Positions 1 through 64,000 of a DNA stretch of 64,000 nucleotides are shown piece after piece. The stretch's first letter is position 1. Every line of letters starts with the position of its first letter. The notes beneath the pieces are model-generated. The model was not told the DNA's origin and did not search any database. It saw only the letters and a program-made list of their open reading frames with translations. The DNA comes from a virus. The stretch spans positions 124,001 to 188,000 of the IMG/VR virus record IMGVR_UViG_3300047560_000921. One strand, written 5' to 3'. The position numbers and the translations under genes were made by a program.

Positions 1-616
1 CAACAATGTCTGGACAAATAGCTTCTTCCCATTTCTCGCCACTAGCACTTAGTTTAGCACTAACACTGAATGTCACAAAGCGACTTTGCTTTTCGCCTAG
101 TGCAGGTTGTTGCCAAGCATTTAAGAAGTCGCGGAATCCTGGCTGTAGCTTTTGAGTGCCGTTAGTTTCAAAAGTAATGTTTCTAAGATTGTGCATCTTA
201 GGATTGCTAATTAGTTCTTCGTACGCACGTTGCCAACCTAGTAACGGTTCGCCACCTGTAATAACTAGATGCACATCATTGCCGTTGTCCTGTAGCCAAT
301 CGCCACTAGGGCAAATTGCTCGCATAGAATCAACTAGCTCTTCTGTAGTGTATGTTGGACTTAGTTCTTTAAATGCAGGATGCCAACTTGCATAACTGTC
401 ACAACCAGTATTAACTAGTGGTAGCTCTTCAAATGTGTTGTACATGTGTACGACTTGTGCTACATCGTCTGCTTCGGTACTCTTCTCGCCTGGCTTGCAT
501 CCAAACCCTGCACAAGTAAAGTTACAACCAAATGTACGCAAGAACACACTAGGTACACCAACAAAGCGACCCTCGCCTTGCAAACTATAAAATTTCTCAG
601 ATACCTTGATCTTCAT
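1..616 (-). CDS. queE: 7-carboxy-7-deazaguanine synthase QueE, C-terminus cut by window edge
   Basis: This radical SAM enzyme makes 7-carboxy-7-deazaguanine from 6-carboxytetrahydropterin in the preQ0 pathway. Translating the minus strand from the ATG at 616 gives QGEG at residues 13-16, a family-typical VGVPSVFLR stretch, the cluster segment GCNFTCAGFGC at 30-40 and a TGGEPLL SAM-binding motif near residue 137. The cysteine spacing is CX3CX4C, whereas most QueE and radical SAM proteins have CX3CX2C; Phe stands where the third Cys is expected. The frame is still open at the window edge after about 205 codons, so the C-terminus is missing. The upstream gene ends inside its first codons (20-base overlap). 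With folE, a QueD-like gene and dpdA nearby it fits a DNA-modification precursor pathway. Confidence 0.88.
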   Translation of the reverse strand, partial: MKIKVSEKFYSLQGEGRFVGVPSVFLRTFGCNFTCAGFGCKPGEKSTEADDVAQVVHMYNTFEELPLVNTGCDSYASWHPAFKELSPTYTTEELVDSMRAICPSGDWLQDNGNDVHLVITGGEPLLGWQRAYEELISNPKMHNLRNITFETNGTQKLQPGFRDFLNAWQQPALGEKQSRFVTFSVSAKLSASGEKWEEAICPDIV

Positions 617-998
617 AATACTTCCATTTCCATCCTAATCGTTTCAAATCGTTTTCGATTTCTTCTTTAACTTGACCTTCGTTGGCAAACGTTCTGCCTT
701 CGTCGCCCATTTCGTCGCCGTCATGATCCGCATCACGAATGCCACTACAGTAATAGTCTAAGTAGTCTTCGTCGCGCTTGCCCAGACCCGCAACAAAGCC
801 ACCTGCCCAACGCCAACTGCAACTCCATTCGTTGTTACCAGTTAATACAGGCAGGAATTCTGTTTCTTTGTACCAAATAATGTTGCACAATGCCGCATAT
901 AAGTTTTGTGCATATATCCTGTCGTGAATTATTTTACCAACAACAACGGGGTCGTTGGTAATGTCGTCGCTTAAACTAACGTGTTCTTCAAGGTCCAT
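597..998 (-). CDS. Hypothetical acidic protein, first gene of an early transcript
   Basis: This 133-residue protein is not recognised. It is acidic, rich in Asp/Glu and Trp, with a Trp/Cys-containing middle (EWSCSWRWAGGF) and no membrane segment or signal peptide. It is the first gene behind a near-perfect sigma70 promoter whose -10 box ends 5 bases before its ATG, so its mRNA should be leaderless. It overlaps queE by 20 bases and is probably co-transcribed with it. Function unknown; its position suggests early expression. Confidence 0.7.
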   Translation of the reverse strand: MDLEEHVSLSDDITNDPVVVGKIIHDRIYAQNLYAALCNIIWYKETEFLPVLTGNNEWSCSWRWAGGFVAGLGKRDEDYLDYYCSGIRDADHDGDEMGDEGRTFANEGQVKEEIENDLKRLGWKWKYYEDQGI

Positions 999-1032
999 GT
1001 CGTATTATAACTTATAATGTCTTTTGCGTCAA
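999..1032 (-). promoter_or_regulatory. Sigma70-type promoter with the -10 box 5 bases from the ATG
   Basis: On the minus strand, TTGACG (1027-1032) is followed by a 17-base spacer and TATAAT (1004-1009). Then come 5 bases (ACGAC) and the ATG of the 597..998 gene. The -35 box overlaps the last codons of the GNAT gene upstream. Transcription should begin at or next to the A of the ATG, leaving no room for a ribosome binding site. Confidence 0.8.
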
Positions 1033-1604
1033 GTCCACATTTTCTTACAAGCATCGATGATTTGTTGGTTCCGGATAAAAGCCCTATCCACTAATCCAAT
1101 TTGTTTATCAAACCATTCTGCGCCAACACTAGCACTAGTAGGCGTAGGAATACTGATTTTGGCAGTACTGTCGGGACCTTCTCTTACGATACCAATGTTA
1201 TGCTTGTGCAATAGCCTGACCATTTTGTCGTTGTAGCTCAAGCAATGCATATAGACCCAATTGTAATTTCTATTCTGGCACCAGCGTAAAGCAAACAGTA
1301 ACAAGTCACTGCCAGCGCCGTGTCGCTGATACTTCTTATCGATGCTTAGGCCAATCTCGGCTTCTTCGTCGTTGTTAATTGCAATGTGACAAATACCAGC
1401 AATGTTGCCTTCAATGTCTTTAACTGCAATAATTGTGTCAACGTCTTTGGCCGCCCACTCATCAATCATTTTGTCAATCATGTATTCGGTAGCATGGTAA
1501 CTAAAGCGACATGTTAGACTATCTGGATCTAAGCTCTTTAAATGCTTGCGATAAATTTCCCACTTGTCTGTTGTTAAGACAAATGGGTGTGTTAAGTTAG
1601 GCAT
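1029..1604 (-). CDS. GNAT-family N-acetyltransferase
   Basis: A 191-residue protein with the GNAT acetyl-CoA signature. The central stretch AEIGLSIDKKYQRHG leads into the motif A loop (RHGAGSDLL, near residues 95-103), and a later strand-helix region (VYMHCLSYNDKMVRLLHK) matches motif B. GNAT enzymes move an acetyl group from acetyl-CoA to an amine; the acceptor here is unknown. The gene starts 7 bases inside the following small gene, and its 3' end carries the -35 box of the next promoter. Confidence 0.75.
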   Translation of the reverse strand: MPNLTHPFVLTTDKWEIYRKHLKSLDPDSLTCRFSYHATEYMIDKMIDEWAAKDVDTIIAVKDIEGNIAGICHIAINNDEEAEIGLSIDKKYQRHGAGSDLLLFALRWCQNRNYNWVYMHCLSYNDKMVRLLHKHNIGIVREGPDSTAKISIPTPTSASVGAEWFDKQIGLVDRAFIRNQQIIDACKKMWT

Positions 1605-1824
1605 TGGCTAGTACCGAGGCAACTGACTTCATTTCTTCTGGGTTTAGAAAAAACTCGTAAGTGCTTTCGTTGATTTGTTCGCCTTTGTCGTTAAACTCTT
1701 CGCGAACAAAGTAAACAGCTTTAAGGTTAGATGGACGTAGTACGTCATTGACCTTAACAGTCATTTTGAAACTAGGTGTGTCAGTAATAACTGCTTGTCT
1801 TGTGTTTAGGTTAAAAGTTGTCAT
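1597..1824 (-). CDS. Hypothetical small protein
   Basis: A 75-residue protein of unknown function, beta-rich by eye, with no recognised motif and no membrane segment. It overlaps the HIT gene upstream by 4 bases (ATGA) and the GNAT gene downstream by 8 bases, so it lies in a translationally coupled string of small genes. That placement is the main support for its being real. Confidence 0.65.
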   Translation of the reverse strand: MTTFNLNTRQAVITDTPSFKMTVKVNDVLRPSNLKAVYFVREEFNDKGEQINESTYEFFLNPEEMKSVASVLANA

Positions 1825-2216
1825 TTCTCTGCCTTCTTGTAATTTCCTTTTGACGGGATTACATGTCTAACGCCGCCAGTAGGATCCTCCATATCACCGT
1901 GATATCTAGGAATAAGGTGTACGTGAGGCCAATCAACAGTTTGGCCCGCCGCCTTACCGTAGTTAAGTCCAATGTTAAAGCCGTCCCATTCGCCGTTCTT
2001 AACACGTTCTTTACCGTGGTCGATTGCATCTTCAAATGCATTGTTTAAAACTCTTGTGTTGTTATATTTTGGGACAAACAACAAATGTCCGTAGTTAACA
2101 GGGTACTTGTCTCTGTATACAGCAACGTGAAAGTCTTCCCACACTAACTCTGTCCATGGTGCGGTGCTATCTTCTTTACTGTCTGGTATCCCTGGAAAAA
2201 TCTTTTCGTCACGCAT
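1821..2216 (-). CDS. HIT-family nucleotide hydrolase/transferase
   Basis: A 131-residue protein with the histidine triad near its C-terminus (DWPHVHLIPRYHGD, HxHxxP type) and a typical HIT N-terminal half (HVAVYRDKYPVNYGHLLFVPK). HIT proteins act on nucleoside phosphate linkages such as AMP conjugates or dinucleoside polyphosphates; the substrate here is unknown. The ATG at 2216 is preferred to an in-frame ATG at 2249 because it has an AGAGA-like ribosome site and reduces overlap with the upstream gene. Next to a phosphoribosyltransferase it suggests nucleotide salvage or turnover. Confidence 0.8.
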   Translation of the reverse strand: MRDEKIFPGIPDSKEDSTAPWTELVWEDFHVAVYRDKYPVNYGHLLFVPKYNNTRVLNNAFEDAIDHGKERVKNGEWDGFNIGLNYGKAAGQTVDWPHVHLIPRYHGDMEDPTGGVRHVIPSKGNYKKAEK

Positions 2217-2391
2217 TTTTAATTTCTCTAAATCTTTCAAGAAACGCATCGATTAAACATTCATACATTTTTTCAGTGCGTTCGTTGGAGTAGGTTACCC
2301 ATACTCCTGCATCATTTTCGTAGACCATTTCAACTTTGAACGACTCAAAGTTTGATCCTGACCATCTACTACCTGGATTTACTCTATTCAT
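2209..2391 (-). CDS. Hypothetical 60-residue protein
   Basis: A small protein of unknown function with a Trp/aromatic N-terminus and a helical C-terminus (ECLIDAFLERFREIKN). The start is the ATG at 2391, which shares bases with the stop codon of the phosphoribosyltransferase gene (TAATG); a longer in-frame start at 2427 would overlap that gene by 37 bases. It overlaps the HIT gene by 8 bases. Translation coupling is likely. Confidence 0.6.
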   Translation of the reverse strand: MNRVNPGSRWSGSNFESFKVEMVYENDAGVWVTYSNERTEKMYECLIDAFLERFREIKNA

Positions 2392-2888
2392 TATTCCCAC
2401 CAATTTTCCCAAGGGAAGACTAACCACTTGTCTTCTTCTGCCTTGTTAACATAGCTAGCGGCGTAGTCAACACGTTTAAATTCGCTAGCTTCGTTGTTAA
2501 TTAAAACAGCAAAGCGAACATTTTCATGCCATACACCATTCCACGCTACATCATGTGGGAAACAGCCACTAGGCCAATCATTTTTAATCCATTCTAATGT
2601 TGCGCCACTATCATTAATATCGTCAACAATAAGAATATTCTTTCCTGCCAATGCATCTTCGGCCATCCATAAGTTTGACTCTGGACCAAGTTCACTGCCA
2701 TCGCGCAAACTAACGTTCAGTGTATGCATGGGAACCTGTAACCAATGACTTAACATAGTAGCAGGTACAAGCCCGCCGCGAGTTAAGCCAACAACATAGT
2801 CTGGACGCCATCTGGCAATGGTAATTTGTCTAGCAATGTTTGACACATAGCTTTTCAAAAGTTTATCGTCAATATATACTTTGTTCAT
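2391..2888 (-). CDS. Phosphoribosyltransferase (type I PRTase fold)
   Basis: A 165-residue protein with the PRPP-binding signature ILIVDDINDSGAT near residues 82-94 and an N-terminal VVGLTRGGLVPA loop, as in hypoxanthine/xanthine-type PRTases. Such enzymes join a base to 5-phosphoribosyl pyrophosphate. A purine or deazapurine substrate is an attractive idea given folE, queE and dpdA nearby, but the sequence does not settle it. It is coupled by ATGA to the upstream 163-residue gene. Confidence 0.82.
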   Translation of the reverse strand: MNKVYIDDKLLKSYVSNIARQITIARWRPDYVVGLTRGGLVPATMLSHWLQVPMHTLNVSLRDGSELGPESNLWMAEDALAGKNILIVDDINDSGATLEWIKNDWPSGCFPHDVAWNGVWHENVRFAVLINNEASEFKRVDYAASYVNKAEEDKWLVFPWENWWE

Positions 2889-3376
2889 TTAAGTCCTCTT
2901 AACATCCATTCGGCCAACATGTCTCGAATCTCGGGATATTTGTTCATTAAGTCTTCGTTGTTTGACATTGTCATAAACGCACGTTTAATTGCGTAAATGT
3001 CTTCCACCAATCTGTCCCAGTTAACAGTATGTTCTTTTGTTTTAAAAATAACCTGTTCGTCTTCTACATCTATTTGTAACTTGGCTTCCATATTAGTAAA
3101 GGTACCATTCCAACCAGCATTACTGCCTACAGCGCCAATGCCTACGTTGTAATTACTGCTCAATGTAGCAGTAGTAGTACCGCTGGCACCAATGCTAATG
3201 TAGGACGGAACTGTAACAGTGCCACTAGCCATGGTTGAATTTGTAATAGTAGAATTCAAAATGGCATCAATGTCTGCGCTATTAATTGTAATTGTATCCG
3301 TACTATTAATAGTGTACTCAGACTCGTCCTTCCAATCAAACTCCAAAGGAGTTAAATCATCTAATGGATGAGTCAT
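2885..3376 (-). CDS. Hypothetical protein with Ser/Thr-rich beta-repeat N-terminal half
   Basis: This 163-residue protein has two parts. Residues about 20-100 are low-complexity and Ser/Thr/Asn/Gly-rich with alternating hydrophobics (TVTVPSYISIGASGTTTATL), like short virion beta repeats. Residues about 105-163 are charged and helical (WDRLVEDIYAIKRAFM). This could be a small virion or adaptor protein. It lies 2 bases after folE and is coupled to the phosphoribosyltransferase gene. Confidence 0.65.
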   Translation of the reverse strand: MTHPLDDLTPLEFDWKDESEYTINSTDTITINSADIDAILNSTITNSTMASGTVTVPSYISIGASGTTTATLSSNYNVGIGAVGSNAGWNGTFTNMEAKLQIDVEDEQVIFKTKEHTVNWDRLVEDIYAIKRAFMTMSNNEDLMNKYPEIRDMLAEWMLRGLK

Positions 3377-3378
3377 AG

Positions 3379-4074
3379 TTACCTCGGTGCAAACTCTTGT
3401 TGGAGTTTAATGTTATCAAAAAACTCTTTCTTTGTACCTTGGTCAGTGTTAAATGCACCTTTAAGCACAGTAGTCTGGGTTAACGAACTATGTGCCATAA
3501 TGCCGCGATTCTCACAGCAACCGTGTGTAGCTTGAATGTAAACGGCTACATTTTCCGAGTCTGTTGCTTTGGATATTTCTCGTGCAATGTCATTACAAAG
3601 TTCCTCTTGAAGAGTACCACGACGAGCACACCACTGAGCAATACGAGTATACTTACTAAGGCCAATAAGTTTGTTGGCAGCAATAATGCCAATATAAGCG
3701 ACACCACTAACAGGCTGGTGGTGATGGCTACACATAGAACGTAGTTCACTACGAACAACCAACATGCCTTCGTATCTATCTTCGCTATCATTCGGGAAAG
3801 CAGTCGCGTCTGGTGCTGGTTCATATCTACCTGCCATAATTTCGTTAAAGTACATTTTAGCTAGACGCTTCGCCGTACCGTGCGAGTTAGGATCGGTTTC
3901 GCGGTCAATAAGCAATGAGTCTAAGACTTGTTCAAATGCTTGAGTAGCTTCACTGATTAATGCTTCTTTTTGTTCCTCGTCAACATAATCGCTGATGTTG
4001 TCGCCTGCCCAGAAGCGTTTGCCCTGAGACTTCATTTGTTCTCTAATTACTTGCGATAAATTCTTTTCACTCAT
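3379..4074 (-). CDS. folE: GTP cyclohydrolase I
   Basis: FolE opens GTP to give 7,8-dihydroneopterin triphosphate, the first step of both folate and 7-deazaguanine synthesis. The 231-residue protein has the zinc/active-site segment CSHHHQPVSG, the family-typical GLSKYTRIAQW and RRGTLQEEL stretches, and the late zinc-cysteine segment THGCCENRG. Length matches cellular FolE (about 220 residues). With queD-like, queE and dpdA in the same strand run, its likely job is to supply preQ0-type precursors for phage DNA modification. It overlaps the cytidylyltransferase-like gene by 8 bases. Confidence 0.93.
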   Translation of the reverse strand: MSEKNLSQVIREQMKSQGKRFWAGDNISDYVDEEQKEALISEATQAFEQVLDSLLIDRETDPNSHGTAKRLAKMYFNEIMAGRYEPAPDATAFPNDSEDRYEGMLVVRSELRSMCSHHHQPVSGVAYIGIIAANKLIGLSKYTRIAQWCARRGTLQEELCNDIAREISKATDSENVAVYIQATHGCCENRGIMAHSSLTQTTVLKGAFNTDQGTKKEFFDNIKLQQEFAPR

Positions 4075-4552
4075 TGTTATTGTCCTTCAAAATGTTCTTT
4101 AAATTTTCAGCTTCGGCTACACGCTTACGTAAACTACTAGAGCTAAAGCTATGATCTCTACTGTTAAAAACTAACTGGATGTTCCTGGAGTGACACTCTA
4201 CTCGTCCAGTAAAGTTTTTATCTTCGTACTCGACTCCTAGTATTCTAACATCAATAGGCAGAATAAGCAAGAGGTCAACTAAGTCTTGCTCTGTGTTATA
4301 CACTACAATTTCGTCCACATAACGAACAGCGGCCAATTGGATTTGTCGTTCGACAATACTTTGGATTGGTGCGTTCTTCTCTGGACGATCCCATTGTGCA
4401 TTATTTTGGAGTCCTGCAATTAAGTAGTCACAATGATTCTTAGCTTCGGCCAGCATAGCAATGTGTCCGGCATGTAACATGTCAAACTGACTAAAGGTAA
4501 TACCAATCTTTAGTCCTTTATCTTTAAGCTCTCTGACCTTGCTAAAAATCAT
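4067..4552 (-). CDS. Cytidylyltransferase-like nucleotidyltransferase (TagD/RfaE-C type)
   Basis: A 161-residue protein with the nucleotidyltransferase HxGH signature in FSQFDMLHAGHIAML near residues 21-35 and a C-terminal SSSLRKR segment resembling the ISSS/T-x-R motif. Such enzymes join CTP, ATP or similar to a phosphorylated sugar, polyol or cofactor precursor. The substrate is uncertain. It overlaps the glycosyltransferase gene by 4 bases, so activation of a sugar or polyol for transfer is a reasonable guess. Confidence 0.78.
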   Translation of the reverse strand: MIFSKVRELKDKGLKIGITFSQFDMLHAGHIAMLAEAKNHCDYLIAGLQNNAQWDRPEKNAPIQSIVERQIQLAAVRYVDEIVVYNTEQDLVDLLLILPIDVRILGVEYEDKNFTGRVECHSRNIQLVFNSRDHSFSSSSLRKRVAEAENLKNILKDNNNE

Positions 4553-5628
4553 TTAATGTTCCTTAATATACCTTCGGCAGTAAAGAAGTTGCTCTTAACA
4601 AGATCTTTAGTTTGTACAATAGTTTCGTAATGACCTTGATTCTTCAAAGCAGTCATTGTTGCTCTAATGTATTCGATCATACGATCCTTGTAAGTTAGAT
4701 AACTGTCAAAACTTTCTGTCCAACGAGAATCATACTTAAAGTCTTGCGGGTACATTTCTGTATAGCTAAGTCTGTTTGGCATCATAGGAAATGCGTTAAC
4801 ACACAATGCTTCGTAACAGCTAATGCCTAGAGTTTCTTGTAAGTTTGCACTAAACACAATTCTACTGCGACCAAGTAGTTCATGATATTCTTTCTTGGTC
4901 AATTGTTGTTCTTGTGCTACTACCCATTGGTACTCTGGCATTGCCGCCGCTAAGTCTTTAAAGATATCTAATTGTTTCTCTGGAGCAATACGATGTGGGA
5001 ACAGTATAATGTCTTCCTTAGGAATGTCTTTAAACGGAACTAACGTTTCGTCTAAGTATTCCATTGGCCAACCACTGCGTACAATTTTACCTGTGTGCAG
5101 TTGTTCCTTAACCCACCACTCTGCACCATCTGCAAAAACTTCTGCAAACAGTTTGATATGGAAGTCTGTAGCAAAGTAGTTATGGTCAACAGCACTAAAG
5201 AAACTGATCTCTGCATGACGTACCCACTTGGCATCGCCGATTAAGCGTCCTAAGAAGTCTTGTGGGTCATAGCTACCAGCGTGCCACAATGCGTGAATAG
5301 TTACAGGAATCTGCAACAGTTCACTCATGTACTTTAAGTTTATGATACCAGGGTGCCAAGCATCAGTAAAGATAAAGTGATCGCCGGCACGAACGGCTCC
5401 GTCACAAAATAACCTGCCCATTTGCTCAACTTGAGCAGACTTATAGATATTAGTCCCGCCAAAATTAAGAAAGGCGCCAGGAGTAGTGGCACTAGGAATG
5501 TCCGTAGGACCAGAGATAATTTGAACATTGTGACCTGCCTTTTGTAAGAGATCAGGTACATGGGTCTTCCATTGGCCCGTGTACCTTGTTTCAACGCTTT
5601 CTAAATCAACTAGAAAAACGTTCGCCAT
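4549..5628 (-). CDS. Glycosyltransferase (GT4/GT-B-like)
   Basis: A 359-residue protein with GT-B features in its C-terminal half: LFPHRIAPEKQLDIF (the donor-domain start resembling the usual R-x-x-P-E-K) and QETLGISCYEALC near residue 270, matching the E-x7-E donor-sugar motif. The ATG at 5628 overlaps the previous stop (TAATG) and follows GGAAG; an in-frame start 4 codons upstream is less likely. It may glycosylate DNA, a virion protein or the host surface; the acceptor cannot be told. Confidence 0.8.
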   Translation of the reverse strand: MANVFLVDLESVETRYTGQWKTHVPDLLQKAGHNVQIISGPTDIPSATTPGAFLNFGGTNIYKSAQVEQMGRLFCDGAVRAGDHFIFTDAWHPGIINLKYMSELLQIPVTIHALWHAGSYDPQDFLGRLIGDAKWVRHAEISFFSAVDHNYFATDFHIKLFAEVFADGAEWWVKEQLHTGKIVRSGWPMEYLDETLVPFKDIPKEDIILFPHRIAPEKQLDIFKDLAAAMPEYQWVVAQEQQLTKKEYHELLGRSRIVFSANLQETLGISCYEALCVNAFPMMPNRLSYTEMYPQDFKYDSRWTESFDSYLTYKDRMIEYIRATMTALKNQGHYETIVQTKDLVKSNFFTAEGILRNIK

Positions 5629-5978
5629 TACTTCTTCCACGAATCAGGAACTGCCACATGTGGTCGATTCCATGCACTCTTGTAAACACCAACGTGGATC
5701 TTGAGCTTCTTAGGACTGCGATCCTCGGTTAGTTGAATCACTGCATCAAATGTTACAGAGTTCTCTTTGTATTGTTCTTCTGGCAGGTCATAACCGTAAA
5801 TCAAACGGTCTTTCTGCAAGTCACGCAAGTATGCGTGGAACAAGTCTGCTACAAGGTAACCACTACCTTCGTACATGATACCATCGTATGGCTCTGCAAT
5901 TTTAAGTAGGTCATACTTAATATTGTCCATGCTCATCATGGGTCTAATCATTGGCTTAGTATTCTGTATATGCGCCAT
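5628..5978 (-). CDS. Hypothetical protein linked to the QueD-like gene
   Basis: A 116-residue soluble protein with no recognised motif; it ends in a basic, Trp-containing tail (SAWNRPHVAVPDSWKK). The ATG at 5978 is chosen because GAGG lies about 8 bases upstream; an in-frame start at 6011 would overlap the QueD-like gene by 56 bases instead of 23. It sits between the QueD-like and glycosyltransferase genes. Function unknown. Confidence 0.6.
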   Translation of the reverse strand: MAHIQNTKPMIRPMMSMDNIKYDLLKIAEPYDGIMYEGSGYLVADLFHAYLRDLQKDRLIYGYDLPEEQYKENSVTFDAVIQLTEDRSPKKLKIHVGVYKSAWNRPHVAVPDSWKK

Positions 5979-6321
5979 TTTCGTCGTCCTCGGAAATATC
6001 GATCCGGACACTGCGTCCTGGATACTTGGATGAAATTTGTTTGTACAAGTCTTCTGACATCATTTCGCAACTCTTAAAGTCTAGTTGCAATGTGCCATCT
6101 TTGTATAAGTTCTCTAGCCAGCGTTTAAACTGGATGAACTCAATATCCCTGTCATCGTGCGTTACACTAATGTAAACTTTGAAATGGAAGATATGACGAT
6201 GTGGGTAGCCAAGAAAGCTAACATCGTATTCGTCTCCTGTTGCAAGGTTAGGGTCCGTTAGTGCCGCTGGGTATTTGTGAATACCTTCTTTTTGAAATTT
6301 TACGTAAATCCACTTTTGCAT
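5956..6321 (-). CDS. queD: QueD/PTPS-like T-fold protein
   Basis: The 121-residue protein resembles 6-carboxytetrahydropterin synthase. It has a histidine-rich zinc-site-like strand (PHRHIFHFKVYI, near 39-50), then DIEFIQFKRWLE in place of the family VDFxxLK segment, SCEMMSEDLYKQI where QueD has its PTSE helix, and a final strand RIDISEDDENGAY that carries the expected Glu. Similarity is by pattern only and the catalytic cysteine cannot be placed securely, so QueD is inferred. The presence of folE, queE and dpdA in the same run supports the call. Confidence 0.6.
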   Translation of the reverse strand: MQKWIYVKFQKEGIHKYPAALTDPNLATGDEYDVSFLGYPHRHIFHFKVYISVTHDDRDIEFIQFKRWLENLYKDGTLQLDFKSCEMMSEDLYKQISSKYPGRSVRIDISEDDENGAYTEY

Positions 6322-6323
6322 GG

Positions 6324-6842
6324 TTACTCCTTAATTGGCGTGTCGCCAACATAATCTTTCCAGTCAGTGTAGACTGCTCTGGACTTTAGTGTTTCCAATG
6401 GATGGCACCAAACACCTGGGTTACTGTGTCCCCAAGTAGTGTCATCAATCTTCAACGTTGCGTTGTAATTGTACAATTTAATGTAAGGCAACTTAACGCT
6501 AATCATAGGAATGAATGTAAAGAATTCATTCCAACCTTCTTCATGAATGTCGTTGGCAAACTCAACGCCAAAGTCCAATGTAACCCAATAGCCCTTTTGT
6601 AGAAGTGGAGTGATCATAGCATCCCATTTGCGCCAATCTTCTTGACTCTTGGGTTGAAAACTTTGACTAGTTCCAAAATACAAATGTCTTAGGTTGTTGT
6701 CTGTGGCGTGCTTGATAATTTCTTCAATTGGTTGAACACCCACAACGAATAAAGTCTTTTCATCCTTCATTGCTGTGTGTTCGACTTCTGTACCAACAAA
6801 GTAAATTACTTGCTGACGACCTTGTGTATCAAGTTCAAGCAT
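6324..6842 (-). CDS. Hypothetical protein in the deazaguanine block
   Basis: A 172-residue soluble protein of unknown function, rich in aromatics and alternating strand/helix patterns (LRHLYFGTSQSF, GYWVTLDFGVEF, LPYIKLYNYNATLKIDD). This could be a small alpha/beta or partial barrel fold. It lies 2 bases upstream of the QueD-like gene and overlaps the MDR dehydrogenase by 8 bases, so it is co-transcribed with them. Confidence 0.65.
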   Translation of the reverse strand: MLELDTQGRQQVIYFVGTEVEHTAMKDEKTLFVVGVQPIEEIIKHATDNNLRHLYFGTSQSFQPKSQEDWRKWDAMITPLLQKGYWVTLDFGVEFANDIHEEGWNEFFTFIPMISVKLPYIKLYNYNATLKIDDTTWGHSNPGVWCHPLETLKSRAVYTDWKDYVGDTPIKE

Positions 6843-7740
6843 TGTTGTTCCATTTAATGTACCCTCTGGAATATCCAGCGGGACGATTTAATCCGTCAGT
6901 AAAAGCCTGTTGCCACTCTGTATCTCTATTATACTCCTTAGACCAGAAACTGTCAACACTAATGTCGCCATTAGTTATCCAGTACTCTGCATCCTTCATA
7001 CACTGATAAAACTTATCAGTTCTAGGACTAGGAAATATAATAGTGCAAGCCTTCCACAACAATGATGCAAATGTAGTTTCGATTTTCTTTTCTACGCCCA
7101 TAACAACTAATGCTTCGTTGGCAAGCATAGCGTTAACAAACACATCGTCATGTGGACTCAAATCAATTACAACATCAAATAATCCGTCGTATTGTGGACT
7201 GAGTGCATTGCCCCATAGTTCTTTGTTACTGTTACCGCATACAGTGATTTCAAAATCCAAATGATTCAACAGTATAGTATTGTAAGCTACCCAAGCTAAA
7301 AAGCCACTGCCTAGAATTAAGAGTCTTTTTCCGGGGCCGCTTCGTTCGGCAATTTCGCGTATGGGTTGTTGTACCACGTTAATGCCGCAAGCCACTGGCT
7401 CCAAAATATATCGTGGTAAAGGCTCTGGAACCTTAACATACTCTCTAGAACGAACATTGTATTCGTCTGCGTATCCTGGTTCTCCTCTTGTTGCGACATA
7501 GTCACCTACCTTTACATCGTTAACGAATTCACCAACTTCGAATACTTGACCCAAGCCTTCATGTCCGTGCATGTGTTCAGGAAGTGGACCAAATCCACCT
7601 GTCATCATATCAATGTCACTGCGACATACGCCGGTCATTACAGACCGTACGGCAATCTCATCTGGTTTACACAAAGGCCTTTCGTAAGTTGTTTCAATAA
7701 ACTCTCCGTTGCCTTTGGTAACTAAATGCCTTGTAATCAT
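6835..7740 (-). CDS. Zinc-type medium-chain dehydrogenase (alcohol/polyol dehydrogenase-like)
   Basis: A 301-residue MDR-superfamily protein. The N-terminal catalytic domain has VCRSDIDMMTGG (zinc-Cys segment), MHGHEGLGQVFEVG (GHE motif) and VKVGDYVATRG; the Rossmann region has LLILGSGFLAWVAYN. MDR enzymes oxidise or reduce alcohols, polyols or sugars with NAD(P). The protein is shorter than typical (about 340-350), with a compact C-terminus. The ATG at 7740 overlaps the previous stop (ATGA); the longer start at 7767 is less likely. It probably works with the Gfo/Idh/MocA oxidoreductase upstream. Confidence 0.78.
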   Translation of the reverse strand: MITRHLVTKGNGEFIETTYERPLCKPDEIAVRSVMTGVCRSDIDMMTGGFGPLPEHMHGHEGLGQVFEVGEFVNDVKVGDYVATRGEPGYADEYNVRSREYVKVPEPLPRYILEPVACGINVVQQPIREIAERSGPGKRLLILGSGFLAWVAYNTILLNHLDFEITVCGNSNKELWGNALSPQYDGLFDVVIDLSPHDDVFVNAMLANEALVVMGVEKKIETTFASLLWKACTIIFPSPRTDKFYQCMKDAEYWITNGDISVDSFWSKEYNRDTEWQQAFTDGLNRPAGYSRGYIKWNNNA

Positions 7741-8615
7741 AAATCTTCTATTTGTTGGTGAATCCAAATGTCCTGTGTCAGTTGATTCTGCCAGAACGTG
7801 TCATTGTCTTTGTTTGTAATAGCATGTGACACCATGGCCTTATATGCACTTTCAGGACACAAGCCTAACGAATGTTTTACAGCACTGAATTTCATTCCAA
7901 AGCTAATATAAACATCGTCGGCTAAATCGTCTTTCCAGTTAGCACTTAAGATCCATTTAGTGTTGCCATTTTGATACTCTAACGTGCAGTAATCATCTAC
8001 ATTGTAAATGCCTTGCTTGTTTACAGTACCATAATCAGTATCAACAATACTATTTAGGTCATGGCGTTGTTCTGCCACTTTTGTTAGTGTAGTACCTTTA
8101 GTGATATCTGTCAATGCACAATAGTAACTTAACATGTGAGGAATTAAGTCTCTACTAACGCCACCAAATGCTTGCTCTTTATTTGTAAACCAACTACCCG
8201 GATTGGGTACTCTGTTTTTGCTATTCCAAACTACTCTGACAACTTCACATTGGTCTGCTAGTTGTTTAAAGTGGGTAATAGTGTCTCTATATTGATTATT
8301 CTTAACCATCATGAATCTAGTATTGGGAAAGTCTGCAACTAACTTAGCCCAAACATTATGATCCTTGACTCCGGGTTTCTCTACAAATACAATGCCTGCA
8401 TGTGGTGCAACTTCTCTGGCAATTTGTTCGTGTGTATAATTTGGAGTACAAATATTCACAGTATCAAAATAACCATGGGCGGCAACAGCGTATCCGATAT
8501 GTGTAAAGTCAGCATCACGAACTGGGTCAACGGTTACTACTTGATGACCCAGTTGTTCTAATACTGTGCGATAGACAGCGTTACCAAAGCCCATGCCCAC
8601 TATTAAACTTTTCAT
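7737..8615 (-). CDS. Gfo/Idh/MocA-family NAD(P)-dependent oxidoreductase
   Basis: A 292-residue protein starting with a Rossmann nucleotide site (LIVGMGFGNAVY, GxGxxG) and carrying the family EKP motif in IVFVEKPGVKDHN near residue 83. These enzymes act on sugars, inositols or biliverdin-type substrates. It abuts DpdA by a single base and the MDR gene by 4 bases, so the two dehydrogenases form a coupled pair, with the glycosyltransferase and cytidylyltransferase a few genes downstream. Confidence 0.8.
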   Translation of the reverse strand: MKSLIVGMGFGNAVYRTVLEQLGHQVVTVDPVRDADFTHIGYAVAAHGYFDTVNICTPNYTHEQIAREVAPHAGIVFVEKPGVKDHNVWAKLVADFPNTRFMMVKNNQYRDTITHFKQLADQCEVVRVVWNSKNRVPNPGSWFTNKEQAFGGVSRDLIPHMLSYYCALTDITKGTTLTKVAEQRHDLNSIVDTDYGTVNKQGIYNVDDYCTLEYQNGNTKWILSANWKDDLADDVYISFGMKFSAVKHSLGLCPESAYKAMVSHAITNKDNDTFWQNQLTQDIWIHQQIEDL

Positions 8616-10144
8616 TACAGCATACCTTCTAACATTTGTTCGCCCTGTTCAACAGTTTCAGGATCGTCAAACATGTTACTGTCATTGTCCTTACCTGCAT
8701 CTTCAGTTTCAAACAAACTGTTAAATCCTGCAACAGTACTCTTAAGAGTCTTAGTGCCGTTAAAGTTAGCTAACAAATCTTGTGCTTTGTCTAACTCAGT
8801 AAACGGAGTTTGACTTGTAAACACACGATTAACAAGTTCGTTCATGTAAATTACATTACGTGGAACCCACTCGCTAAACTCATCTGCACCTTTCTTAACC
8901 TTGTGCCATGCACTTGGATCTGGTTGATGCATTGCACAAGCCGCATCGTTTAATGCGTTAGCACGTTGTACACTTTCAATGTGTTGGTAAACGTTGTGAC
9001 CCATCATTAGGAAGTAAGAGAAACTATCCCAAGATGTTCGACCTTCTTTACCTAACTTGTTTAGCATACCAGGAGCATACCAACACAAGTCACCCATTGT
9101 CATACGTTCGCCCACTGGACTGTTCCATGGCCAAGCAACTTTACTACCGCTCAATTTCTTATTATCGATAGCCTTAGTCATCAAGTAACTAAAACGATCA
9201 TTTTGATGAACGTGTTGTGTGTATACTTGTCCGTATGCAGTTGCCAAGAATGGACTTGCACAGTCAAATGTAACTTTCATGTTAGGGTTAACATGTTCAC
9301 GGATGTTACGTTGAACGGCCGTTAACAAGCAGGCAAGTTCAAGTTTACTAGTTCCCAGGAAGTGGATTACGTCTCGTCCAGGTTCTAGTAGTTTTTCGTC
9401 ACGTAGTTTAATTAGGCGTCGCAACATAAGGTCTACGTCCTTCATGTTGTTACCCCCCATGGCCCAACCTTCGAATGGATAATGCTTAACTGCATCATAC
9501 CAAATTTCTGCGTCAACGTTGTTACCGCCTTGTAGAACGTTTAGGAACTTAGTCTTGCCTTGGCGATGCTTTAAGAAGAAATCGTTGTTAAACAATGTTC
9601 CTTTTAAACAGTCGTTAAAGTCTTTAAGTCCTGTACGTGGTTGGTTAATAGGATTACTTGCCCATGTAGGTAAGTCAAGCACCATACTATAATCAGCAGT
9701 AAACTCTAACCAGTTAAGGATAGCCATACGAGTTTTATCTGCTTCGCCGATGTAGCCAGCATCGCCTTGCTTTTCCCAGAAGTGCTTCCAGTCAAAGTTA
9801 ATAACACCTTTACCAATCTGGAATCCACCAGAGTCTCCTAAGATAAAAGTATTAGGCTTGTCACGTTGTTGTACCATGCTTTCTTGCACCCAAGACTTTT
9901 TCAAATCTAATTGTGCATGTCCGGCCGAGTACAGTGCGTGACTATAATGAAAGTATGCCTTTTCCTTATTAAGGAAGTTCATACCTTCGATACCATTCTC
10001 AAACTCAGAAGGAATACGACTAGCTTCAATGTATTCACCTTCTTGTTGTTTAGAGATAAAGGTATTGTAGAATCCGCTAATACTAGGCAAGAATATTGCA
10101 TAGTCTTTATTGCGCGGATCTAAGTCCACTGTTGTTTTACTCAT
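8615..10144 (-). CDS. dpdA: DpdA-like DNA-guanine transglycosylase (TGT superfamily)
   Basis: This 509-residue protein has the landmarks of the tRNA-guanine transglycosylase fold: GDSGGFQIGKG near 103-113 (substrate loop with the catalytic Asp), NVLQGGNN near 203, GWAMGGNNM near 222, and FDCASPFLATAYG near 295-308, which sits where TGT has its nucleophile FDC segment. The bacterial TGT zinc-binding CxCxxC motif is not seen. Phage members of this branch (DpdA) exchange guanine in DNA for 7-deazaguanine derivatives such as preQ0 or preQ1. Together with folE, queE and the QueD-like gene this predicts 7-deazaguanine-modified DNA, which shields phage genomes from restriction. The C-terminal 90 residues are acidic. 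Confidence 0.85.
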   Translation of the reverse strand: MSKTTVDLDPRNKDYAIFLPSISGFYNTFISKQQEGEYIEASRIPSEFENGIEGMNFLNKEKAYFHYSHALYSAGHAQLDLKKSWVQESMVQQRDKPNTFILGDSGGFQIGKGVINFDWKHFWEKQGDAGYIGEADKTRMAILNWLEFTADYSMVLDLPTWASNPINQPRTGLKDFNDCLKGTLFNNDFFLKHRQGKTKFLNVLQGGNNVDAEIWYDAVKHYPFEGWAMGGNNMKDVDLMLRRLIKLRDEKLLEPGRDVIHFLGTSKLELACLLTAVQRNIREHVNPNMKVTFDCASPFLATAYGQVYTQHVHQNDRFSYLMTKAIDNKKLSGSKVAWPWNSPVGERMTMGDLCWYAPGMLNKLGKEGRTSWDSFSYFLMMGHNVYQHIESVQRANALNDAACAMHQPDPSAWHKVKKGADEFSEWVPRNVIYMNELVNRVFTSQTPFTELDKAQDLLANFNGTKTLKSTVAGFNSLFETEDAGKDNDSNMFDDPETVEQGEQMLEGML

Positions 10145-10366
10145 TTATCGTCTTTCGTCCTCGTCCCAATGATCAAGCGATTCTCGATCATGATCGTGTT
10201 GTAGTCGCTGTAGCCTAGCGATTTCGTCTTTAAGCATTAGCTTTTGTTTTTTCATCTCATGTAGTTTCTTTTCTTCTACATGAGGATGATTACGTTCCAT
10301 GTCTGCAATTTGCTTATCTAATAGATGATGGGATTCTGTTAGATGTTTGATGCGGTTCTCGTACAT
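10145..10366 (-). CDS. YdcH-like (DUF465) small coiled-coil protein
   Basis: A 73-residue, highly charged helical protein matching the DUF465/YdcH pattern: IKHLTESHHLLDKQIADME followed by LHEMKKQKLMLKDEIARLQ. These small helical-hairpin proteins are common in Proteobacteria and their role is poorly defined. It ends directly before dpdA and begins 12 bases after the sliding clamp gene. Confidence 0.75.
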   Translation of the reverse strand: MYENRIKHLTESHHLLDKQIADMERNHPHVEEKKLHEMKKQKLMLKDEIARLQRLQHDHDRESLDHWDEDERR

Positions 10367-10378
10367 GGAAGCTCCTTA

Positions 10379-11119
10379 TTAACGAGTCATTGCTGGAAGG
10401 ATGTAATCGTATGTACCAATGCCACTATCGACGCGGATCATACATGCACCCTGGTTGCTGAAGTTAACAGCACAAATACCACCCATGCCCAACTTAAGAA
10501 TGTTTAGGAACTGTGTAAGTGGGAAGCTAAGGTCACCTTTGATAGTGCCGCCTACATTGTTTGCAAATGTACGCTTACCAAAGTGACTGCCGCCGTTGGC
10601 GCTACCTAGTTCAAACACTAAGTTACCATTGTCTGTGCGAACAGTAAATGTTGGCTCAATGCTAGAATAAATGCTAGCAGCCTGTGCCAAGTCTTGTACT
10701 TTGGCTTTTGTAGGTTCAAATGTCACGTCCCATGTAGCACCTTTGAACTTAACAGTTTGGATCTGTGTATCGATAACTTCTTTGCTCATCAATCGATACT
10801 TGTCCGAGTTACCGTCTGGGTCTTTGAACACTAGTGTTTCAGGCAAGTCTACACCATTGCGGTTAGTCTTAACTACTTCTACAGTTGTACCATCTTTGGC
10901 ATACAAGTTACAAACACCGTTCAAGAAGCCTAGGTTACCCATACCAAATTCGCCGACAAAGTCGCCTTCTGGTTTGTGTAGTTTGGCATTCAGGATAACA
11001 GTCTTGTCCTGGTCAATGGCCGCAATTTGTGTTTCTTCTGCGGTTCCTGTTACCTTAAGACTGTCAATAATGCCAAGTCCGCTGGTATGTCTAACGATAT
11101 CTAATACGATGTCTTTCAT
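10379..11119 (-). CDS. 45: DNA polymerase sliding clamp (T4 gp45-like)
   Basis: A 246-residue clamp protein, similar in length to T4 gp45 (228) and clearly of the PCNA-like beta-sheet type (EGDFVGEFGMGNLGFLNGV; a central YRLMSKEVIDTQIQ; C-terminal QGACMIRVDSGIGTYDYIL). It encircles DNA and tethers the polymerase; in T4 it also couples replication to late transcription. It lies just after gp43 and has its own sigma70-type promoter and an AAAGGAG ribosome site. Confidence 0.88.
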   Translation of the reverse strand: MKDIVLDIVRHTSGLGIIDSLKVTGTAEETQIAAIDQDKTVILNAKLHKPEGDFVGEFGMGNLGFLNGVCNLYAKDGTTVEVVKTNRNGVDLPETLVFKDPDGNSDKYRLMSKEVIDTQIQTVKFKGATWDVTFEPTKAKVQDLAQAASIYSSIEPTFTVRTDNGNLVFELGSANGGSHFGKRTFANNVGGTIKGDLSFPLTQFLNILKLGMGGICAVNFSNQGACMIRVDSGIGTYDYILPAMTR

Positions 11120-11139
11120 CTGTGTATCTCCTTTGTGTG

Positions 11140-11168
11140 AGTATATAGGTTTATTTAGGTCATGTCAA
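11140..11168 (-). promoter_or_regulatory. Sigma70-type promoter for the sliding clamp gene
   Basis: Minus strand: TTGACA (11163-11168), 17-base spacer, TATACT (11140-11145). The predicted start, about 11133, falls at the ribosome site AAAGGAG (around 11128-11134), so the leader would be only about 14 bases. The promoter lies between the end of gp43 and the clamp ATG. Confidence 0.75.
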
Positions 11169-11171
11169 CTA

Positions 11172-13817
11172 TTATTCAAATAATAGGTTGAATGTGTTTT
11201 TCATTTTTGTTGACTGTAAGTCCCATCCTAGAACGCCTAGTAGGTTGTCAATCTTGTTATCAATAATAGTTTCTTCCATTGCGTCTTCATCAAACGGAAG
11301 TTCTTTGAACCACATTGGAAGTCTCTGTTCGTCGGTTGGATAAGCGATACTGGTCATGTTTAATGGATTGCTTTTCAATTTGCAAACAACAACTTTCATA
11401 CCGTCAACTGCATCCATACTAAATTGGTCGCCGTGCATCTTTTTAATGCGATTCCAATTGATAGCCGCCATGGCATGTCCAACTCCACATTTACCAGTTT
11501 TGTTAAACACAGCAGTATGTTGAGTCAAATTGTTAACACGCTTCGGTGTACCTTTTTCCCAAGCAGCCTTGGCTTTAAAGCCTTTTCTAAAGTCCAAGAT
11601 TCTGTCTAGGATCTTTTGACGTTCTTCTCCAGTTAGCAACATAAGCAAAATCTCTTCAAGAAACTTTTGCATAAATTCTGGAGTGTCTGCTCGCTTAAGG
11701 TCGAGACCCATAGCTTTAACTTCGCCCGGCTCTCCGTCCAAGTCCTTGCGCTTGCCTTCCTTATCATAGATAAGAACAGCATAACGCTTCTTGGTCATGT
11801 AAATGCCTTTACTAGCAACAACTTCTCGACCAGCTTTAATAGGAGCCGCATATACGCCTGGCACATTAAACGCACGATTCATAAATGAAGGGAATGTATC
11901 GTTAACTTCGTTACTTACAGTATCGTATAGTTCAACAATCTTGTCCTTACTCCATTCAATCTCGCCACGTTCGGCTTCGCCTTTAAACACCGGCCATGCG
12001 CTAAAGTAAACAGAGTCAGTATCACCGTAGATAATAGTTTCACCTACGTGATTGTATTCTCCTGTAAACATAGCATTAACTTGTGCCGCCATGTGTCTAG
12101 CAATGCAACGACCTGTAAGAGTAGTTGATTGTCCTAGTCGTTGGTCGAAGAACCTGCTACCTGCGTTAAGCAAAGCGCCGTATGCAGAGTTCAAGTTAAT
12201 CTTCTTAACTAGCTGTCGCTTGTCCCAGAACTCAAACTCTTTTTCGTTGTCAATACATGCCTTGGCTTTCTTCTGCAAGTCTTTACGCTCACTGTACCAA
12301 CGCTCTAACAAGCCTGGAATAACACCCTTCTCGGTAAAGTTAAAGATAGTACCGTTGGCACTAATCATTAAGTTTTGTCCGCTAAGGAAAATCATTTCAT
12401 ACGCTTGCTTTCCGCTAACTTGTTCACTGCGACCATTTTCCCAGTCAATGATAACGTCTGTGCCAACATCTTGGTTCATTACAACTTCGTATTCCATTGT
12501 GGCAAATCTGCCGTCCCAACAGTCAGCAAAGCTCTTGCCAGCATCCATTCCATCGCGGATCATTTTCTTTGTCATATCAAGACGCAGTTGTCCTACGATG
12601 GTTTCTGGACTCATGTTAAGCGCACGAATAACAGAAGGATACAGTGAGTTCAAGTCCATTGAGCCAATCCATTCGTGAATACCTTTTTTGGGGTAAGCAA
12701 CGTATGCACCAGCGGCCTGTGTTTCTGCGTGATCCCTTGTACGGTCCGGAACAATAAGTCCACGATTGTGTGCTTCTCTGATAACAGCTTGGTCAGTTAC
12801 AGCAACAGCGCCCATGGTAGTTTGGAACAATACACAGTTAGCATGAGCCAACACGTTTACTAAGTCAATGTACTGTAGCTTTTTATCCAGCTTGACTAAC
12901 AGCATAACGTCTTGCCTGTTATACGCAATAAACTTTTCAAAGTCATTGTTGTATAACTGATCTAGTGTACCTTCGTAGTGAACTTTAGTTTCACCTAGTT
13001 CATATTCTCCCACATAGTCTAGGCGGTATGTATGAAGTTCATGATAAGTGTACTTGCGGTATAGTTCAAGATAGTCTAAGTGTACACGACCGATTAAGTC
13101 GTAGGTAACAGCAGTCTTGCCGTACTTTTCAAATTCACGTGCCTTAGGCTTTTGTCCCCACAAGCAGAAACGCTTGCAGTGGTCCTGCCCCATTACTCGA
13201 GCAATACGATTAAACGTATATGGAATGTCAAAGCCTTCACTGTTCCAGCCGCTAAGAATGTCAGCATCGTCGACTAGTTGAATAAACATATCCAACATTT
13301 CTTCTTCTGTGCTACACAGAACTGTATTGTCGAATCTGCTACATATATCTTCGGCTTGTGCCACAGACAATGTGTCTGGCTTTAAACAAAGAGTAATAAG
13401 TCTATCTAACCAGCTTAGATATAATGTGATACTGGTAATGTTGTTAAAAGGATCGCTGGGATCAGCAAAACCTTTTTCTTTATCGAAGTTAACTTCAATG
13501 TCGAAGAAGCATACGTTTAGTTCAGGAGTATCACCGTTTGGATACTCATCTTCTAAACAACGGAACACAGGCTTGATATCGCTTTCATACAGTTTCTTAC
13601 CACTGTAGATGCGCTTCTCTTTGTCAAAGGCCTTGTGATTGTTAACAGCTACTTTGCTCAGTGGCTGTCCATAGATGCTTTTGTATTTGCCCTTGGCGTC
13701 AGGATAATAAAATACATACTTGGCAGGAATGTCTTTGAACTTCCTTTGTCCGTTAATACGCTCGACAACTTGAATTAAGTCTTTTTGTTTATTGTAGAAT
13801 GCGTCTACATAACTCAT
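11172..13817 (-). CDS. 43: Family B DNA polymerase (T4 gp43-like)
   Basis: The replicative polymerase with 3'-5' exonuclease; 881 residues against 898 in T4. Visible motifs, in order: exonuclease I FFDIEVNF near 107, exonuclease II region NSEGFDIPYTFNRI near 190, exonuclease III YNRQDVMLLVKLDKK near 300, polymerase A MDLNSLYPSVIRA near 390, polymerase B NLNSAYGALLNAG near 545, and polymerase C YGDTDSVYFS near 595. The C-terminus ends in a hydrophobic tail (TFNLLFE), as expected of a clamp-binding peptide. It overlaps the small membrane protein gene by 4 bases. Confidence 0.96.
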   Translation of the reverse strand: MSYVDAFYNKQKDLIQVVERINGQRKFKDIPAKYVFYYPDAKGKYKSIYGQPLSKVAVNNHKAFDKEKRIYSGKKLYESDIKPVFRCLEDEYPNGDTPELNVCFFDIEVNFDKEKGFADPSDPFNNITSITLYLSWLDRLITLCLKPDTLSVAQAEDICSRFDNTVLCSTEEEMLDMFIQLVDDADILSGWNSEGFDIPYTFNRIARVMGQDHCKRFCLWGQKPKAREFEKYGKTAVTYDLIGRVHLDYLELYRKYTYHELHTYRLDYVGEYELGETKVHYEGTLDQLYNNDFEKFIAYNRQDVMLLVKLDKKLQYIDLVNVLAHANCVLFQTTMGAVAVTDQAVIREAHNRGLIVPDRTRDHAETQAAGAYVAYPKKGIHEWIGSMDLNSLYPSVIRALNMSPETIVGQLRLDMTKKMIRDGMDAGKSFADCWDGRFATMEYEVVMNQDVGTDVIIDWENGRSEQVSGKQAYEMIFLSGQNLMISANGTIFNFTEKGVIPGLLERWYSERKDLQKKAKACIDNEKEFEFWDKRQLVKKINLNSAYGALLNAGSRFFDQRLGQSTTLTGRCIARHMAAQVNAMFTGEYNHVGETIIYGDTDSVYFSAWPVFKGEAERGEIEWSKDKIVELYDTVSNEVNDTFPSFMNRAFNVPGVYAAPIKAGREVVASKGIYMTKKRYAVLIYDKEGKRKDLDGEPGEVKAMGLDLKRADTPEFMQKFLEEILLMLLTGEERQKILDRILDFRKGFKAKAAWEKGTPKRVNNLTQHTAVFNKTGKCGVGHAMAAINWNRIKKMHGDQFSMDAVDGMKVVVCKLKSNPLNMTSIAYPTDEQRLPMWFKELPFDEDAMEETIIDNKIDNLLGVLGWDLQSTKMKNTFNLLFE

Positions 13818-14116
13818 TTAATAATCATCCTAATTAGCCCAATAGAATCTATTGTAGTTAGTAGCAAGTAATTTGCTAGCATACCGAAACTACCTCTAGT
13901 CCAAGCCGCCCACGCATATAACGCACAACCACATATCCATATTGGATACAGTATTATAAGCGGTGGGTTGGGTACTGTCAACATCATTACAATGCTATTG
14001 CCAATACTAATGGTCCAGGCCAGAACTTCGATGTAAAATCGAAATGGCCATTCATGGTAGTCCTCTTTGATCCACGCCCATGTGGGCGCGAACCAAGATT
14101 TCAGTTTATTGATCAA
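13814..14116 (-). CDS. Small integral membrane protein
   Basis: A 100-residue protein with three likely membrane spans (around residues 28-48, 52-70 and 78-97: VLAWTISIGNSIVMMLTV, LIILYPIWICGCALYAWAAW, MLANYLLLTTIDSIGLIRMI) and an aromatic basic N-terminus. No family recognised. ATGA overlaps join it to the DsbA-like gene upstream and gp43 downstream. Candidate roles for a protein of this kind include holin, immunity factor and membrane anchor; nothing decides between them. Confidence 0.7.
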   Translation of the reverse strand: MINKLKSWFAPTWAWIKEDYHEWPFRFYIEVLAWTISIGNSIVMMLTVPNPPLIILYPIWICGCALYAWAAWTRGSFGMLANYLLLTTIDSIGLIRMIIK

Positions 14117-14373
14117 AGGGTAAAGCCTGAAGCTTCGAGCACTTCTTCGACTTCGCTAAATGCTTCTTGCTCGTCTTTAAGTGCGTTTTTGTGTGCGATT
14201 TTTAAAGCCTTATTAAGCACTGCTGGCTTCATATCCATTTCTTCCGCAATGGACTTAACAGTGTCTTTAAGACCTTCACGAAGATCCTCCATCTCGCGCA
14301 TTACACGCATACCTTCGTTGAATAGTTTCTTGAGTTTTGCAATATCTTCTGAATTGAATGAACGACCTGACAT
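14113..14373 (-). CDS. dsbA: DsbA-like late-transcription DNA-binding protein
   Basis: An 86-residue helical protein resembling T4 DsbA (89 residues), a double-stranded DNA-binding protein linked to late promoters. The shared pattern is an N-terminal EDIAKLKKLFNEG helix, a middle helix ending in a KDTVKSIAEEMDMKPAVLNKA-type segment, a short KNALKDEQEAFSEVEEV helix and an acidic tail. Similarity is by pattern, not alignment. It has its own promoter and an AGGAG ribosome site 8 bases before the ATG. Confidence 0.65.
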   Translation of the reverse strand: MSGRSFNSEDIAKLKKLFNEGMRVMREMEDLREGLKDTVKSIAEEMDMKPAVLNKALKIAHKNALKDEQEAFSEVEEVLEASGFTL

Positions 14374-14399
14374 AGGTTCTCCTAAAAAATTTATAATGT

Positions 14400-14429
14400 A
14401 TTATAATTTAGTAGACCTATGTCAGTCAA
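14400..14429 (-). promoter_or_regulatory. Sigma70-type promoter upstream of the dsbA-like gene
   Basis: Minus strand: TTGACT (14424-14429), 18-base spacer, TATAAT (14400-14405). A second AT-rich box (TTATAAAT, around 14386-14393) follows closely and could act as a late core. The ribosome site TAGGAGA lies just before the ATG at 14373, so this transcript has a conventional leader of about 20 bases. Confidence 0.7.
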
Positions 14430-14450
14430 GTCACATCTTAGATATTGGTG

Positions 14451-14498
14451 TTATTTCTTCGGGTGCTTGCCACCGCAGATTGGACAATCGTCATGCAT
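14451..14498 (-). CDS. Possible 15-residue CPxC microprotein
   Basis: An ATG two bases after the lysozyme stop codon opens a 15-codon frame with a zinc-knuckle-like CPICGGKH stretch and a basic end (PKK), closed by TAA. No family is recognised and no strong ribosome site is visible. The close spacing and the Cys/His pattern are the only support; it may be a chance frame. Confidence 0.3.
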   Translation of the reverse strand: MHDDCPICGGKHPKK

Positions 14499-14499
14499 A

Positions 14500-15036
14500 T
14501 TATTGATCCGGTGTTTCAAATAAGTCAGCTTCTGCGACTCTACGCTTAGTCAAACCAGGAAGTTCTTTTCCTCCTGCTTTGTTCCAACGCATAAACTGTT
14601 CGCGGCATCCTGCAAAGTTACCTGCGTTTACAGTCTTAAGCAAAGTGCTGGCACGTAAGTTACCTACACCTGCATTGTAAGCAAAGCTAACTAGCGCATC
14701 AAACATGTTTTGGGTGACGTGCGGGTTAGTTACCAATTTGTCCACATTGTGGGCAAACTCGTCTACTTCAGTTTCAAATAACTCGTTAGCATCAGCTAGC
14801 GAACATTCGTCACCGTCTGCTACTGGTGTATCGTCTGCCCAACGTGTATTGCCCCAACCAATGGTTGCAACGTTGGCACTACAGCGGTAGCTATATACTG
14901 TCTGTTCTGTGTTGATTAGGTTTGTTACTGGTTTTGGTTTGATCTTACCTAGTGCGGCAGATCCTGGGATTGAACTATAGCATCCTTCAAAATGCTTAAT
15001 TAAATCTAATCCATGTTGACCTATTGTTCTAGCCAT
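14500..15036 (-). CDS. Endolysin, lysozyme family GH24
   Basis: A peptidoglycan-cleaving lysozyme of 178 residues. The catalytic Glu is in LIKHFEGCYSS, and TIGWGNTRWADD supplies the Asp/Thr region (Thr replaced by an equivalent G-W-G-N-T arrangement). The fold's second half is typical (FDALVSFAYNAGVGNLRASTLL; FMRWNKAGGKELPGLTKRR). The ATG at 15036 follows AGGAG with 8-base spacing; a longer frame to 15069 lacks that site. No signal peptide is visible, so release would need a holin. It works with the spanins near 55 kb. Confidence 0.9.
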   Translation of the reverse strand: MARTIGQHGLDLIKHFEGCYSSIPGSAALGKIKPKPVTNLINTEQTVYSYRCSANVATIGWGNTRWADDTPVADGDECSLADANELFETEVDEFAHNVDKLVTNPHVTQNMFDALVSFAYNAGVGNLRASTLLKTVNAGNFAGCREQFMRWNKAGGKELPGLTKRRVAEADLFETPDQ

Positions 15037-15062
15037 ATGTGTGCTCCTGTATATCCTTATAT

Positions 15063-16241
15063 TTACCAAATATAGGGAAACAGTTGCTGGCTGTTTGTTT
15101 TCCTGATTGCGTCTAAGTCCGTTAAGTACTTACGGGTAGATTCTATTCCATTGCTGTGAGTTTTAAGCAAATTATCCACTAAATCAGGCATTTCAGAAGT
15201 TAAATTATGCTCTTTGAGCCATTGTCTGTGGAACTGAGTCATACGCCTTGCTTCGTCTCTATGTTCCATGGGCAGTAAATCAGCTTTTAAATTCTCTGGG
15301 AAACTGATAGTGTTGTATTGATAATTGTGTATGCCCGTAGCGGTGTAGATAGCACGTTCAATCTTGTCCAGGTCCAGGATGTTTAATATGCTAATGCTAG
15401 GGGTAATTTTAATGTCAATGTGTGGGCATTGGTTCTTAACCTGTGTTAAGTTTTCTAGTATTTGCTTCCAGCTGGCACCCCGACGAATGTAATCAAATCG
15501 GTCCCAGACGTTGTCTATGCTAACTAGCATACTGATATTGCTAAAGTTATTCCATAAGTCCAAGACATTCTTTTTCTTGTAGTTCAAGTTGGTTAAGTTT
15601 GTTATATAGGATATGTTAACTTGCTTTTTGTTTGCGGCAAAGTATTCTAGAATTTCATAGTGCTGATCCGTTACTAGTGGTTCCCCTCCGGCAAAGGTAA
15701 CGTTTTCTACGTCATCTAAATACTCTTCTTTTAACTGTTCCATAATGTCTAAACTTAATATTCTATCATGTCCGCTACTGCGTCCTAATTTAATCCAATC
15801 GCTATGCCATGTGCTACTAAACGTTGGGCCACAACTTACACAGGCCAAATTGCAAACGTTACTGAATCTAATGTCAAGATATTTAAGTTTAAAATCAGTA
15901 AAGTCTGTGGGGTGATATTTAAAGCTATTGATACGCATACTGTCCATACCAACAGCTTCTTGCTCATAGCATTTATAGCAAGTGTCTACAAGCTCACCCG
16001 CCAGCATTTTTTGTTTTATTTCTTTGAACTTGTCACCATTAACTATGTCTATGATTTTAGTTTGGTTTAAGTTACCAATGGGTTTAAGCGGATCACTCAA
16101 GCAACAAGGAAACGCTTTACCGTCGGGCCATGCATGTAAATGAACCCATGGTAAAGTGCAGATGCTTTTATTTGTAGTAGGATCTAAGGATCTCGTACCA
16201 CTCGGGGAAAGTGTCTTTAAAGCTCTGTTTACGATATTCAT
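15063..16241 (-). CDS. Twitch-type radical SAM protein, array member 7 (last)
   Basis: A 392-residue radical SAM protein. An N-terminal Cys-rich region (CTLPWVHLHAWPDG, then PCC, then CYKCYEQE near residues 27-90) resembles a half SPASM (twitch) auxiliary iron-sulfur site placed before the core. The core has the CX3CX2C cluster motif CNLACVSC near residue 130 and FAGGEPL near 168. Substrate unknown. The ATG at 16241 lies 74 bases inside the upstream gene, an unusually long overlap, and no better start is seen. It ends the seven-gene array. Confidence 0.82.
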   Translation of the reverse strand: MNIVNRALKTLSPSGTRSLDPTTNKSICTLPWVHLHAWPDGKAFPCCLSDPLKPIGNLNQTKIIDIVNGDKFKEIKQKMLAGELVDTCYKCYEQEAVGMDSMRINSFKYHPTDFTDFKLKYLDIRFSNVCNLACVSCGPTFSSTWHSDWIKLGRSSGHDRILSLDIMEQLKEEYLDDVENVTFAGGEPLVTDQHYEILEYFAANKKQVNISYITNLTNLNYKKKNVLDLWNNFSNISMLVSIDNVWDRFDYIRRGASWKQILENLTQVKNQCPHIDIKITPSISILNILDLDKIERAIYTATGIHNYQYNTISFPENLKADLLPMEHRDEARRMTQFHRQWLKEHNLTSEMPDLVDNLLKTHSNGIESTRKYLTDLDAIRKTNSQQLFPYIW

Positions 16242-17358
16242 CTTGTTCTTCGTTACGCTTCATAAACAAGCGCATCTTTTCTGGGTCTGGTTCACTGGCC
16301 ATGAAGTTTAATATTGGCAGTATCTCTGGCTGGTACTCTTGTAAAGGACTTAACTTCTTAACTAGAATTTCTTTAATAGCAGGATCTAATGCCGCAATGC
16401 TTTGGTCATAAGGTGCATGTAATATATTGTACCAAACGCTGGTACCAATGTTTTTTACAATCTCATTGGTAATTTCATCTAAGTAAAATATATTGTAGTT
16501 ACTTATAGTTGCGTTAGTACTTAATCTAATCCATGAATGTTCTTTGAACTGTAGTACATGGTCACGTACTCGTGCCCATTGGCTAGGATAACGTTGGTAA
16601 TGATGTCTATCGCCAATATCATCAACACTTACTTGTACATCTACCAGTTTAAACTGTTTCCACAATTCAATTTGTTCATCACTAGGCATGATACTGCCGT
16701 TGGTATTGTAGTGTATAGTTTGGCGTTTACTGTATCCTTTTTCCGCACTGTGCTCGAGTATGGTCCACATGTTTTCAATTAGCAATGGTTCACCGCCATA
16801 TAAGTCCATGTGTTCAATGTTAGGTAATGCTTGTTCTAAATTGTCCCAAATGTTTTGATCCTTTTTCCAAGCATCACGCATTTCCTTAAAGCTACGATGA
16901 AACTCTACTTTACTTTCAGTAGGTTTACGCAAGTCATACCATTCGTCAATCCACTGACTGCTATTCATAGGATTACATATACGACATTTTAAGTTGCACA
17001 AGTTACCCATCTTCAAGTCAACAATTTTAATAACATGTTCGCCGGGCATGATTGTTTTCTTGCCGTCTAGGTATTCTTTGCTGTCGCGCATACGCTTACT
17101 GTTTTGGCCAGCACGTTCTTCATCCCAACAACGTTTGCAGTTAGGATGCTTAAAGCCAATGTTCAAGTCTCTGCGTAGCTCGCTCATCCACTTACTGTCA
17201 AAGGCTTCCTGCATGTTGTCTATGCTGGGCTTAAATGGCGTACCGTCATCTTTTCTAATAGCCAGCTCGCTCATACAACATGTTTTGTAATGTCCGTCTG
17301 GCGTAGTGCTAATAGCCGCATTAGGATGAATACAGAATGTTTGTTTATTAATATACAT
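16168..17358 (-). CDS. Twitch-type radical SAM protein, array member 6
   Basis: A 396-residue protein. The N-terminal region has CIHPNAAISTTPDG, KTCCMSE and CKRCWDEERAG; the core has CNLKCRIC near residue 118 and YGGEPLLI near 175. The N-terminal cysteines are spaced like an auxiliary cluster site, the core like a SAM-cleaving 4Fe-4S site. It overlaps its neighbours by 11 and 74 bases and must be translated with them. Target unknown; the family is often labelled twitch-domain radical SAM protein in phages. Confidence 0.84.
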   Translation of the reverse strand: MYINKQTFCIHPNAAISTTPDGHYKTCCMSELAIRKDDGTPFKPSIDNMQEAFDSKWMSELRRDLNIGFKHPNCKRCWDEERAGQNSKRMRDSKEYLDGKKTIMPGEHVIKIVDLKMGNLCNLKCRICNPMNSSQWIDEWYDLRKPTESKVEFHRSFKEMRDAWKKDQNIWDNLEQALPNIEHMDLYGGEPLLIENMWTILEHSAEKGYSKRQTIHYNTNGSIMPSDEQIELWKQFKLVDVQVSVDDIGDRHHYQRYPSQWARVRDHVLQFKEHSWIRLSTNATISNYNIFYLDEITNEIVKNIGTSVWYNILHAPYDQSIAALDPAIKEILVKKLSPLQEYQPEILPILNFMASEPDPEKMRLFMKRNEEQDEYRKQSFKDTFPEWYEILRSYYK

Positions 17359-18571
17359 CGTACCATTCCTTAAACCATGGATGCAAGTCTAGTAAGTTTT
17401 GACGTCTATGTGAATCCATAAACTTCATACGCTTGATAAAGTCTTGCTTGTCTTGTTCACTGGGACTAGGTAGTGCGGCAATCTTTTCCAAACTCTTTAC
17501 CATGTTAGATAAAGCATAGTGTTCGCCGAACTTACTGTTAATGTGTTTGGCAGCATCTAAAGCAATACTAGCTCTAACTGAATCTGGTAGCACTTCGGGT
17601 CTCATACAAGTTGGATGATCCACGTTGATGACAAATATGTTAAAGTCTAGTTCGCCTACTAAAATGTCAGCAACCTTTTTCATGCTGGGCATAGTTAAGT
17701 TGCTTAGTGTAGTATGTATGCAAGTCTTGTTATTAGGACGTTGCTTAGACCAGTACTTTAGTTCTTGTAAGTTACTGTAAATCTTATCCCACTTAGCTGG
17801 CCAACGCACATACTCGTAGTATTCTTCCACACCGTCTATGCTGGCGTTTAAGTTTACTTCTTTAAAGTGGCTCCACTTGTCGTACCACTTGCTACCAATA
17901 GTAGTAATGTTACTGTTATACTCGAGCGAAATGTTTTTAGCAAAGTCTAGTTCAATTAGCAAGTCCAGAAACTCTTCTTGCTCGTCCATGATTAAAGGTT
18001 CGCCGCCAATGATGTATACGCTTTTTAAATCGTGCCCTTGTTCACGGACAACATCAAATAGTCTGCTACGCTTAACCCAACTAGTCTTCTCCAAGAAGTC
18101 CATGTCAACTTGTGTGTATGCATTGGCTGGGTCTTTGTTAATTTCCTGTGCTAGCAAACTGCTACTATACGGATGGCACATTCTACAAGCTAAGTTACAT
18201 TTGTTACCAAAGTCTAGTTCTAAACGTTCCAGCTTTACAGTGGCATCGCCTTGTAATAACTTATTGTAAGTCTCTGGGAATCTATATGTATTATTAATTT
18301 GTCTGTAGCTTTCAGCTTTGATGTCCTCTAGCTTCCAGCAACGTTCGCATTGTGCTGGTTTGTATCCTGCTAGCATAGTACTGCGTACTCGTTGCAATGC
18401 AGAATTGTGTTGCCATGTTAATTCAACTCGTTGCGTAACAGGAGCAGGCATATCGCTATTGCTAAGTCCACCATTGAGTGCATTACAACATAAACGCTGA
18501 TGCCCACTTTGCCCAATACTCAACGTATTAAAGGGCAGTACGCACAACGTATCATTTAACGTATTTTTCAC
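17348..18571 (-). CDS. Twitch-type radical SAM protein, array member 5
   Basis: A 407-residue protein with N-terminal CVLPFNTLSIGQSG, RLCCNA and CERCWKLEDIKAES, and a core CNLACRMC near residue 137 plus IIGGEPLIMD near 195. It is the same architecture as members 6 and 7, with enough divergence to suggest a different substrate rather than a recent copy. Overlaps of 20 bases upstream and 11 downstream indicate coupled translation. Confidence 0.84.
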   Translation of the reverse strand: MKNTLNDTLCVLPFNTLSIGQSGHQRLCCNALNGGLSNSDMPAPVTQRVELTWQHNSALQRVRSTMLAGYKPAQCERCWKLEDIKAESYRQINNTYRFPETYNKLLQGDATVKLERLELDFGNKCNLACRMCHPYSSSLLAQEINKDPANAYTQVDMDFLEKTSWVKRSRLFDVVREQGHDLKSVYIIGGEPLIMDEQEEFLDLLIELDFAKNISLEYNSNITTIGSKWYDKWSHFKEVNLNASIDGVEEYYEYVRWPAKWDKIYSNLQELKYWSKQRPNNKTCIHTTLSNLTMPSMKKVADILVGELDFNIFVINVDHPTCMRPEVLPDSVRASIALDAAKHINSKFGEHYALSNMVKSLEKIAALPSPSEQDKQDFIKRMKFMDSHRRQNLLDLHPWFKEWYDVY

Positions 18572-19898
18572 AATCTTTTAAAAACTTTTCGTATTCTGGA
18601 AATGTAGACAAGAAATCGGTTCCTCGTCTGCGGTCATGCTCCATGAAGAATCTGTAGAAGTCTGCCTTGGCGTTTATTTCTCTAACCAATGACAATGTGT
18701 GTTTGCGGAAGTGACTGCGAACACGTTCTAGTCGTTCTATTTCAATAGCATTGAAACCTTTATTTAAATGCTCTTTCATAAATGCAATGTCTGCATCTAT
18801 GTAATGTACAAAGTCTGGAGGTAGTATTCCTATGCTCCAGTGGTCGGGCTCTTTAAGGTGCGGTGTAATAAACTCTACACGATTGCCGTAGAGCTGTCGC
18901 CATTCTAATATCTTTTTCAGTAACTGATTAAAGCTAGGCAATACCATGTTGTTGTATGTAACCATAATTTCAACACTGGCATTGATGTCCTTAAAGTTAT
19001 CCATTATAGTTTTAAAGTTCTGTTCCCATACGGCACAGTCTAATCCATAACGAATGTATTCAGCAGGCTTGCCCCAAGTATCTAAACTAACATGCATACG
19101 ATAATTCTTAATTGCACGTTTGCTTAACAATGTTTTAACACGTTCGCTTAATCGTTCTATTAACGCAGGCTTGACGCCCAAGTTACTATTGATTAGCAAT
19201 GTAAGATGCGGAGCAGGTTCTGCTTCTAACTTGTCTAACAGTTGCCATGTGTTTTGATTAAGCATGGGCTCACCGCCGGTAATGCGTAAAGTCTGTAAGT
19301 CTTTAATCAGTGTAGGCCACCAAGCCCAAAATGCTTTTACGTAAGGATTGTTTTCATCATCGCTTTCGTAGTATTCTCTGTCCTTGATAAAATCGATGCT
19401 GTATTGTTTTGTTAGTACAGGAAAGTTGCCATTGGTCTTAATGTCGTTGATCCAACTGTTGCTAACTGTGGGAGTGCAATAACCACACATAAAGTTACAA
19501 ACATTACCAAAGTTAACTTCGATGAACTTGGGGTTAAAATCATCAGTAGGACCTAAGCTACGCACAATGTCATAGACGTCCATGTCATTGGCACTGTTAA
19601 TAATCCTATCACTGATGTGTCCATTGTCTTCTACTTGCCAGCAAAAGTTACATTCTTCTGGACGCTTACCCGATAGCATTTGCTGTCTACGTTCTTGCTT
19701 GTGTGCAGTATTATGTAGGCCAGAAGGGCTACGCTTGATATCCTTAATATCAATCTTATGTGGGTGTGGATGATAACAACTATGGTTATCTCCTGTTTGC
19801 AAATACAATGTTTGCTGAGTCCATTTAAGTAAACAGAATCCTTGTCCTACTTGATCCAGTTTGGCTTTAACGGACTTTAGTCTATCTAGCTCATCCAT
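18552..19898 (-). CDS. Twitch-type radical SAM protein, array member 4 (HSCYHP subgroup)
   Basis: A 448-residue protein of the subgroup with the N-terminal signature GFCLLKWTQ...HSCYHPHPH, SPSGLHNT and ECNFCWQVED; the core has CNFMCGYC near residue 140 and ITGGEPMLNQ near 210. The ATG at 19898 is chosen because the longer frame to 19934 begins with GTG and no ribosome site; it overlaps the upstream stop by 8 bases. It is closely similar to members 1 and 2. The C-terminus ends like theirs (FYRFFMEHDRRRGTDFLSTF), a repeated signature of this subgroup. Confidence 0.85.
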   Translation of the reverse strand: MDELDRLKSVKAKLDQVGQGFCLLKWTQQTLYLQTGDNHSCYHPHPHKIDIKDIKRSPSGLHNTAHKQERRQQMLSGKRPEECNFCWQVEDNGHISDRIINSANDMDVYDIVRSLGPTDDFNPKFIEVNFGNVCNFMCGYCTPTVSNSWINDIKTNGNFPVLTKQYSIDFIKDREYYESDDENNPYVKAFWAWWPTLIKDLQTLRITGGEPMLNQNTWQLLDKLEAEPAPHLTLLINSNLGVKPALIERLSERVKTLLSKRAIKNYRMHVSLDTWGKPAEYIRYGLDCAVWEQNFKTIMDNFKDINASVEIMVTYNNMVLPSFNQLLKKILEWRQLYGNRVEFITPHLKEPDHWSIGILPPDFVHYIDADIAFMKEHLNKGFNAIEIERLERVRSHFRKHTLSLVREINAKADFYRFFMEHDRRRGTDFLSTFPEYEKFLKDCEKYVK

Positions 19899-21189
19899 TT
19901 GTTTGTGTCTTGTGATGTTGGCTTCCCAGCTCACCGTTGTCTAGTTTGTTCCACTCTTTACCACAGCAAGTACTACATTGACGACTACGCATATTGTGTC
20001 CTTTGTATATACTGCGTGGCAGGAACCTATCAAAGAACTGTCCTTTAAGAACTTGGGCCAATGTGTTCTGGTGCAAGCTCAATGTATCCATACCGCCAGC
20101 AAGTTCAATCATTTGAATACTTGCATCATCGCTGATGTTCTTAAATGCCGCACCTTGCTTGGCAACTTCCCACGGTCTGTCGTCACTGATATGACGCCAT
20201 GGCTCGCCACCAATAAAGCAACATGGGAATACATGTCCGCTGGCACTGACAAAGATTTCGTTTAGTTGATTATTGCCGCCCTTTTCGTGATGCTGTGCTC
20301 TGCAACTAACTTCGATGTCATTGTGTTTGAACTTGACCCATTCGTTCTTTTCGTTGTCCCATTCTCTGTGCTCCAAACTAATTTGTTGCATCTTATCAAA
20401 CTCTTGATTAGTAATGTACATAGGAACAATACCAATAGTCTTTAGTTCTTTAAAGTTACTATCCCTAAAGTTTTCGTTGTCTGGTTGTTCTAATTTGTAT
20501 AGCACTTGCTTGTCTTTGTTAAGCACTTCGTAGAACCCGCGGCCAGCATCGTCCCACTTGTGCCAACGAGTAGTACGCTTAACGTTAAAGAACTCAAAGC
20601 CCAATTCATCTGCTAGTGCTCGTGCTTGTTCGACTTGATGTTCGTTATGTTTGAATACAATAAAGTCCCACTTGGCAACCCCACCAGCAGCCTTAAATGC
20701 TTTCATGTTAGCAAGGATCTTACTGAACTTAGTATTACGGCGATACAAGTGATTAGTGTCTTCTAACCCGTCCACACTAAACACGCAAAAGTCTCCACGC
20801 TCAAAGTTATTAACCACTTTACCTAGTTCAGTCCACCAAGCAGGTGTACGTGCGCTGGCATTGGTATGTAACGTAAGAGCCATGTCAGGATTATGTTCTC
20901 TCATGTACTTGAAGATTTCTAAACTGTCTTTGGCAACAATAGGGTCTCCGTAATTACCACATGCATACACACGCTTTAACTGCTTGACAAAGGCAGGTGG
21001 GAACCATGTTTTAAATTGTTCCAGGGTAATTTCAGTTTCTTGCACCTTAGGATTCATCTCTGCGCCGTTGTTAATATAACGTGGACACATAGGACAACCG
21101 GCATTACACTTGTCTGTTAGTTCTAAGTGCATACCTGTAATTTCGCCCGGGCCGTACAAGGCTGGCACATCATAGTTCATTAATCTCAT
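19891..21189 (-). CDS. SPASM-like radical SAM protein, array member 3
   Basis: A 432-residue protein that differs from the other array members. The core cluster CNAGCPMC is near the N-terminus (residue 28), followed by GNYGDPIVAKD instead of GGEP. Additional cysteines are at the C-terminus (SASGHVFPCCFIGGEP and RQCSTCCGKEW), a SPASM-like layout. SPASM enzymes often modify peptides or proteins. The ATG at 21189 overlaps the previous stop (ATGA) and follows AGGAATTGG. Flanked by members 2 and 4, it may act on a shared substrate. Confidence 0.84.
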   Translation of the reverse strand: MRLMNYDVPALYGPGEITGMHLELTDKCNAGCPMCPRYINNGAEMNPKVQETEITLEQFKTWFPPAFVKQLKRVYACGNYGDPIVAKDSLEIFKYMREHNPDMALTLHTNASARTPAWWTELGKVVNNFERGDFCVFSVDGLEDTNHLYRRNTKFSKILANMKAFKAAGGVAKWDFIVFKHNEHQVEQARALADELGFEFFNVKRTTRWHKWDDAGRGFYEVLNKDKQVLYKLEQPDNENFRDSNFKELKTIGIVPMYITNQEFDKMQQISLEHREWDNEKNEWVKFKHNDIEVSCRAQHHEKGGNNQLNEIFVSASGHVFPCCFIGGEPWRHISDDRPWEVAKQGAAFKNISDDASIQMIELAGGMDTLSLHQNTLAQVLKGQFFDRFLPRSIYKGHNMRSRQCSTCCGKEWNKLDNGELGSQHHKTQTNG

Positions 21190-22592
21190 TTCCAATTCCT
21201 ATATACTTGTTCACACATATAAAAGAAGTCTGTGTATTCTGGGAAGGTAGCTAATAAGTTAGTACCTCTACGTTTGTCATGTTCTGTAAAGAACGTATAA
21301 AAATCTCTGCGCCCTTGTCTTATAACATCTGCATTTACTGGATTCTCTGCCATGTAATCAACTACACGCTTGAACTTTTCAATTTCTACTTTATCAAACC
21401 CATGCTTAAAGTCTGGCCTGCGTTCTCGATACTTCATATGACGCAAGTGGTCATACATATTGTCCAAGAAGTTCTTAGTTAAAATGTTAATCATCCAGTG
21501 AGGCGGTTCTTTTAAGTAAGGAGTATCAAAGCCAATGCGTTGGGTATACATGTTTTCCAGTGTACCGTATTCTTCTCTTAACGCTAGTATTTTGTCCAGT
21601 AACAATCTAAACTTAACTACACTAAGGACGTTAAATGTAATCATCAAATTGATTTTACTGTTTGGTACAGTGTCTAAGAATATACGTACATTCTTTTCCC
21701 ATAGCGCACAGTCTAAGCCATTACGCATATACTCTGCACGTTCACCCCAACTGTCAATGCTGGTAAACAGTCTAAAGTCTTTAATCTTTCCTTCTGCTAG
21801 CAACTTACTTACTTTCTCGCTCAGTTTCTCTACTAGGCTAGATTTCATGCCCAAGTTACTGTTGATATGTAATTGTAGCTCTGGCGCAGGATCTTCATCT
21901 AACATGTCTAACAGTTTAAACGTATTGCTATTAAGCAATGGCTCACCACCGGTGATCCGGAATACTTTTAAGTCCTTCTTTAGACTTGGCCACCACTCCC
22001 ACCATGCATCCACATAAGGGTTCGGCATATCAGGTTCGTAAAATACTCCGGCCTTTAAGAAGTCAATGCTGTACTGTTTGGTAGTAATGTCATAGTCGCC
22101 TTTGCGTTTGATTTCTTCCATCCATGCGCTACTAGCCTGTGGACAGCAGTATCCACATTTAAGTTGGCAAGCATTACCAAAGCTAACTTCAATGTGTCTG
22201 GGATTCCAATCTGCATCAGCATCTAAGTTTCTAATAGTGTCGTAGTCTTCGATAGCATAGTCACTGGTACTGTGTACAAATCTATCACTGATGTGGTCAC
22301 CTTGCAAGTCTTCGACGTTCCAACAGTAATAACATTCACTGGGACGTTCGCCTTCTAGCATTAGTTTGCGTTGTTGCTTTTTGTACTCTGTATTGTGTAG
22401 TCCACTAGGGCTTCTTTGTATATCTTCTATTTTAATCTTGTGTGGACGTGGATGGTAACAACTGTGGTTGTCGCCCATGTGCAAATACAATGTTTCCGTT
22501 TGCCATTTCATCAAGCAAAAGCCCTTGCCCACTGCATTGAGCTTTTCTTTTGTTTCTAATAGTTTGTCGTAATAGCTTTTAGGCTCTTGCAT
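21186..22592 (-). CDS. Twitch-type radical SAM protein, array member 2 (HSCYHP subgroup)
   Basis: A 468-residue protein: GFCLMKWQTETLYL, HSCYHPRPH, SPSGLHNTEYKK and CYYCWNVED in the N-terminal region; core CQLKCGYC near residue 152 and ITGGEPLLNS near 222. The ATG at 22592 follows a GAGAA site and leaves a 14-base overlap with member 1; a longer frame to 22715 would overlap it by 137 bases. The C-terminal DFYTFFTEHDKRRGTN matches members 1 and 4. Confidence 0.85.
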   Translation of the reverse strand: MQEPKSYYDKLLETKEKLNAVGKGFCLMKWQTETLYLHMGDNHSCYHPRPHKIKIEDIQRSPSGLHNTEYKKQQRKLMLEGERPSECYYCWNVEDLQGDHISDRFVHSTSDYAIEDYDTIRNLDADADWNPRHIEVSFGNACQLKCGYCCPQASSAWMEEIKRKGDYDITTKQYSIDFLKAGVFYEPDMPNPYVDAWWEWWPSLKKDLKVFRITGGEPLLNSNTFKLLDMLDEDPAPELQLHINSNLGMKSSLVEKLSEKVSKLLAEGKIKDFRLFTSIDSWGERAEYMRNGLDCALWEKNVRIFLDTVPNSKINLMITFNVLSVVKFRLLLDKILALREEYGTLENMYTQRIGFDTPYLKEPPHWMINILTKNFLDNMYDHLRHMKYRERRPDFKHGFDKVEIEKFKRVVDYMAENPVNADVIRQGRRDFYTFFTEHDKRRGTNLLATFPEYTDFFYMCEQVYRNWK

Positions 22593-24222
22593 TATAACTG
22601 TTCTCGCATTGTTTCCAATAGAGCTGTAGCTCTGGGAATGTCTTAACAAAGTTTGTACCTTTGCGATAATCATACTCTCTAAAGAAAGCATAAAAATCTC
22701 TACGCAATAATGCACGTTCGTTGTCAGTGTATGTACAACTCTTCATCCATGCAATGTTGCGTTTTAGTTTGTCTATTTCAAAATCTGCAAAGCCAATTAG
22801 TTCGCCGTGTACTGCTACACTGTTTGCTTCCATAAACTCAACTGCTTTATCTAAGATGCTGTGCATGTTAGCGGGCAAGTTTTGTATAGTTAACCAAACA
22901 GGAGTGCGTAGTGTAGGAATGTCAAACCATACACGTTGTCGGTCCCAGTAGTTATTAAACTCGGGATTCTTTTCTGGAATGTCCTTGAGACTGTTAACAT
23001 ACTTACGCATGTCTAAAATCATCTCTAAGTATTTTTGCAATCCAGGAACGCTTAATAGATTGAATGTGTTAATAAAATTAACAGTGGTCATATGAGTATC
23101 ATATAACACACGCTTAGTATTAGTTATCAGTGTATCATAGTTCATTCCATTGCGAATGTACTCTGCTTGTGCGCCATGACTGTCCACGCTTACATAAATG
23201 CCAATGTGTCTACACGCTTTTGTTCTAGTTAACTCGTAGCTAAAGCTACCGTCTGCGGGAACATGGTCAATGGTTGGCAAGCCATGTATCTGCAATCTAT
23301 GTAGTGTGTCTACATTAACTTGTGACTTGTTTAACACATGGCGCGGCCATTTAGTGTGACTTTTCTTTCCATTGTTAACTGCTATAACTGTGGCACTGGC
23401 ACTGTAGTTTTCGATGGCTTGTACGCTATTAACAAACTTGTCTAGTAAGTCTTGCGATGGCGGGCACATGTTGGTAGTAATACCAATCTCTAAATCACCC
23501 TTAGGGTTCGCCGCAATGTAATCTAAAACCTTAAACGTGTTCTTATCCATGAGTGGTTCGCCACCAGTCATACGGAATACAAGTAGTGTTTCATACAACT
23601 CAGGCCACCACTTCCAAAATGCCTCTACGTAAGGATTATCTCTGTTAGCTACCTTTAAGGGCATTAAGCCGTTGGCTTCTAATGCAGGGATAGCATTGTG
23701 TGGTGTACTAGTAGGATAAGGCCCGTACTCTTTAATTTCTTCTTCCCATGCAGTGCTTAAATGCGGACTGCAATAAGCGCATTTAAAGTTACAACTTTGA
23801 TTAAAGTTAACTTCTACATAAGTGGGGTTAGGTTCTAGATTACTGATACTATCGCGATAAGGCAACGCCCAGTGTTCGCTACTACGATAATGTCTATCGC
23901 TGGCACTGCCTTGTGCTTCTAAACTCCAGCAGTACGAACAACCTGCAGGCTTTTTACCCGCAAGCATTTGTTTTCGTTCTTCTATCTTTTGGTCAGTATT
24001 ATGTAATGCGCTAGGCCTGCGCTGTATTTGATCAATGCTAATTGCGTGAGTAGGCGGATGATAGCAACTGTGAGTTCTGCCATTGGTTAAATGTAGGCTG
24101 ACGTGGTACCATTTAGCCAAACACATGCTGTCACTTTGACTGTTAAGCCATTCAGTGCTAGACTCTCTTAGTTTGGCTACCTCAGTAGCGGTAAGTGGAT
24201 TTGTGTGTACGTATGGTCGCAT
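22579..24222 (-). CDS. Twitch-type radical SAM protein, array member 1 (HSCYHP subgroup, longest)
   Basis: At 547 residues this is the longest array member and the first transcribed. The N-terminus has MCLAKWYHVSLHL, HSCYHPPTH, RPSALHNTDQK and CSYCWSLEA; the core has CNFKCAYC near residue 143 and FRMTGGEPLMDK near 208. An insertion of about 70 residues (roughly 245-315) after the GGEP region is absent from members 2 and 4. Promoter TTGACA-N17-TAGAAT lies directly upstream, with no visible ribosome site before the ATG. Confidence 0.85.
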   Translation of the reverse strand: MRPYVHTNPLTATEVAKLRESSTEWLNSQSDSMCLAKWYHVSLHLTNGRTHSCYHPPTHAISIDQIQRRPSALHNTDQKIEERKQMLAGKKPAGCSYCWSLEAQGSASDRHYRSSEHWALPYRDSISNLEPNPTYVEVNFNQSCNFKCAYCSPHLSTAWEEEIKEYGPYPTSTPHNAIPALEANGLMPLKVANRDNPYVEAFWKWWPELYETLLVFRMTGGEPLMDKNTFKVLDYIAANPKGDLEIGITTNMCPPSQDLLDKFVNSVQAIENYSASATVIAVNNGKKSHTKWPRHVLNKSQVNVDTLHRLQIHGLPTIDHVPADGSFSYELTRTKACRHIGIYVSVDSHGAQAEYIRNGMNYDTLITNTKRVLYDTHMTTVNFINTFNLLSVPGLQKYLEMILDMRKYVNSLKDIPEKNPEFNNYWDRQRVWFDIPTLRTPVWLTIQNLPANMHSILDKAVEFMEANSVAVHGELIGFADFEIDKLKRNIAWMKSCTYTDNERALLRRDFYAFFREYDYRKGTNFVKTFPELQLYWKQCENSYNARA

Positions 24223-24230
24223 AATTAACT

Positions 24231-24272
24231 GCGTAGATTATTTATTCTACGCTAGTTAACTGAAAATGTCAA
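24231..24272 (-). promoter_or_regulatory. Sigma70 promoter plus hairpin upstream of the radical SAM array
   Basis: Minus strand: TTGACA (24267-24272), 17-base spacer, TAGAAT (24244-24249). A perfect 7-base inverted repeat GCGTAGA/TCTACGC (24231-24237 and 24246-24252) encloses an 8-base loop that reads ATAAATAA on the minus strand, a late-type core. The element therefore combines an early promoter, a hairpin and a possible late promoter. The -35 box overlaps the end of the 24269..24661 gene. Confidence 0.78.
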
Positions 24273-24661
24273 GACGTAACTTTAGGTGGATGTTGAGTTT
24301 TATTTGAACTCATCATGTTCGAACTAGTAGGATGTTGCTTCCAATGTTCGCTGTGTAATTCACTAGCAATATTAGGCTTGTGTGCAACTAGCCATTTCTT
24401 AATAACAGGAATACAGTCAGCTTTGGGATCCTTCTTTTCTTTGTAAAAATCAAGAAGTTCTTGATGTAAGTCAGGATAAGTCAGGCCTACTCTGCTCAAC
24501 GCTTTGATGCTATCATAAGCATCTTTACCAACAGCAACAGTTCCAAACAGAACCAAATGGCCCAAGCCGATAATATCAATTTTAGCACGTTCGACATCCC
24601 ATAAGTCACCAGAAGGTTTCCATACTCCTTCTTGTTCATTTAAAAATTCATGTGCTCTCAT
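24269..24661 (-). CDS. Tagged protein (MRAHEFLNE), putative head-packaged cargo
   Basis: A 130-residue protein of unknown function. Its first residues MRAHEFLNEQEG match the N-terminal tag shared by about ten proteins in this window; L-N-E at 7-9 fits the L/I-x-E cleavage pattern of T4-type prohead proteases. The rest has a hydrophobic helix (IIGLGHLVLFGTVAVG, near 30-45) and a polar His/Ser/Asn-rich tail. Confidence 0.72.
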   Translation of the reverse strand: MRAHEFLNEQEGVWKPSGDLWDVERAKIDIIGLGHLVLFGTVAVGKDAYDSIKALSRVGLTYPDLHQELLDFYKEKKDPKADCIPVIKKWLVAHKPNIASELHSEHWKQHPTSSNMMSSNKTQHPPKVTS

Positions 24662-24677
24662 AATATACTCCAGTATA

Positions 24678-25421
24678 CTATTTAATCAATTTTATCATTA
24701 AGCCTGCAAAGTCAAATTCCCACCACTTTTCTTTGGTTGTGTAGCTAATGGGATTGTCGTGGTGATTGGCATGCCATCCCTCCCCAAAGAACAGTATAGC
24801 AGTAATAGGGTTATTGTAAGCATGATGTTTAGGGTTATCCCTGTTTCTGTAGCCAAACCAGTGGTTAATAGTGTTTACACTGCCGCCTATTTCCCATAGC
24901 AATGCCATTGGGGCTAGATATGCACAAATAAACAATGCAGGGCTAATCAGCAACCATGTAATGCCAATGATAATGTGTAGCTTGAAATAGTTTCTATTCA
25001 GCTTAGTTTGGAACTTGTCCTTGAGCATGTCTATAATATGCTCTCCGCCGGCTTGCCCAAACATGCCTAAGAACTGGACTCTAGCTAGGCCCAAGTGCTC
25101 AGGTCCATGTGGGTCACGTTCCGTATCTACAAACTTGTGATGTGCTCTGTGTACTGCGGTCCATACCATGGGACTACCAATGCCCGCATAAGCACCTAGC
25201 AAACTGCCAATCTTCCTGTATCTGTCACTGGCTGGCCAACTGTTGTGTGCTAGCAGTCTGTGGTAAGTCATTACTAGGCCAAAGCATCCGCACAGAACAA
25301 ATACAACCAGTGTAACTAACCACGCAAGGGTAGTGCCGTAGACAATTTGGTATACCAGGCCCATGTGTGCAAGTATTTGTAAGTACAAGACTTTCCAGCT
25401 GGTAGTGAGATATTTTTTCAT
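24678..25421 (-). CDS. Membrane fatty acid desaturase (acyl-CoA desaturase type)
   Basis: A 247-residue membrane di-iron desaturase with the three histidine boxes: HRLLAH near residue 53, HRAHHKFVD near 88-96, and GWHANHHDNP near 222-231. Hydrophobic segments surround them. These enzymes use O2 and reduced ferredoxin or similar to put a cis double bond into acyl chains. Phage use could be to alter host membrane fluidity or lipid precursors. It overlaps the downstream-acting oxygenase gene by 4 bases, so the pair is co-expressed. Confidence 0.88.
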   Translation of the reverse strand: MKKYLTTSWKVLYLQILAHMGLVYQIVYGTTLAWLVTLVVFVLCGCFGLVMTYHRLLAHNSWPASDRYRKIGSLLGAYAGIGSPMVWTAVHRAHHKFVDTERDPHGPEHLGLARVQFLGMFGQAGGEHIIDMLKDKFQTKLNRNYFKLHIIIGITWLLISPALFICAYLAPMALLWEIGGSVNTINHWFGYRNRDNPKHHAYNNPITAILFFGEGWHANHHDNPISYTTKEKWWEFDFAGLMIKLIK

Positions 25422-26044
25422 AGGAATAAGTTACAAAGGAGAATCTTACGAGTTTGTTGTACTAGTGGTACACAGTGCCAAGTGACTTCAGTGTTAAGCC
25501 AAAAGGTTCCTGTCCACTTTTTATTTCTACCACGATGTATAATCTTTTCAGGATACTCGTGTTCTACTTGCTCAGGCATCCAACGCATAATACGTTCACG
25601 AGCAAATGTAGTTTGCGTTTCGTTGTCCTGCAAATTAATAATACCCGACAGCAAAACAAATCTGTTATCTAAATGCCAGCCTTGATGAAACCCCGGCTTG
25701 TCTATTACACGGCTAAAAGCAACTTTAGTTCTGCTAGCATAACGCTTTGTATACCATACATCAAAGTTAGGACTATCGAACAGTGGATAACGCAATGGAT
25801 CTAGGGCCATTAAACGTTGTGTAATTGTTTTAAGTGGATCATACATTTCCTTAGACAACTTGCTGAACTCGTCATTAACATCGTCTCTGGGAAATATACT
25901 TAAACGCTGTGGCTCAACTTCTAGATTACCATAATCAATTCTGCCAGGTTCGGCAGCAAATAGCAAATCAGTATCAAACCTTTCAAACTCTGGAAACTCA
26001 ACATCCAATATAGCTGGTTCTTTGGAAATTTCGAAGATATTCAT
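25418..26044 (-). CDS. 2-oxoglutarate/Fe(II)-type oxygenase-like protein
   Basis: A 208-residue protein with a plausible 2-His-1-carboxylate site: GWHLDNRFVLLSGIINL (HxD near residue 138) and a distal TWHCVPLVQQTRKIL (His plus Arg). The jelly-roll strands around them support a dioxygenase fold; the substrate is unknown. The ATG at 26044 is chosen because a sigma70 -10 box lies 6 bases upstream; an in-frame TTG at 26080 falls inside that promoter. It is coupled to the desaturase. Confidence 0.7.
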   Translation of the reverse strand: MNIFEISKEPAILDVEFPEFERFDTDLLFAAEPGRIDYGNLEVEPQRLSIFPRDDVNDEFSKLSKEMYDPLKTITQRLMALDPLRYPLFDSPNFDVWYTKRYASRTKVAFSRVIDKPGFHQGWHLDNRFVLLSGIINLQDNETQTTFARERIMRWMPEQVEHEYPEKIIHRGRNKKWTGTFWLNTEVTWHCVPLVQQTRKILLCNLFL

Positions 26045-26050
26045 TAGCAC

Positions 26051-26080
26051 AGTATACACTAAGAACAAGTGTACAGTCAA
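26051..26080 (-). promoter_or_regulatory. Sigma70-type promoter, near-leaderless
   Basis: Minus strand: TTGACT (26075-26080), 18-base spacer, TATACT (26051-26056), then 6 bases and the ATG of the oxygenase gene at 26044. No ribosome binding site fits between the predicted start and the ATG. It drives the oxygenase-desaturase pair. Confidence 0.7.
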
Positions 26081-26177
26081 TAGTTCCGGTTACTTTATCC
26101 GGAGCACACTACGCGGTGCAGTTCAATTGCGCGGACGCCTATATCCGTAGACGACAACGGCCCTAAGGTGGGTTCTG
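26081..26177. other. Short gene-free interval, relatively GC-rich
   Basis: These 97 bases look more GC-rich than their neighbours and hold a weak inverted repeat (TCCGG/CCGGA around 26084-26102), which could be a weak terminator for the 26178..26477 gene although no T-run follows. No coding frame or tRNA cloverleaf is convincing. Confidence 0.35.
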
Positions 26178-26477
26178 TTACTTGTCTAGCAAGTCTTTGT
26201 ATACTGTATTTAATCTTGTGGTGATCCAAATGCCAGGACTTCCGTGTACGCTTTTTGTAACGTCTGGCATCTTAGCGTGATAAAAGTCGTATAGTCTATC
26301 TTGGATATCGTCTGTAACTTCGGTGCTATTGTAGTCTAGATTATTGCTGGCTAACCGTTTTAGTATTTCTATCTCTTGCTCAGTAAATTGCTTACTTAAT
26401 TGATGAGCTTCGTTTGCTGGTACAGGTATATGCGGCTTCCGTGGCGGTTTATACCTTTGCTTTTTTAAATTGTTCAT
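26178..26477 (-). CDS. Hypothetical basic protein
   Basis: A 99-residue protein with a very basic, proline-rich N-terminus (KKQRYKPPRKPHIPVP) followed by a helical region (SKQFTEQEIEILKRLA) and a mixed C-terminus. It could bind nucleic acid, but no family is recognised. It follows the dps terminator and may have its own weak AT-rich promoter (TTATAAC just before the ATG). Confidence 0.62.
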   Translation of the reverse strand: MNNLKKQRYKPPRKPHIPVPANEAHQLSKQFTEQEIEILKRLASNNLDYNSTEVTDDIQDRLYDFYHAKMPDVTKSVHGSPGIWITTRLNTVYKDLLDK

Positions 26478-26489
26478 AACCGTTATAAT

Positions 26490-26513
26490 GAAAAAGGCTA
26501 CTGACGTAGCCTT
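26490..26513 (-). terminator. Rho-independent terminator after dps
   Basis: A perfect 8-base stem AAGGCTAC/GTAGCCTT (26494-26501 and 26506-26513) with a 4-base loop is followed on the minus strand by TTTTTC. It lies 10 bases after the dps stop codon and should end the dps transcript. Confidence 0.85.
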
Positions 26514-26523
26514 GTGAAACTGA

Positions 26524-26964
26524 TTAGTTTCTACGTAGAATACTTCTTAACATCCACGCATGTTTTTTGTGTACATCCACACGGTCTTGGATAAAGTTGC
26601 TTAGTCCAAGTTCTTGTGCGCCTTCTGCAAATTCGTACACTCTGTACAATAGTCCTAAGATCTTTTCGTTGTCGTCATGAATCTTAGCTATCATATCTAA
26701 TGCAGTAGGAATTTTTAATTCGTCTTCGATGATTGTTAGTTCTGCAAAACGACTTAAACTGCCAGGTGCAAACGAACCTAACTTACGAATGTTTTCAGCA
26801 ATAGGATCTACTGCTTCCCATAGTTCAGTATACAAGTCTTCAAAGAATTTGTGGAACTGAGGAAAGTGAACTCCTTCTACGTTCCAGTGATAGTTGTGTG
26901 TTTTAAGATATAATGCAAAAGTGCTGGCGTGCAACACTTTCATTTCGTGTACTAGTTGTTCCAT
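26524..26964 (-). CDS. dps: Dps-like ferritin (DNA-protection, iron storage)
   Basis: A 146-residue ferritin-fold protein with the Dps signature KTHNYHWNVEGVHFPQFHKFFEDLY near residues 22-45 (given here in parts: THNYHWNVEG and FHKFFEDLY) and DPIAENIRKLG near 58-68, which provide the interface ferroxidase residues. Dps dodecamers store iron, remove peroxide and can coat DNA. Length is slightly short of the usual 155-170, with no long basic tail. The gene lies one base after the small tagged gene and ends in a strong terminator. Confidence 0.9.
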   Translation of the reverse strand: MEQLVHEMKVLHASTFALYLKTHNYHWNVEGVHFPQFHKFFEDLYTELWEAVDPIAENIRKLGSFAPGSLSRFAELTIIEDELKIPTALDMIAKIHDDNEKILGLLYRVYEFAEGAQELGLSNFIQDRVDVHKKHAWMLRSILRRN

Positions 26965-26965
26965 A

Positions 26966-27136
26966 TTATACTCCGCCTCCTACTAGCTTACCGTTGAATG
27001 GATGTTTAGTTCCCCATTTAGCAACAGGAATCTTTTTAGCTTTATCGGTGGCTTTAACTTGGTCCGAAAACACCTTGTCTTTAGTGTAATCAGAACCAAG
27101 TTTACTTTTCGATTCTACTAGTTCGTAGAATCTCAT
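26966..27136 (-). CDS. Small tagged protein (MRFYELVE), 56 residues
   Basis: A short gene whose protein begins MRFYELVESKSKLG, almost the same as the tag of the 31364..32518 protein. L-V-E at 6-8 fits a T4-type prohead protease site. The remaining 48 residues are basic and polar (KAKKIPVAKWGTKHPF, ending GGGV). The start overlaps the stop of the AT-hook gene (ATGA) and the stop lies one base before dps, so it belongs to that operon. It may be a small internal head protein. Confidence 0.78.
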   Translation of the reverse strand: MRFYELVESKSKLGSDYTKDKVFSDQVKATDKAKKIPVAKWGTKHPFNGKLVGGGV

Positions 27137-28407
27137 AGCATACGTGCCGCAGTAACAGCCTTGCTTACAGATTCATGAAGCTTCTGTACAACTTCTGCTA
27201 CCTTAGGATTGTTGCGTTGACTTTCGCTCAAGCTGTCAATCTTACGTAGTGTTTCTTTAACTTGCTTCTTAAGAACAGACAAGCTAGCTTGTGCTTCTTT
27301 AACTTTCTTAGGACGACCGCGGCCACGTTTTGGAGCATTAGGATCTGGCAGTGGACGAGTACGCGGACGACCGCGGCCACGCTTCTCACCAGTACTAGTG
27401 TCCTTGCCGTCTGCTGTAGTTGTTTCTTCGCTATCAGCTCCGCCGTAGTCTTTTCTTGCACGGTGGATCATACCAGTTTTAGTATACTCTACTTCACCTT
27501 TGCTTGTACGCTTCTTCTCGCCTGCTTTTGGCTTGTCGTCGTCCTTGCGGTTTTTCCAGTCGAAGGCATTACCACTGCTGGCTTCCTTCATTTTCTTTTT
27601 GCCTTCGTTAATCATACTTACTCCGATTGTATATTGGAACATTTCATCCAATTCGTCAAATTGTGCTCGTGTCTCAGACACTAGCGTTTGTACATATTTT
27701 GTAGCACCTTTGATACTATCAAAAGTATCTGCTACGTTTTCGCCTACATACACTTTAAATGCACCAGCCGCGTTCTGACGAACAGAAATTTGCGTTGGGT
27801 CTGGCATACTTACTTCAGCTTCTACTAGGGTATCTTCTTCTAAGGTACCAACTTTAACAATGTACTCTCCGTTGCTTTCTACAAAGAAAGGAATAAAGTC
27901 ATTGCTAAACTGTTGCAATGTTTCTACAATGTCCATTGCAGTTTGTTTATTAGTAGTCTTAATAGCACCGTCGACGTAAAAGTCTACACCATTCTCTAGT
28001 AAATGGTCATGCAGTGTTCCTACAATCGCATCTTCTAATGTAGGGAACGATGTTTCATGAAATTGTGCTACACGGTCTTGATATGTCATAGCGTTGTCCT
28101 CTTTAACTTCTATAGCTTGTGCAACTGTGCCCATTGGTGCGCCCATTTGCTGATATTTTGCTTTAGCTTCCATTTCGTTTTTAGCGAATACATGGAATGA
28201 TCCATTTGGATCTTTTTGTGTTTTTAAACTGTATGCTTTCTCGCCAGGACCTTTAACCAACTCTTGTGCATTTTGTTGATTAGGATCGTTGGGATTCTGT
28301 TGACCTGGCTGTTGCTGAGCTTGCTGACCAGGTGCAACTGGACCTTGCGGCTTTGTAACACCAGGTGTTACCGGTTTAGTCGGGGTCATTGGAGTAGGTG
28401 TTGGCAT
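27133..28407 (-). CDS. AT-hook protein with Pro/Gln-rich N-terminus
   Basis: A 424-residue protein in three parts: a Pro/Thr/Gln-rich N-terminus (about 1-50), a central part with repeated short alpha/beta units (about 55-270), and a basic C-terminal region holding two AT-hook cores (KRGRGRPRTRP and KRGRGRPKKVKE, near 345-370) followed by a helical tail. AT-hooks bind the minor groove of AT-rich DNA, so this is probably a DNA-binding protein, either a head-internal DNA-condensing protein or a regulator. It overlaps both neighbours by 1-4 bases. Confidence 0.75.
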   Translation of the reverse strand: MPTPTPMTPTKPVTPGVTKPQGPVAPGQQAQQQPGQQNPNDPNQQNAQELVKGPGEKAYSLKTQKDPNGSFHVFAKNEMEAKAKYQQMGAPMGTVAQAIEVKEDNAMTYQDRVAQFHETSFPTLEDAIVGTLHDHLLENGVDFYVDGAIKTTNKQTAMDIVETLQQFSNDFIPFFVESNGEYIVKVGTLEEDTLVEAEVSMPDPTQISVRQNAAGAFKVYVGENVADTFDSIKGATKYVQTLVSETRAQFDELDEMFQYTIGVSMINEGKKKMKEASSGNAFDWKNRKDDDKPKAGEKKRTSKGEVEYTKTGMIHRARKDYGGADSEETTTADGKDTSTGEKRGRGRPRTRPLPDPNAPKRGRGRPKKVKEAQASLSVLKKQVKETLRKIDSLSESQRNNPKVAEVVQKLHESVSKAVTAARML

Positions 28408-29360
28408 TATTTTTTACCTGCAAACATCTTTGCTACACGGGCTAGTGCTTCTGCATCTACGGATTCGTTGCTAGTAGAACGGGTTGTAGATAACTTGTAC
28501 TGACTCCATTCGTCCATTAGCGATGAAGTTTCGCCTAGCTTGGCTTCTGTTTCTTTTACGTGATCTGGCAAGCCTTTGTGCGTGGTCTTAGCATAGTCTT
28601 TGGCTGCTTTCTTAGGCATGTCTTTTGCTACTTTAGCAACTTCCTTGCTAGCAGGCTTTTCGCCTTTTTGTGCGGCATGGACCATGCCCATAAAACGTTG
28701 TTGTGCTTTGCTAACAGCCTTTTCCATTACAGCACTTTCTTTAACATCGTCGAAGATGAAGTTTGCAATGTGTTCAGCATTTTGTGGAGTAGTGCCTTCA
28801 ATCTTTTTAGTGATTAGTTTAACTAATTTTTCCTTATCGAACTCAGGATCTAAGTCGCCGCGATTCTTAGCATACTTTTGAATAGCTTTGATACCGCTTA
28901 ATACTGTGCTTAGGTCTTGTTCAGTTGGAGCAGGAGTTGCTGGCTCAACAGCTAATGCACCATCTTGTGGTGCTGGGGCAGGTGCCTGAGCAGGAGCCGC
29001 TTGATTTTGTGTTGGATCTTGTGCGGCGTTAGGATCTTGTTGCTCACCGTCTTCACTTAATGCGCTTTCTTCGTATTCGTGGTGGCCATGGCCCGCACGA
29101 TATTCGCCGTTAAGTTGAAATTCATTGCTATGTAAACTACGATATTCTACATAGTCTTTTACTGTATCAATATAGTCGGCGGCTAGTGCAATCTTTTCTA
29201 AGATCCATGGTTCTAAGCTATCAGTATCTTTGATAATTCTATGTAGTTGGATCGCATTTTTAATGGCATCGTATAAATTACTTTTTGCCATGAATCCAGC
29301 ATCATCGGAATCGTCTAATACGCTTTCGATTAACTGTTCTTGGATAGATTTTTTACTCAT
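28407..29360 (-). CDS. Hypothetical helical protein with Ala/Pro/Gln linker
   Basis: A 317-residue protein: an N-terminal helical region (about 1-75), a low-complexity linker rich in Gln, Ala and Pro (about 105-150), and a C-terminal helical part with alternating Lys/Ala (ASKEVAKVAKDMPKKAAKDY). It resembles phage scaffold or internal proteins in composition but no family is recognised. It is translationally coupled (TAATG) to the AT-hook gene. A weak late-type core (CTAAATAATAC, around 29406-29416) lies upstream. Confidence 0.68.
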   Translation of the reverse strand: MSKKSIQEQLIESVLDDSDDAGFMAKSNLYDAIKNAIQLHRIIKDTDSLEPWILEKIALAADYIDTVKDYVEYRSLHSNEFQLNGEYRAGHGHHEYEESALSEDGEQQDPNAAQDPTQNQAAPAQAPAPAPQDGALAVEPATPAPTEQDLSTVLSGIKAIQKYAKNRGDLDPEFDKEKLVKLITKKIEGTTPQNAEHIANFIFDDVKESAVMEKAVSKAQQRFMGMVHAAQKGEKPASKEVAKVAKDMPKKAAKDYAKTTHKGLPDHVKETEAKLGETSSLMDEWSQYKLSTTRSTSNESVDAEALARVAKMFAGKK

Positions 29361-29436
29361 ATATGTTAGCTCGCAGAATTCTTACCCAATAAATGGGATT
29401 TTCATGTATTATTTAGCAGAAAATGAAATTAAATGA

Positions 29437-29898
29437 TTAAGCCAATCGACTCTCGGCAACTTGCTTAACTGCTTGAATTGCAGGTTGTACTTGGTTCTTT
29501 TTCAGTGTAACCGGGTAAGATTTGCCATTATGTTCGAATTCATCTTTACCAGACGCCGCGGCCCTGATGTGTGCAAATGCAAAATCTTCTTCGCTGCCGC
29601 CTAGCTTTTTTGCAGCCCAGTCCCATAATTGGTCAGCGCCCGCCATGGCAAACTTACTGGCATTATAAGCACCGGCGGCACCCATTCCGATGCCTAAAAT
29701 TGGACCTAGTATTCCTATTAATGCCGGCGTGCCTGCGGCAGCAATGCCGCCAACAGCTAGTCCAGCCGCGCCGCGTACTAATGCTGGAGCCGCCTCATCG
29801 GTTTTCTTTTTAGATACTCTACGTTGCATAGAGCCCATGGGCGTTGCTACTGCGGCAACGGCACCTGACGTGCATTCAACTAGTTCGTGTAATCTCAT
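29437..29898 (-). CDS. Tagged glycine-zipper membrane-active protein (MRLHELVE)
   Basis: A 153-residue protein starting MRLHELVECTSGAV, with L-V-E at 6-8. A basic stretch (RRVSKKKTDEA) is followed by a long Gly/Ala-rich hydrophobic region (about 42-85: AAGLAVGGIAAAGTPALIG, ILGIGMGAAGAYNASKF) typical of glycine zippers that insert into membranes. If packed in the head and ejected it could help form a channel for DNA entry; this is inference. A perfect late promoter lies immediately upstream. Confidence 0.75.
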   Translation of the reverse strand: MRLHELVECTSGAVAAVATPMGSMQRRVSKKKTDEAAPALVRGAAGLAVGGIAAAGTPALIGILGPILGIGMGAAGAYNASKFAMAGADQLWDWAAKKLGGSEEDFAFAHIRAAASGKDEFEHNGKSYPVTLKKNQVQPAIQAVKQVAESRLA

Positions 29899-29903
29899 AA
29901 TTA

Positions 29904-29911
29904 TATTTATA
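29904..29911 (-). promoter_or_regulatory. T4-type late promoter core TATAAATA, leaderless
   Basis: An exact TATAAATA on the minus strand ends 5 bases before the ATG of the tagged 29437..29898 gene. In T4 the start site lies about 6 bases after this core, so transcription would start at the ATG itself. There is no recognisable ribosome site. Confidence 0.8.
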
Positions 29912-29976
29912 CGGGGCTATAAGGGTTACGGAACCTATCGTAGCCATCGTCCTCTGGAAAAACTGGATATTCGTTA

Positions 29977-30828
29977 TCACATGACATAAACATTACCCTC
30001 TGCGTTCCCTAATACATCACTAAACATCATGCCCATATCGTTGGCTAGTCTTGCAGTTGCTTCTTCTCTACTAAGTTCATCTGCATAGTCTTGCTTGATA
30101 CGCATACCGTTAGTTGCATTACCCCATGCTTTACGGCCGTAGCTTAATGCCACTGGCAATGGGTTAAGGGTTACATGTCCAGTCTTGATATACTGGGCAA
30201 ATAATTCGTACAAGAATTCATATGGACGTTTAATTTGTCCTGTTCTACTACTACGTTGGGTGCCAATGGCATTAAACAGTGCGTTGTATTCAGCTGACAT
30301 ATCCCAGTTAACGCTGGAATTATATGAGCTTCTTGTGTTCTTGCCATAGTACTCTTGCAATATTCCATTGACGGTATTAAAGAATAGCTTTTCTGTTTCA
30401 GTCCATGCATTAGTTACATTACCCATGCGGCGATTAGTGGCTTGGATAGCATGTCCAAACCTATGTGCCATGATCCATGGGGTCATCATAACTCTACCAG
30501 TGCCACTGTTACCCACAAACACAATAGTAATTGCCGATTCGTGCCCTTGCATGATTTGATTTACTTGCTCGGGACTAAACATTTGAGCCAATGTATCTTG
30601 TTTAACTAAACCTGTTTCAGCTTTCTTACCAGTTCCAGTAACATTACTGAAAAATAGTCTAAAGTCGTAGGGAGTGTTTTCTAAAAACTGTGCAGTCTTT
30701 AACTTGTTAGTGTCGTGGGTAATAAGTTTTCTATCAACTTCATGACGAAATGGACCACTTTTGTCAAAGTCGCCTAATGTGTCGTAGCTTGCCAATGGCA
30801 TTTCGCTGATTAAATCACGTAATCTCAT
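29977..30828 (-). CDS. Tagged protein with degenerate metallopeptidase-like motif (MRLRDLISE)
   Basis: A 283-residue protein starting MRLRDLISEMPLASY; I-S-E at 7-9 fits the prohead protease pattern. The middle has TPWIMAHRFGHAIQ near 128-141, followed about 75 residues later by PYEFLYELFAQYI. This is laid out like a zincin (HExxH plus a downstream Glu), but Arg replaces the catalytic Glu (HRFGH), so it may be an inactive or differently acting relative. It overlaps the next tagged gene by 4 bases. The link to peptidases is tentative. Confidence 0.7.
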   Translation of the reverse strand: MRLRDLISEMPLASYDTLGDFDKSGPFRHEVDRKLITHDTNKLKTAQFLENTPYDFRLFFSNVTGTGKKAETGLVKQDTLAQMFSPEQVNQIMQGHESAITIVFVGNSGTGRVMMTPWIMAHRFGHAIQATNRRMGNVTNAWTETEKLFFNTVNGILQEYYGKNTRSSYNSSVNWDMSAEYNALFNAIGTQRSSRTGQIKRPYEFLYELFAQYIKTGHVTLNPLPVALSYGRKAWGNATNGMRIKQDYADELSREEATARLANDMGMMFSDVLGNAEGNVYVM

Positions 30829-31364
30829 AGTGTTGGGTTTCCAAATACAGTTTCTCTAACAACCTTACCGCCGGGCAGTCTACGGTCGTATGTATCATTG
30901 TCTACCATTTCTAAAAATGGATCATTGAACAATGCTTGCAGTGTTTTTAAATCTTCTACAGCCGGTATGCTGAGCTTTTTCAATATATGACGCATAGCGT
31001 CACTGGACTCTAACCATACACCTGGCTTAGTTAGCATTTGTTGTATCTTATTAATAGCTTTATCTTTGCTAGTTCTAGATCCATCATGCCCGATGCCTTG
31101 AATTTTAAAACCATGCCATGGTTCGCCTGCTCTATTGCGTCTATAAAATACACAAGCATCTACATCTGGATCATGATCCCAGTCTATTACGTTCCAGTCA
31201 CTGGGTATAACATCTTTAAGACTGTTAACAAAACTTCCTTGCGGAGTATTACTATATGCAACCTGCACTAAGCCCACAAGGTCATCGCTTACTTCATGCT
31301 TGTCTGCATTAGATATGTCAATGACCCATTGGTTCTTAGGAAGGTCTAGTTCAAATAATCTCAT
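30825..31364 (-). CDS. Tagged conserved protein (MRLFEL)
   Basis: A 179-residue protein beginning MRLFELDLPKNQW, a tag without an obvious L/I-x-E site. The body has a compact alpha/beta pattern (VVIDWD-like segment VIDWDHDPDVDACVFYRRN, then FKIQGIGHDGSRTSK, then SSDAMRHILKKLSIPAV). Function unknown. ATGA and single-base overlaps join it to two other tagged genes. Confidence 0.68.
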   Translation of the reverse strand: MRLFELDLPKNQWVIDISNADKHEVSDDLVGLVQVAYSNTPQGSFVNSLKDVIPSDWNVIDWDHDPDVDACVFYRRNRAGEPWHGFKIQGIGHDGSRTSKDKAINKIQQMLTKPGVWLESSDAMRHILKKLSIPAVEDLKTLQALFNDPFLEMVDNDTYDRRLPGGKVVRETVFGNPTL

Positions 31365-32518
31365 TAATGGAATAGTAAGTAACTGCCCACAACATCATTG
31401 CGGTTAGCAGAGTTATCGCCATCACCTGGCATAACAATAACGTTCCACTTTGGCTTATCGCCTACTGGAAGTTTCATCATTTGATCGTATGTTAAAATGC
31501 TGTCTTTATCAATGTGATACTTTTGTGCCAGACGATCCTTAAAGCCTTCTAAGTTATTTGCACTTGCAAATTGCATACGTCCTTTAGAATCCTTTTTCAA
31601 CTCGTTACCATCACGTGCAATCAAGTCAAAGAACATGTCCTTAGGGACAACCTTACTATGCTTGGTACGTACTAAATCAACTTTCTTTTCTTGTCCACGT
31701 TTAGCACCTTGGGAAAAGTTCATGTTAAAGTTCTTTGGACGAGCGGCATTGGCAACATCACCCATCTTAGTGTAAGCATAGAAGCCAACGTCTGGGTTAG
31801 CTTCAGCAACAGCGTAGGCCATGTCCATGTACTCTGGGCTAAAGAAGTCGCCAGCATCATGCCACCGCACAACAATCTTCGCACCTTTTTTAGCATACTT
31901 GACTTTAGCGGCCGCAATTTCTGCGTTTAACTTTTCTGTAAAACCTTCTGGGTCGTTTAACAAGAAGTTAAGCATACGGGCCAAGCCCATGCTAACTGCT
32001 TTGAACATCACATAGCTACCTTTCATAGCATAGCAATAAGTTTGGCAAGCACCAGCGCCCGGGCAAGTGTCTACAACCACGAACTCACCGGTCTTTTCAT
32101 TTACAGCAAGACCCTTTAAGGCTGGCAAGCCAATATCAAAGATTGCTTCAGTACCAGTTTCGCTGTGTTGCATTTTAGCATTTTGTCCAAGAATGCTCTT
32201 TGGACGAACCATAATAGCGGCTTTTAGTTTTTCAGTATCAAATGTTTTACCGGACTCGTCTTTAACTTCAATGTTGCTACCGTGGATATATGGATAATCA
32301 TATTTGTCACGCTTGGTTTTTTGTTTGTTTTTACTGCGGCCCATTAGAGCTTGCATTTCATCGTCGGGTATTGAACGATAGTTTGCGCCTAGGCCAAAGT
32401 CGGCTTCGTCAAGATCTTCGTCGGGGTCAACAAATTGACCTAAGGACATTACAGTAAGACCGTTTAACTTACTTTCCGTTAGTGTTGTTTTAGATTCGAA
32501 TAGTTCGTAAAATCTCAT
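31364..32518 (-). CDS. Tagged Gp88-like protein (MRFYELFE)
   Basis: A 384-residue protein whose tag MRFYELFESKTTLTESKL is followed by two candidate cleavage sites (L-F-E and L-T-E). The body resembles the phage Gp88 family: a Cys-rich segment DTCPGAGACQTYCYAMKG near residues 153-170 and RWHDAGDFFSPEYMD near 218-232, with later FYAYTKMG. The four cysteines could bind metal or an iron-sulfur cluster, and the fold is reminiscent of radical SAM-like barrels; activity is unknown. It is flanked by other tagged genes. Confidence 0.72.
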   Translation of the reverse strand: MRFYELFESKTTLTESKLNGLTVMSLGQFVDPDEDLDEADFGLGANYRSIPDDEMQALMGRSKNKQKTKRDKYDYPYIHGSNIEVKDESGKTFDTEKLKAAIMVRPKSILGQNAKMQHSETGTEAIFDIGLPALKGLAVNEKTGEFVVVDTCPGAGACQTYCYAMKGSYVMFKAVSMGLARMLNFLLNDPEGFTEKLNAEIAAAKVKYAKKGAKIVVRWHDAGDFFSPEYMDMAYAVAEANPDVGFYAYTKMGDVANAARPKNFNMNFSQGAKRGQEKKVDLVRTKHSKVVPKDMFFDLIARDGNELKKDSKGRMQFASANNLEGFKDRLAQKYHIDKDSILTYDQMMKLPVGDKPKWNVIVMPGDGDNSANRNDVVGSYLLFH

Positions 32519-32527
32519 TGTATATCC

Positions 32528-33772
32528 TTACTTTACAGTTTCAACAGCATCAGCAAATGCTTGTGGTATAAGTTTTTGTAGCAATGCGCTAAGTTCGCCT
32601 TCAATGGTCATAGCACATTCAAACTCTGCTTCTTCGTCTTCAATATCTTCTAGCACTTCTTGAATGTAGAACCATATTTCACGGCCGCGAACAAAGTCAG
32701 TAATAGGTCCACTTATCTCGTCGTACAAGGCATCGTCGTCGTTAACTAGTTCAGGAGCCTCTTGAATCAGTTGTACGATTGATCTAGTAAGATCATTGAT
32801 GCCACGCTTACTCATCATGTCTTCTGCTAGTTCATAAATTTCTTCCATGCCGTTAAAGAACTTTACAGCCCTGCCCATTTCTTTAAAGATTTCTTTAGCT
32901 AGCGTTGTTCTATTTTGTTCAAGTAAGTGTCTTAGGGATTCACCAAACACTGGCATAGCTCTAATCATCAATGCTGGTAAGTCGGTGATTTCTGGATCTA
33001 ATGCAAGGATGTGATTTTCTTTTGCTTGTCGAGCAAAGATAGTTGCTAGTTGTGGGTAGCGGTTTCTTAGTTCAGTTAAGTTAACACGATGGTCCTTTTC
33101 ATTCATGAACTGTTTTGTTTGGAAGTGGAACTGATACTTCTCACCGGCATATGAAGGCTTCTTAGGAAGGATAATATACATTTCGCCTTCTTTGTTATAG
33201 CGATTGAACATGTTATTCTCTTTACCCGCTGTACACCACTTAGTACCCTGTCCATAATAACAAGCGGCTGTTTGGTCTTCGGGAATAAGAACACGAATAT
33301 CTGCATCTTGATAGTAAGGCTTAGCCTGCCCACGGTCAACATCTTTTGGCTCATCTACTACATCTGGATGTTGGTCAACAACTTGTACTAGTCCTGCTAG
33401 GTCTTTGATACGGCCAATGTCGTTGTTTGGTGCTGGAATTTGTTTTTTGTTTACTAACTTGAAGAACTTTTGTAGGGGCTCTGTTACTTTAGTGATAGCG
33501 TCTTCAAACTTTAAGGATGGGTTGTTAACGTAGTTGCGAATAATCCATGGCACATATTGTTTGTTCTTTGTTGGATCAGCTAGTTCAATGCGTCCTAGTA
33601 AATGATCTAAGACTACTTGGTCTTCTGCGCCAGCATTAACAATGCGTTGTTGCCACTGTGGCGGCTCTTTTTGGAACTTTGCTAGCAGGCCGGCACCCAG
33701 TTTTTGCGCTGTAACGTCGCGGCTGTACTCTAGTAAAGTTGATGTATTAGTAAAAAGTTCAAATAATCTCAT
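32528..33772 (-). CDS. Tagged conserved phage protein (MRLFELF)
   Basis: A 414-residue protein starting MRLFELFTNTSTLLEYSRD, with L-L-E at 13-15 as a possible cleavage site. The central part has GQGTKWCTAGKENNMFNRYN near 178-197 and MYIILPKKPSYAGEKYQFHF, a pattern shared by phage proteins of unknown role. The C-terminal half is helical and acidic (IQEVLEDIEDEEAEFECAM). A hairpin with a late core in its loop lies just upstream. Confidence 0.7.
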   Translation of the reverse strand: MRLFELFTNTSTLLEYSRDVTAQKLGAGLLAKFQKEPPQWQQRIVNAGAEDQVVLDHLLGRIELADPTKNKQYVPWIIRNYVNNPSLKFEDAITKVTEPLQKFFKLVNKKQIPAPNNDIGRIKDLAGLVQVVDQHPDVVDEPKDVDRGQAKPYYQDADIRVLIPEDQTAACYYGQGTKWCTAGKENNMFNRYNKEGEMYIILPKKPSYAGEKYQFHFQTKQFMNEKDHRVNLTELRNRYPQLATIFARQAKENHILALDPEITDLPALMIRAMPVFGESLRHLLEQNRTTLAKEIFKEMGRAVKFFNGMEEIYELAEDMMSKRGINDLTRSIVQLIQEAPELVNDDDALYDEISGPITDFVRGREIWFYIQEVLEDIEDEEAEFECAMTIEGELSALLQKLIPQAFADAVETVK

Positions 33773-33775
33773 AAT

Positions 33776-33815
33776 AAATGGCTCAATTCATGTATTTATT
33801 GAATTTAAGCCATTT
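33776..33815 (-). promoter_or_regulatory. Hairpin with late promoter core ATAAATAC in its loop
   Basis: Inverted repeat of about 15 base pairs with one bulge (33776-33790 against 33800-33815) enclosing a 9-base loop. On the minus strand the loop reads ATAAATACA, containing the late core ATAAATAC (33792-33799). It lies between the diiron protein gene and the tagged 32528..33772 gene. The stem can end the upstream transcript, although the T-tract after it is weak (ATTTATTAT), while the loop can start the next one. Confidence 0.72.
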
Positions 33816-33822
33816 AATTTTG

Positions 33823-34926
33823 TTACAGAATGTTGGGGTTTACACCCACTTGAACTAGCCTGTTGCGTATGGTTTCTTCCATGCTGGCAGCGATTTCATC
33901 ATCTTCGCGCCACATGTCGTCGAAGTTTAAGTCAGCATTTTCTAGAATTCCTAACTTGGCAAATGTCTTAGTGATTCTAGGAGTTAACAAGCCAATGTCC
34001 TTGATGATAGGAACAATGCGGCTCATCATGTGCTTTTTGACTTTGTGGTAAGCAACGTTTTCTTTAATCTGACGGCCAACATCTTTCATGTCCAAGTGAT
34101 GGTCCAGGATTTCGTTAAAGTCTAAACGTGCATACAGCCACATAACACAAGCAATCAAATAGTCCTCGCGGTCCATTAGTTCTTGCGGGGTTAGGCTCTT
34201 ATAAAAGTCTTTAAGAATGTAACGTCCAAATGCAATATGTCTGGCTTCGTCCTGCATGATATAAGCTAACATACTTTTAGCCAATGGGTTAGAAGCATTG
34301 TCACGCATTAGTTGCATACTACCGATACCCCACCCTTCTGCTACAACGTGACTATTAAGGAACACTAAGTCCCACTTGTCGCTTTTAAACGCAATTTCAT
34401 ACATCTTCATCAAGCTACGCTGTACAGGACGTACCATGTCAATGCGGTGTGCAAACTTACCAAACGCTTCGATGTGACGACTTTCGTCAATGGCCTGTGT
34501 AGTAGCTAGCCACTTAGCATCATGATCTGGTGCGCTTTCGATAATCTTAGCCGCACTAATCATAGCACCTTGCTCACCGTGAATAAAGGCCCCAATCAAG
34601 TAAGCATTATAATCGTAGACAATATCGTCTCTAGTCTTTTGACTTAGCTTGCCCCATAGCTCAGTGCCATATAAAGGAACAATAGTTTCGTCAATACCCA
34701 TTGGATTGCGTGGGTCTGTTTCAATGGACCAATCAATTCTAGTTTGTGCGTCCCACTGCTCTCGCTTACTTTTTTCGTACAGTGCTAGCAGTTCTTTTCT
34801 ATGGTCGTTGTATTCCCAGCTGAAGTTGGTGGGACAGCCATTGGCAATTTCCCAGTTCATTTGATAGCCAGCAGGTAGCTGGCTTTGTGTTGTGTGTGGA
34901 CCCAATGGGTGCTGTCTGTTTGTCAT
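33823..34926 (-). CDS. Ferritin-like diiron protein (AurF/R2-like oxygenase)
   Basis: A 367-residue protein with two E-x2-H carboxylate/histidine motifs of a four-helix diiron site: GAFIHGEQGAM and AIDESRHIEAFG near 107-160, then HVVAEGWGIG and MQDEARHIAFGRY near 195-240. Such proteins use O2 for N-oxygenation, decarbonylation or radical generation. It is shorter than, and lacks the recognisable C-terminus of, ribonucleotide reductase R2, so AurF-like or R2-like oxidase is preferred. It lies 5 bases after the unknown 34932..35555 gene, with which it shares a promoter. Confidence 0.75.
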   Translation of the reverse strand: MTNRQHPLGPHTTQSQLPAGYQMNWEIANGCPTNFSWEYNDHRKELLALYEKSKREQWDAQTRIDWSIETDPRNPMGIDETIVPLYGTELWGKLSQKTRDDIVYDYNAYLIGAFIHGEQGAMISAAKIIESAPDHDAKWLATTQAIDESRHIEAFGKFAHRIDMVRPVQRSLMKMYEIAFKSDKWDLVFLNSHVVAEGWGIGSMQLMRDNASNPLAKSMLAYIMQDEARHIAFGRYILKDFYKSLTPQELMDREDYLIACVMWLYARLDFNEILDHHLDMKDVGRQIKENVAYHKVKKHMMSRIVPIIKDIGLLTPRITKTFAKLGILENADLNFDDMWREDDEIAASMEETIRNRLVQVGVNPNIL

Positions 34927-34931
34927 AGTGT

Positions 34932-35555
34932 TTAGTCGGGTAAAATTTGATCAGGTGGTAGTGTAACAGCCACAGGGCACATTGGACGATTCATATGCTC
35001 GATTACTGTATTGCCGTGTCTGGCTCCCCACATTTGTTGGCTAAGGAAATTAATAGCTACGTACCATGAACCCGCAGGATTGTTAACTACAGTCTTGATT
35101 TTCAAGTCGTCGTTTAGCATAATGCAAGTGGTAAATGGTAAAGTTTCCACTAATTCGTCGGCATCGTTGTATAACTCCAGCACCATGTCATCGCAGCCTG
35201 CAACAGGAATAAACAATGTTACACGTAAATGATGCCAAATCCTTAATTGCAGATTTGCACGTTGATTAGCTACATGTTGTTTAGTTTCTTTTGAAATTTC
35301 AACAATGGGGTAATCTTGCTGTGGTAATCCAAATATTTGGAAATATGCAGGATGGATAGTATTGTTGCCGGCTAGTAACTGTGCAGGTTCCCAGGATGTA
35401 AGAGAATAGTAAAATTCTTCAGGCTGGCGTGTTTTAAACACTGGCACTTCACTAAAGGTATTAGTTTCGATAGGCGTATGTACGTACAAATCAGCCATCA
35501 TTTGCTGAAATTCTGCTAATTTGTGTAAGGCAATTCTTCTATAGTTATTCTGCAT
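34932..35555 (-). CDS. Hypothetical protein co-transcribed with the diiron protein
   Basis: A 207-residue protein with beta-rich character in its middle (LQLRIWHHLRVTLFIPVAG, CDDMVLELYNDADELV) and a His/Arg/Trp-rich region. A cupin-like or hydroxylase-like jelly roll is possible but no metal-site pattern is clear. It is the first gene behind a strong sigma70 promoter and precedes the diiron oxygenase. Confidence 0.65.
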   Translation of the reverse strand: MQNNYRRIALHKLAEFQQMMADLYVHTPIETNTFSEVPVFKTRQPEEFYYSLTSWEPAQLLAGNNTIHPAYFQIFGLPQQDYPIVEISKETKQHVANQRANLQLRIWHHLRVTLFIPVAGCDDMVLELYNDADELVETLPFTTCIMLNDDLKIKTVVNNPAGSWYVAINFLSQQMWGARHGNTVIEHMNRPMCPVAVTLPPDQILPD

Positions 35556-35566
35556 GTTAAAATCCC

Positions 35567-35595
35567 ATTATATAGTATTTACCTGGATTCGTCAA
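35567..35595 (-). promoter_or_regulatory. Sigma70-type promoter with overlapping late-type core
   Basis: Minus strand: TTGACG (35590-35595), 17-base spacer, TATAAT (35567-35572), 11 bases before the ATG at 35555. The spacer contains TAAATAC (35575-35581), so an early and a late-type core occupy the same site. The -35 box overlaps the stop codon region of the 35592..35897 gene. Confidence 0.78.
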
Positions 35596-35897
35596 CTCTT
35601 TTTGGGCATTGGGTCTTCGCCTGTCATGTCCTGGCGTGCAAACCATAACTTGAACCATTCATCTGTACCTGGACGAATGTTATGTTGTTGTTGATACTGT
35701 GCTTTGTTTGGTATTTTAGGTATGCTTGCAGAATCGCGTTTTTCTGTAAGTTTGTCCATGATGCCTAACGTGTCAATGCCTGCGGATTTTTTAAGTTCTG
35801 CTAGCACACTAGGGTCAACATAAGCATCTGGAATAGAAGGATCGTCGCCTTGCAAACGGAAAGTATCACTGGTAATTTTGTATTGTTTCATAGTCAT
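35592..35897 (-). CDS. Hypothetical protein downstream of the B12 radical SAM gene
   Basis: A 101-residue polar protein with no recognised motif; it contains a Tyr/Gln/Pro-rich middle (IPNKAQYQQQHNIRPG) and a C-terminal DEWFKLWFARQDM. The ATG at 35897 is preferred to an in-frame start at 35939, which would lie inside the upstream gene. It begins 7 bases after the radical SAM stop. Confidence 0.6.
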   Translation of the reverse strand: MTMKQYKITSDTFRLQGDDPSIPDAYVDPSVLAELKKSAGIDTLGIMDKLTEKRDSASIPKIPNKAQYQQQHNIRPGTDEWFKLWFARQDMTGEDPMPKKS

Positions 35898-35904
35898 ATT
35901 TAAG

Positions 35905-37935
35905 TTACCATTGGCCTTTGGTGGTATACCTGTACACAAAACTAAAGTCCATATTCTTACGTTGCTCGAGTAACTCTAAATGTCGATCCCGTTCCTTGTC
36001 ATCGTAGATAACTTGTCCTGTACTACCAGGCACTGCTAAACGCCTAGCCCTGCTAGCCGCGACGCTGGTTGCAGTGGAAAAATCGTTGAAACTCCAAGCA
36101 TTGTCTGCTTGCGTAAACTTATAAGAAAAGTCAGCGGTCCACTGCCCTTGTTCGTCGATATCAAACTGTATGTTGGAAATAAAATTACTGCTCAAGTTCC
36201 AACCGAACTCCATGGAATCTTGTTGTGGATCAAACATTAAGTTTAACTTAAACGCACCCCTAGTTCTCCACAGTATACGCAATAATGGCCATACTTCATT
36301 GACTACCGAGTCGGCAAACGCACCTTGCCCTGTGCTACAGATATTAAAGTCAAACTGCTCAAATTCTATTTCTTTTACACTGTCATTGGCAAACGATAGT
36401 GTGTAAGACTTTTTAATGTTAGGGCGGCTAGTGTAATCGTGTTGATCCTTGTTTACTAAGTGTATAAGCAATATGTTAAAAATCTTTAAACGTATTAGCC
36501 TATGTACTTTACTGTTAGCATAATCGTTGGTGATCCAGTTGTTTTCAAAATAGTTTTTGGCAACATCAAATTTGCCCACTGCCTGCGCTATAATAGTGTC
36601 GGGCGGAATAATAAATCCCATGCCTGGTGCAATACTACTAATCTTGTTGTTTCTGTTACGCCATGCTAGTTGCATACTGTCATACAAGTCTTGTGGGCGT
36701 TCGGTAGGAAAACCAATAATCCAGTTAGTAAATGCTTCTACGCCTACGCTGGCACCGTCACGTAAGTTTTGCTCTATTTCGTCTACAGTAACACCCTTGT
36801 CCATGTCCCGCAGTACTTTATTGGAACCCGACTCGATACCATAGTTTAAACTAAAACATCCGGAGTCCGCTAAGTCCTTGTAATAGTCCAAGTCCATTCG
36901 GCCATCGCAACGAGCATATCCTGTCCAGTGTAGCTTCATACCACGTGCTACTACACCTTTGGCAAATGCTCTAAGCTCTTTAAGGTTGCCGTTAACTAGA
37001 CTGTCAATGAACCATATAACATCTGTGCCACGATTGTAGTATAAGTCTACTAGCTCTTCTATAATGTTCCTAGCCATTCTGCCGCGATATTTCCAGTAAT
37101 GTGTTTCGCTACAGAACACACATTTGGCTGTACACCCCCTGCTAATTTCAGCATTAACGCCATTGGGCATTGTATAATCAGTAACTGGGAAATGGCTATA
37201 ATCTGGGCTAGGCAAGCTGTCTAAGTCTAGTCGCTGGCCGTCAGTTTGTTTAAACCATACTGGACGAGGTTTGGCCACACCTGCTTCGATTTCTCCTAAG
37301 GCTTCCAATAACATTTTCTCGCCTTCACCGGATACAATGTAATCGTATTCCTTGGGTGGTTCCCAGTAGCTTTGGTGGCAACTAGGTCCACCAACCATTA
37401 TAATGACATCGGGCAGTCTGCGTTTAAGTTCTTGTGCCATCCACAAGCTGGCTTGTTCATTGCAGTAGTAAAGTGTAAGCCCTACTACAGTTGGATTAAT
37501 TGCAACAATTTTATCTACATATTGTTGCAGGAATGGTTCTACATGCGGTTTTAGTTCTTGCTCATAGTGTGGTGTGCGCCACTTCCAATCTCTATTACCG
37601 GCCCATGGATTATAATCAAGTCCCCATGAGCTATGGTCTTGGTAGGCTTTGGCATTCAAATCAAATGCATGAGTTTCAAAACCTGCGGCTTTGGTAATTG
37701 CAGCCAAACGTGCAACATTATATGGGGGAAAGTTGTGTGCCCATTCTGGTAACAGTAAAAATACTATACTAGTTTTTCTACTAATATAATTAATGTCTAC
37801 TGGAGTTAAGTTACTTTGTGGGACTGCCCTAGCATAGGGCATGATAGCTTCTAGTGCAAGCCTATGCTTTTCGTCATAGTCTTCTTCTACTCGTTTAACG
37901 GGATTTAGGTTTCGAATCTCAAAGAGTTTTTTCAT
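35905..37935 (-). CDS. B12-binding-type radical SAM protein
   Basis: A 676-residue protein. The N-terminal part (about 60-225) looks like a cobalamin-binding Rossmann domain (VVGLTLYYCNEQASLW, IIMVGGPSCHQS, DYIVSGEGEKML); the core has CTAKCVFC near residue 268 and a radical SAM barrel. B12 radical SAM enzymes include methylases and ring-forming enzymes; no substrate is evident. The C-terminal 200 residues have no recognised domain. An inverted repeat (AGTGATA/TATCACT) lies immediately before its ATG. It is well separated from the seven-gene array and is a different subfamily. Confidence 0.85.
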   Translation of the reverse strand: MKKLFEIRNLNPVKRVEEDYDEKHRLALEAIMPYARAVPQSNLTPVDINYISRKTSIVFLLLPEWAHNFPPYNVARLAAITKAAGFETHAFDLNAKAYQDHSSWGLDYNPWAGNRDWKWRTPHYEQELKPHVEPFLQQYVDKIVAINPTVVGLTLYYCNEQASLWMAQELKRRLPDVIIMVGGPSCHQSYWEPPKEYDYIVSGEGEKMLLEALGEIEAGVAKPRPVWFKQTDGQRLDLDSLPSPDYSHFPVTDYTMPNGVNAEISRGCTAKCVFCSETHYWKYRGRMARNIIEELVDLYYNRGTDVIWFIDSLVNGNLKELRAFAKGVVARGMKLHWTGYARCDGRMDLDYYKDLADSGCFSLNYGIESGSNKVLRDMDKGVTVDEIEQNLRDGASVGVEAFTNWIIGFPTERPQDLYDSMQLAWRNRNNKISSIAPGMGFIIPPDTIIAQAVGKFDVAKNYFENNWITNDYANSKVHRLIRLKIFNILLIHLVNKDQHDYTSRPNIKKSYTLSFANDSVKEIEFEQFDFNICSTGQGAFADSVVNEVWPLLRILWRTRGAFKLNLMFDPQQDSMEFGWNLSSNFISNIQFDIDEQGQWTADFSYKFTQADNAWSFNDFSTATSVAASRARRLAVPGSTGQVIYDDKERDRHLELLEQRKNMDFSFVYRYTTKGQW

Positions 37936-37960
37936 AGTGATACATTATATATCACTATAA

Positions 37961-38935
37961 TCACTTGCGAATTGTACGAACCTTACTAACTTTCTTAACC
38001 GGATCTTTATGAACAACTTTCTTTACCTTGTGCGTAATTGGATCACGTTGGTAAACAAAGTAATGCTCGCCATGTTTAACAGGAACACCCAGTGTTACGT
38101 CTCTGCCCATATACTTGGCTTCGTCTAAGCCCTCTTCTTTTTCTACGAAATGATTACCGTCACCGTCTAGTTGAATAATCTCGTCAATGAAGTCTTTTGC
38201 ATTAGTAATAAACTCATCATAGTCAGTGACATTAGTCATGTCTGTCTTGGTATACACCATACCGTCTAAGGAATATTCTACATCAGTAAATTCGCCAGGG
38301 AATATGAATACTGAACCTTTACGGACACGCCCTTTGTCATGGAATACAAAGTGAGCTTGCCTTGCACCGCTGTCCCCGTCATCTTCGTCCCCGTCATCAC
38401 CTGGGGCAAATTCATTTAATGAACTTTCTGCACCTTCATCGAACACACGGCCACCAAAACCTCTAGCAGGTTCACGAGTGTCAGGCACACCTGCTCTGCT
38501 TGGTCGTTTACCTGGATTAGCATCCTTCCACTTCTGGACTCGTTGTTTTTGTGCAGGAGTAAGTTCGTCAGGTGATACACGGGTACCATCGTCCCACTCC
38601 CATTTACCACGCTTGTTATTGAAGCTAAGACCTTCCGCCACACCTTTTTTGGCAAAGCCGCTATTGTGGAAACTACCTTCAATAAACCATTCGCAGTCGT
38701 CATCGTTTACTTTGACATTAAGCACGTGAACACTGTAGCCTTGATCTTCTAACCATGATTGCGCTTCTTGGATCATGTGTTGTTTAGACACAGCACCGCT
38801 GACATCTAAATCGTTCCACCAGCCATCGCCTACTAAGTCAGTCATTTGGTCGTCAGTGTACCAACGTCCTGATTCACCGTTACCCGGTGCAAATTCGTTT
38901 AAGTTTCGTTTTTGTGAAAATTCTCTATAGCGCAT
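37961..38935 (-). CDS. Tagged acidic protein with duplicated NEFAPG motif (MRYREF)
   Basis: A 324-residue acidic protein starting MRYREFSQKRNLNEFAPG, where L-N-E could be the cleavage site. The segment LNEFAPG occurs again near residue 175, followed by an Asp/Gly-rich run. The C-terminus is basic (KVVHKDPVKKVSKVRTIRK). It looks modular: two NEFAPG-led units then a basic tail that might touch DNA. A terminator/late promoter composite precedes it. Confidence 0.72.
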   Translation of the reverse strand: MRYREFSQKRNLNEFAPGNGESGRWYTDDQMTDLVGDGWWNDLDVSGAVSKQHMIQEAQSWLEDQGYSVHVLNVKVNDDDCEWFIEGSFHNSGFAKKGVAEGLSFNNKRGKWEWDDGTRVSPDELTPAQKQRVQKWKDANPGKRPSRAGVPDTREPARGFGGRVFDEGAESSLNEFAPGDDGDEDDGDSGARQAHFVFHDKGRVRKGSVFIFPGEFTDVEYSLDGMVYTKTDMTNVTDYDEFITNAKDFIDEIIQLDGDGNHFVEKEEGLDEAKYMGRDVTLGVPVKHGEHYFVYQRDPITHKVKKVVHKDPVKKVSKVRTIRK

Positions 38936-38938
38936 ATG

Positions 38939-38969
38939 AAAAAACCCTTGATATTTTATTTATCAAGGG
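38939..38969 (-). terminator. Terminator with embedded late promoter core
   Basis: A 9-base perfect stem CCCTTGATA/TATCAAGGG (38945-38953 and 38961-38969) with a 7-base loop is followed on the minus strand by TTTTTT, a good rho-independent terminator for the small 38992..39210 gene. The minus-strand arm and loop contain GATAAATAA (38956-38964), one base from the T4 late core. A transcript starting there would lack part of the stem. Confidence 0.82.
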
Positions 38970-38991
38970 TTAAGGGGTGAGCAGTTAGCTA

Positions 38992-39210
38992 TTACTTGCT
39001 GAATACTGCACGGGCGCTTTGCATAGCAAGGTCTTGCCAAGGCTTGTAAAAAGCATTTACTTTGTCTTGGTCATAGTGCTTGGTGAATTCGCCAGCTACA
39101 CGCTTGGCAACTGTAGATTGAGCTTCTACGATAGTTTTTGTGAATTCGAAAGCAGCCTTGTTAACGTCTGTAACGAAAGCGGTTGTTGTTTCTTTGAATA
39201 AGTCTTGCAT
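38992..39210 (-). CDS. Phasin-like small amphipathic helical protein
   Basis: A 72-residue protein, apparently one long amphipathic helix (VNKAAFEFTKTIVEAQSTV, AFYKPWQDLAMQSARAVF) resembling the phasin pattern of granule-surface proteins. Phasins coat polyhydroxyalkanoate granules; here it might bind host granules, membranes or lipids. The match is compositional. AGGAG lies 9 bases before the ATG, and the leader is long and structured. The gene is monocistronic between a promoter region and a strong terminator, which suggests high expression. Confidence 0.65.
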   Translation of the reverse strand: MQDLFKETTTAFVTDVNKAAFEFTKTIVEAQSTVAKRVAGEFTKHYDQDKVNAFYKPWQDLAMQSARAVFSK

Positions 39211-39389
39211 AATATTTCTCCTAAAAAGCGAGGTTAATTTGGAACCCTATCATTAGGCGTTCCGTGTACTAGCAGTACATTCTGTAGTATAACATTATTT
39301 ATGTTGCAGTGCAACAAGATTTCACATCTTTTTCTAGTGAGTTGATACTAATCCAATTTTTTAGGTAAATATTGGAATAGGAGAATAAC
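39211..39389. promoter_or_regulatory. Divergent control region with three hairpins
   Basis: This 179-base gap is the longest in the window. Minus strand: a late-type CATAAATAA core near 39294-39302 (and TATACT near 39287-39292) precedes a leader of about 75 bases that holds the inverted repeats TGTACT/AGTACA (39262-39276) and GGAAC-CCTA/TAGG-GTTCC (39241-39263), then AGGAG. GTTGCA/TGCAAC lies near 39303-39315. Plus strand: TTGATA, a GGTAAATATTGG late-like box (39364-39375) and AGGAG precede the 39390 gene. The hairpins may control translation or stabilise the phasin-like mRNA. Confidence 0.6.
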
Positions 39390-40403
39390 ATGGCAGATAT
39401 ACCATTAACCAATTTAGACAATACACTTTATTACGATGCCAATGGCCTGATCTGCCAACGTGTGGGCATTAGCGGCGGGTCAGTAAGCATCACCGGCCCC
39501 GTGACAATTCCAGGAACTGTAACCGTACAAAGCTCACCTTCTGATCCTGTGCATGTTCACTTAACTGAAATGGGTGCAGTTGATTTAACAGCCGCAACAG
39601 CATTACCTATTAGCAGAACAACAGCACCAAACAGCACAACAAATAGACTTTACGTTAGTCAAGAAACAGATGCAGTTCTAGCAGATAGTAACTATTTCTT
39701 CAACGTTGCAAGGAACAAGATTCCGGGACATAAAGTCGTTGTACGCAATGCGTTTAACCCTAGTGTGCCACAAGACACTGAAACATCAGTTTGGGTAGAA
39801 GGCGGCATCTACCCTCACGGTGCTTGGACAACAGCACAGAAACTATACGTAATTTCCACAAGTGCCGCAGACACAGGACAAAGCATTTATATCGAAGGCT
39901 TAGATGCCAACTACAATATTCAAACAGAAATTGTCACTACCAGTGGCTTAACTGCGGTATCTACTACTAAAAACTTCTTAAGAATCTACACTGCTACTGT
40001 GGTTAGTGCAAGTAGCAACAGTGCTAATGCAGGCGAAATTACATTCCGTTTAGGTAGCGGTACCGGCACTGTGGTAGCACATATACGCACAGGCTTTGGT
40101 GTTACTAAGCTAAGTCAATATACTGTACCTGCAGGAAAGACTGCTTATATTATCTACGGTGCGGCAACTAGCTTCCGCGGCGGCTCAGGCAACATTGGTA
40201 GCCAAATCCGTATGATGGTTAGACCATACGGCGGCTCGTTTATTATGGCTTATATTGCTGAAGTAGTTAACGGGCAGTATCGTGATGACTTTACTGCACC
40301 AATGGAAGTACCTGCAAAGGCTGACATTGATGTTCGTTGTATGGCTGACAGCAACGGCAGTGTGTTCAGCGCAACCTACGAAATCATTCTTATAGACAAT
40401 TGA
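39390..40403 (+). CDS. Virion structural / fibre-like protein
   Basis: A 337-residue beta-rich protein with low-complexity Gly/Ser/Thr segments (GGSVSITGPVTIPGTVTVQ near 29-47) and later strands (GEITFRLGSGTGTVVAHIR). Phage adhesin or capsid-decoration proteins look like this; no specific family is recognised. It is a single plus-strand gene with an AGGAG site 8 bases before the ATG, ending in a 14-base tail-to-tail overlap with the UV endonuclease gene. Confidence 0.72.
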   Translation: MADIPLTNLDNTLYYDANGLICQRVGISGGSVSITGPVTIPGTVTVQSSPSDPVHVHLTEMGAVDLTAATALPISRTTAPNSTTNRLYVSQETDAVLADSNYFFNVARNKIPGHKVVVRNAFNPSVPQDTETSVWVEGGIYPHGAWTTAQKLYVISTSAADTGQSIYIEGLDANYNIQTEIVTTSGLTAVSTTKNFLRIYTATVVSASSNSANAGEITFRLGSGTGTVVAHIRTGFGVTKLSQYTVPAGKTAYIIYGAATSFRGGSGNIGSQIRMMVRPYGGSFIMAYIAEVVNGQYRDDFTAPMEVPAKADIDVRCMADSNGSVFSATYEIILIDN

Positions 40404-41403
40404 TCAGCGACTGGACAGCAAGGTTCTTACCCTTGCTTTCGCACATAATATCAAATTGCTCATTAAAGCTCAGAGCCCAGCGGTTAACTGCATTGTTCCA
40501 GTAAAAGTCGCTGTGTGCTCTGAGCTTTTGCTTTTTGTAACCTTGTGCCAGCAATGACGCATGGTCGGGCAGTGTTTCTGCACAATGGTCTACAAGATAA
40601 TCTTCCCTACTAACACTATAATGGCAAGTAGGCCGAACGCCACGCCACGAATCAATAACCCGTTGAACCCGAATATCGTCCGGCTGTATGTATTCCCCTT
40701 CTCTAACCCAGTGGTGATGTACATCCATGACAATAGGGAGAATATCACTAAGCTCAAGGCAGTCTGAAAGTCCATAACTTATTTCTTCGTTTTCGATTGT
40801 AATACAGTTTCTTGCTTCTGGCGATAGTTGTTGGTAGGCACGGCGGATACCTTCTGTACCGGCTCGACCCGAGATGTGGACGTTGATTTTGAAATCCTGA
40901 AAGGATTTGCCGTAACCCATGTAACGGGCCATATCCGCATGATACTCAAACTCCTCAATACTACGTTGTACAATTACATCAGATGCGCTAGCCAAGACAC
41001 AAAATTGACCGGGATGAAAACTAAGGCGTAGATTATTAGCCCTAGCACTGCTACCAATGTTATGAAAAACTCGCTCAAGATAATCCACAACATCAGGACG
41101 GCGCCAAAAATAGCACCAGCTAGGCTCGGTATAAGCAGGCAGGATATCACTGCTAAGGCGCACCATACGAAGGTTCGGTTCAAGACTGCCTACTCTTTCT
41201 ACTAGAAGTTTAGTTGCATTGAGGTTCTGGACCATCAGGTCCCAGAGCTTTTGTTCAGCCACTGACTTAGTTTGTCTATTTAACCAACTGATTGTAGTTG
41301 TGCCAGTATTATATTTTTTAGCATCATCCTTGGGCTTGATGCCATCAACTTGGCCTGCATGGTCAATCCACTTGCAGGCAAAACCGATTTTATTTTGTGT
41401 CAT
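40390..41403 (-). CDS. uvsE: UV damage endonuclease UvdE/UvsE
   Basis: A 337-residue TIM-barrel repair enzyme that nicks DNA 5' of UV photoproducts. Family landmarks are RLSSDILP near 80, LRLSFHPGQFCVLAS near 124-138, KINVHISGRAGT, TIENEE near 200 and VMDVHHHW near 222; the His and Glu residues bind the metal cluster. The ATG at 41403 is used; a longer frame runs to 41478 within the upstream gene. It overlaps that gene by 14 bases and shares its promoter. UV repair suits a phage of sunlit water. Confidence 0.92.
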   Translation of the reverse strand: MTQNKIGFACKWIDHAGQVDGIKPKDDAKKYNTGTTTISWLNRQTKSVAEQKLWDLMVQNLNATKLLVERVGSLEPNLRMVRLSSDILPAYTEPSWCYFWRRPDVVDYLERVFHNIGSSARANNLRLSFHPGQFCVLASASDVIVQRSIEEFEYHADMARYMGYGKSFQDFKINVHISGRAGTEGIRRAYQQLSPEARNCITIENEEISYGLSDCLELSDILPIVMDVHHHWVREGEYIQPDDIRVQRVIDSWRGVRPTCHYSVSREDYLVDHCAETLPDHASLLAQGYKKQKLRAHSDFYWNNAVNRWALSFNEQFDIMCESKGKNLAVQSLINCL

Positions 41404-41767
41404 TTTTTGTAACAACTTTCCAAGAGCCCCAACAATGTTTGACGCCCTCACTCTTAACAATCCAATCAATAGTAACAATAGCCAACTTTACGTTATCGCA
41501 ATTGAACTCAATGGTAAGTGGCACGTTGACTTTTACAGGCCGACTAAACTTCAAATCCATTTTTGCACTTAATGCATACTTGATGTCTTTAAAGTATTCT
41601 TGTTCTGTAAATTTGCTCCACACTAACCATTGGGGTAGTTTGCTGATAATAAAGCCGCCTTGCACTACACCGTGAACTACGTGAATTTCCTGGTCGTCAC
41701 CGCTGATACGTGCAAAGTCCTGCACTTGCTCTAGCGTAAAACAGTCCGTGGCAATAAATGTAGTCAT
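41390..41767 (-). CDS. MaoC-like hotdog-fold protein
   Basis: A 125-residue protein resembling MaoC/(R)-hydratase proteins: VQDFARISGDDQEIHV near 16-31 (family FAxxSGDxNxxH) and GVVQGGFIISKLPQ near 34-47, then strands of a hotdog fold. Members hydrate enoyl-CoA/ACP or bind acyl chains. One would be a lipid-related partner for the desaturase, but this is inference. Its promoter places TATAAT 5 bases before the ATG. Confidence 0.6.
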   Translation of the reverse strand: MTTFIATDCFTLEQVQDFARISGDDQEIHVVHGVVQGGFIISKLPQWLVWSKFTEQEYFKDIKYALSAKMDLKFSRPVKVNVPLTIEFNCDNVKLAIVTIDWIVKSEGVKHCWGSWKVVTKNDTK

Positions 41768-41772
41768 GCTGT

Positions 41773-41801
41773 ATTATACACTATTTTTGAATATTAGTCA
41801 A
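41773..41801 (-). promoter_or_regulatory. Sigma70-type promoter, leaderless
   Basis: Minus strand: TTGACT (41796-41801), 17-base spacer, TATAAT (41773-41778), 5 bases (ACAGC), ATG of the MaoC-like gene. The layout from -10 box to ATG is nearly identical to that at 999-1032. The -35 box overlaps the stop codon of the upstream gene. Confidence 0.8.
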
Positions 41802-42072
41802 TAATGGTAATAGCTGTAACATTCATAATTTTGAAACTACGCCATTCCAATTTATCAGTACACCAAACGCTGAACACATTTGGATTTTTGGCTTTCGTTC
41901 CCTTGCTTTCCACAATGGGAAAACTACCTTCTTTTAGAGTACAAGGCATTACTCGTTGTGTACCGTCTACTTTGGTAAAAGTAACTTCGCAGTGGTTAAC
42001 TCTTAGCAAGTCGCCAATGGTTTCGGTACGTTGTTCTAGTGTGTCTGCTTCTGTAAATTCAATGGTAATCAT
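41794..42072 (-). CDS. SH3-barrel (DUF2693-like) phage protein
   Basis: A 92-residue protein with the DUF2693 pattern: CEVTFTKVDGTQRVMPCTLKEG near residues 33-54 (in parts: VTFTKVDGTQRVMPCTL) and VWCTDKLEWRSFKIMNVT near the end. This is a common T4-like phage protein with an SH3-like barrel and no firm function. It overlaps the 42069..42434 gene by 4 bases. Confidence 0.75.
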   Translation of the reverse strand: MITIEFTEADTLEQRTETIGDLLRVNHCEVTFTKVDGTQRVMPCTLKEGSFPIVESKGTKAKNPNVFSVWCTDKLEWRSFKIMNVTAITIID

Positions 42073-42434
42073 TTGGTATGGTCCTTGGCTAGTTCGTAAA
42101 TCAAATCAAGTTCTCGTTTAGCTTGATCGACGTTGTCTAAGGCAGCTTGAACACTGGCGTGCTTTTGTGCCATTTCTTTCATTGCAGATTCCTTGGCCAT
42201 TTGTTCCATGACCCAGTTAATTGCAGTTTGTACAATGGGACTGAGTTCAATGCTACTGTATCCGCCGCCGATTGTCATCCACGACACTCCGTCATAGACT
42301 TCTGCTTGTTGGGTGTTGGTGTTAAAGCGCAACATGCCAGCACTTTGACTTCCAGGGCTGATATAAGGTTTGTTGCCTTGATATGTTTGTACGTTTATGT
42401 ACGGAGAATTTGAAGTGATATTGTTGATAAACAT
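42069..42434 (-). CDS. Hypothetical protein with virion-type GVSWMTIGGG segment
   Basis: A 121-residue protein. The N-terminal half resembles short phage fibre or baseplate modules (GMLRFNTNTQQAEVYDGVSW then MTIGGG, near 33-58), and the C-terminal half is helical (VQAALDNVDQAKRELDLIYE). It is probably a small structural or assembly protein. It has a leaderless-type sigma70 promoter, which is odd for a virion gene. Confidence 0.66.
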   Translation of the reverse strand: MFINNITSNSPYINVQTYQGNKPYISPGSQSAGMLRFNTNTQQAEVYDGVSWMTIGGGYSSIELSPIVQTAINWVMEQMAKESAMKEMAQKHASVQAALDNVDQAKRELDLIYELAKDHTK

Positions 42435-42439
42435 GCCAT

Positions 42440-42468
42440 AGTATAGCTAAGTTTAACTTAAATGTCAA
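42440..42468 (-). promoter_or_regulatory. Sigma70-type promoter, leaderless
   Basis: Minus strand: TTGACA (42463-42468, perfect), 17-base spacer, TATACT (42440-42445), 5 bases (ATGGC), ATG at 42434. This is the third case with exactly 5 bases between -10 box and start codon. The -35 box overlaps the 3' end of the 42465..42752 gene. Confidence 0.8.
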
Positions 42469-42752
42469 ACGCTAGTACTGGCTTCAATGGTAAAATCAAA
42501 GGGTAATTTTGCCAATAGCTTTTTGGATATTACATCGCCGTCAATTTTACTTAGGTCACTGCTCAGTGGTATATCATAGCAATGTTCCATGTCACGTTCG
42601 TGATAAACCATTACAGCACCGTCTGCTTGCTGACTAATTAACTTGCCCACAGGACTGTCAAATACAATTTTGAAAAATGACTTTAGTGTGTCTTTGTCTA
42701 GTTCTTGATCCGATACTAGTCTAATAAAATGGTTAAATTCTTCTGCTATCAT
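42465..42752 (-). CDS. Hypothetical protein
   Basis: A 95-residue soluble alpha/beta protein of unknown function (segments FFKIVFDSPVGKLISQQ and AVMVYHERDMEHCYDIPL). It is coupled by ATGA to the tagged gene upstream. No motif, membrane segment or tag of its own is seen. Confidence 0.6.
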   Translation of the reverse strand: MIAEEFNHFIRLVSDQELDKDTLKSFFKIVFDSPVGKLISQQADGAVMVYHERDMEHCYDIPLSSDLSKIDGDVISKKLLAKLPFDFTIEASTSV

Positions 42753-43387
42753 TGTGAGTCCTTAGTATCGTAAGCCGCAGGGTTTATTAAATAGAAGCCC
42801 GCTTGTCCGCCTGTTAATCTTGTATGGAAGTCCCAGGTAGGAAGTAATCTCTTTACCATTCTTGCGTATAGCTTTGTACGTGAAGGTTCTGCAGAAGTAA
42901 ACTGTATCTCTTCTACTTTATCTCCATAGCTCGTTAAAAACGTGCGAGTAATATCGACCACAGTGGACATAACCTCTGCAGAGTTTCCTGTGCCTGCTAG
43001 GCCAAATTCTTTGTCGTAATCGAACTCGCTATCTCGTTGCTTAAATCCAATGGTCCATTGCTTAGGTCTGGATGTTCTCATTACCCTAGCATACCAAAGG
43101 TATTCTATGTCGCCAATCTTAAAACTAGCAAACGCTTCTTCACTGCCACGGAATTCCCAGTTCCAAGTCTTGCCAGATTTGAATAGCTCAGTTAGTGATT
43201 CGCTTTCAGTTACTTGAATAAGTCTGCTACTGCCAATTGGCTTAACTGGGAATATGTCGGCTATTTGTTGCTCCATGGTATGGATGCCCACATCAACACT
43301 AAGAGCACGTTCCCAGCGAGGATCTTGCGCTTCTTTTTCATTTTTAGGAATGTATCCACTACACTCTAGAAGTTCTTGTAATCTCAT
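42749..43387 (-). CDS. Tagged protein (MRLQELLE)
   Basis: A 212-residue protein beginning MRLQELLECSGYIPK, with L-L-E at 6-8. The start at 43387 overlaps the upstream stop (ATGA); four extra codons upstream are unlikely because the tag then would not be N-terminal. The C-terminal region (SAEPSRTKLYARMVKRLL) resembles an acyltransferase-like helix but no complete GNAT motif is found. Function unknown. Confidence 0.72.
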   Translation of the reverse strand: MRLQELLECSGYIPKNEKEAQDPRWERALSVDVGIHTMEQQIADIFPVKPIGSSRLIQVTESESLTELFKSGKTWNWEFRGSEEAFASFKIGDIEYLWYARVMRTSRPKQWTIGFKQRDSEFDYDKEFGLAGTGNSAEVMSTVVDITRTFLTSYGDKVEEIQFTSAEPSRTKLYARMVKRLLPTWDFHTRLTGGQAGFYLINPAAYDTKDSQ

Positions 43388-44325
43388 TGGCCTCTCCACA
43401 CTGCATAAAGTCCAGTATCGGAATTATAGTTGCCATATACTTTGCTTAGGTTTGTATCAACATAGGCCTGTAGTTCTTTTTTAGTAGTGTTAGGTTGTAC
43501 ATCAAACGCAAAATATTGGTAGCCTTCGCGACCTTTGCCGAGATATTGACCACCTAGCTTGCCCATAATTGTATCTATTCTATTTTCAGCAGCTTTGTTT
43601 TTGCTAGCAATATACCTTTTATCACTTGCTCCTCTTGCATCAGCGGGATCATCAGTCTCTAAGTCCCAGTTATCAACCTTGAAAAACCCTTTCATTTCAA
43701 CTCCTGGGATTTGACTTAGACTCATCCAGTTACGACGACCACCTGGTGTTTGACTAGCTCCAGCAAGTAATGGACGTTTCATAATAGTTAAGACAATGCC
43801 ATATAAGGCTTTAGCTAGACCAACACCGCGATATTGTTCATCTACTGTAATAGTTCCAACTTGTAAGGCGCCACTAAGTGGAAACCTAAGTGGAAACCCG
43901 GGCCCTACGTTATGTAAACTTAATTTACCCACTAGTCTACCTGGCGCCTTGTCAAACTCTTCTTTGCGCCTTTCGTTTCGTTGTTTCCAGTATTCTACTC
44001 TGCTAGCATGTTCGCGACTATTATACCATGAAAGTTTCTTTGGTTCGGGTGTAAACTCGTACTCGCCTTTGTTTATTTTGTCCCATAGCTTAACTTCAAT
44101 GTCTCCGCTATCATTTGTTATAGAATAAAGTAACCCACTACCACCAGGTAATGGCTTAATTGTTTTAGTAGAACCGTATTCTACGTCTAAGTATTCCTTG
44201 CCGCCTTCGAACCCGCTCTTGCCTAAGCGTTCGATTTCAGTTAAGTTGGCACTTTCTACATTGTATCTAGGATCAGTTTTCTGACGATCCTCAGTTTGTT
44301 TTTTAAATAGTTCTCTTAATCTCAT
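43384..44325 (-). CDS. Tagged GNAT-like acetyltransferase (MRLREL)
   Basis: A 313-residue protein beginning MRLRELFKKQTEDRQK. Lys replaces the Glu of the usual L/I-x-E site, so cleavage is uncertain here. Its central part has a GNAT motif A (VGTITVDEQYRGVGLAKALYG near 155-175, in parts: VDEQYRGVGLAKALYG). If it is delivered with the DNA, it could acetylate host targets at once, as the T4 head protein Alt ADP-ribosylates them. It lies just after the fibre gene. Confidence 0.74.
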   Translation of the reverse strand: MRLRELFKKQTEDRQKTDPRYNVESANLTEIERLGKSGFEGGKEYLDVEYGSTKTIKPLPGGSGLLYSITNDSGDIEVKLWDKINKGEYEFTPEPKKLSWYNSREHASRVEYWKQRNERRKEEFDKAPGRLVGKLSLHNVGPGFPLRFPLSGALQVGTITVDEQYRGVGLAKALYGIVLTIMKRPLLAGASQTPGGRRNWMSLSQIPGVEMKGFFKVDNWDLETDDPADARGASDKRYIASKNKAAENRIDTIMGKLGGQYLGKGREGYQYFAFDVQPNTTKKELQAYVDTNLSKVYGNYNSDTGLYAVWRGQ

Positions 44326-44326
44326 A

Positions 44327-45886
44327 TTAGAAAGTCACGGTTGTTACGGATGCAAAAGCAGTCCATTTAATTGTGTTGCTGGCCATACCAGTTGCTGTAA
44401 TAGTTAGCACATCGCCAGACACAGATACATCTGCGGCCAGTGTCGAACCAGTACTGGCTAGTATTTCGTTTACTGTTGCACCTACTAGTGTAACAACTCC
44501 GCCGTTATTAATCAATAAGCCTTTAACTATGCTAGCATAACGCTGTAGTGCATTGGCACCTACAAACTTAACTTCAAAGCTAGCACTTGCCCCTACTGGT
44601 ACATGGATCTTGTTAGTGCCCACAATAGTAAGCTCAGTTGGGATAGAATCAGTTGTTGTGCAAGTAAGAACATAGTTGCTGGTATTTACAGTTGGATCAG
44701 CATCACTGATTAAGACTTGTTGATTGTTTACTGTTGTCTTGCTATAAGTTGTCAGCCAACGATTTGTAACGCTACCGATATTGTAAGTGTCGGTACTTAA
44801 TGGAACAATGTCACTGTTAATTTCTGCGGCAAATGTTACAGTGTCAGTTGCGGCATTACCCAATTGAATGTTACCGTCTGCTGTAATGCTACCAGTTGCA
44901 TGAATGTTACCTGCAACGTTTAAGTTGCCGCCACCGATAGTTGTATCACCTTGAATGTTAACACTACCTGCACCTTCAGTAATAAGGCTAATACTAGTAT
45001 TGCCTCCGGTAGAGTTAGTACTAATAGGACCACTGCCAGTGCCGTCTTCGATATGTGTTACGCGGCCATAACTATCAACAGTAACGTTAGCATAAGCATA
45101 AACACCTGCAACAACACCACTAGCAGGAACATCAATTAAACCTGTTTGGTTGTTGTACAGCAATGGACCTTGTACGCTTAGACTTTCTCTGGCACGAATT
45201 TCAGTAAAGTAACGATTAACGCCTTCTGAAATGTCAGTGGTATTTCTAGGAATTGTAATTAAACCAGTACTGGGATTATAGTTTGCAACACCTGTAGTAT
45301 AGCTTAAACTGGCTTGTGCTCTAGCTTCTGTAAAGAATCTAGCAGTAGGTACTTCGATTAATCTATCGGTTCTTGGATTGTATCTAATCAAACCAGCAGT
45401 ACCGTCGTAGGTCAAGAAAGTTGGTTGAATATCATCGCCGACTACGTTGATACTATCGCGGGCCCTACTTGTTAAGAAGTATAAGTTGTTAGAGCCTTCT
45501 TCGATAAAATCAGTTGTTTGCTCATTTAGCTTGTATTCTACCCACTGTTTAGTTGTCGCCTCTAAGGGTAACAGCGGATCGCGGGACATAACTAGCGGAC
45601 CAGTCATAGTGTCCCCGGCCCTACTAACTGCGGAGTTAGCCAAGCTAGTAATATTTGTTATAAAATCGGGGTCATTGCCAATAGCAGTAGAAATCTCACC
45701 CAGGGTGTCTAATACACCTGGAGCACCGTTTATTAACTCGGCAACGGCGGTACGAACCCAACGAGTAGTGGCGACAACATTACTGTTTTCGCTTTGCGGC
45801 GGATCTTGTACTTCTACTGAATGAACAATAAGTTGACCTGTTGGGTCTAACTGTAAATTGCCCCTTGATTTTATAATTGTTGTCAT
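44327..45886 (-). CDS. Tail fibre-like virion protein with repeated modules
   Basis: A 519-residue protein made of repeating modules. A unit with FFTEARAQASLSYTTGVANY and TGLITIP, another with YFTEIRARESLSVQ and TGLIDVP, and an earlier one with YFLTSRARDSINVVG and AGLIRYNP occur at roughly 33-45-residue spacing (about residues 140-270). Gly/Thr-rich strands follow, and a C-terminal domain of about 130 residues with hydrophobic strands ends in TVTTVTF. It resembles long fibre or baseplate wedge proteins of T4-like phages. It sits 2 bases after a 55-residue gene with a late-type promoter. Confidence 0.82.
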   Translation of the reverse strand: MTTIIKSRGNLQLDPTGQLIVHSVEVQDPPQSENSNVVATTRWVRTAVAELINGAPGVLDTLGEISTAIGNDPDFITNITSLANSAVSRAGDTMTGPLVMSRDPLLPLEATTKQWVEYKLNEQTTDFIEEGSNNLYFLTSRARDSINVVGDDIQPTFLTYDGTAGLIRYNPRTDRLIEVPTARFFTEARAQASLSYTTGVANYNPSTGLITIPRNTTDISEGVNRYFTEIRARESLSVQGPLLYNNQTGLIDVPASGVVAGVYAYANVTVDSYGRVTHIEDGTGSGPISTNSTGGNTSISLITEGAGSVNIQGDTTIGGGNLNVAGNIHATGSITADGNIQLGNAATDTVTFAAEINSDIVPLSTDTYNIGSVTNRWLTTYSKTTVNNQQVLISDADPTVNTSNYVLTCTTTDSIPTELTIVGTNKIHVPVGASASFEVKFVGANALQRYASIVKGLLINNGGVVTLVGATVNEILASTGSTLAADVSVSGDVLTITATGMASNTIKWTAFASVTTVTF

Positions 45887-45888
45887 TT

Positions 45889-46056
45889 TTATTCTTTGAT
45901 AATTTCTACAACTACGCCGTTACCAACTAACTCTTGTACAAGCACTTCTAGGTTAGTTACAACATCGTGCCCAGCTAGTGGAACTACATCTGCTTCGCTA
46001 TCCTTAGTTAATCTGCTTAGTTTGATAACAACTAGTTCTTCGTGTATTTTTGCCAT
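45889..46056 (-). CDS. Small 55-residue protein ahead of the tail fibre
   Basis: A short gene reading MAKIHEELVVIKLSRL at its start and ending VVVEIIKE. It is mostly beta/helix with no recognised family. It has an ATG with a GGAGAGAGAT ribosome site, a late-type core (AATAAATACTATATT) upstream, and the fibre ATG 2 bases beyond its stop, all of which support a real gene. It may be a fibre chaperone or small structural protein. Confidence 0.75.
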   Translation of the reverse strand: MAKIHEELVVIKLSRLTKDSEADVVPLAGHDVVTNLEVLVQELVGNGVVVEIIKE

Positions 46057-46147
46057 ATCTCTCTCCAATATAGTATTTATTTGGATTGTATCGTAGTGAT
46101 ACTGTAAATATTTATGAATAAATACTCATATAATTTTAGGGACACAC
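46057..46147. promoter_or_regulatory. Divergent late-type promoters with a shared core
   Basis: Both directions carry an AATAAATACT core: minus strand around 46068-46082 (AATAAATACTATATTGG) toward the fibre genes, and plus strand around 46117-46133 (AATAAATACTCATATAAT) toward the methyltransferase operon. Ribosome sites follow on both sides (GGAGAGAG minus; TTAGGG plus). Neither has a convincing TTGACA -35 box. Confidence 0.65.
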
Positions 46148-47617
46148 ATGAGCTTCTTCAGCCAATATCCAGAATTTGTAGAGCAAGACTCTCGCAAAGA
46201 CCGCGGTTTCAGCCAAGTTACAATAGAAACATTAGACAACAGGCATCAAGTATCTGCACCATCGTGGTTAGTAGACGGAATGACGGTATTGGATTTGGGA
46301 AGTTGCCTTGGAGCAACAGGGCATTGGGTCCTTAGTCACGGCTGTACACATTACACAGGCGTTGAAGTGCAGCCAGAATTGGCTGCTACAAGCAGAACGT
46401 TATTGTCTAAATATTGGAAAGACACGCAATATTCTATTGTAGAACAAGACTTGCGAAGCTTCTTGGATCAAGAAATTGCCGCAGGTAAGAAGTATGATGT
46501 TATTGTTATGGTAGGAGTCATTTATGCTTTCCTTGATACATATAACATCCTGAGTAAGTTGGCAGAAATATGTGACTATTCCATGGTCATTGACAGCATT
46601 TATCCATGGAACATGACAACGCCCGATGTACCTATCATTGATGTAATACGCTGGCAACATATTAACAGTTCTGATTCCAATACTGCATTTCAAGGCGCAG
46701 GCAGTCGACCAGCACCTAACGCACTACGCATCATGATGGAAACTCTGGGCTATGAAAACAAAGAAGGCCTGTTATATCCAAAACCAGTAGAAAATAAAGA
46801 CGTACATGATAGCTATATTACTCCCATTGAGCGTCCAGGTTCTAAATCTTATAAATTACCTGCACGTTACATGATGCGTTTTTACAAAACAGAACAAACA
46901 TCTATCAAGCAAGTTGGCGATTATGTTGTATCGAACAACAAAGACAAAAAAGTAGAAATGGCCAAGGCGCCGCCTGTAGCAGTTGCAGATACCTGGGTGT
47001 TCGACGAAACGGTTGCTAAACGATTCCAGCAAGAAGCAGAAACACATATTCCCGATTATGCTAGAGTTATTAAAATGTGCATGGAGTACACTAACCAAGT
47101 CTACAACACTAATAAATCAATAAACATAATCGACGTTGGTAGTGCGTTAGGTAACACTATGGATTCTTTTATATCACAAGGATATACTAACGTAACAGGG
47201 GTAGATAACAGTCAATCGATGATTGCGTCTAGTAAGTATCCTGATCAAGTAACATTGTCTAATACATTCCCGCAAGGACAATACGATGTAGTGTTAGCTA
47301 ACTGGACCTTACACTTTGTCACTGAACGCAAACAGTATATCCAAGACATATATGATTCAATGACACACAATGGTATGCTTATACTAAGTGACAAAATGGA
47401 CCATAGTCTGGAAACAGAAAATTTATACTACGACTTTAAACGTGCAAACGGCGTGCCCGAAGATGTAATTCAAAAGAAGAAGACTGCACTAGTAGGCGTA
47501 TTAGTAACCAAGCCTTTGCAATGGTACTTAGACACGCTAAAGGAAATAGGATTTACTGATATCCAAGTTATAAATTCACGCTTTATGTTCTCAACAATCT
47601 ATGCAAGAAAACTATAA
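46148..47617 (+). CDS. Tandem two-domain SAM methyltransferase
   Basis: A 489-residue protein with two separate class I methyltransferase domains. Domain 1 has MTVLDLGSCLGATG near 49-62 and domain 2 INIIDVGSALGNTMDSF near 325-341 with GVDNSQSMI and VVLANWTLHF near 388. The domains are not close copies. Such an enzyme could methylate two sites of one product or use one domain for recognition. It opens the plus-strand operon, and its end overlaps the hydrolase gene by 17 bases. Substrate unknown. Confidence 0.82.
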   Translation: MSFFSQYPEFVEQDSRKDRGFSQVTIETLDNRHQVSAPSWLVDGMTVLDLGSCLGATGHWVLSHGCTHYTGVEVQPELAATSRTLLSKYWKDTQYSIVEQDLRSFLDQEIAAGKKYDVIVMVGVIYAFLDTYNILSKLAEICDYSMVIDSIYPWNMTTPDVPIIDVIRWQHINSSDSNTAFQGAGSRPAPNALRIMMETLGYENKEGLLYPKPVENKDVHDSYITPIERPGSKSYKLPARYMMRFYKTEQTSIKQVGDYVVSNNKDKKVEMAKAPPVAVADTWVFDETVAKRFQQEAETHIPDYARVIKMCMEYTNQVYNTNKSINIIDVGSALGNTMDSFISQGYTNVTGVDNSQSMIASSKYPDQVTLSNTFPQGQYDVVLANWTLHFVTERKQYIQDIYDSMTHNGMLILSDKMDHSLETENLYYDFKRANGVPEDVIQKKKTALVGVLVTKPLQWYLDTLKEIGFTDIQVINSRFMFSTIYARKL

Positions 47618-48527
47618 TTTTATTCAAGGTAAAGGTGTACAGTTGTATGTTAGGTGCATACCGTCTATAACACCAACGAACAAAGCAGTACTACTATTCA
47701 ATAGCCGTAGCCTTTGCGTCGAATCTAGCATGGGCATCTCAATGAGCAGTATCAGTTACGGTGATTACTTAGCCAGTAAAGGTATTGAAGTGTTTTTAGT
47801 TGATCTACGAGGATACGGACAAAGTACTATCATTCAAGAGCAACTTGCATCCACAAAAGCGCAAGTTACAGACCCAATGTCGTTACAAAAGTACTACGAT
47901 GATTTGTTATCCAGCGTCACCTATGTAAAACAAACCATGGGTGCAGATACGGAAGTGACCTTAATGGGATTTAGTTTCTTGGGTACATTAGTTGTCACGT
48001 TTGCTCATTTATATCCCGATGCCGTTAAGAATGTTATTAGCTTGAATCCAACCTGGCTTAGGGAGGAGCAAGACCCTACCAACGATTCATTTAATTTTAC
48101 TACAAATGTAGATAACAATGCTCCTTATGTAGAAGTTAATATGGCTAATATTAAGCATAGGTTAGAAGTTGCACAGCCTGAAGGAAAAAACTTTATTGAC
48201 CAAACATGGTTTGACCAAGCAAACACGGCATTGGCTATGCACCACAAGACATTTGACAGTAGCACACAGTCGTGGAAAATTCACAAAAAGATTAGTTGGA
48301 TCAAACATCTAACATCGTTGAATAGTATGAAGAATGTAAAGGCAAACGTATTGTTTATTACAGCACAGTATGATACTGAAAATCCTTTTTATCTTGTTAG
48401 GCGTATGTTTAACAGATTAGGAATTCATAATAAGTATCTTAGAATTTTACCTAATGCCACCCATCTTTGTATATGGGAAACGGCAAGGCACACACTTTAC
48501 GAATGGACAGCGGAGTTTATATTATGA
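47601..48527 (+). CDS. Alpha/beta hydrolase
   Basis: A 308-residue alpha/beta-hydrolase-fold protein. The nucleophile elbow is GFSFLG near residue 123 (GxSxxG), preceded by VDLRGYGQS (oxyanion/RGxGxS region), and a likely catalytic His is in NATHLCIWE near residue 290. Hydrolases of this type cleave esters, thioesters or amides. In this operon it could release or proof-read a product. It overlaps the methyltransferase gene by 17 bases and the next gene by 4. Confidence 0.82.
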   Translation: MQENYNFIQGKGVQLYVRCIPSITPTNKAVLLFNSRSLCVESSMGISMSSISYGDYLASKGIEVFLVDLRGYGQSTIIQEQLASTKAQVTDPMSLQKYYDDLLSSVTYVKQTMGADTEVTLMGFSFLGTLVVTFAHLYPDAVKNVISLNPTWLREEQDPTNDSFNFTTNVDNNAPYVEVNMANIKHRLEVAQPEGKNFIDQTWFDQANTALAMHHKTFDSSTQSWKIHKKISWIKHLTSLNSMKNVKANVLFITAQYDTENPFYLVRRMFNRLGIHNKYLRILPNATHLCIWETARHTLYEWTAEFIL

Positions 48528-49162
48528 TGCCCGATATGAAATATTTGATTTTAAGCACTGAGAATTTTTGTGTTTATACTATGAGTCCCCGACACTTAAC
48601 TGCAAATGCATTAGTAGCAGGAGAAGGCGACAGCATGATTCGTGGTATTACTTGGAGCAATAGCGTTGAGTACAATCGTGTTACTAACCGAGACTTTTTC
48701 TACGATAAAATATACACAGTAGACACAGCACGAAATGCTTTTATTGAAGTAGATCCTGCTAATGTGTCCGATACATGGAAGCAAACTAGGGAAATTCTTC
48801 GATTAAGGCAAGATGCGTTTTTTAATTGGGAAACACATTTATCAAATAGTCTTGCAAGAGTTATGCGACATGGATGGGAACATTTTGATGTAGTGGCAGA
48901 ACAAGAAATTGCCAAGTCCGATCCTGCTAATAATAGCTACACATGGGTGTTAGAAGAATATGCTCGTACTATGGAAGTATCAGTACAGCAGGCCTACAAA
49001 GAATTAAAGTTACGCATCGAATCTGACAACATTACCAAATTTAGAATTCAAGCCCTTGGAGAAAAATGGCGAAATAAAATAAATCAATGTAATACATTCA
49101 ACGACATTGAAGCCGCAAGAAAAGAAATGGTACGAGAGTTTTGGCTTAACAGTTTAATATGA
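48524..49162 (+). CDS. Unknown protein of the plus-strand operon
   Basis: A 212-residue protein of unknown function. The start codon ATG at 48524 overlaps the hydrolase stop (ATGATG); a start at 48536 (MKYLILS) is equally possible. The N-terminus has beta-strand character (MKYLILSTENFCVYTM) and the rest is helical and charged. It is coupled by ATGA to the PP-loop gene. Confidence 0.65.
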   Translation: MMPDMKYLILSTENFCVYTMSPRHLTANALVAGEGDSMIRGITWSNSVEYNRVTNRDFFYDKIYTVDTARNAFIEVDPANVSDTWKQTREILRLRQDAFFNWETHLSNSLARVMRHGWEHFDVVAEQEIAKSDPANNSYTWVLEEYARTMEVSVQQAYKELKLRIESDNITKFRIQALGEKWRNKINQCNTFNDIEAARKEMVREFWLNSLI

Positions 49163-50256
49163 AATCACTTTACTATTTTAATCCTATGACTGTTACTAAC
49201 AGCCTTTTTAGGAAGGATGCTATTGCATGGGGCAAGGTATATAATCTAATAGGCCGTGCAGTGGGTATGAATGATAGGTCGGGAACGTTAAGCCAGCCCA
49301 TATCATTGGCCACCTATGATAGATGTAAACTGCCAGTCCTTAGTTCCAACTATGTTTCTTATGATGAAGCCGCAGACCAAAGGGTAAAAGAAATATATGA
49401 ATCTAGTGTAAGGCTAGGTAAACCTATAGGCATTATGTGGAGTGGCGGCATTGATAGTACAACCATTGTTGTTGCCTTTCTAAGAAACTACAGTGTGGCA
49501 GAACTTAAACAACGAGTCAAAATTATTCTAAGTACAGAAGCTACGTTAGAAAATCCTACATTTTATTTGAATCACATTTTACCTAACTTTGAATTTGTTA
49601 ACAGTGAATACACGCCATGGCTATTTGACGGATCTATGTTAATTGTTACTGGGGAATTTAACGACCAACTGTTTGGTAGTGATTTAATTAAATTTTACTT
49701 AACTACATGCGGAGCAGAAACAGTCAATGCAAAATTTTCACGCGATGATATTTTTAGTTATATCAACAGCAAAATAAAAGATAGTAAAATATCAAACATT
49801 TTAATTGATGCAGTTATTGAGTCTAGTACCAAGTACGGCGTCAGCTTAGAAAAGAATAGTGATTTCTTTTGGTGGTACAATTTCTGCTTTAAATGGCAGT
49901 GCGTACATTTTAGATTTTATGCATTAACGTTTCCTAGATTAATCCCAACAATTAATGAAGAGTGGGACAGAACGTACATGATACATTTTTTCCAAACAGA
50001 TGCATTTCAGTTATGGAGCATTAATAGTCCGCAAGTAAGGTACATCGATGATTGGAAGAACTATAAATTTAAGGCCAAGGAAAGTATCTATAGATTTGAT
50101 AAGAACTATGAGTACTTCAGAAACAAAATCAAACGCCCTAGCTTACAAACAGTATTTTATCAGCGAATACTATCCGAAGCAGTAACTAGTGATTTTCAAA
50201 TATTGCCTACATTTGATCCGCATGAATATTATAACTCAGAAAATTCATTCAAATAA
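49159..50256 (+). CDS. Asparagine-synthase-like PP-loop ATPase (copy 1)
   Basis: A 365-residue protein with the PP-loop IMWSGGIDSTTIVV near residues 94-107 and an asparagine-synthase-type second motif GEFNDQLFGSD near 172-182 (family GExGDELFGGY). The glutaminase domain of AsnB is absent. This subfamily adenylates a carboxylate and forms an amide or ring bond; the QueC cysteine cluster is not present. It is a paralogue of the 62354..63274 protein, sharing FFQTDAFQLWSIN-type and YKxxAKxxI segments at the C-terminus. It ends one base into a strong terminator. Confidence 0.8.
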   Translation: MKSLYYFNPMTVTNSLFRKDAIAWGKVYNLIGRAVGMNDRSGTLSQPISLATYDRCKLPVLSSNYVSYDEAADQRVKEIYESSVRLGKPIGIMWSGGIDSTTIVVAFLRNYSVAELKQRVKIILSTEATLENPTFYLNHILPNFEFVNSEYTPWLFDGSMLIVTGEFNDQLFGSDLIKFYLTTCGAETVNAKFSRDDIFSYINSKIKDSKISNILIDAVIESSTKYGVSLEKNSDFFWWYNFCFKWQCVHFRFYALTFPRLIPTINEEWDRTYMIHFFQTDAFQLWSINSPQVRYIDDWKNYKFKAKESIYRFDKNYEYFRNKIKRPSLQTVFYQRILSEAVTSDFQILPTFDPHEYYNSENSFK

Positions 50257-50278
50257 AAAGCCCCGTTAGGGGCTTTTT
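50255..50278. terminator. Strong bidirectional rho-independent terminator
   Basis: Perfect 10-base stem AAAAAGCCCC/GGGGCTTTTT (50255-50264 and 50269-50278) with a 4-base GTTA loop and T-runs on both strands. It closes the plus-strand operon and, on the minus strand, the 50292..50588 gene. This is the clearest terminator in the window. Confidence 0.95.
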
Positions 50279-50291
50279 AATTAGCAGTTAG

Positions 50292-50588
50292 TTAAACTGC
50301 TGAGTGAGTTGAAACAATGTTATTTGCAATCAAATATGCTTTTCTAGCTTGGAAGTCTGCGTGGTTAGCAAGACTTGCTTGGAATGCTTGTTGTGCGGCT
50401 TTATTTTCAAAAACCACAGCAGATTCCCACACATTTGCGTCAGTAGAACTTTGCGCTCCAGTTGACGAAACTACGCCCGGGAACGAGCTAACATAACTCG
50501 ACCAGCGTGTAGCTCCGGCGGCATCAACCTGATTCCACCATTGTACATTTGCAGGTTTAACTGTTCTTGTTGTAACTGTATATGCCAT
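50292..50588 (-). CDS. Small late protein, unknown
   Basis: A 98-residue Ala/Val/Ser-rich protein with alternating strands (VTTRTVKPANVQWWNQVD near 4-21) and a helical C-terminus ending VSTHSAV. It could be a small virion protein. The AGGAG site 7 bases before the ATG and a GATAAATAA late core upstream suggest strong late expression. Confidence 0.7.
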   Translation of the reverse strand: MAYTVTTRTVKPANVQWWNQVDAAGATRWSSYVSSFPGVVSSTGAQSSTDANVWESAVVFENKAAQQAFQASLANHADFQARKAYLIANNIVSTHSAV

Positions 50589-50618
50589 ATAAATCTCCTA
50601 TAGGATAGCTAACTATAG

Positions 50619-50627
50619 TTATTTATC
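50619..50627 (-). promoter_or_regulatory. Late-type promoter core GATAAATAA
   Basis: Minus-strand GATAAATAA overlaps the stop codon of the 50619..51353 gene, about 30 bases upstream of the 50588 ATG. It differs by one base from TATAAATA in the core and matches the version at 38956-38964. Confidence 0.6.
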
Positions 50628-51353
50628 TGTTTCCAAAAGTTCTCTATGTAAGATTACTTTGTAGACATCCATTTCGCTGGCACCAATCATTAGCTTGAGC
50701 ATAAGCAAGTCGCTTTCGTCATTAAAGTACATACTTAATGAATTCCACCAACTAAGCATATCTTGCTTCTTAGGATTTTTATGCAACAAAAGCTCTGCAT
50801 TTCTGCTTAGTTTATAGTCTTTTGAGTCTAAGTTCGCAAAGAAATTAGCTAGATTATCCCTTAAAGATTTAATCTCTGTCGTACCCCTTACTTGTACCTT
50901 ATAACGATATCCTGCACACATGCCCGATTGTTCGAACAATTTGGCTCTGAACAAGGGCGTAGCCATCATATCGCTATCGGCAATTTTAATTTGCTCAATG
51001 CTATACGGTACGTGTACTTCAACAATGTTATCTTTGAACTTTTTCAAGACTGCCCTGGCGTGTGATTCTTCTTCTAGGAAGATACTGATTTTGGAATTTT
51101 CAGTACGGCACCTAATTTTAGTTTCCAATTCCTTTTTACAGAATTTAGAAATGTCGCCGGCCAAATTCCTAGCCTTGTACCAAAGCGAGCGCCTAGAGCT
51201 AGGAGACATTGCCCATACATTCAGCTTTTCATCTTCTTTGGTTTTAACATCATATACTAACTTAAAGCACATGGTTCCAAAGTAAGGGCGTTGCACATAA
51301 TTGTGCGGTACGTTTACGCCCAAGTGGATTACTTTATTTTCGTTTTGACTCAT
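50619..51353 (-). CDS. Hypothetical protein downstream of clpA
   Basis: A 244-residue soluble alpha/beta protein of unknown function (HLGVNVPHNYVQRPYFG at the N-terminus; KIRCRTENSKISIFLEEESH in the middle). It overlaps clpA by 20 bases and so shares the dnaJ-clpA transcript. That placement makes a role as an adaptor or substrate of the phage Clp system possible. Confidence 0.66.
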   Translation of the reverse strand: MSQNENKVIHLGVNVPHNYVQRPYFGTMCFKLVYDVKTKEDEKLNVWAMSPSSRRSLWYKARNLAGDISKFCKKELETKIRCRTENSKISIFLEEESHARAVLKKFKDNIVEVHVPYSIEQIKIADSDMMATPLFRAKLFEQSGMCAGYRYKVQVRGTTEIKSLRDNLANFFANLDSKDYKLSRNAELLLHKNPKKQDMLSWWNSLSMYFNDESDLLMLKLMIGASEMDVYKVILHRELLETDK

Positions 51354-53586
51354 TGAATTTCCAACCAGTTTTAGTGCGAGATAGTTTAATGTTTAGATTT
51401 TTATAATCTGGACTAAACAGGATCTTCTTACTCAGCGGTTGTTTAATTTCAGAAGAAATCAAACGCTTCATAGGTCTCGCACCCATAGCTTCATTATAGC
51501 CATTTTCGATCAGCCAGTCAACTGCCGTGTCGTCCAGTGCAATAGACAAGTTACGTTCCGCAAGTTGTGCGTTCATTTCATTAATAAATTTGCCGACAAT
51601 GTTAACGATAATCTTCTTGTCCAGTTTGTTGAACTTGATAATAGCATCCAAGCGGTTACGAAATTCCGGAGTAAAGAACTTCTTCACAGCGGCATCTTCT
51701 GCACCTTGTACCTTACCAGCACCAAAGCCAATTGCGTTCTTTTCAGCATCGGCGGCACCTAAGTTAGATGTCATAATCAATACAATGTTACGTCCGTTAA
51801 CAGTTTTACCGTCACTGCCAGTAACAATACCTGCATCCATTAACTGTAAGAACACGTTGATAACACTAGGGTGAGCTTTTTCAATTTCGTCTAGCAACAG
51901 AACGCAGTTAGGGTTCTTTTCAATCTCGTTGATAAGTTTACCCGAACCTGCTTGTCCGTCACTATAACCAACATAACCTGGAGGGCTACCAATCAAGCTA
52001 GCTACCTTGTGTTGTTCTTGGTATTCGCTCATGTCAAACCTAATTAGGCTTTGTCCCATTGCTTGTGCCAGTTGTGTTGCCAGTTCAGTTTTACCTGTAC
52101 CAGTTGGGCCCAAGAACAAGAAGCTACCTAGTGGCTTGTTAGGATCTTTCAATCCAGCTTGTGCAATGTACAAGGCATTTAACAGTTCCTCGATAGCATG
52201 ATCCTGTCCATAAACACCTGACTTGAGTTTACCTTCGTAGTCAATCTTGCCCGCTTCTTTGTCATTAACAGTTGTCAGTCGATCCAAGGGAATCTTTGTA
52301 ATACTGCTAATTTCAAATTGAATCTCGGGAACATCAATTACAAGTTTTCTATCTGCTTGAGACTTGATGCGCTGACGTGCGGCACTAGCGTCAATAACGT
52401 CAATGGCCTTGTCTGGCAGTTGCTTGTCCAGCATGTACTTGCTACTAAGTTCAACCGCGGCATCTAAGGCATCAGCAGTAAACTTAATGTTGTGGAACTT
52501 TTCGTAGCTACCAATCAAGCCACGCAGAATTTCTTTACACTGAGCAACAGTAGGTTCTGTAACGTCTAGCTTATAAAAGCGACGATTCATTGCACGATCC
52601 TTTTCAAAGATCTTGCGATACTCTTCGTGTGTTGTGCTACCAATACAACGGATCTTGCCACTGTTCAATGCTGGCTTAATCAAGTTAGCCATATCAGCAG
52701 AGTTATTACCGCCTGATCCTGCACCCATAATCATGTGGATCTCGTCGATGAACAAAATGGCATTGTCGCGTGTTTCTAGGATATCAAGAATGTTTTTCAA
52801 ACGTTCTTCAAAGTCGCCGCGGTACTTAGTACCGGCAAGCAATGCTCCAATATCCAAGCTGAACACTTCGTGACCTTTGAGAAGGTCTGGCACTTGGTCA
52901 TGTACAATCTTATAAGCCAGACCTTCTGCAATAGCAGTTTTACCTACGCCAGGATCGCCTACTAGGACAACGTTGTTTTTCTTACGACGTGCAACAACTT
53001 GCACAAGGTTTTCAATTAGTCCATCGCGTCCAATGACAGCGTCGACTTTGTCTTCCATTGCGGCATCGCACAAGTTTTTGCAATACTTGGCAAGGAACTT
53101 GTCTTCATCTTTGCGATTGCCTTTAGCGCCTGCTTTAGTGGTAGGTGCAGTTTCTTCCTCGACTTCGTTTTGTGACTTGATATAGTCAATCAAACTTTCT
53201 TTTGTAATACCCTGCATGGCCAAGTAGTAAGCGGCATGGCTTTGCTTTTCGCTAAGGATACTTAACAGCACATCTGTTACAGCAATAAAATTGCGGCCAT
53301 TGAACAGGGCTTGTGTAAATGCACGATTGAAGCTACGTTCCAGTGTACTTGTTTTGCGTGGCTTGGCACCTTCTGCCTGCATCTTTTCTTGTACAGCTAA
53401 AAATGTAACTAGCTCTGAGTGTAGCGCAATGGGGTCGCCGCCTAGCTTAGACAACAAGTCTTTAGCAGTGTCGTCTTCTAAAATAGCAAACAGTAAATGT
53501 TCCAGAGTCACATACTCGTGCTTGTTATCAGAGGCTAAGTTAAAAGCCTTGCTAATCATTTCGTGGATCTTATCCTGATCGCTCAT
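51334..53586 (-). CDS. clpA: ClpA-type AAA+ unfoldase with a ClpP-docking IGF loop
   Basis: A 750-residue double AAA+ protein, close to the length of cellular ClpA (758). It has an N-terminal Clp-N-like domain (about 1-140), a first ATPase with GDPGVGKT near 209 and IDEIHMIMGAG, and a second ATPase with GPTGTGKT near 487, VLLLDEIEKAHP and TPEFRNRLD. No ClpB-type middle coiled coil is seen. Between the two, at the ClpP-contact position of ClpA (just before KKFFTPEFRNRLD), is NAIGFGAG, an IGF tripeptide like the ClpX/ClpA loops. It may feed proteins to the host ClpP protease. Coupled by ATGA to dnaJ. Confidence 0.93.
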   Translation of the reverse strand: MSDQDKIHEMISKAFNLASDNKHEYVTLEHLLFAILEDDTAKDLLSKLGGDPIALHSELVTFLAVQEKMQAEGAKPRKTSTLERSFNRAFTQALFNGRNFIAVTDVLLSILSEKQSHAAYYLAMQGITKESLIDYIKSQNEVEEETAPTTKAGAKGNRKDEDKFLAKYCKNLCDAAMEDKVDAVIGRDGLIENLVQVVARRKKNNVVLVGDPGVGKTAIAEGLAYKIVHDQVPDLLKGHEVFSLDIGALLAGTKYRGDFEERLKNILDILETRDNAILFIDEIHMIMGAGSGGNNSADMANLIKPALNSGKIRCIGSTTHEEYRKIFEKDRAMNRRFYKLDVTEPTVAQCKEILRGLIGSYEKFHNIKFTADALDAAVELSSKYMLDKQLPDKAIDVIDASAARQRIKSQADRKLVIDVPEIQFEISSITKIPLDRLTTVNDKEAGKIDYEGKLKSGVYGQDHAIEELLNALYIAQAGLKDPNKPLGSFLFLGPTGTGKTELATQLAQAMGQSLIRFDMSEYQEQHKVASLIGSPPGYVGYSDGQAGSGKLINEIEKNPNCVLLLDEIEKAHPSVINVFLQLMDAGIVTGSDGKTVNGRNIVLIMTSNLGAADAEKNAIGFGAGKVQGAEDAAVKKFFTPEFRNRLDAIIKFNKLDKKIIVNIVGKFINEMNAQLAERNLSIALDDTAVDWLIENGYNEAMGARPMKRLISSEIKQPLSKKILFSPDYKNLNIKLSRTKTGWKFNESKRK

Positions 53587-54407
53587 ACCGTTCCTTTAAG
53601 TTGGTTAATTGTTTTGTTGGAATCTTCTTCCGAGACTGCTGGAATTGAAATGTTCAATTTGACCAACATATCGCCTTTTAATCCATTTGCACCGTAGGGC
53701 ATTCCGTAACCTTTAAGGCGCATGAATGTTCCGTGTTGTGTACCTGGGTTAATCTTCACTTCTAGTATTTTATTATCTATTGTATTAATTTGCAAGTCTC
53801 CGCCTGTCATTGCCGTCCAAACGGAAACTTTTTCAATTATAATCAAATCATTGCCATCACGTTCAAAACGAACATGTGGGCGTTGTCTAATAGTTACATA
53901 TAAGTCTCCCGGCGCCGCGGCACCTACTGCCTTGCTACCCAAACCAGTGTATCTAATTTTGGTTCCGTCTTTGTAATCGTGTGACAGTTTCAATTCCAAA
54001 TCCTGCATGGACATTGACGGAAGCCTCAGTCCTACTGACATTGTTTCACTGTTATACAGTTGCTCTAGGTCTACAGTAATGTCTACATGATAGTCTTGGT
54101 TCCTTGGACGTCCTGGATTTCTGAAGATATGTTCGAATGTGTCAAAGCCCGTGTGAGCTTGTCGTTGTCCAAAAACGCTGGCTAAGTCTTCCCAATTGAA
54201 TGGGCTGTCCCCAGGCCAAGATTGTTGTCCGGCAGACTGTTGATGATTTGGATTGGTAAGGGCTTCGTAGGCCGCTTGAATCTCTTGGAATTTGGCTGTA
54301 TCGCCGCCCTTGTCGGGATGATGCTTGCTAGCCAATTTACGGTAGGCTTTTTTAATTTCATCATCGCTAGCGCCAGGCTGAATGCCTAAAACTTTGTAGT
54401 AGTCCAT
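53583..54407 (-). CDS. dnaJ: DnaJ-type co-chaperone (class B, CbpA-like)
   Basis: A 274-residue protein with an N-terminal J domain (YYKVLGIQPGASDDEIKKAY and HHPDKGGD, HPD near 31-33), a Gly/Pro/Gln linker, and two beta-barrel client domains (VDITVDLEQLYNSETMSV and GDLQINTIDNKILEVKI then GYGMPYG). The zinc-finger domain of class A is missing. It would stimulate host DnaK; coupling to the phage ClpA suggests refolding or hand-over of clients to the unfoldase. Confidence 0.92.
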   Translation of the reverse strand: MDYYKVLGIQPGASDDEIKKAYRKLASKHHPDKGGDTAKFQEIQAAYEALTNPNHQQSAGQQSWPGDSPFNWEDLASVFGQRQAHTGFDTFEHIFRNPGRPRNQDYHVDITVDLEQLYNSETMSVGLRLPSMSMQDLELKLSHDYKDGTKIRYTGLGSKAVGAAAPGDLYVTIRQRPHVRFERDGNDLIIIEKVSVWTAMTGGDLQINTIDNKILEVKINPGTQHGTFMRLKGYGMPYGANGLKGDMLVKLNISIPAVSEEDSNKTINQLKGTV

Positions 54408-54415
54408 GTTCTTAT

Positions 54416-54444
54416 ATTCTACTACTTATTGGCATTAATGTCAA
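54416..54444 (-). promoter_or_regulatory. Sigma70-type promoter of dnaJ-clpA
   Basis: Minus strand: TTGACA (54439-54444), 17-base spacer, TAGAAT (54416-54421), 8 bases, ATG at 54407. Box sequences and spacing are identical to the promoter of the radical SAM array. The predicted leader is only about 2 bases. Confidence 0.82.
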
Positions 54445-54456
54445 TTTTCGATGTTG

Positions 54457-54684
54457 TCAAAAATCAAACAGTCCTTTTCGCTTTTCGGTTTCAATGATGA
54501 ACTCTTTGGCGATTCGTGATCCTTCAAGACGTACACTTGGATCTGGACTGCCTAGCATTTCGTTTATCAATGCAATTTTGGCCATCTTCTCCATAGTGCG
54601 GTCTCTGGAAATGGATTTGTCAGTGTCAGTTGTAGAGCAACCAACTAATAAGAGTACAGTTAGTGCAACAATGTAACTTTTCAT
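54457..54684 (-). CDS. Small lipoprotein downstream of the spanins
   Basis: A 75-residue protein with a signal peptide and lipobox (LTVLLLVGCSTTD, Cys near residue 16) followed by a charged helical tail. The ATG at 54684 overlaps the o-spanin stop (ATGA); a longer frame upstream adds a basic extension without a signal. It may be a third lysis component or an outer-membrane lipoprotein. Confidence 0.75.
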   Translation of the reverse strand: MKSYIVALTVLLLVGCSTTDTDKSISRDRTMEKMAKIALINEMLGSPDPSVRLEGSRIAKEFIIETEKRKGLFDF

Positions 54685-54947
54685 TTTACGCTTTCGTAAA
54701 TCTTTTTCTGTTCGTTGTACCATTCTTGCCAACCATCAACTTTGGTTGAGCATTCGTAATACAATGTATAATTTTGGACAATGACTTTGAGCATTTCGGT
54801 TATCGCAACACTATCGCCGTCAATCTTTTTTAAACGTTCGCAACGTTCCTTTAGAACTTCAGGAGCATCTGGAAACTTTTGCTTAATGGGAGCAGTGCCA
54901 AAGCACCCGGTTAGTAGTAGTGCTGTGAGTAATACTGCGTATTTCAT
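54681..54947 (-). CDS. Outer-membrane spanin (Rz1-like lipoprotein)
   Basis: An 88-residue lipoprotein with lipobox LLLTGCFGT (Cys near residue 15) and a PDAPEVLKERCERLKK segment typical of o-spanins. The o-spanin is anchored by lipid in the outer membrane and pairs with the i-spanin to fuse the membranes at lysis. It follows the i-spanin gene with an ATGA overlap. The remaining Cys residues (near 36 and 67) may form disulfides. Confidence 0.82.
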   Translation of the reverse strand: MKYAVLLTALLLTGCFGTAPIKQKFPDAPEVLKERCERLKKIDGDSVAITEMLKVIVQNYTLYYECSTKVDGWQEWYNEQKKIYESVK

Positions 54948-55453
54948 TTCTTACCCTCCGCGGCACGGTTAACTTCGTTTATAAAATCCGGAGGAGTTGT
55001 AGCCTTGTTATGCTCATCAATGATAAGTTTAGGCACTGGACAGTGTTCTACGTATTTGACAATTTCTTTGTCCTGAGTTACAACACGGTCAATGTATTCG
55101 ATTTGTGTCTTAGCACGTTCTTTAACTACTTTGACTTTTTCGACTACACGCTCTTGTATCTCTACATTCTTCTCGCCAGATTTTTCTTCTGCTAGTTTTA
55201 ATTGCTCTTCTAGGTTGCGTACTTTATCACGCCAAGCCATTTCTACATCAATGCCGCCGCGGAACCAAACACCTGCAACTAGTAAAACAATACCAAGGGG
55301 TTTTAGAACTTCGACATATTTGCCGTAGAAAGGAATCCATCGACCTAGCCAGCCTGCAAATAGGCCAGTTAGTCCTGCAATAATTGTAACCCAGCAGATA
55401 ATGCTTAACGCACTATCAGGGATTAAGCTGATCATCCATTGAATCTGCCACAT
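54944..55453 (-). CDS. Inner-membrane spanin (Rz-like)
   Basis: A 169-residue protein with two hydrophobic stretches (about 16-36, LSIICWVTIIAGLTGLF, and 51-63, LGIVLLVAGVWF), then a long charged coiled coil (about 70-130) and a C-terminal CPVPKLIIDEHNKATT segment, the typical end of Rz-type i-spanins. It spans the periplasm and pairs with the downstream o-spanin. It has one more hydrophobic segment than the classic single-span layout. Confidence 0.82.
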   Translation of the reverse strand: MWQIQWMISLIPDSALSIICWVTIIAGLTGLFAGWLGRWIPFYGKYVEVLKPLGIVLLVAGVWFRGGIDVEMAWRDKVRNLEEQLKLAEEKSGEKNVEIQERVVEKVKVVKERAKTQIEYIDRVVTQDKEIVKYVEHCPVPKLIIDEHNKATTPPDFINEVNRAAEGKK

Positions 55454-55454
55454 G

Positions 55455-55673
55455 TTATCTCCGTCTGTATGTGATGCGCCCTTTACTTAAATCGTAAGGA
55501 CTAATCTCAACAGTAACCTTGTCGTTAAGGCTAACATTGATATTATTTTTACGCATCCTACCATTTATTGTAGCTAGTAGTAAATGGCCATTTTCTAATT
55601 TTACTCTAAACATTGCGTTTGGTAAAACTTCTACTACTTGTCCGTCTGCCTGTATTAAATCTTCTTTACTCAT
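55455..55673 (-). CDS. infA: Translation initiation factor IF-1
   Basis: A 72-residue S1-like OB-fold protein, the same length as E. coli IF-1 and with matching segments ([20 protein letters not shown] near 13-32, given here in parts: [16 protein letters not shown]; then MRKNNINV and [13 protein letters not shown]). IF-1 binds the ribosomal A site and works with IF-2 and IF-3 at initiation. It follows a 174-residue phage gene by 1 base overlap and precedes the spanin operon by 1 base. Phage IF-1 genes are unusual; it may bias host ribosomes. Confidence 0.92.
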
Positions 55674-56197
55674 TAGTAGTTAAGCAAAAACTTAATTCTC
55701 TTTCTAAGTTTTTCTCTCTCTGCTTCATCTAAGTTGTGTCCATATAAGTGAGGCATTTGCGGCACCGTTGCTTCAAATTTTTCACGTTCCCACTTATACT
55801 TTTGGCTATGCGTATACGGTATAAACTCCCAGTCGGTAATGTTCGTAATATTACCGGCGTCACGGAGAATGTTGTCTACAGTATCAAACATATTGCGATT
55901 ACGCTTCAATTCGATGAACACAATAAAGTTACCGGTTTCATCTGGAGCTGGACTGTAATCGCAGTCATGAATACTATAATTGCCTTTGTCGATAAAGTCA
56001 ACTAAATCACTGGCTGCACCTTCTTCTTTGGCGGTCAAACTAACAACAACTGTTCGTTTCTCGTCGCCAAATTTTGGTTGGTAAGCATCTACTAGTAAAG
56101 TAGGGAAAATCATTTTGTGTAAATCGCCCTCGAATAAACTTTCGTTTAACTGACGGATTTTATTACGCAATTTATAAAGTAAGCTGTTATTGTTCAT
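55673..56197 (-). CDS. Hypothetical phage protein upstream of IF-1
   Basis: A 174-residue protein of unknown function. It has an N-terminal helix ([17 protein letters not shown]), a central beta-rich domain ([33 protein letters not shown]) and a charged C-terminal helix. It is translationally coupled to infA (stop/start share a base) and 2 bases from the upstream gene. Confidence 0.66.
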
Positions 56198-56199
56198 AA

Positions 56200-56805
56200 T
56201 TATTGTTGCGGGGCTTGTTCGGGAGCCGGTGCTTGAGCTTGTGTGGCAGCACCTTGACCTTGTTGGCCTGCTTGTTCTGCACCTTGCTCTTCAGCATTGC
56301 CTTTAACGGCTTCTTCTCCGTCCAGGCCTTGATCGTATGCATCGTCTACGGCATCTTCGTCGATTTCATCAGTGTCGACAGCACCAGTGTTGAATGTTTC
56401 TTCGTCGATAAATCTACGAGGCATTTCAATGGTAATTAACCATACTTTTTGAGTGTCAGTTTTTGGGATTCGCTTGCCTTCACCATTTTCTTCCAGGTCC
56501 TGGGGGGTTTTGATTTTCCTAGGAACTAGGTATTCTGCTTTTTTATATTCTACATGGCAGTCGTATTTTGTCAGGCGGTCGGCACCGCTTGGGTCAGGCA
56601 TCAATTTGTAAGGGTACATTAGTGTGCAAGTTACCCAATATCTGCTTAGTTTTGGACCTTCGACAATCTCGCCGTATTTCCAGTTTTTAAACCCATATAG
56701 GTTAACAGTGTCTAGCATGTTCTCAAATTCCATAAGAACATCTAGCACCGTTTTGCTACCTAAAATGTAGTCTAAATTTTTATCAATTTCTTTTTGATGT
56801 GGCAT
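56200..56805 (-). CDS. Hypothetical protein with acidic Gln/Ala/Pro tail
   Basis: A 201-residue protein. Residues 1-135 are structured (LDTVNLYGFKNWKYGEIVEG; SRYWVTCTLMYPYKLMP); 136-201 are acidic and then Gln/Ala/Pro-rich (APAPEQAPQQ), an apparently disordered tail. No family recognised. It has a late-type GGATAAATAG box about 40 bases upstream, so it may be a late assembly or head protein. Confidence 0.68.
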   Translation of the reverse strand: MPHQKEIDKNLDYILGSKTVLDVLMEFENMLDTVNLYGFKNWKYGEIVEGPKLSRYWVTCTLMYPYKLMPDPSGADRLTKYDCHVEYKKAEYLVPRKIKTPQDLEENGEGKRIPKTDTQKVWLITIEMPRRFIDEETFNTGAVDTDEIDEDAVDDAYDQGLDGEEAVKGNAEEQGAEQAGQQGQGAATQAQAPAPEQAPQQ

Positions 56806-56941
56806 GTTAATCCGTAATAATATACATTTCTATTTATCCTACTCGATTACATGCCTAGTTAGATAAACAGAAATCGAGTTAAATACTTTTGGGTGCTTGC
56901 ATCCTATAGTAAGCATCCTTTACTAAAATTGGAGGTCGACA
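56806..56941. promoter_or_regulatory. Divergent control region with two hairpins before phoH
   Basis: Minus strand: a late-type GGATAAATAG box (56838-56847) toward the 56200..56805 gene. Plus strand: an 8-base stem ACTCGATT/AATCGAGT (56841-56848 and 56872-56879), then TTAAATAC, then GGGTGCTT/AAGCATCC (56891-56898 and 56911-56918, one G-T pair), whose loop holds TATAGT, then GGAGG (56930-56934) and the TTG start. The second hairpin may regulate phoH, or host its -10 box. Confidence 0.55.
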
Positions 56942-57661
56942 TTGGCTAAACGTAATAGAAAACCTGTTCTCGAACAACAGGGTGTAATTGAGTTAGACGT
57001 TTATCGCAGAGAGCGTAACAGAGAAGTAGAAATCCTCCCAAGAAACTTAAAGCAAGAGCAATACGTAGATCTATTAGAAAATCGCAAAAAGCCCATTGTA
57101 ATCGCACTAGGGCCAGCAGGAACGGGCAAAACCTTACTAGCCTGCTTATATGCAATTCAAGAACTAAAAGCAGGACGTTGTAAAAAACTAGTTATAACTC
57201 GTCCAGCAGTTAGCGTTGATGAACAGCACGGTTTTCTCCCAGGCACTTTGGAACAAAAGATGGATCCTTGGACCCGTCCTATATTCGACGTCTTCGAAGA
57301 ATATTGGTCAATCAAAACTATCGCTTACATGTTAGAGGAAAAAACAATAGAAATTTGTCCACTAGCATATATGCGCGGTCGTACATTTAAAGATGCAATC
57401 ATCATTGCTGACGAAATGCAAAACGCAACACAAAGTCAGATGAAGATGTTACTAACCCGCATTGGTGACAGAAGTAAAATTATCGCCACAGGAGATTTGG
57501 CACAACACGACAGAGGCTACGAAGAAAACGGCCTTTGGGACTTTGTTCAACGAATGGAACAAACTCGTAGTGATATGATTGGCAGTGTACAGTTCGGACA
57601 CAAGGAAATCGAACGTCACCCTGCCGTAGCAGAAATTCTAAGGATTTACGACGAAGAATAA
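56942..57661 (+). CDS. phoH: PhoH-like ATPase
   Basis: A 239-residue protein with Walker A GPAGTGKTLLACLYAIQEL near 58-76, RPAVSVDEQHGFLPG and Walker B IIADEMQNAT near 155. The start is TTG at 56942, set by GGAGG 7 bases upstream; no in-frame ATG with a ribosome site is nearby. PhoH-like proteins are frequent in marine phages and bind ATP; recent work links them to RNA metabolism, but this one's role is unproved. It is a lone plus-strand gene ending in a 16-base overlap with the oxygenase gene on the other strand. Confidence 0.9.
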   Translation: MAKRNRKPVLEQQGVIELDVYRRERNREVEILPRNLKQEQYVDLLENRKKPIVIALGPAGTGKTLLACLYAIQELKAGRCKKLVITRPAVSVDEQHGFLPGTLEQKMDPWTRPIFDVFEEYWSIKTIAYMLEEKTIEICPLAYMRGRTFKDAIIIADEMQNATQSQMKMLLTRIGDRSKIIATGDLAQHDRGYEENGLWDFVQRMEQTRSDMIGSVQFGHKEIERHPAVAEILRIYDEE

Positions 57662-58437
57662 ATCGCTTTGAGGTTAGTCTTTTCTAACCACTCATCACTA
57701 AAGACGCCATCCACTCTTAAGCTAAAAGCCGCAAGTGGGTGGCTGTCACTTCCATGCCAGTTACTAGTATCAAACATTGCAGTTTGATTTTTAATGTAAT
57801 GCTTATCTCCAGTTTGCCCGTCTAATATATAAAACTGTTTGCGTTCAGGAAACAAATTAATCCAAATAAACTGATCTGGCTTAGCAGGCTTTTTATCTGG
57901 ACTCCAGTCTCTGTGCAAGCCACATCCTTGTCCTTCATCGTTGTAAAAGATAATAATGCGACCTTGATCTTTAAAGATACCTTGTGCATTAACCCAATCT
58001 AAAATAGGTTGAAAGTCTTTTGCCCACGGAGTAAATGCAGTTGCTTCGCCTTTATCTTTATCAATATATCTGTTACCCACAATGTATCTCAGCATCATGC
58101 AGTTGCCTAGACCCATACTAGGTGTAACTAGTTTCATATAAGCATAGGCCAAGGGATAGTTTTCTTTGGCCAAGGGATTAGCAGTAGGCCATAATGGGCT
58201 TAGTTTGTTAGTAGCATGGTCCTTTAAGGCATCGCTTAACTCTCTATAAGGATGCTTGGGCACATACGGTTCGCTACCATCAGGCCAGTTAAGTGGATCG
58301 CCTGCTGTTGCTGGTAACAGTCTACCATAGTTTCTTGCAAAGGCCAAGCAAGTGGCTTCTTTGAGTTTGTTCAGGCCTGTAATGTCAACATGCTGATCAA
58401 ATCCAGCATAGGCGTGTCCGTTAATTGTCTGTATCAT
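57646..58437 (-). CDS. AlkB-like 2OG-Fe(II) oxygenase
   Basis: A 263-residue dioxygenase with HxD in GCGLHRDWSPD near residue 190 and the distal His plus Arg in NWHGSDSHPLAAFSLRVDG near 235-253. These, with the jelly-roll strands RIIIFYNDEGQG and QFIWINLFPERKQFYIL, fit AlkB-type enzymes that remove or add groups by O2-dependent oxidation. The substrate might be DNA, but the DNA-binding residues cannot be judged. Start ATG at 58437 is used because a longer frame reads into the HAD gene. It overlaps the HAD gene by 17 bases. Confidence 0.8.
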   Translation of the reverse strand: MIQTINGHAYAGFDQHVDITGLNKLKEATCLAFARNYGRLLPATAGDPLNWPDGSEPYVPKHPYRELSDALKDHATNKLSPLWPTANPLAKENYPLAYAYMKLVTPSMGLGNCMMLRYIVGNRYIDKDKGEATAFTPWAKDFQPILDWVNAQGIFKDQGRIIIFYNDEGQGCGLHRDWSPDKKPAKPDQFIWINLFPERKQFYILDGQTGDKHYIKNQTAMFDTSNWHGSDSHPLAAFSLRVDGVFSDEWLEKTNLKAIYSSS

Positions 58438-59014
58438 TGGTGATAATTTCGTAAATCTGTTTCCAGTTTTTAACCCTAGGGATAGCTGGATCTTCGTAGT
58501 CCATATTATGGCCATGCTCTACAAGCAAACTATTTAATCCTAAGCTGGTACCTACTTGACAGTTTACAATTTTATCTTCGATCCACCACAAGCCGCTACC
58601 TCGGTAAGGTTCAAGGGCTTCGTCCTTGTCTGCACCTGTGTCTAAGTATACAAACTTTTCAAAAGCAGTTGGGCCAAATAACTTTTGCAAGTTCATTTTT
58701 CTAAGCTCTTGTGCAGCCGGATCCTTGCTCAAGCTGGTAATGCAATGAAACACATATCCGTGTTCTTCATGCAGTCGTTTAACATAGTACATACTGTCTC
58801 GCAGTGCTGGCAAGAAGCCAATACTAGCCGACTCATTAAAAATCTTAATTAGTTTCTTGCCTTGGTCTCGGTCAATGCCATATCGTTTGCCAATGTCGTA
58901 TTTGAAAGCGCCACCTTCGACTTTGTTAAAGCCATGTGTACGCATCCAAACATCAAATGCGTACTCCCAGTCAAGTAGTACACCGTCTGCGTCTGTAAGG
59001 ATAATTTTGTTCAT
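58421..59014 (-). CDS. HAD-superfamily 5'-nucleotidase-like protein
   Basis: A 197-residue HAD-fold hydrolase. Motif I is ILTDADGVLLDW (DxDG) near residue 4-15, motif II CITSLS near 92 and motif IV GLWWIEDK near 145. This layout matches 5'(3')-deoxyribonucleotidases, which remove phosphate from deoxynucleotides. The ATG at 59014 is preferred over 59029 because the sigma70 -10 box ends 5 bases before it. It is coupled to the AlkB-like gene. Confidence 0.8.
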   Translation of the reverse strand: MNKIILTDADGVLLDWEYAFDVWMRTHGFNKVEGGAFKYDIGKRYGIDRDQGKKLIKIFNESASIGFLPALRDSMYYVKRLHEEHGYVFHCITSLSKDPAAQELRKMNLQKLFGPTAFEKFVYLDTGADKDEALEPYRGSGLWWIEDKIVNCQVGTSLGLNSLLVEHGHNMDYEDPAIPRVKNWKQIYEIITNDTDN

Positions 59015-59019
59015 AAGTA

Positions 59020-59048
59020 ATTGTAACATGAATTCTGAAATATCGCAA
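59020..59048 (-). promoter_or_regulatory. Sigma70-type promoter, leaderless, inside a divergent gene
   Basis: Minus strand: TTGCGA (59043-59048), 17-base spacer, TACAAT (59020-59025), 5 bases (TACTT), ATG of the HAD gene at 59014. The -35 box lies in the first codons of the plus-strand 59028..59942 gene, so the two starts are only 13 bases apart. Confidence 0.65.
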
Positions 59049-59942
59049 CCAGCTTACAATTCAATCTGCTTGTACTATGTAGTTTACAAATTGGATTGGC
59101 CTAATTTGTACATGAGTCTGCGCGGCCTAGCTAAACATTGGCAAGGACCAAAAGCAGTGGCATTTATTGCCGAAGACAATGATTATGGATTCATGAAATT
59201 TGTTAAAGAGATTTTGTACGATTGGACACTATATCAAGTTCCTCCAGTTGACACCAGCTTAGAAGGTTATTATGATATAGGTTGGTACCGGCAACAAATT
59301 CAAAAACTATACTTGCCCACACAAATAAAACATATCGATTGGTTCATTAGCTTGGACTGCAAAAACATTTTTGTACGCAACGCTAATCCTAGTAGCTTTT
59401 TAAATTTCAATCTAACTACGGGCAAAACAGAAATCAATATAGCTGGTGCATACCTAGAGTCACATATAAAAGAAGGTATAGAAGCAGATCCATGGCAAAG
59501 TCAAATATATAGGGAAGGTAGAGAAGTAGTAGGAGGTTTTGATATTCATGTTGTACCTTATACTATTAGCCCTTGGATCTTTAATGGGGGAGTTGTCCGT
59601 GGAATGTGGGAAAGACTGCGTCCAGACTTATGGACAGATATGAAGTCTACTGAATATATTTTGTATTGGTATACTGTAAATCACATATACACGTGGCGGC
59701 CTGATTTACAAATCATGGGCACTTGGAAGGACGAACAAGGCAAAGGCAGTCAAATAGATCAAATACAAGATAACATAACACTAATTTACAATAGTCACAT
59801 TTATCAGTTAGTCAAATACGCTCAAGAAATTGTCAGCGGTCTAGTACAACGCGGTATACTAGAGTTCGCTGACATTGACCCTATTTTTAAACTAATAATA
59901 GACTGTGAAGTATATAGAATTACTGTGGAGAAACCTCGGTAA
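59028..59942 (+). CDS. Glycosyltransferase-like protein (DUF6492-type)
   Basis: A 304-residue protein with an N-terminal segment ICLYYVVYKLDWPNLYMSLR, a DxD-like acidic site (HIDWFISLDCKNIFVRN near 100-116) and a WIFNGGVVRGMWERL segment near 180. This layout resembles DUF6492 glycosyltransferases, but substrates are unknown. The start ATG at 59028 is preferred because a longer frame begins on the other strand's gene. Its 3' end overlaps the 59920..60171 gene by 23 bases. Confidence 0.62.
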   Translation: MNSEISQPAYNSICLYYVVYKLDWPNLYMSLRGLAKHWQGPKAVAFIAEDNDYGFMKFVKEILYDWTLYQVPPVDTSLEGYYDIGWYRQQIQKLYLPTQIKHIDWFISLDCKNIFVRNANPSSFLNFNLTTGKTEINIAGAYLESHIKEGIEADPWQSQIYREGREVVGGFDIHVVPYTISPWIFNGGVVRGMWERLRPDLWTDMKSTEYILYWYTVNHIYTWRPDLQIMGTWKDEQGKGSQIDQIQDNITLIYNSHIYQLVKYAQEIVSGLVQRGILEFADIDPIFKLIIDCEVYRITVEKPR

Positions 59943-60171
59943 CTTCAAAGTCGTCTGCGTCAAAGAATGTTACGTGATATTCTTTGTCGCCGTACTTAAA
60001 GTAATCAGTGATAAATCTTTGGTTGTTAGTTTGCTTATAAGGCTCTAGCAAGCTAAGAATCAAAAACATACTGTGCTTTTCTTCGCCTTCCAGTGTACGT
60101 TCGTTGGGACGAATGATACCAGCCTTGACAAGAAAGTCGTATGCTTCTTCCTTGGTTTTATACACGGGCAA
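59920..60171 (-). CDS. Hypothetical protein after the clamp loader
   Basis: An 83-residue protein starting with a likely TTG codon at 60171, with an AGAAAG ribosome site and 14-base overlap with gp44. It has a helix (KTKEEAYDFLVKAGII), a basic middle and an acidic end (FFDADDFEVTEVSP). In T4 the gene after 44 is 62 (clamp-loader partner), but the length and sequence here do not match it. Function unknown. Confidence 0.55.
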   Translation of the reverse strand: MPVYKTKEEAYDFLVKAGIIRPNERTLEGEEKHSMFLILSLLEPYKQTNNQRFITDYFKYGDKEYHVTFFDADDFEVTEVSPQ

Positions 60172-61099
60172 TTCTTTCTAGTTCAACCAGTGTGGCACTT
60201 AGATTAATCTCAGGATCTGCACACATACTGTGGTTTACAAGACCTTCCCTAATCTTAAGAATACTCATGTCTCTTTGGTCATCGCTAGCTCCCCAGAAGT
60301 CCAAGTTACGATACAAGAAGCGATACATGTCTTCATATTCGTCTAGGCTAATTTGACTGCAAATAAGTGCTCTTGCTTCTTTGAGTTTACCTTGTCTAAA
60401 CAGTGCAACCATTTCCAGTCTGTAGTCTTTGCCAGAGTCTTCTTCTACTGCTGGCAGGATCAATGTGCCTGTTGTGCTGTGCTGTTGAATAGCGTTAATT
60501 GTTTTACGCAAGTCTGGATAGTGTGCTTTGATAAATGCACGAATAGTATCTTCTTCTGCAACAACTTGTTCGGCAACTAAAATTTTAAGCACATAAACAA
60601 AGAATTCGTCTTCGTTCAAGCTCTTAAAGTTAAATGTTTGGCAACGACTGTGTAGCGCAGGAATAATTTTTTGCGGATAGTTACAAGTGATAATAAAACG
60701 CACAACATTAGCATACTGTTCCATAACCCCACGAAGCGCGGCCTGTGCGTTAGGACTCAAGTAATCTGCTTCGTCTAATAGGATAATTTTAAAATCACCA
60801 AAAGGCATTGTTTGACCAAAGTTGGTAATCTTATTGCGTACTGTGTCGACGTTGTTGTCGCGACTGGCGTTGATAACCATTACGTCTGCAGGTTCTACAT
60901 TAAGTGCATTGATTAGGACTTTGGCCAATGTAGTCTTACCAGTACCTGCCGCACCACTGAGCAATAATTGCGGAAGATAGCGTTCCTTGATCCAAGAATC
61001 AATCATCTTCTTTTGATTATTGTCGATCCATACATAATCGTCCATTGTGCTAGGACGATATTTCTCTACCCATAGTTGTTTAAGTTGTTCAGTTGTCAT
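60158..61099 (-). CDS. 44: Clamp-loader ATPase subunit (T4 gp44-like)
   Basis: A 313-residue AAA+ protein (T4 gp44 is 319). It has LLLSGAAGTGKTTLAKVL near 40-57 (Walker A), ILLDEADYLSPNAQAALRG near 105-123 (Walker B, DEAD), CNYPQKIIPALHSRCQTF near 140-157 (sensor and SRC arginine finger), and a C-terminal helical domain. It loads the sliding clamp onto DNA with ATP. The ATG at 61099 follows the composite promoter; an upstream frame start at 61147 lies in the terminator hairpin. Confidence 0.94.
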   Translation of the reverse strand: MTTEQLKQLWVEKYRPSTMDDYVWIDNNQKKMIDSWIKERYLPQLLLSGAAGTGKTTLAKVLINALNVEPADVMVINASRDNNVDTVRNKITNFGQTMPFGDFKIILLDEADYLSPNAQAALRGVMEQYANVVRFIITCNYPQKIIPALHSRCQTFNFKSLNEDEFFVYVLKILVAEQVVAEEDTIRAFIKAHYPDLRKTINAIQQHSTTGTLILPAVEEDSGKDYRLEMVALFRQGKLKEARALICSQISLDEYEDMYRFLYRNLDFWGASDDQRDMSILKIREGLVNHSMCADPEINLSATLVELERIARV

Positions 61100-61111
61100 T
61101 GCTGTGCCCGT

Positions 61112-61158
61112 AAAAAAGTGTCTAGTACAATTATACATACTAGACACTTTAAAGTCAA
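61112..61158 (-). terminator. Terminator with a sigma70 promoter inside (terminator-promoter composite)
   Basis: A perfect 13-base stem AAAGTGTCTAGTA/TACTAGACACTTT (61115-61127 and 61138-61150) with a 10-base loop, followed by six Ts on the minus strand, ends the upstream 61167..62354 transcript. The same DNA holds a sigma70 promoter: TTGACT (61153-61158), 17-base spacer, TATAAT (61130-61135) located in the loop. RNA starting near 61123 begins inside the second arm, so it cannot form the hairpin and reads into gp44. Confidence 0.88.
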
Positions 61159-61166
61159 CGCAAATT

Positions 61167-62354
61167 TTATCGAATGTAATCTAAATTGGTGCCGCCGTCA
61201 GTACTGTTGCTCAATGTAGCAGTGGATCCAAACGAGTATTTGGTTTCTTGGCTAAATGGATCTTGATAAATTTCTGTGCTAACCAATTCCTTATTGACAA
61301 AACGCATACCGATAACTTTGTTTTGGTGTACACGAGCAGTTGGGCGCCCGTACAAGATAAAGTAAACGTCTTTGCCTTCTGCAATCAGTTTGGTAATGCA
61401 TTTGATTGCGCTGTAAGTAGTATCGATCCAAGTTTTATTGTCGACACTGCTTACAGTACTAGTAGCAAAACCAAAGCTGGTAATAAAGTAACTGTCGTAC
61501 TGATTATTGATACTGCTTAAAAACACATCAAACTGTTCCCATTTTTGCTGATCCAGCAAGTCTAAATACTGAAGTGTGTCAATTTCAAAATAAGGATCTA
61601 CGCTGAGAACAACATTGTCAGTTCTGGCAGTCTTAGGATCTAATAAGTCTAAGCTAGTTAGTTTTTTCCTAAACTGCATGGACAATGCAGGAGTGCAATA
61701 GCCGCCGCCCAAATCATACGCGGCCTCTGCATTGGCAATAACATCAGTTAAAACATTAAAGTCGCCGCTGGTAGTTAGCCAAGTATAGATACTGGTATTA
61801 GTAGCAGTTTCGCCAGAGATTTTCTTTAGGCCGCCTAGTGTAACACTGGCTTTGACTACGTTGTCGATTAGGTCTGTGCGAGACATTAAATCGCGAAGGT
61901 CTTGTTCTGTTTCTAACTTTCTGCTAAACATGTTTTTGAATAATGTCTTCAACAGAATATGAATGTAGGGAACTTTGTCACGAGACTGTAGGCCGTTAAC
62001 ATAGTTTACTAGTAGTCTTGTGTTGGCAAAATTTTCTTCGTACAAAGTAATAACCCATTGGTTGATAGGACTTTTATCAATCATCTTAACAGTGTTGGCC
62101 ATAGCACTGGATTTAGTGTCAATGGCATTGCTTTTCATATACTGCATCCATGCTGTTTTGTTACTTAATTTAACTTGGGGAACAAGGATAGGCTTTTTAG
62201 TTGCTAGCAGTGCTAAAAGTCTTGTTAGTAATTCATGATAGTCTTCGCTATCTTTGTCTAAGTTATTAATTTGTTCCAGCAATTCTGCATTAGAGTACGC
62301 TGTACCCTTGCTAACCTGTTTAACAAATTGTTGGTAAGTTTCATTAACTGCCAT
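61167..62354 (-). CDS. Unknown protein, methyltransferase-like segment
   Basis: A 395-residue protein. The middle has YDLGGGYCTPALSMQF near residues 218-233, resembling motif I of class I methyltransferases, followed by a SLDLLDPK segment. The flanks are helical at the N-terminus (YSNAELLEQINNLDKDSEDY). Whole-protein family is not recognised, so methyltransferase is a suggestion. The ATG at 62354 overlaps the PP-loop stop (TGATG). It forms a pair with the PP-loop ligase, as the plus-strand operon pairs a methyltransferase with its paralogue. Confidence 0.62.
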   Translation of the reverse strand: MAVNETYQQFVKQVSKGTAYSNAELLEQINNLDKDSEDYHELLTRLLALLATKKPILVPQVKLSNKTAWMQYMKSNAIDTKSSAMANTVKMIDKSPINQWVITLYEENFANTRLLVNYVNGLQSRDKVPYIHILLKTLFKNMFSRKLETEQDLRDLMSRTDLIDNVVKASVTLGGLKKISGETATNTSIYTWLTTSGDFNVLTDVIANAEAAYDLGGGYCTPALSMQFRKKLTSLDLLDPKTARTDNVVLSVDPYFEIDTLQYLDLLDQQKWEQFDVFLSSINNQYDSYFITSFGFATSTVSSVDNKTWIDTTYSAIKCITKLIAEGKDVYFILYGRPTARVHQNKVIGMRFVNKELVSTEIYQDPFSQETKYSFGSTATLSNSTDGGTNLDYIR

Positions 62355-63274
62355 CAGCACACCTCATATTTAAAATTCTCGTCGATAGAACATTTAACTG
62401 GTCCTATCTTTAAACTGCCTACTTTTAGTTTATTATCTCTGTAATTTTCATCTTTGGTATACTCGAAGATATAATCTTTTGCAGGCCACTTGTAGCTTTC
62501 CAATGTGTCTCGTATCTTGTTGTCAGGATTATTCATACTCCACAACTGGAAGTACTCAGTATCAAAGTAATGTGTAATGCCGCCCCATGGTAACATAACA
62601 CTAGGATAGATGCGTAACTGTACGTTTTGGTACTTCATGCTAAAGTTAATCCACCACATAACGTCTTTGGTTTGCTTTAGTTCGTAAGGTGCATGTACCA
62701 TTTGTGGTTCCAATGCTGTCCATAGTTCAGGACTAAAATAATCTTGCGGATTGCTGAATAACTTGCCCACTTTCCAAGCATCAAAGAAAGCGGCACTACC
62801 AAACAACTGGTCGCCGATTTCACCTGTAATGTTAATATCAGCAAGAGTTAACAGTTTTTTGGCATCTTGCACTAGCTTGCAAGGAATACCTTCACGTTGT
62901 AACAACTCATAAAACGCAGGGTACTCGCCAATGCTTTTGTCTTGTAATAAGATTACTAATCTACTACGTGCTTTATTATTTTTTAAAAAGCTAACTGCGG
63001 CAGTGGTACTATCGATACCACCACTCCACATTAAGTTTATCTTGCAATTACGCTGTTCGGCTAAAGCACCTAATTCTTCTGCACGTAAGTCACATAAATC
63101 TGCAAAAGACGTATTCATAACAGTCATTGCAGGAATAGGAGTTAGAGTCTTGTAGGCAAAGTCCCCAAATGTTAATGTGTTTGTACGGTCAAGTATGTTA
63201 CCTCCGTATAAGTTACACAGAGATTTCCAAAACGGAGTGTAATCACATCTACAAGGCAAGTAATATGTTTTCAT
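62354..63274 (-). CDS. Asparagine-synthase-like PP-loop ATPase (copy 2)
   Basis: A 306-residue protein with PP-loop LMWSGGIDSTTAAVSF near 82-97 and GEIGDQLFGSAAF near 155-167. No glutaminase domain. C-terminal HYFDTEYFQLWSMNNPDNK and YKWPAKDYIFEYTKDENY align in pattern with the 49159..50256 protein, so the two are paralogues. The chemistry is probably ATP-driven amide or ester bond formation; the carboxylate substrate is unknown. Coupled to both neighbours by 1-base overlaps. Confidence 0.8.
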   Translation of the reverse strand: MKTYYLPCRCDYTPFWKSLCNLYGGNILDRTNTLTFGDFAYKTLTPIPAMTVMNTSFADLCDLRAEELGALAEQRNCKINLMWSGGIDSTTAAVSFLKNNKARSRLVILLQDKSIGEYPAFYELLQREGIPCKLVQDAKKLLTLADINITGEIGDQLFGSAAFFDAWKVGKLFSNPQDYFSPELWTALEPQMVHAPYELKQTKDVMWWINFSMKYQNVQLRIYPSVMLPWGGITHYFDTEYFQLWSMNNPDNKIRDTLESYKWPAKDYIFEYTKDENYRDNKLKVGSLKIGPVKCSIDENFKYEVC

Positions 63275-63564
63275 TATTGACCGGCAGGAATAGGATCTGA
63301 TTCATTACCAGCCGGGTCAGTTGGTGCGGCCGCAGGTGGTGTATACGGTGCATTTGTCTGCACAACGATTTCGTAACCAATGTCGCTTAGTTTACCGTAG
63401 ATTAAGTCTACTAAACTGCTGTCGGAAATATCTAATACTCCGTCTAGCTGAATTACAAATGTATCGCGTAAACGCTGGATACCACTCAATACTTCAAAAA
63501 TGTCAACTGTTGCTACAGTGATTTTATTAATGAAGTCGTTTTCAATTTTTCTAATTTCAATCAT
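63274..63564 (-). CDS. Hypothetical protein with Pro/Ala/Thr tail
   Basis: A 96-residue protein: residues 1-68 are a compact alpha/beta unit (VATVDIFEVLSGIQRLRDTF; LVDLIYGKLSDIGYEIVV), then a Pro/Ala/Thr-rich tail (APYTPPAAAPTDPAG). It is joined to the PP-loop gene by a 1-base overlap. If the locus makes a peptide product, this short protein would be the obvious candidate for the substrate, but nothing proves it. Confidence 0.65.
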   Translation of the reverse strand: MIEIRKIENDFINKITVATVDIFEVLSGIQRLRDTFVIQLDGVLDISDSSLVDLIYGKLSDIGYEIVVQTNAPYTPPAAAPTDPAGNESDPIPAGQ

Positions 63565-63577
63565 GAAATACTCCTAA

Positions 63578-63994
63578 TTAGGTTTCTTTAACTTTGCATA
63601 CTAACACATTGTACTCAAATGTATATGAATGAACATTACTGGCATCGTCACTGTACTGTGAACGTTGAAAGCGGAAGAACGCTTGATTGCCTGATGTGTA
63701 TATAGTTATCTGACTAGCTCTTTCTAGTTTGCCGTTGCTCTGTACGGCTTGATCAACTAGCAAGCTACCATTGGCCGCATACCAGCGGTTAGTTGGCATT
63801 CTCCAATAGTTATATGTATTTGGTGTGCCAGCCGCATTGCTACTAGTTAGTCTAACAGAACTTATGCAAAAGTCAACTGTTACACCAGCCGGGGCTGTGT
63901 AAATTGTAGTGAGACTGTCGATACCAGATGCGCTGTAACGTGTTTCGCTACCCGATCCTTCTCTACTAGGAATACTAAATGTATAACTAGACAC
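63578..63994 (-). CDS. Virion structural-like protein, N-terminus at window edge
   Basis: A 138-residue beta-rich Ser/Thr/Asn-rich protein resembling small phage decoration or fibre-tip domains (VDFCISSVRLTSSNAAG; GNQAFFRFQRSQYSDD; YTFEYNVLVCK). The first start in frame is a GTG at 63994; the frame stays open to the window edge, so the true start may lie beyond 64000. An AGGAG-like site precedes the next gene. Confidence 0.65.
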   Translation of the reverse strand: MSSYTFSIPSREGSGSETRYSASGIDSLTTIYTAPAGVTVDFCISSVRLTSSNAAGTPNTYNYWRMPTNRWYAANGSLLVDQAVQSNGKLERASQITIYTSGNQAFFRFQRSQYSDDASNVHSYTFEYNVLVCKVKET

Positions 63995-64000
63995 AGTGTT

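Follow-up and report, generated by a model that had tools for sequence, protein, structure and literature searches.

Phages with 11–12 radical-SAM genes are already known. The Campylobacter phages CP220 and CPt10 have 11–12 radical-SAM proteins, five of them clustered, and two genes of that cluster were noted to have a nucleotide-diphospho-sugar transferase domain (PMC2853527); a T4-like marine phage, TARA_ERS488813_N000010, has 12 radical-SAM genes, which were discussed along with Fe-S assembly proteins (PMC5332604). In the T4-like pelagimyophages and cyanomyophages tail fibres, GT8 glycosyltransferases and radical-SAM cassettes occur together in a hypervariable host recognition cluster, the cassettes being mentioned only as variable insertions (PMC7029224). 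Although radical-SAM genes are widespread in aquatic phages, most reports have so far catalogued them under auxiliary metabolism and assigned no role.

We describe here seven consecutive, intact and overlapping radical-SAM ORFs of a large uncultured T4-like phage (Gp23 is present in the record), located on the minus strand at 15063–24222 of a 64 000-nt stretch of its genome (the window). The array represents a cassette that is widespread among uncultured T4-like phages of aquatic habitats. The genome has a module at 84–100 kb that resembles the host recognition cluster in combining tail fibre, GT8 and radical-SAM genes; the seven-gene array, however, sits outside it (C1:139063–148222 in record coordinates), displaced by ∼40 kb. 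The CP220/CPt10 proteins that we matched are ORF5-like, with C-terminal cysteines, rather than of the N-terminal twitch type, and their module, unlike the array, includes a putative glycine amidinotransferase. The TARA phage is likewise T4-like and rich in radical-SAM genes, but the Fe-S assembly context differs: the A-type Fe-S carrier (PF01521), a possible support for such enzymes, was absent from our record. In the papers searched we found neither a use of the name N_Twi_rSAM, the family to which six of the seven ORFs belong, nor a description of an ordered glycosyltransferase/fibre linkage of radical-SAM arrays, nor, in agreement with the initial annotation of this DNA, a role for such an array.

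Genes of the array and their transcription signals

All seven ORFs (Table 1) match the Pfam Radical_SAM profile, two of them under its curated cutoff. The CX3CX2C cysteines, whose loss in most members the initial annotation had named as an argument against a single system, are intact in 7/7, and from this motif SAM cleavage and [4Fe-4S] binding are predicted for every member. ORF1, 2, 3, 4, 6 and 7 score 294.8–325.9 bits with NF033640 (N_Twi_rSAM, N-terminal twitch radical SAM), well above the curated cutoff of 170 bits (whole-protein score), although the family name gives no function. In ORFs of this type four N-terminal cysteines, a putative auxiliary cluster, precede the core with a spacing constant across clades (in ORF7, C34, C53, C95 and C98, with the core at 144). 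ORF5 is not a member of the family; it scores under the cutoff, and in place of the missing N-terminal region there is a Cys set at the C-terminus: in alignment A8, C298, PCC and a pair of C-terminal cysteines are conserved. ORF4, 6 and 7 share the HSCYHP/CxxCW signature and a common C-terminus (38–50% identity to ORF6).

Thus, the initial annotation was right about the seven genes, the N-terminal half-SPASM layout of six, the signature common to three and the SPASM-like C-terminus of one. The overlaps that it gave as 4 to 74 bases do exist; still, their values are 10–137 nt between the longest frames, and two of them would shrink with the probable later starts of ORF4 (to which the relative L047/L091 points) and of ORF6.

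Table 1. Positions in the window of the array genes, the adjoining gene and the upstream motifs
Feature	Position	Strand	Description
ORF7	22579..24222	-	Array's first gene; N-terminal-twitch radical SAM, 547 aa, CNFKCAYC; NF033640 294.8 bits; own cross-phage clade, UFBoot 95
ORF6	21186..22592	-	N-terminal-twitch radical SAM, CQLKCGYC; start probably 22592, downstream of longest-frame start 22715; NF033640 306.7 bits; clade 6 UFBoot 100; dN/dS 0.022
ORF5	19891..21195	-	Radical SAM, C-terminal twitch/SPASM-like Cys set, without N-terminal twitch; NF033640 52.7 bits; dN/dS 0.013
ORF4	18552..19934	-	N-terminal-twitch radical SAM; lineage-specific copy of ORF6; likely start near 19898; NF033640 303.8 bits; dN/dS 0.031
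ORF3	17348..18571	-	N-terminal-twitch radical SAM, 407 aa; NF033640 299.8 bits; clade 3 UFBoot 100; dN/dS 0.037
ORF2	16168..17358	-	N-terminal-twitch radical SAM, 396 aa; NF033640 308.1 bits; clade 2 UFBoot 100; dN/dS 0.034
ORF1	15063..16241	-	N-terminal-twitch radical SAM, 392 aa; NF033640 325.9 bits; Pfam SPASM PF13186 (8.3e-10) at residues 28-92, ahead of core; clade 1 weakly supported; dN/dS 0.039
Lysozyme-like gene	14500..15069	-	Overlaps array end by 7 nt; named from reading of sequence; order kept in L047/L091; dN/dS 0.034
T4-type late promoter motif AATAAATA	24239..24246	-	16 nt ahead of ORF7
Sigma70-like promoter TTGACA-N17-TAGAAT	24244..24272	-	11/12 consensus positions, joint best in region; overlaps late motif

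The dN/dS values of ORF1–6, determined against the relative L091, were 0.013–0.039, on a par with DNA polymerase; we therefore consider these genes functional. The lysozyme-like gene probably shares the transcript of the array. Elsewhere in the record the Pfam Radical_SAM profile had matches at two places outside the window and at one inside it (35905–37935). A fatty-acid desaturase gene lies directly upstream of the array, and FolE-like and TGT-like genes (named by reading of the sequence) are found near it.

Judged from its sequence, the array is one apparent late-type transcription unit. The TTGACA-N17-TAGAAT promoter was found as initially annotated; promoter-like matches overall were not enriched over shuffled sequence (41 against an expected 37), while in 104 kb of this genome TTGACA-N16-18-TANNNT occurred upstream of 8/133 genes versus 1.1 expected. 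The −10 element overlaps a late-type motif, an overlap absent from the initial annotation. This motif (NATAAATA; array copy AATAAATA) has 31 copies in the record and stands within 100 nt upstream of 24 genes versus 2.0 expected; other NATAAATA copies in this genome precede the tail sheath, head-tail adaptor and tail fibres. In other phages NATAAATA was found ahead of fibre gene F at 97/122 loci; the late motif was at background level before radical-SAM genes (14/720) and before glycosyltransferases in cassette loci, and it was not seen directly before the displaced arrays of the relatives checked (L033, L092, L095 and L097). In L033 the array comes after a curli-like CsgG gene.

The cassette in other phages

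Scores of viral contigs from aquatic sources likewise have arrays of 2–8 such radical-SAM genes, with a content that differs from phage to phage. ORF7, 6, 5, 3 and 2 each fall into a cross-phage clade of their own; the clade labels depend partly on best BLAST hits, and support for clade 1 is weak. Gene 7 came before gene 6 in 68/70 arrays, before gene 5 in 30/30 and before gene 2 in 47/47, and displaced blocks also retain the order. The members of the array are, then, old paralogues in an order fixed across phages, ORF4/ORF6 being the only lineage-specific duplication. Such an arrangement is compatible with a single system in which the enzymes carry out several distinct steps; to this extent the sequential modification suggested by the initial annotation, which had called for the phylogeny and for the search for conserved order, gained support, whereas the array did not prove peculiar to one phage.

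The usual operon order elsewhere is a tail fibre, a small protein, two GT8-like transferases, a GT-A-like transferase and, last, the radical-SAM array. Three different seeds (ORF4/6/7, ORF5 and the GT-A-like gene B) recovered loci with one common module. Among the 80 loci recovered with gene B, 78 contain a radical-SAM gene of the profile used (73/74 in a non-redundant set); such a gene lies no more than six genes downstream in 65/65 loci with enough sequence. Gene C is glycogenin/GT8-like (2e-6), and B has a GT-A-like fold (AF2 pLDDT 82.7; Foldseek E 1e-4, with a TM of only about 0.3–0.4); profiles of the neighbours B, H and M gave no convincing match against PDB. The module of this genome (C1:84000–100583) consists of fibre-like genes, two C genes, B, its one NF033640 enzyme, B and B. 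A conserved small neighbour that could serve as substrate, as the initial annotation had envisaged, did not emerge: the only conserved short ORFs adjoining arrays encode proteins between the glycosyltransferases.

Megablast of the array against GenBank phages gave no match, nor did tblastn of B, C and the core enzyme in 50,697 GenBank phage records or tblastn of ORF6 in GenBank phages; ORF1 and ORF5 had remote matches only. Glycosyltransferase genes also accompany homologues outside the T4-like cassette: they adjoin them in Bdellovibrionota and flank them in Campylobacter phage CP220, and in Vibrio phage K566/K567 (Vibrio jumbo phages) a GT8 gene overlaps an NF033640-like gene. Two 'bacterial' matches, Flavobacteriales L168 and Rhodobacteraceae L184, have the appearance of phage contigs within MAGs; the latter has the fibre/glycosyltransferase module.

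Possible substrate and role

The AF2 model of ORF6 (pLDDT 93.5) had viperin, BlsE, SuiB, MoaA and AprD4 among its top Foldseek matches in PDB, and EpeE among its fold matches; no substrate class is indicated by them, the fold being common to sugar, nucleotide and peptide enzymes. A PDB profile search with ORF4/6/7 gave no match. As relatives of these genes follow tail-fibre and sugar-transfer genes directly and in the same order in scores of other aquatic phages, the enzymes probably act in decorating the surface of the virus or of the cell, on either a sugar or a protein. We tentatively favor the explanation that the array is a late-expressed, displaced copy of the fibre/glycosyltransferase-operon cassette, by which a glycoconjugate, in all likelihood one on the tail fibres, would be modified in order by radical chemistry. 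Six N-terminal-twitch enzymes and one C-terminal-twitch enzyme would be made from one late operon; glycosyltransferases of the tail-fibre module would place sugars on a late product, most probably a tail-fibre protein; each radical-SAM enzyme would abstract hydrogen via a 5′-deoxyadenosyl radical and alter a single position in the glycan or in the protein that bears it, while the twitch cluster would serve in electron transfer or substrate binding. Differences in the enzyme set between phages could then yield varied virion surfaces. Glycans on mycobacteriophage capsid and tail-tube subunits (Freeman 2023, as cited in PMC12619734) are a precedent for the proposed class of target; that source mentions no radical-SAM enzymes. 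Against this explanation, the array in this phage is not beside the fibre genes, and the displaced arrays of the relatives checked lacked a late motif directly before them.

The ordered cassette, fibres, glycosyltransferases and late expression make modification of a virion or surface glycan a testable proposal. If true, it would bring to light a new oxygen-sensitive chemistry in phage assembly and help to explain host-range variation of abundant aquatic phages, which would hold a large reservoir of twitch-domain enzymes for glycans or proteins. One could speculate more broadly that virion maturation in T4-like phages of aquatic habitats includes a pathway dedicated to this end: an ordered radical-SAM set, expressed late with fibres and glycosyltransferases, would chemically rewrite the receptor-binding surface. 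We regard this as possible though rather doubtful; phage adhesins would then be diversified quite generally by radical chemistry.

Linkage alone fits virion decoration and host-surface modification alike. The same glycan chemistry could be directed at the host envelope (LPS, O-antigen, capsule), blocking competing phages or re-adsorption of progeny, a target proposed for the GT8 genes in the host recognition clusters of pelagimyophages, in which the radical-SAM cassettes are variable (PMC7029224). Bacterial homologues lie near group-1 glycosyltransferases, in some loci also with ABC-2-type export genes, and Pelagibacter phage Mosig has UDP-Ara4N aminotransferase, carbamoyltransferase and methyltransferase genes and a radical-SAM-like gene (annotated MoaA-like) near a tail fibre gene; both observations favor an envelope target. 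We consider it somewhat unlikely, given the late-type motif before the operon's fibre gene and before this array, and the position of the cassette behind fibre genes. Exclusion functions are usually wanted early in infection.

Enzymes of the SPASM/twitch class are known above all for modifying peptides, the function that the initial annotation had in mind, and SuiB and EpeE are among the fold matches of ORF6. A RiPP-like maturation of a ribosomal peptide or an unglycosylated virion protein (thioether, cyclophane, epimerisation), with the glycosyltransferases serving a separate function, is nonetheless improbable, and we set it aside for want of a precursor: there is no precursor gene within the array and no intergenic room for one, and no conserved short ORF adjoins arrays except between glycosyltransferases. 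Since it is glycosyltransferases and tail fibres that are conserved beside the arrays, peptide modification is just one possibility among others, and modification of a glycan or glycoprotein is better supported. By Pfam, the RRE (PqqD-like) domain was found neither in the seven array genes nor in the three genes upstream; it was seen only near some bacterial homologues, where it speaks for the peptide reading: three Bdellovibrionota loci, of about 24 loci, have it along with a conserved 56–85 aa peptide gene, both on the opposite strand and several genes away. Auxiliary metabolism of nucleotides, cofactors or lipids (e.g. 7-deazaguanine DNA modification, membrane lipids) would agree with the action of viperin and BlsE on cytidine nucleotides and with the FolE-like, TGT-like and desaturase genes nearby; however, the array ORFs reach at best 37.5 bits with the viperin family NF038283 (cutoff 180), and the recurrent partner is the fibre/glycosyltransferase module, not nucleotide or lipid genes, so that we find such a role hard to credit. 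A chance gathering, within a hypervariable island, of unrelated radical-SAM genes that share no pathway might account for the variable content of arrays and the hypervariability of the host recognition cluster (PMC7029224); we rejected it as very improbable because of the conserved gene order, kept even in displaced blocks, and the strong purifying selection on all members tested (ORF1–6).

The seven-gene array and its relatives

The virus record (231,384 bases), of which the window covers C1:124001-188000, contains a Gp23 capsid gene of the T4 type. With ORFs called by a simple greedy method, the run of seven consecutive, overlapping radical-SAM genes on the minus strand described in the initial annotation was recovered (see table; ORF7 is transcribed first and ORF1 last). 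All seven have CX3CX2C; its loss from most members, which had been named as evidence against a single system, was not seen. A Cys-rich region before the core, claimed for six genes, agrees with scores of 295-326 bits for six ORFs against NF033640 (NCBIfam, N-terminal twitch radical SAM; cutoff 170) and with a Pfam SPASM match N-terminal to the core in ORF1. ORF5 scored 52.7 bits, below the cutoff, and has additional cysteines at its C-terminus. Spacing of the N-terminal cysteines is conserved in nearly all listed homologues. In comparison with the close relative L091, dN/dS of ORF1-6 was 0.013-0.039 (DNA polymerase 0.023, lysozyme-like gene 0.034). Given the consecutive intact ORFs, family scores, cysteine spacing and a dN/dS like that of DNA polymerase, the array is, judged by sequence, real and maintained.

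Scans of viral contigs, which are partly redundant, gave at least 586 confirmed matches among 600 candidates with ORF4, ORF6 and ORF7 (the best 80 of the 586 were kept) and at least 587 with ORF5; these abundances are lower bounds. Arrays with 2-8 radical-SAM genes were common among the loci read. The phylogeny that had been suggested for detecting duplication (207 members) placed ORF4 as sister to ORF6, while ORF7, ORF6, ORF5, ORF3 and ORF2 fell into separate clades, each spread across many phages. With 81 sequences (IQ-TREE), ultrafast bootstrap was 95 for the ORF7 clade, 100 for each of the ORF6, ORF3, ORF2 and ORF5 clades and a weak 58 for that of ORF1. Conserved order, which the initial annotation proposed to look for in other phages, was found as well: with each gene typed from its best BLAST hit among the tree members, ORF7 type preceded ORF6 type in 68 of 70 arrays, ORF5 type in 30/30 and ORF2 type in 47/47, and ORF6 type preceded ORF1 type in 70 of 75. 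Similar order is seen in L091 and in the more distant L092, L095, L097 and L044. Eight-gene runs, longer than the window array, occur in L092 (array 67653251), L117 and L234.

Phages with 11-12 radical-SAM genes (PMC2853527, PMC5332604), radical-SAM cassettes within a host recognition cluster (PMC7029224) and virion glycosylation (work cited in PMC12619734) have been published. In the open-licence literature we found no paper on an ordered orthologous array or on an operon that joins it to genes for fibres and glycosyltransferases, and no function for NF033640.

The fibre and glycosyltransferase module

Upstream of the arrays, on the same strand, most loci carry gene families F and E, D, C, C, G or T, and B. 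F and E are fibre-like, with F matching tail-fibre PHROGs, D is about 115 aa long, and C matches GT8 structures of glycogenin type (2e-6). Sequence searches with B gave no match; its AlphaFold model (pLDDT 82.7) matches GT-A-type glycosyltransferases, e.g. WrtF and a capsid glycosyltransferase of PBCV-1; the E-values of these matches are significant, their TM-scores low to modest. As the first loci had been found through their radical-SAM genes, a reciprocal search seeded with B carries more weight: among the 80 loci listed, 78 had a radical-SAM gene of the array profile (73/74 after removal of near-identical B proteins), and it lay no more than six genes downstream of B in all 65 loci with enough sequence. 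Some loci have SGNH-like, epimerase, carbamoyltransferase or methyltransferase-like genes before or after the array. The lineage's core enzyme, B and C had no match in 50,697 GenBank phage records, a collection from which near relatives of the window are possibly absent.

The same genome holds such a module, with one NF033640 enzyme (320.5 bits) and a gene, d, whose family has a marginal methyltransferase match. The simplest reading is that the seven-gene array is a displaced block with its internal order kept. In a relative, L033, the displaced array lies downstream of curli-like genes (from L033:136-960 on; CsgG, 2.5e-53), thus adjoining another surface-structure system.

Hits in bacterial and archaeal genomes numbered 26, nearly all in Bdellovibrionota MAGs; these enzymes are mostly 37-46% identical, often with glycosyltransferases and sometimes ABC-2-type exporters nearby. 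In three such MAGs (L171, L174, L175) a 56-85 aa peptide, a PqqD-like protein, a group-1 glycosyltransferase and an ABC-2-type exporter pair are conserved near the homologue and may form an undescribed peptide or glycan cluster. Contigs from a Flavobacteriales MAG (L168) and a Rhodobacteraceae MAG (L184) are apparently phage; L184 holds the fibre/glycosyltransferase/radical-SAM module. Among phages, Vibrio phage K566 has a GT8 gene overlapped by an NF033640-like gene (142 bits, under the cutoff), the radical-SAM cluster of Campylobacter phage CP220 contains two genes noted as nucleotide-diphospho-sugar transferases, and in Pelagibacter phage Mosig three genes with a MoaA-like annotation are grouped, close to a tail fibre gene, with genes for a UDP-Ara4N aminotransferase, a carbamoyltransferase and a methyltransferase.

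Late-type promoters and the possible substrate

T4 late promoters have the consensus TATAAATA. The matching NATAAATA occurs in 31 copies in the record and lies within 100 nt upstream of 24 predicted genes (2.0 expected), among them those for the tail sheath, the head-tail adaptor and the long tail fibres; all promoters here are motif matches. The TTGACA-N17-TAGAAT promoter initially annotated before the array is present and is overlapped by a copy of NATAAATA, then unmentioned, 16 nt upstream of ORF7; by this match the array has its own late-type promoter. Another copy lies upstream of D in the fibre module of the same genome. At the viral loci elsewhere, the motif stands before F in 97 of 122 cases; for radical-SAM genes the count is 14 of 720, and for C, G and B the share is 0-1%, against a background of 1.4%. 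This suggests that in most such phages the array would be transcribed as the end of a late fibre operon. In relatives with displaced arrays no late motif was found immediately before the array.

Partner genes for sugar transfer, a place behind fibre genes and a late time signal favour a model in which the radical-SAM enzymes would modify by radical chemistry, one after another, either a glycan or a glycosylated protein of the virion, with a tail fibre as the likeliest target. We propose it tentatively, giving it somewhat below an even chance. Most of this evidence would also fit the main rival, modification of the host envelope; we prefer the virion because of the late timing and the linkage to fibre genes, and regard an envelope target as rather unlikely. 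The chemistry cannot be named, since the ORF6 model (pLDDT 93.5) matches radical-SAM structures for nucleotides, sugars and peptides alike.

Other genes in and around the window

Features in the window (plain coordinates) and in the virus record (C1:)
Feature	Position	Strand	Remark
Fibre/glycosyltransferase module	C1:84000-100583		large fibre-like gene, U, F, E, D, C, C, G, B, NF033640 enzyme, B, B, d
Seven-gene array	15063-24222 (C1:139063-148222)	minus	about 40 kb from the module
MR-x-x-E-L/F start	24269-24661	minus	
MR-x-x-E-L/F start	29437-29898	minus	
MR-x-x-E-L/F start	30825-31364	minus	
MR-x-x-E-L/F start	31364-32518	minus	
MR-x-x-E-L/F start	32528-33772	minus	
MR-x-x-E-L/F start	37961-38935	minus	
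MR-x-x-E-L/F start	42749-43399	minus	
MR-x-x-E-L/F start	43384-44325	minus	
AurF-like N-oxygenase, in a phage	33823-34926	minus	2.6e-21
B12-binding radical SAM	35905-37935	minus	676 aa
UV endonuclease UvdE homologue	40390-41478	minus	3.3e-35
SGGID-type loop protein	49159-50256	plus	scattered; like PP-loop or asparagine-synthase ATPases
SGGID-type loop protein	62354-63274	minus	as above
SGGID-type loop protein	C1:101533-102603		as above
Fatty-acid desaturase-like	24678-25421	minus	related to next
Fatty-acid desaturase-like	C1:104779-105546		

Nine proteins in the record have MR-x-x-E-L/F at their very start (0.37 expected), resembling the capsid-targeting N-terminus of T4 internal head proteins; they are possibly injected internal proteins, and the gene for one is directly upstream of the array. 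A family related to the B12-binding radical SAM comes after several arrays in other phages. Two of the SGGID-type proteins are alike at 30% identity. A fatty-acid desaturase-like gene also lies near the fibre-linked radical-SAM-like genes of phage Mosig.
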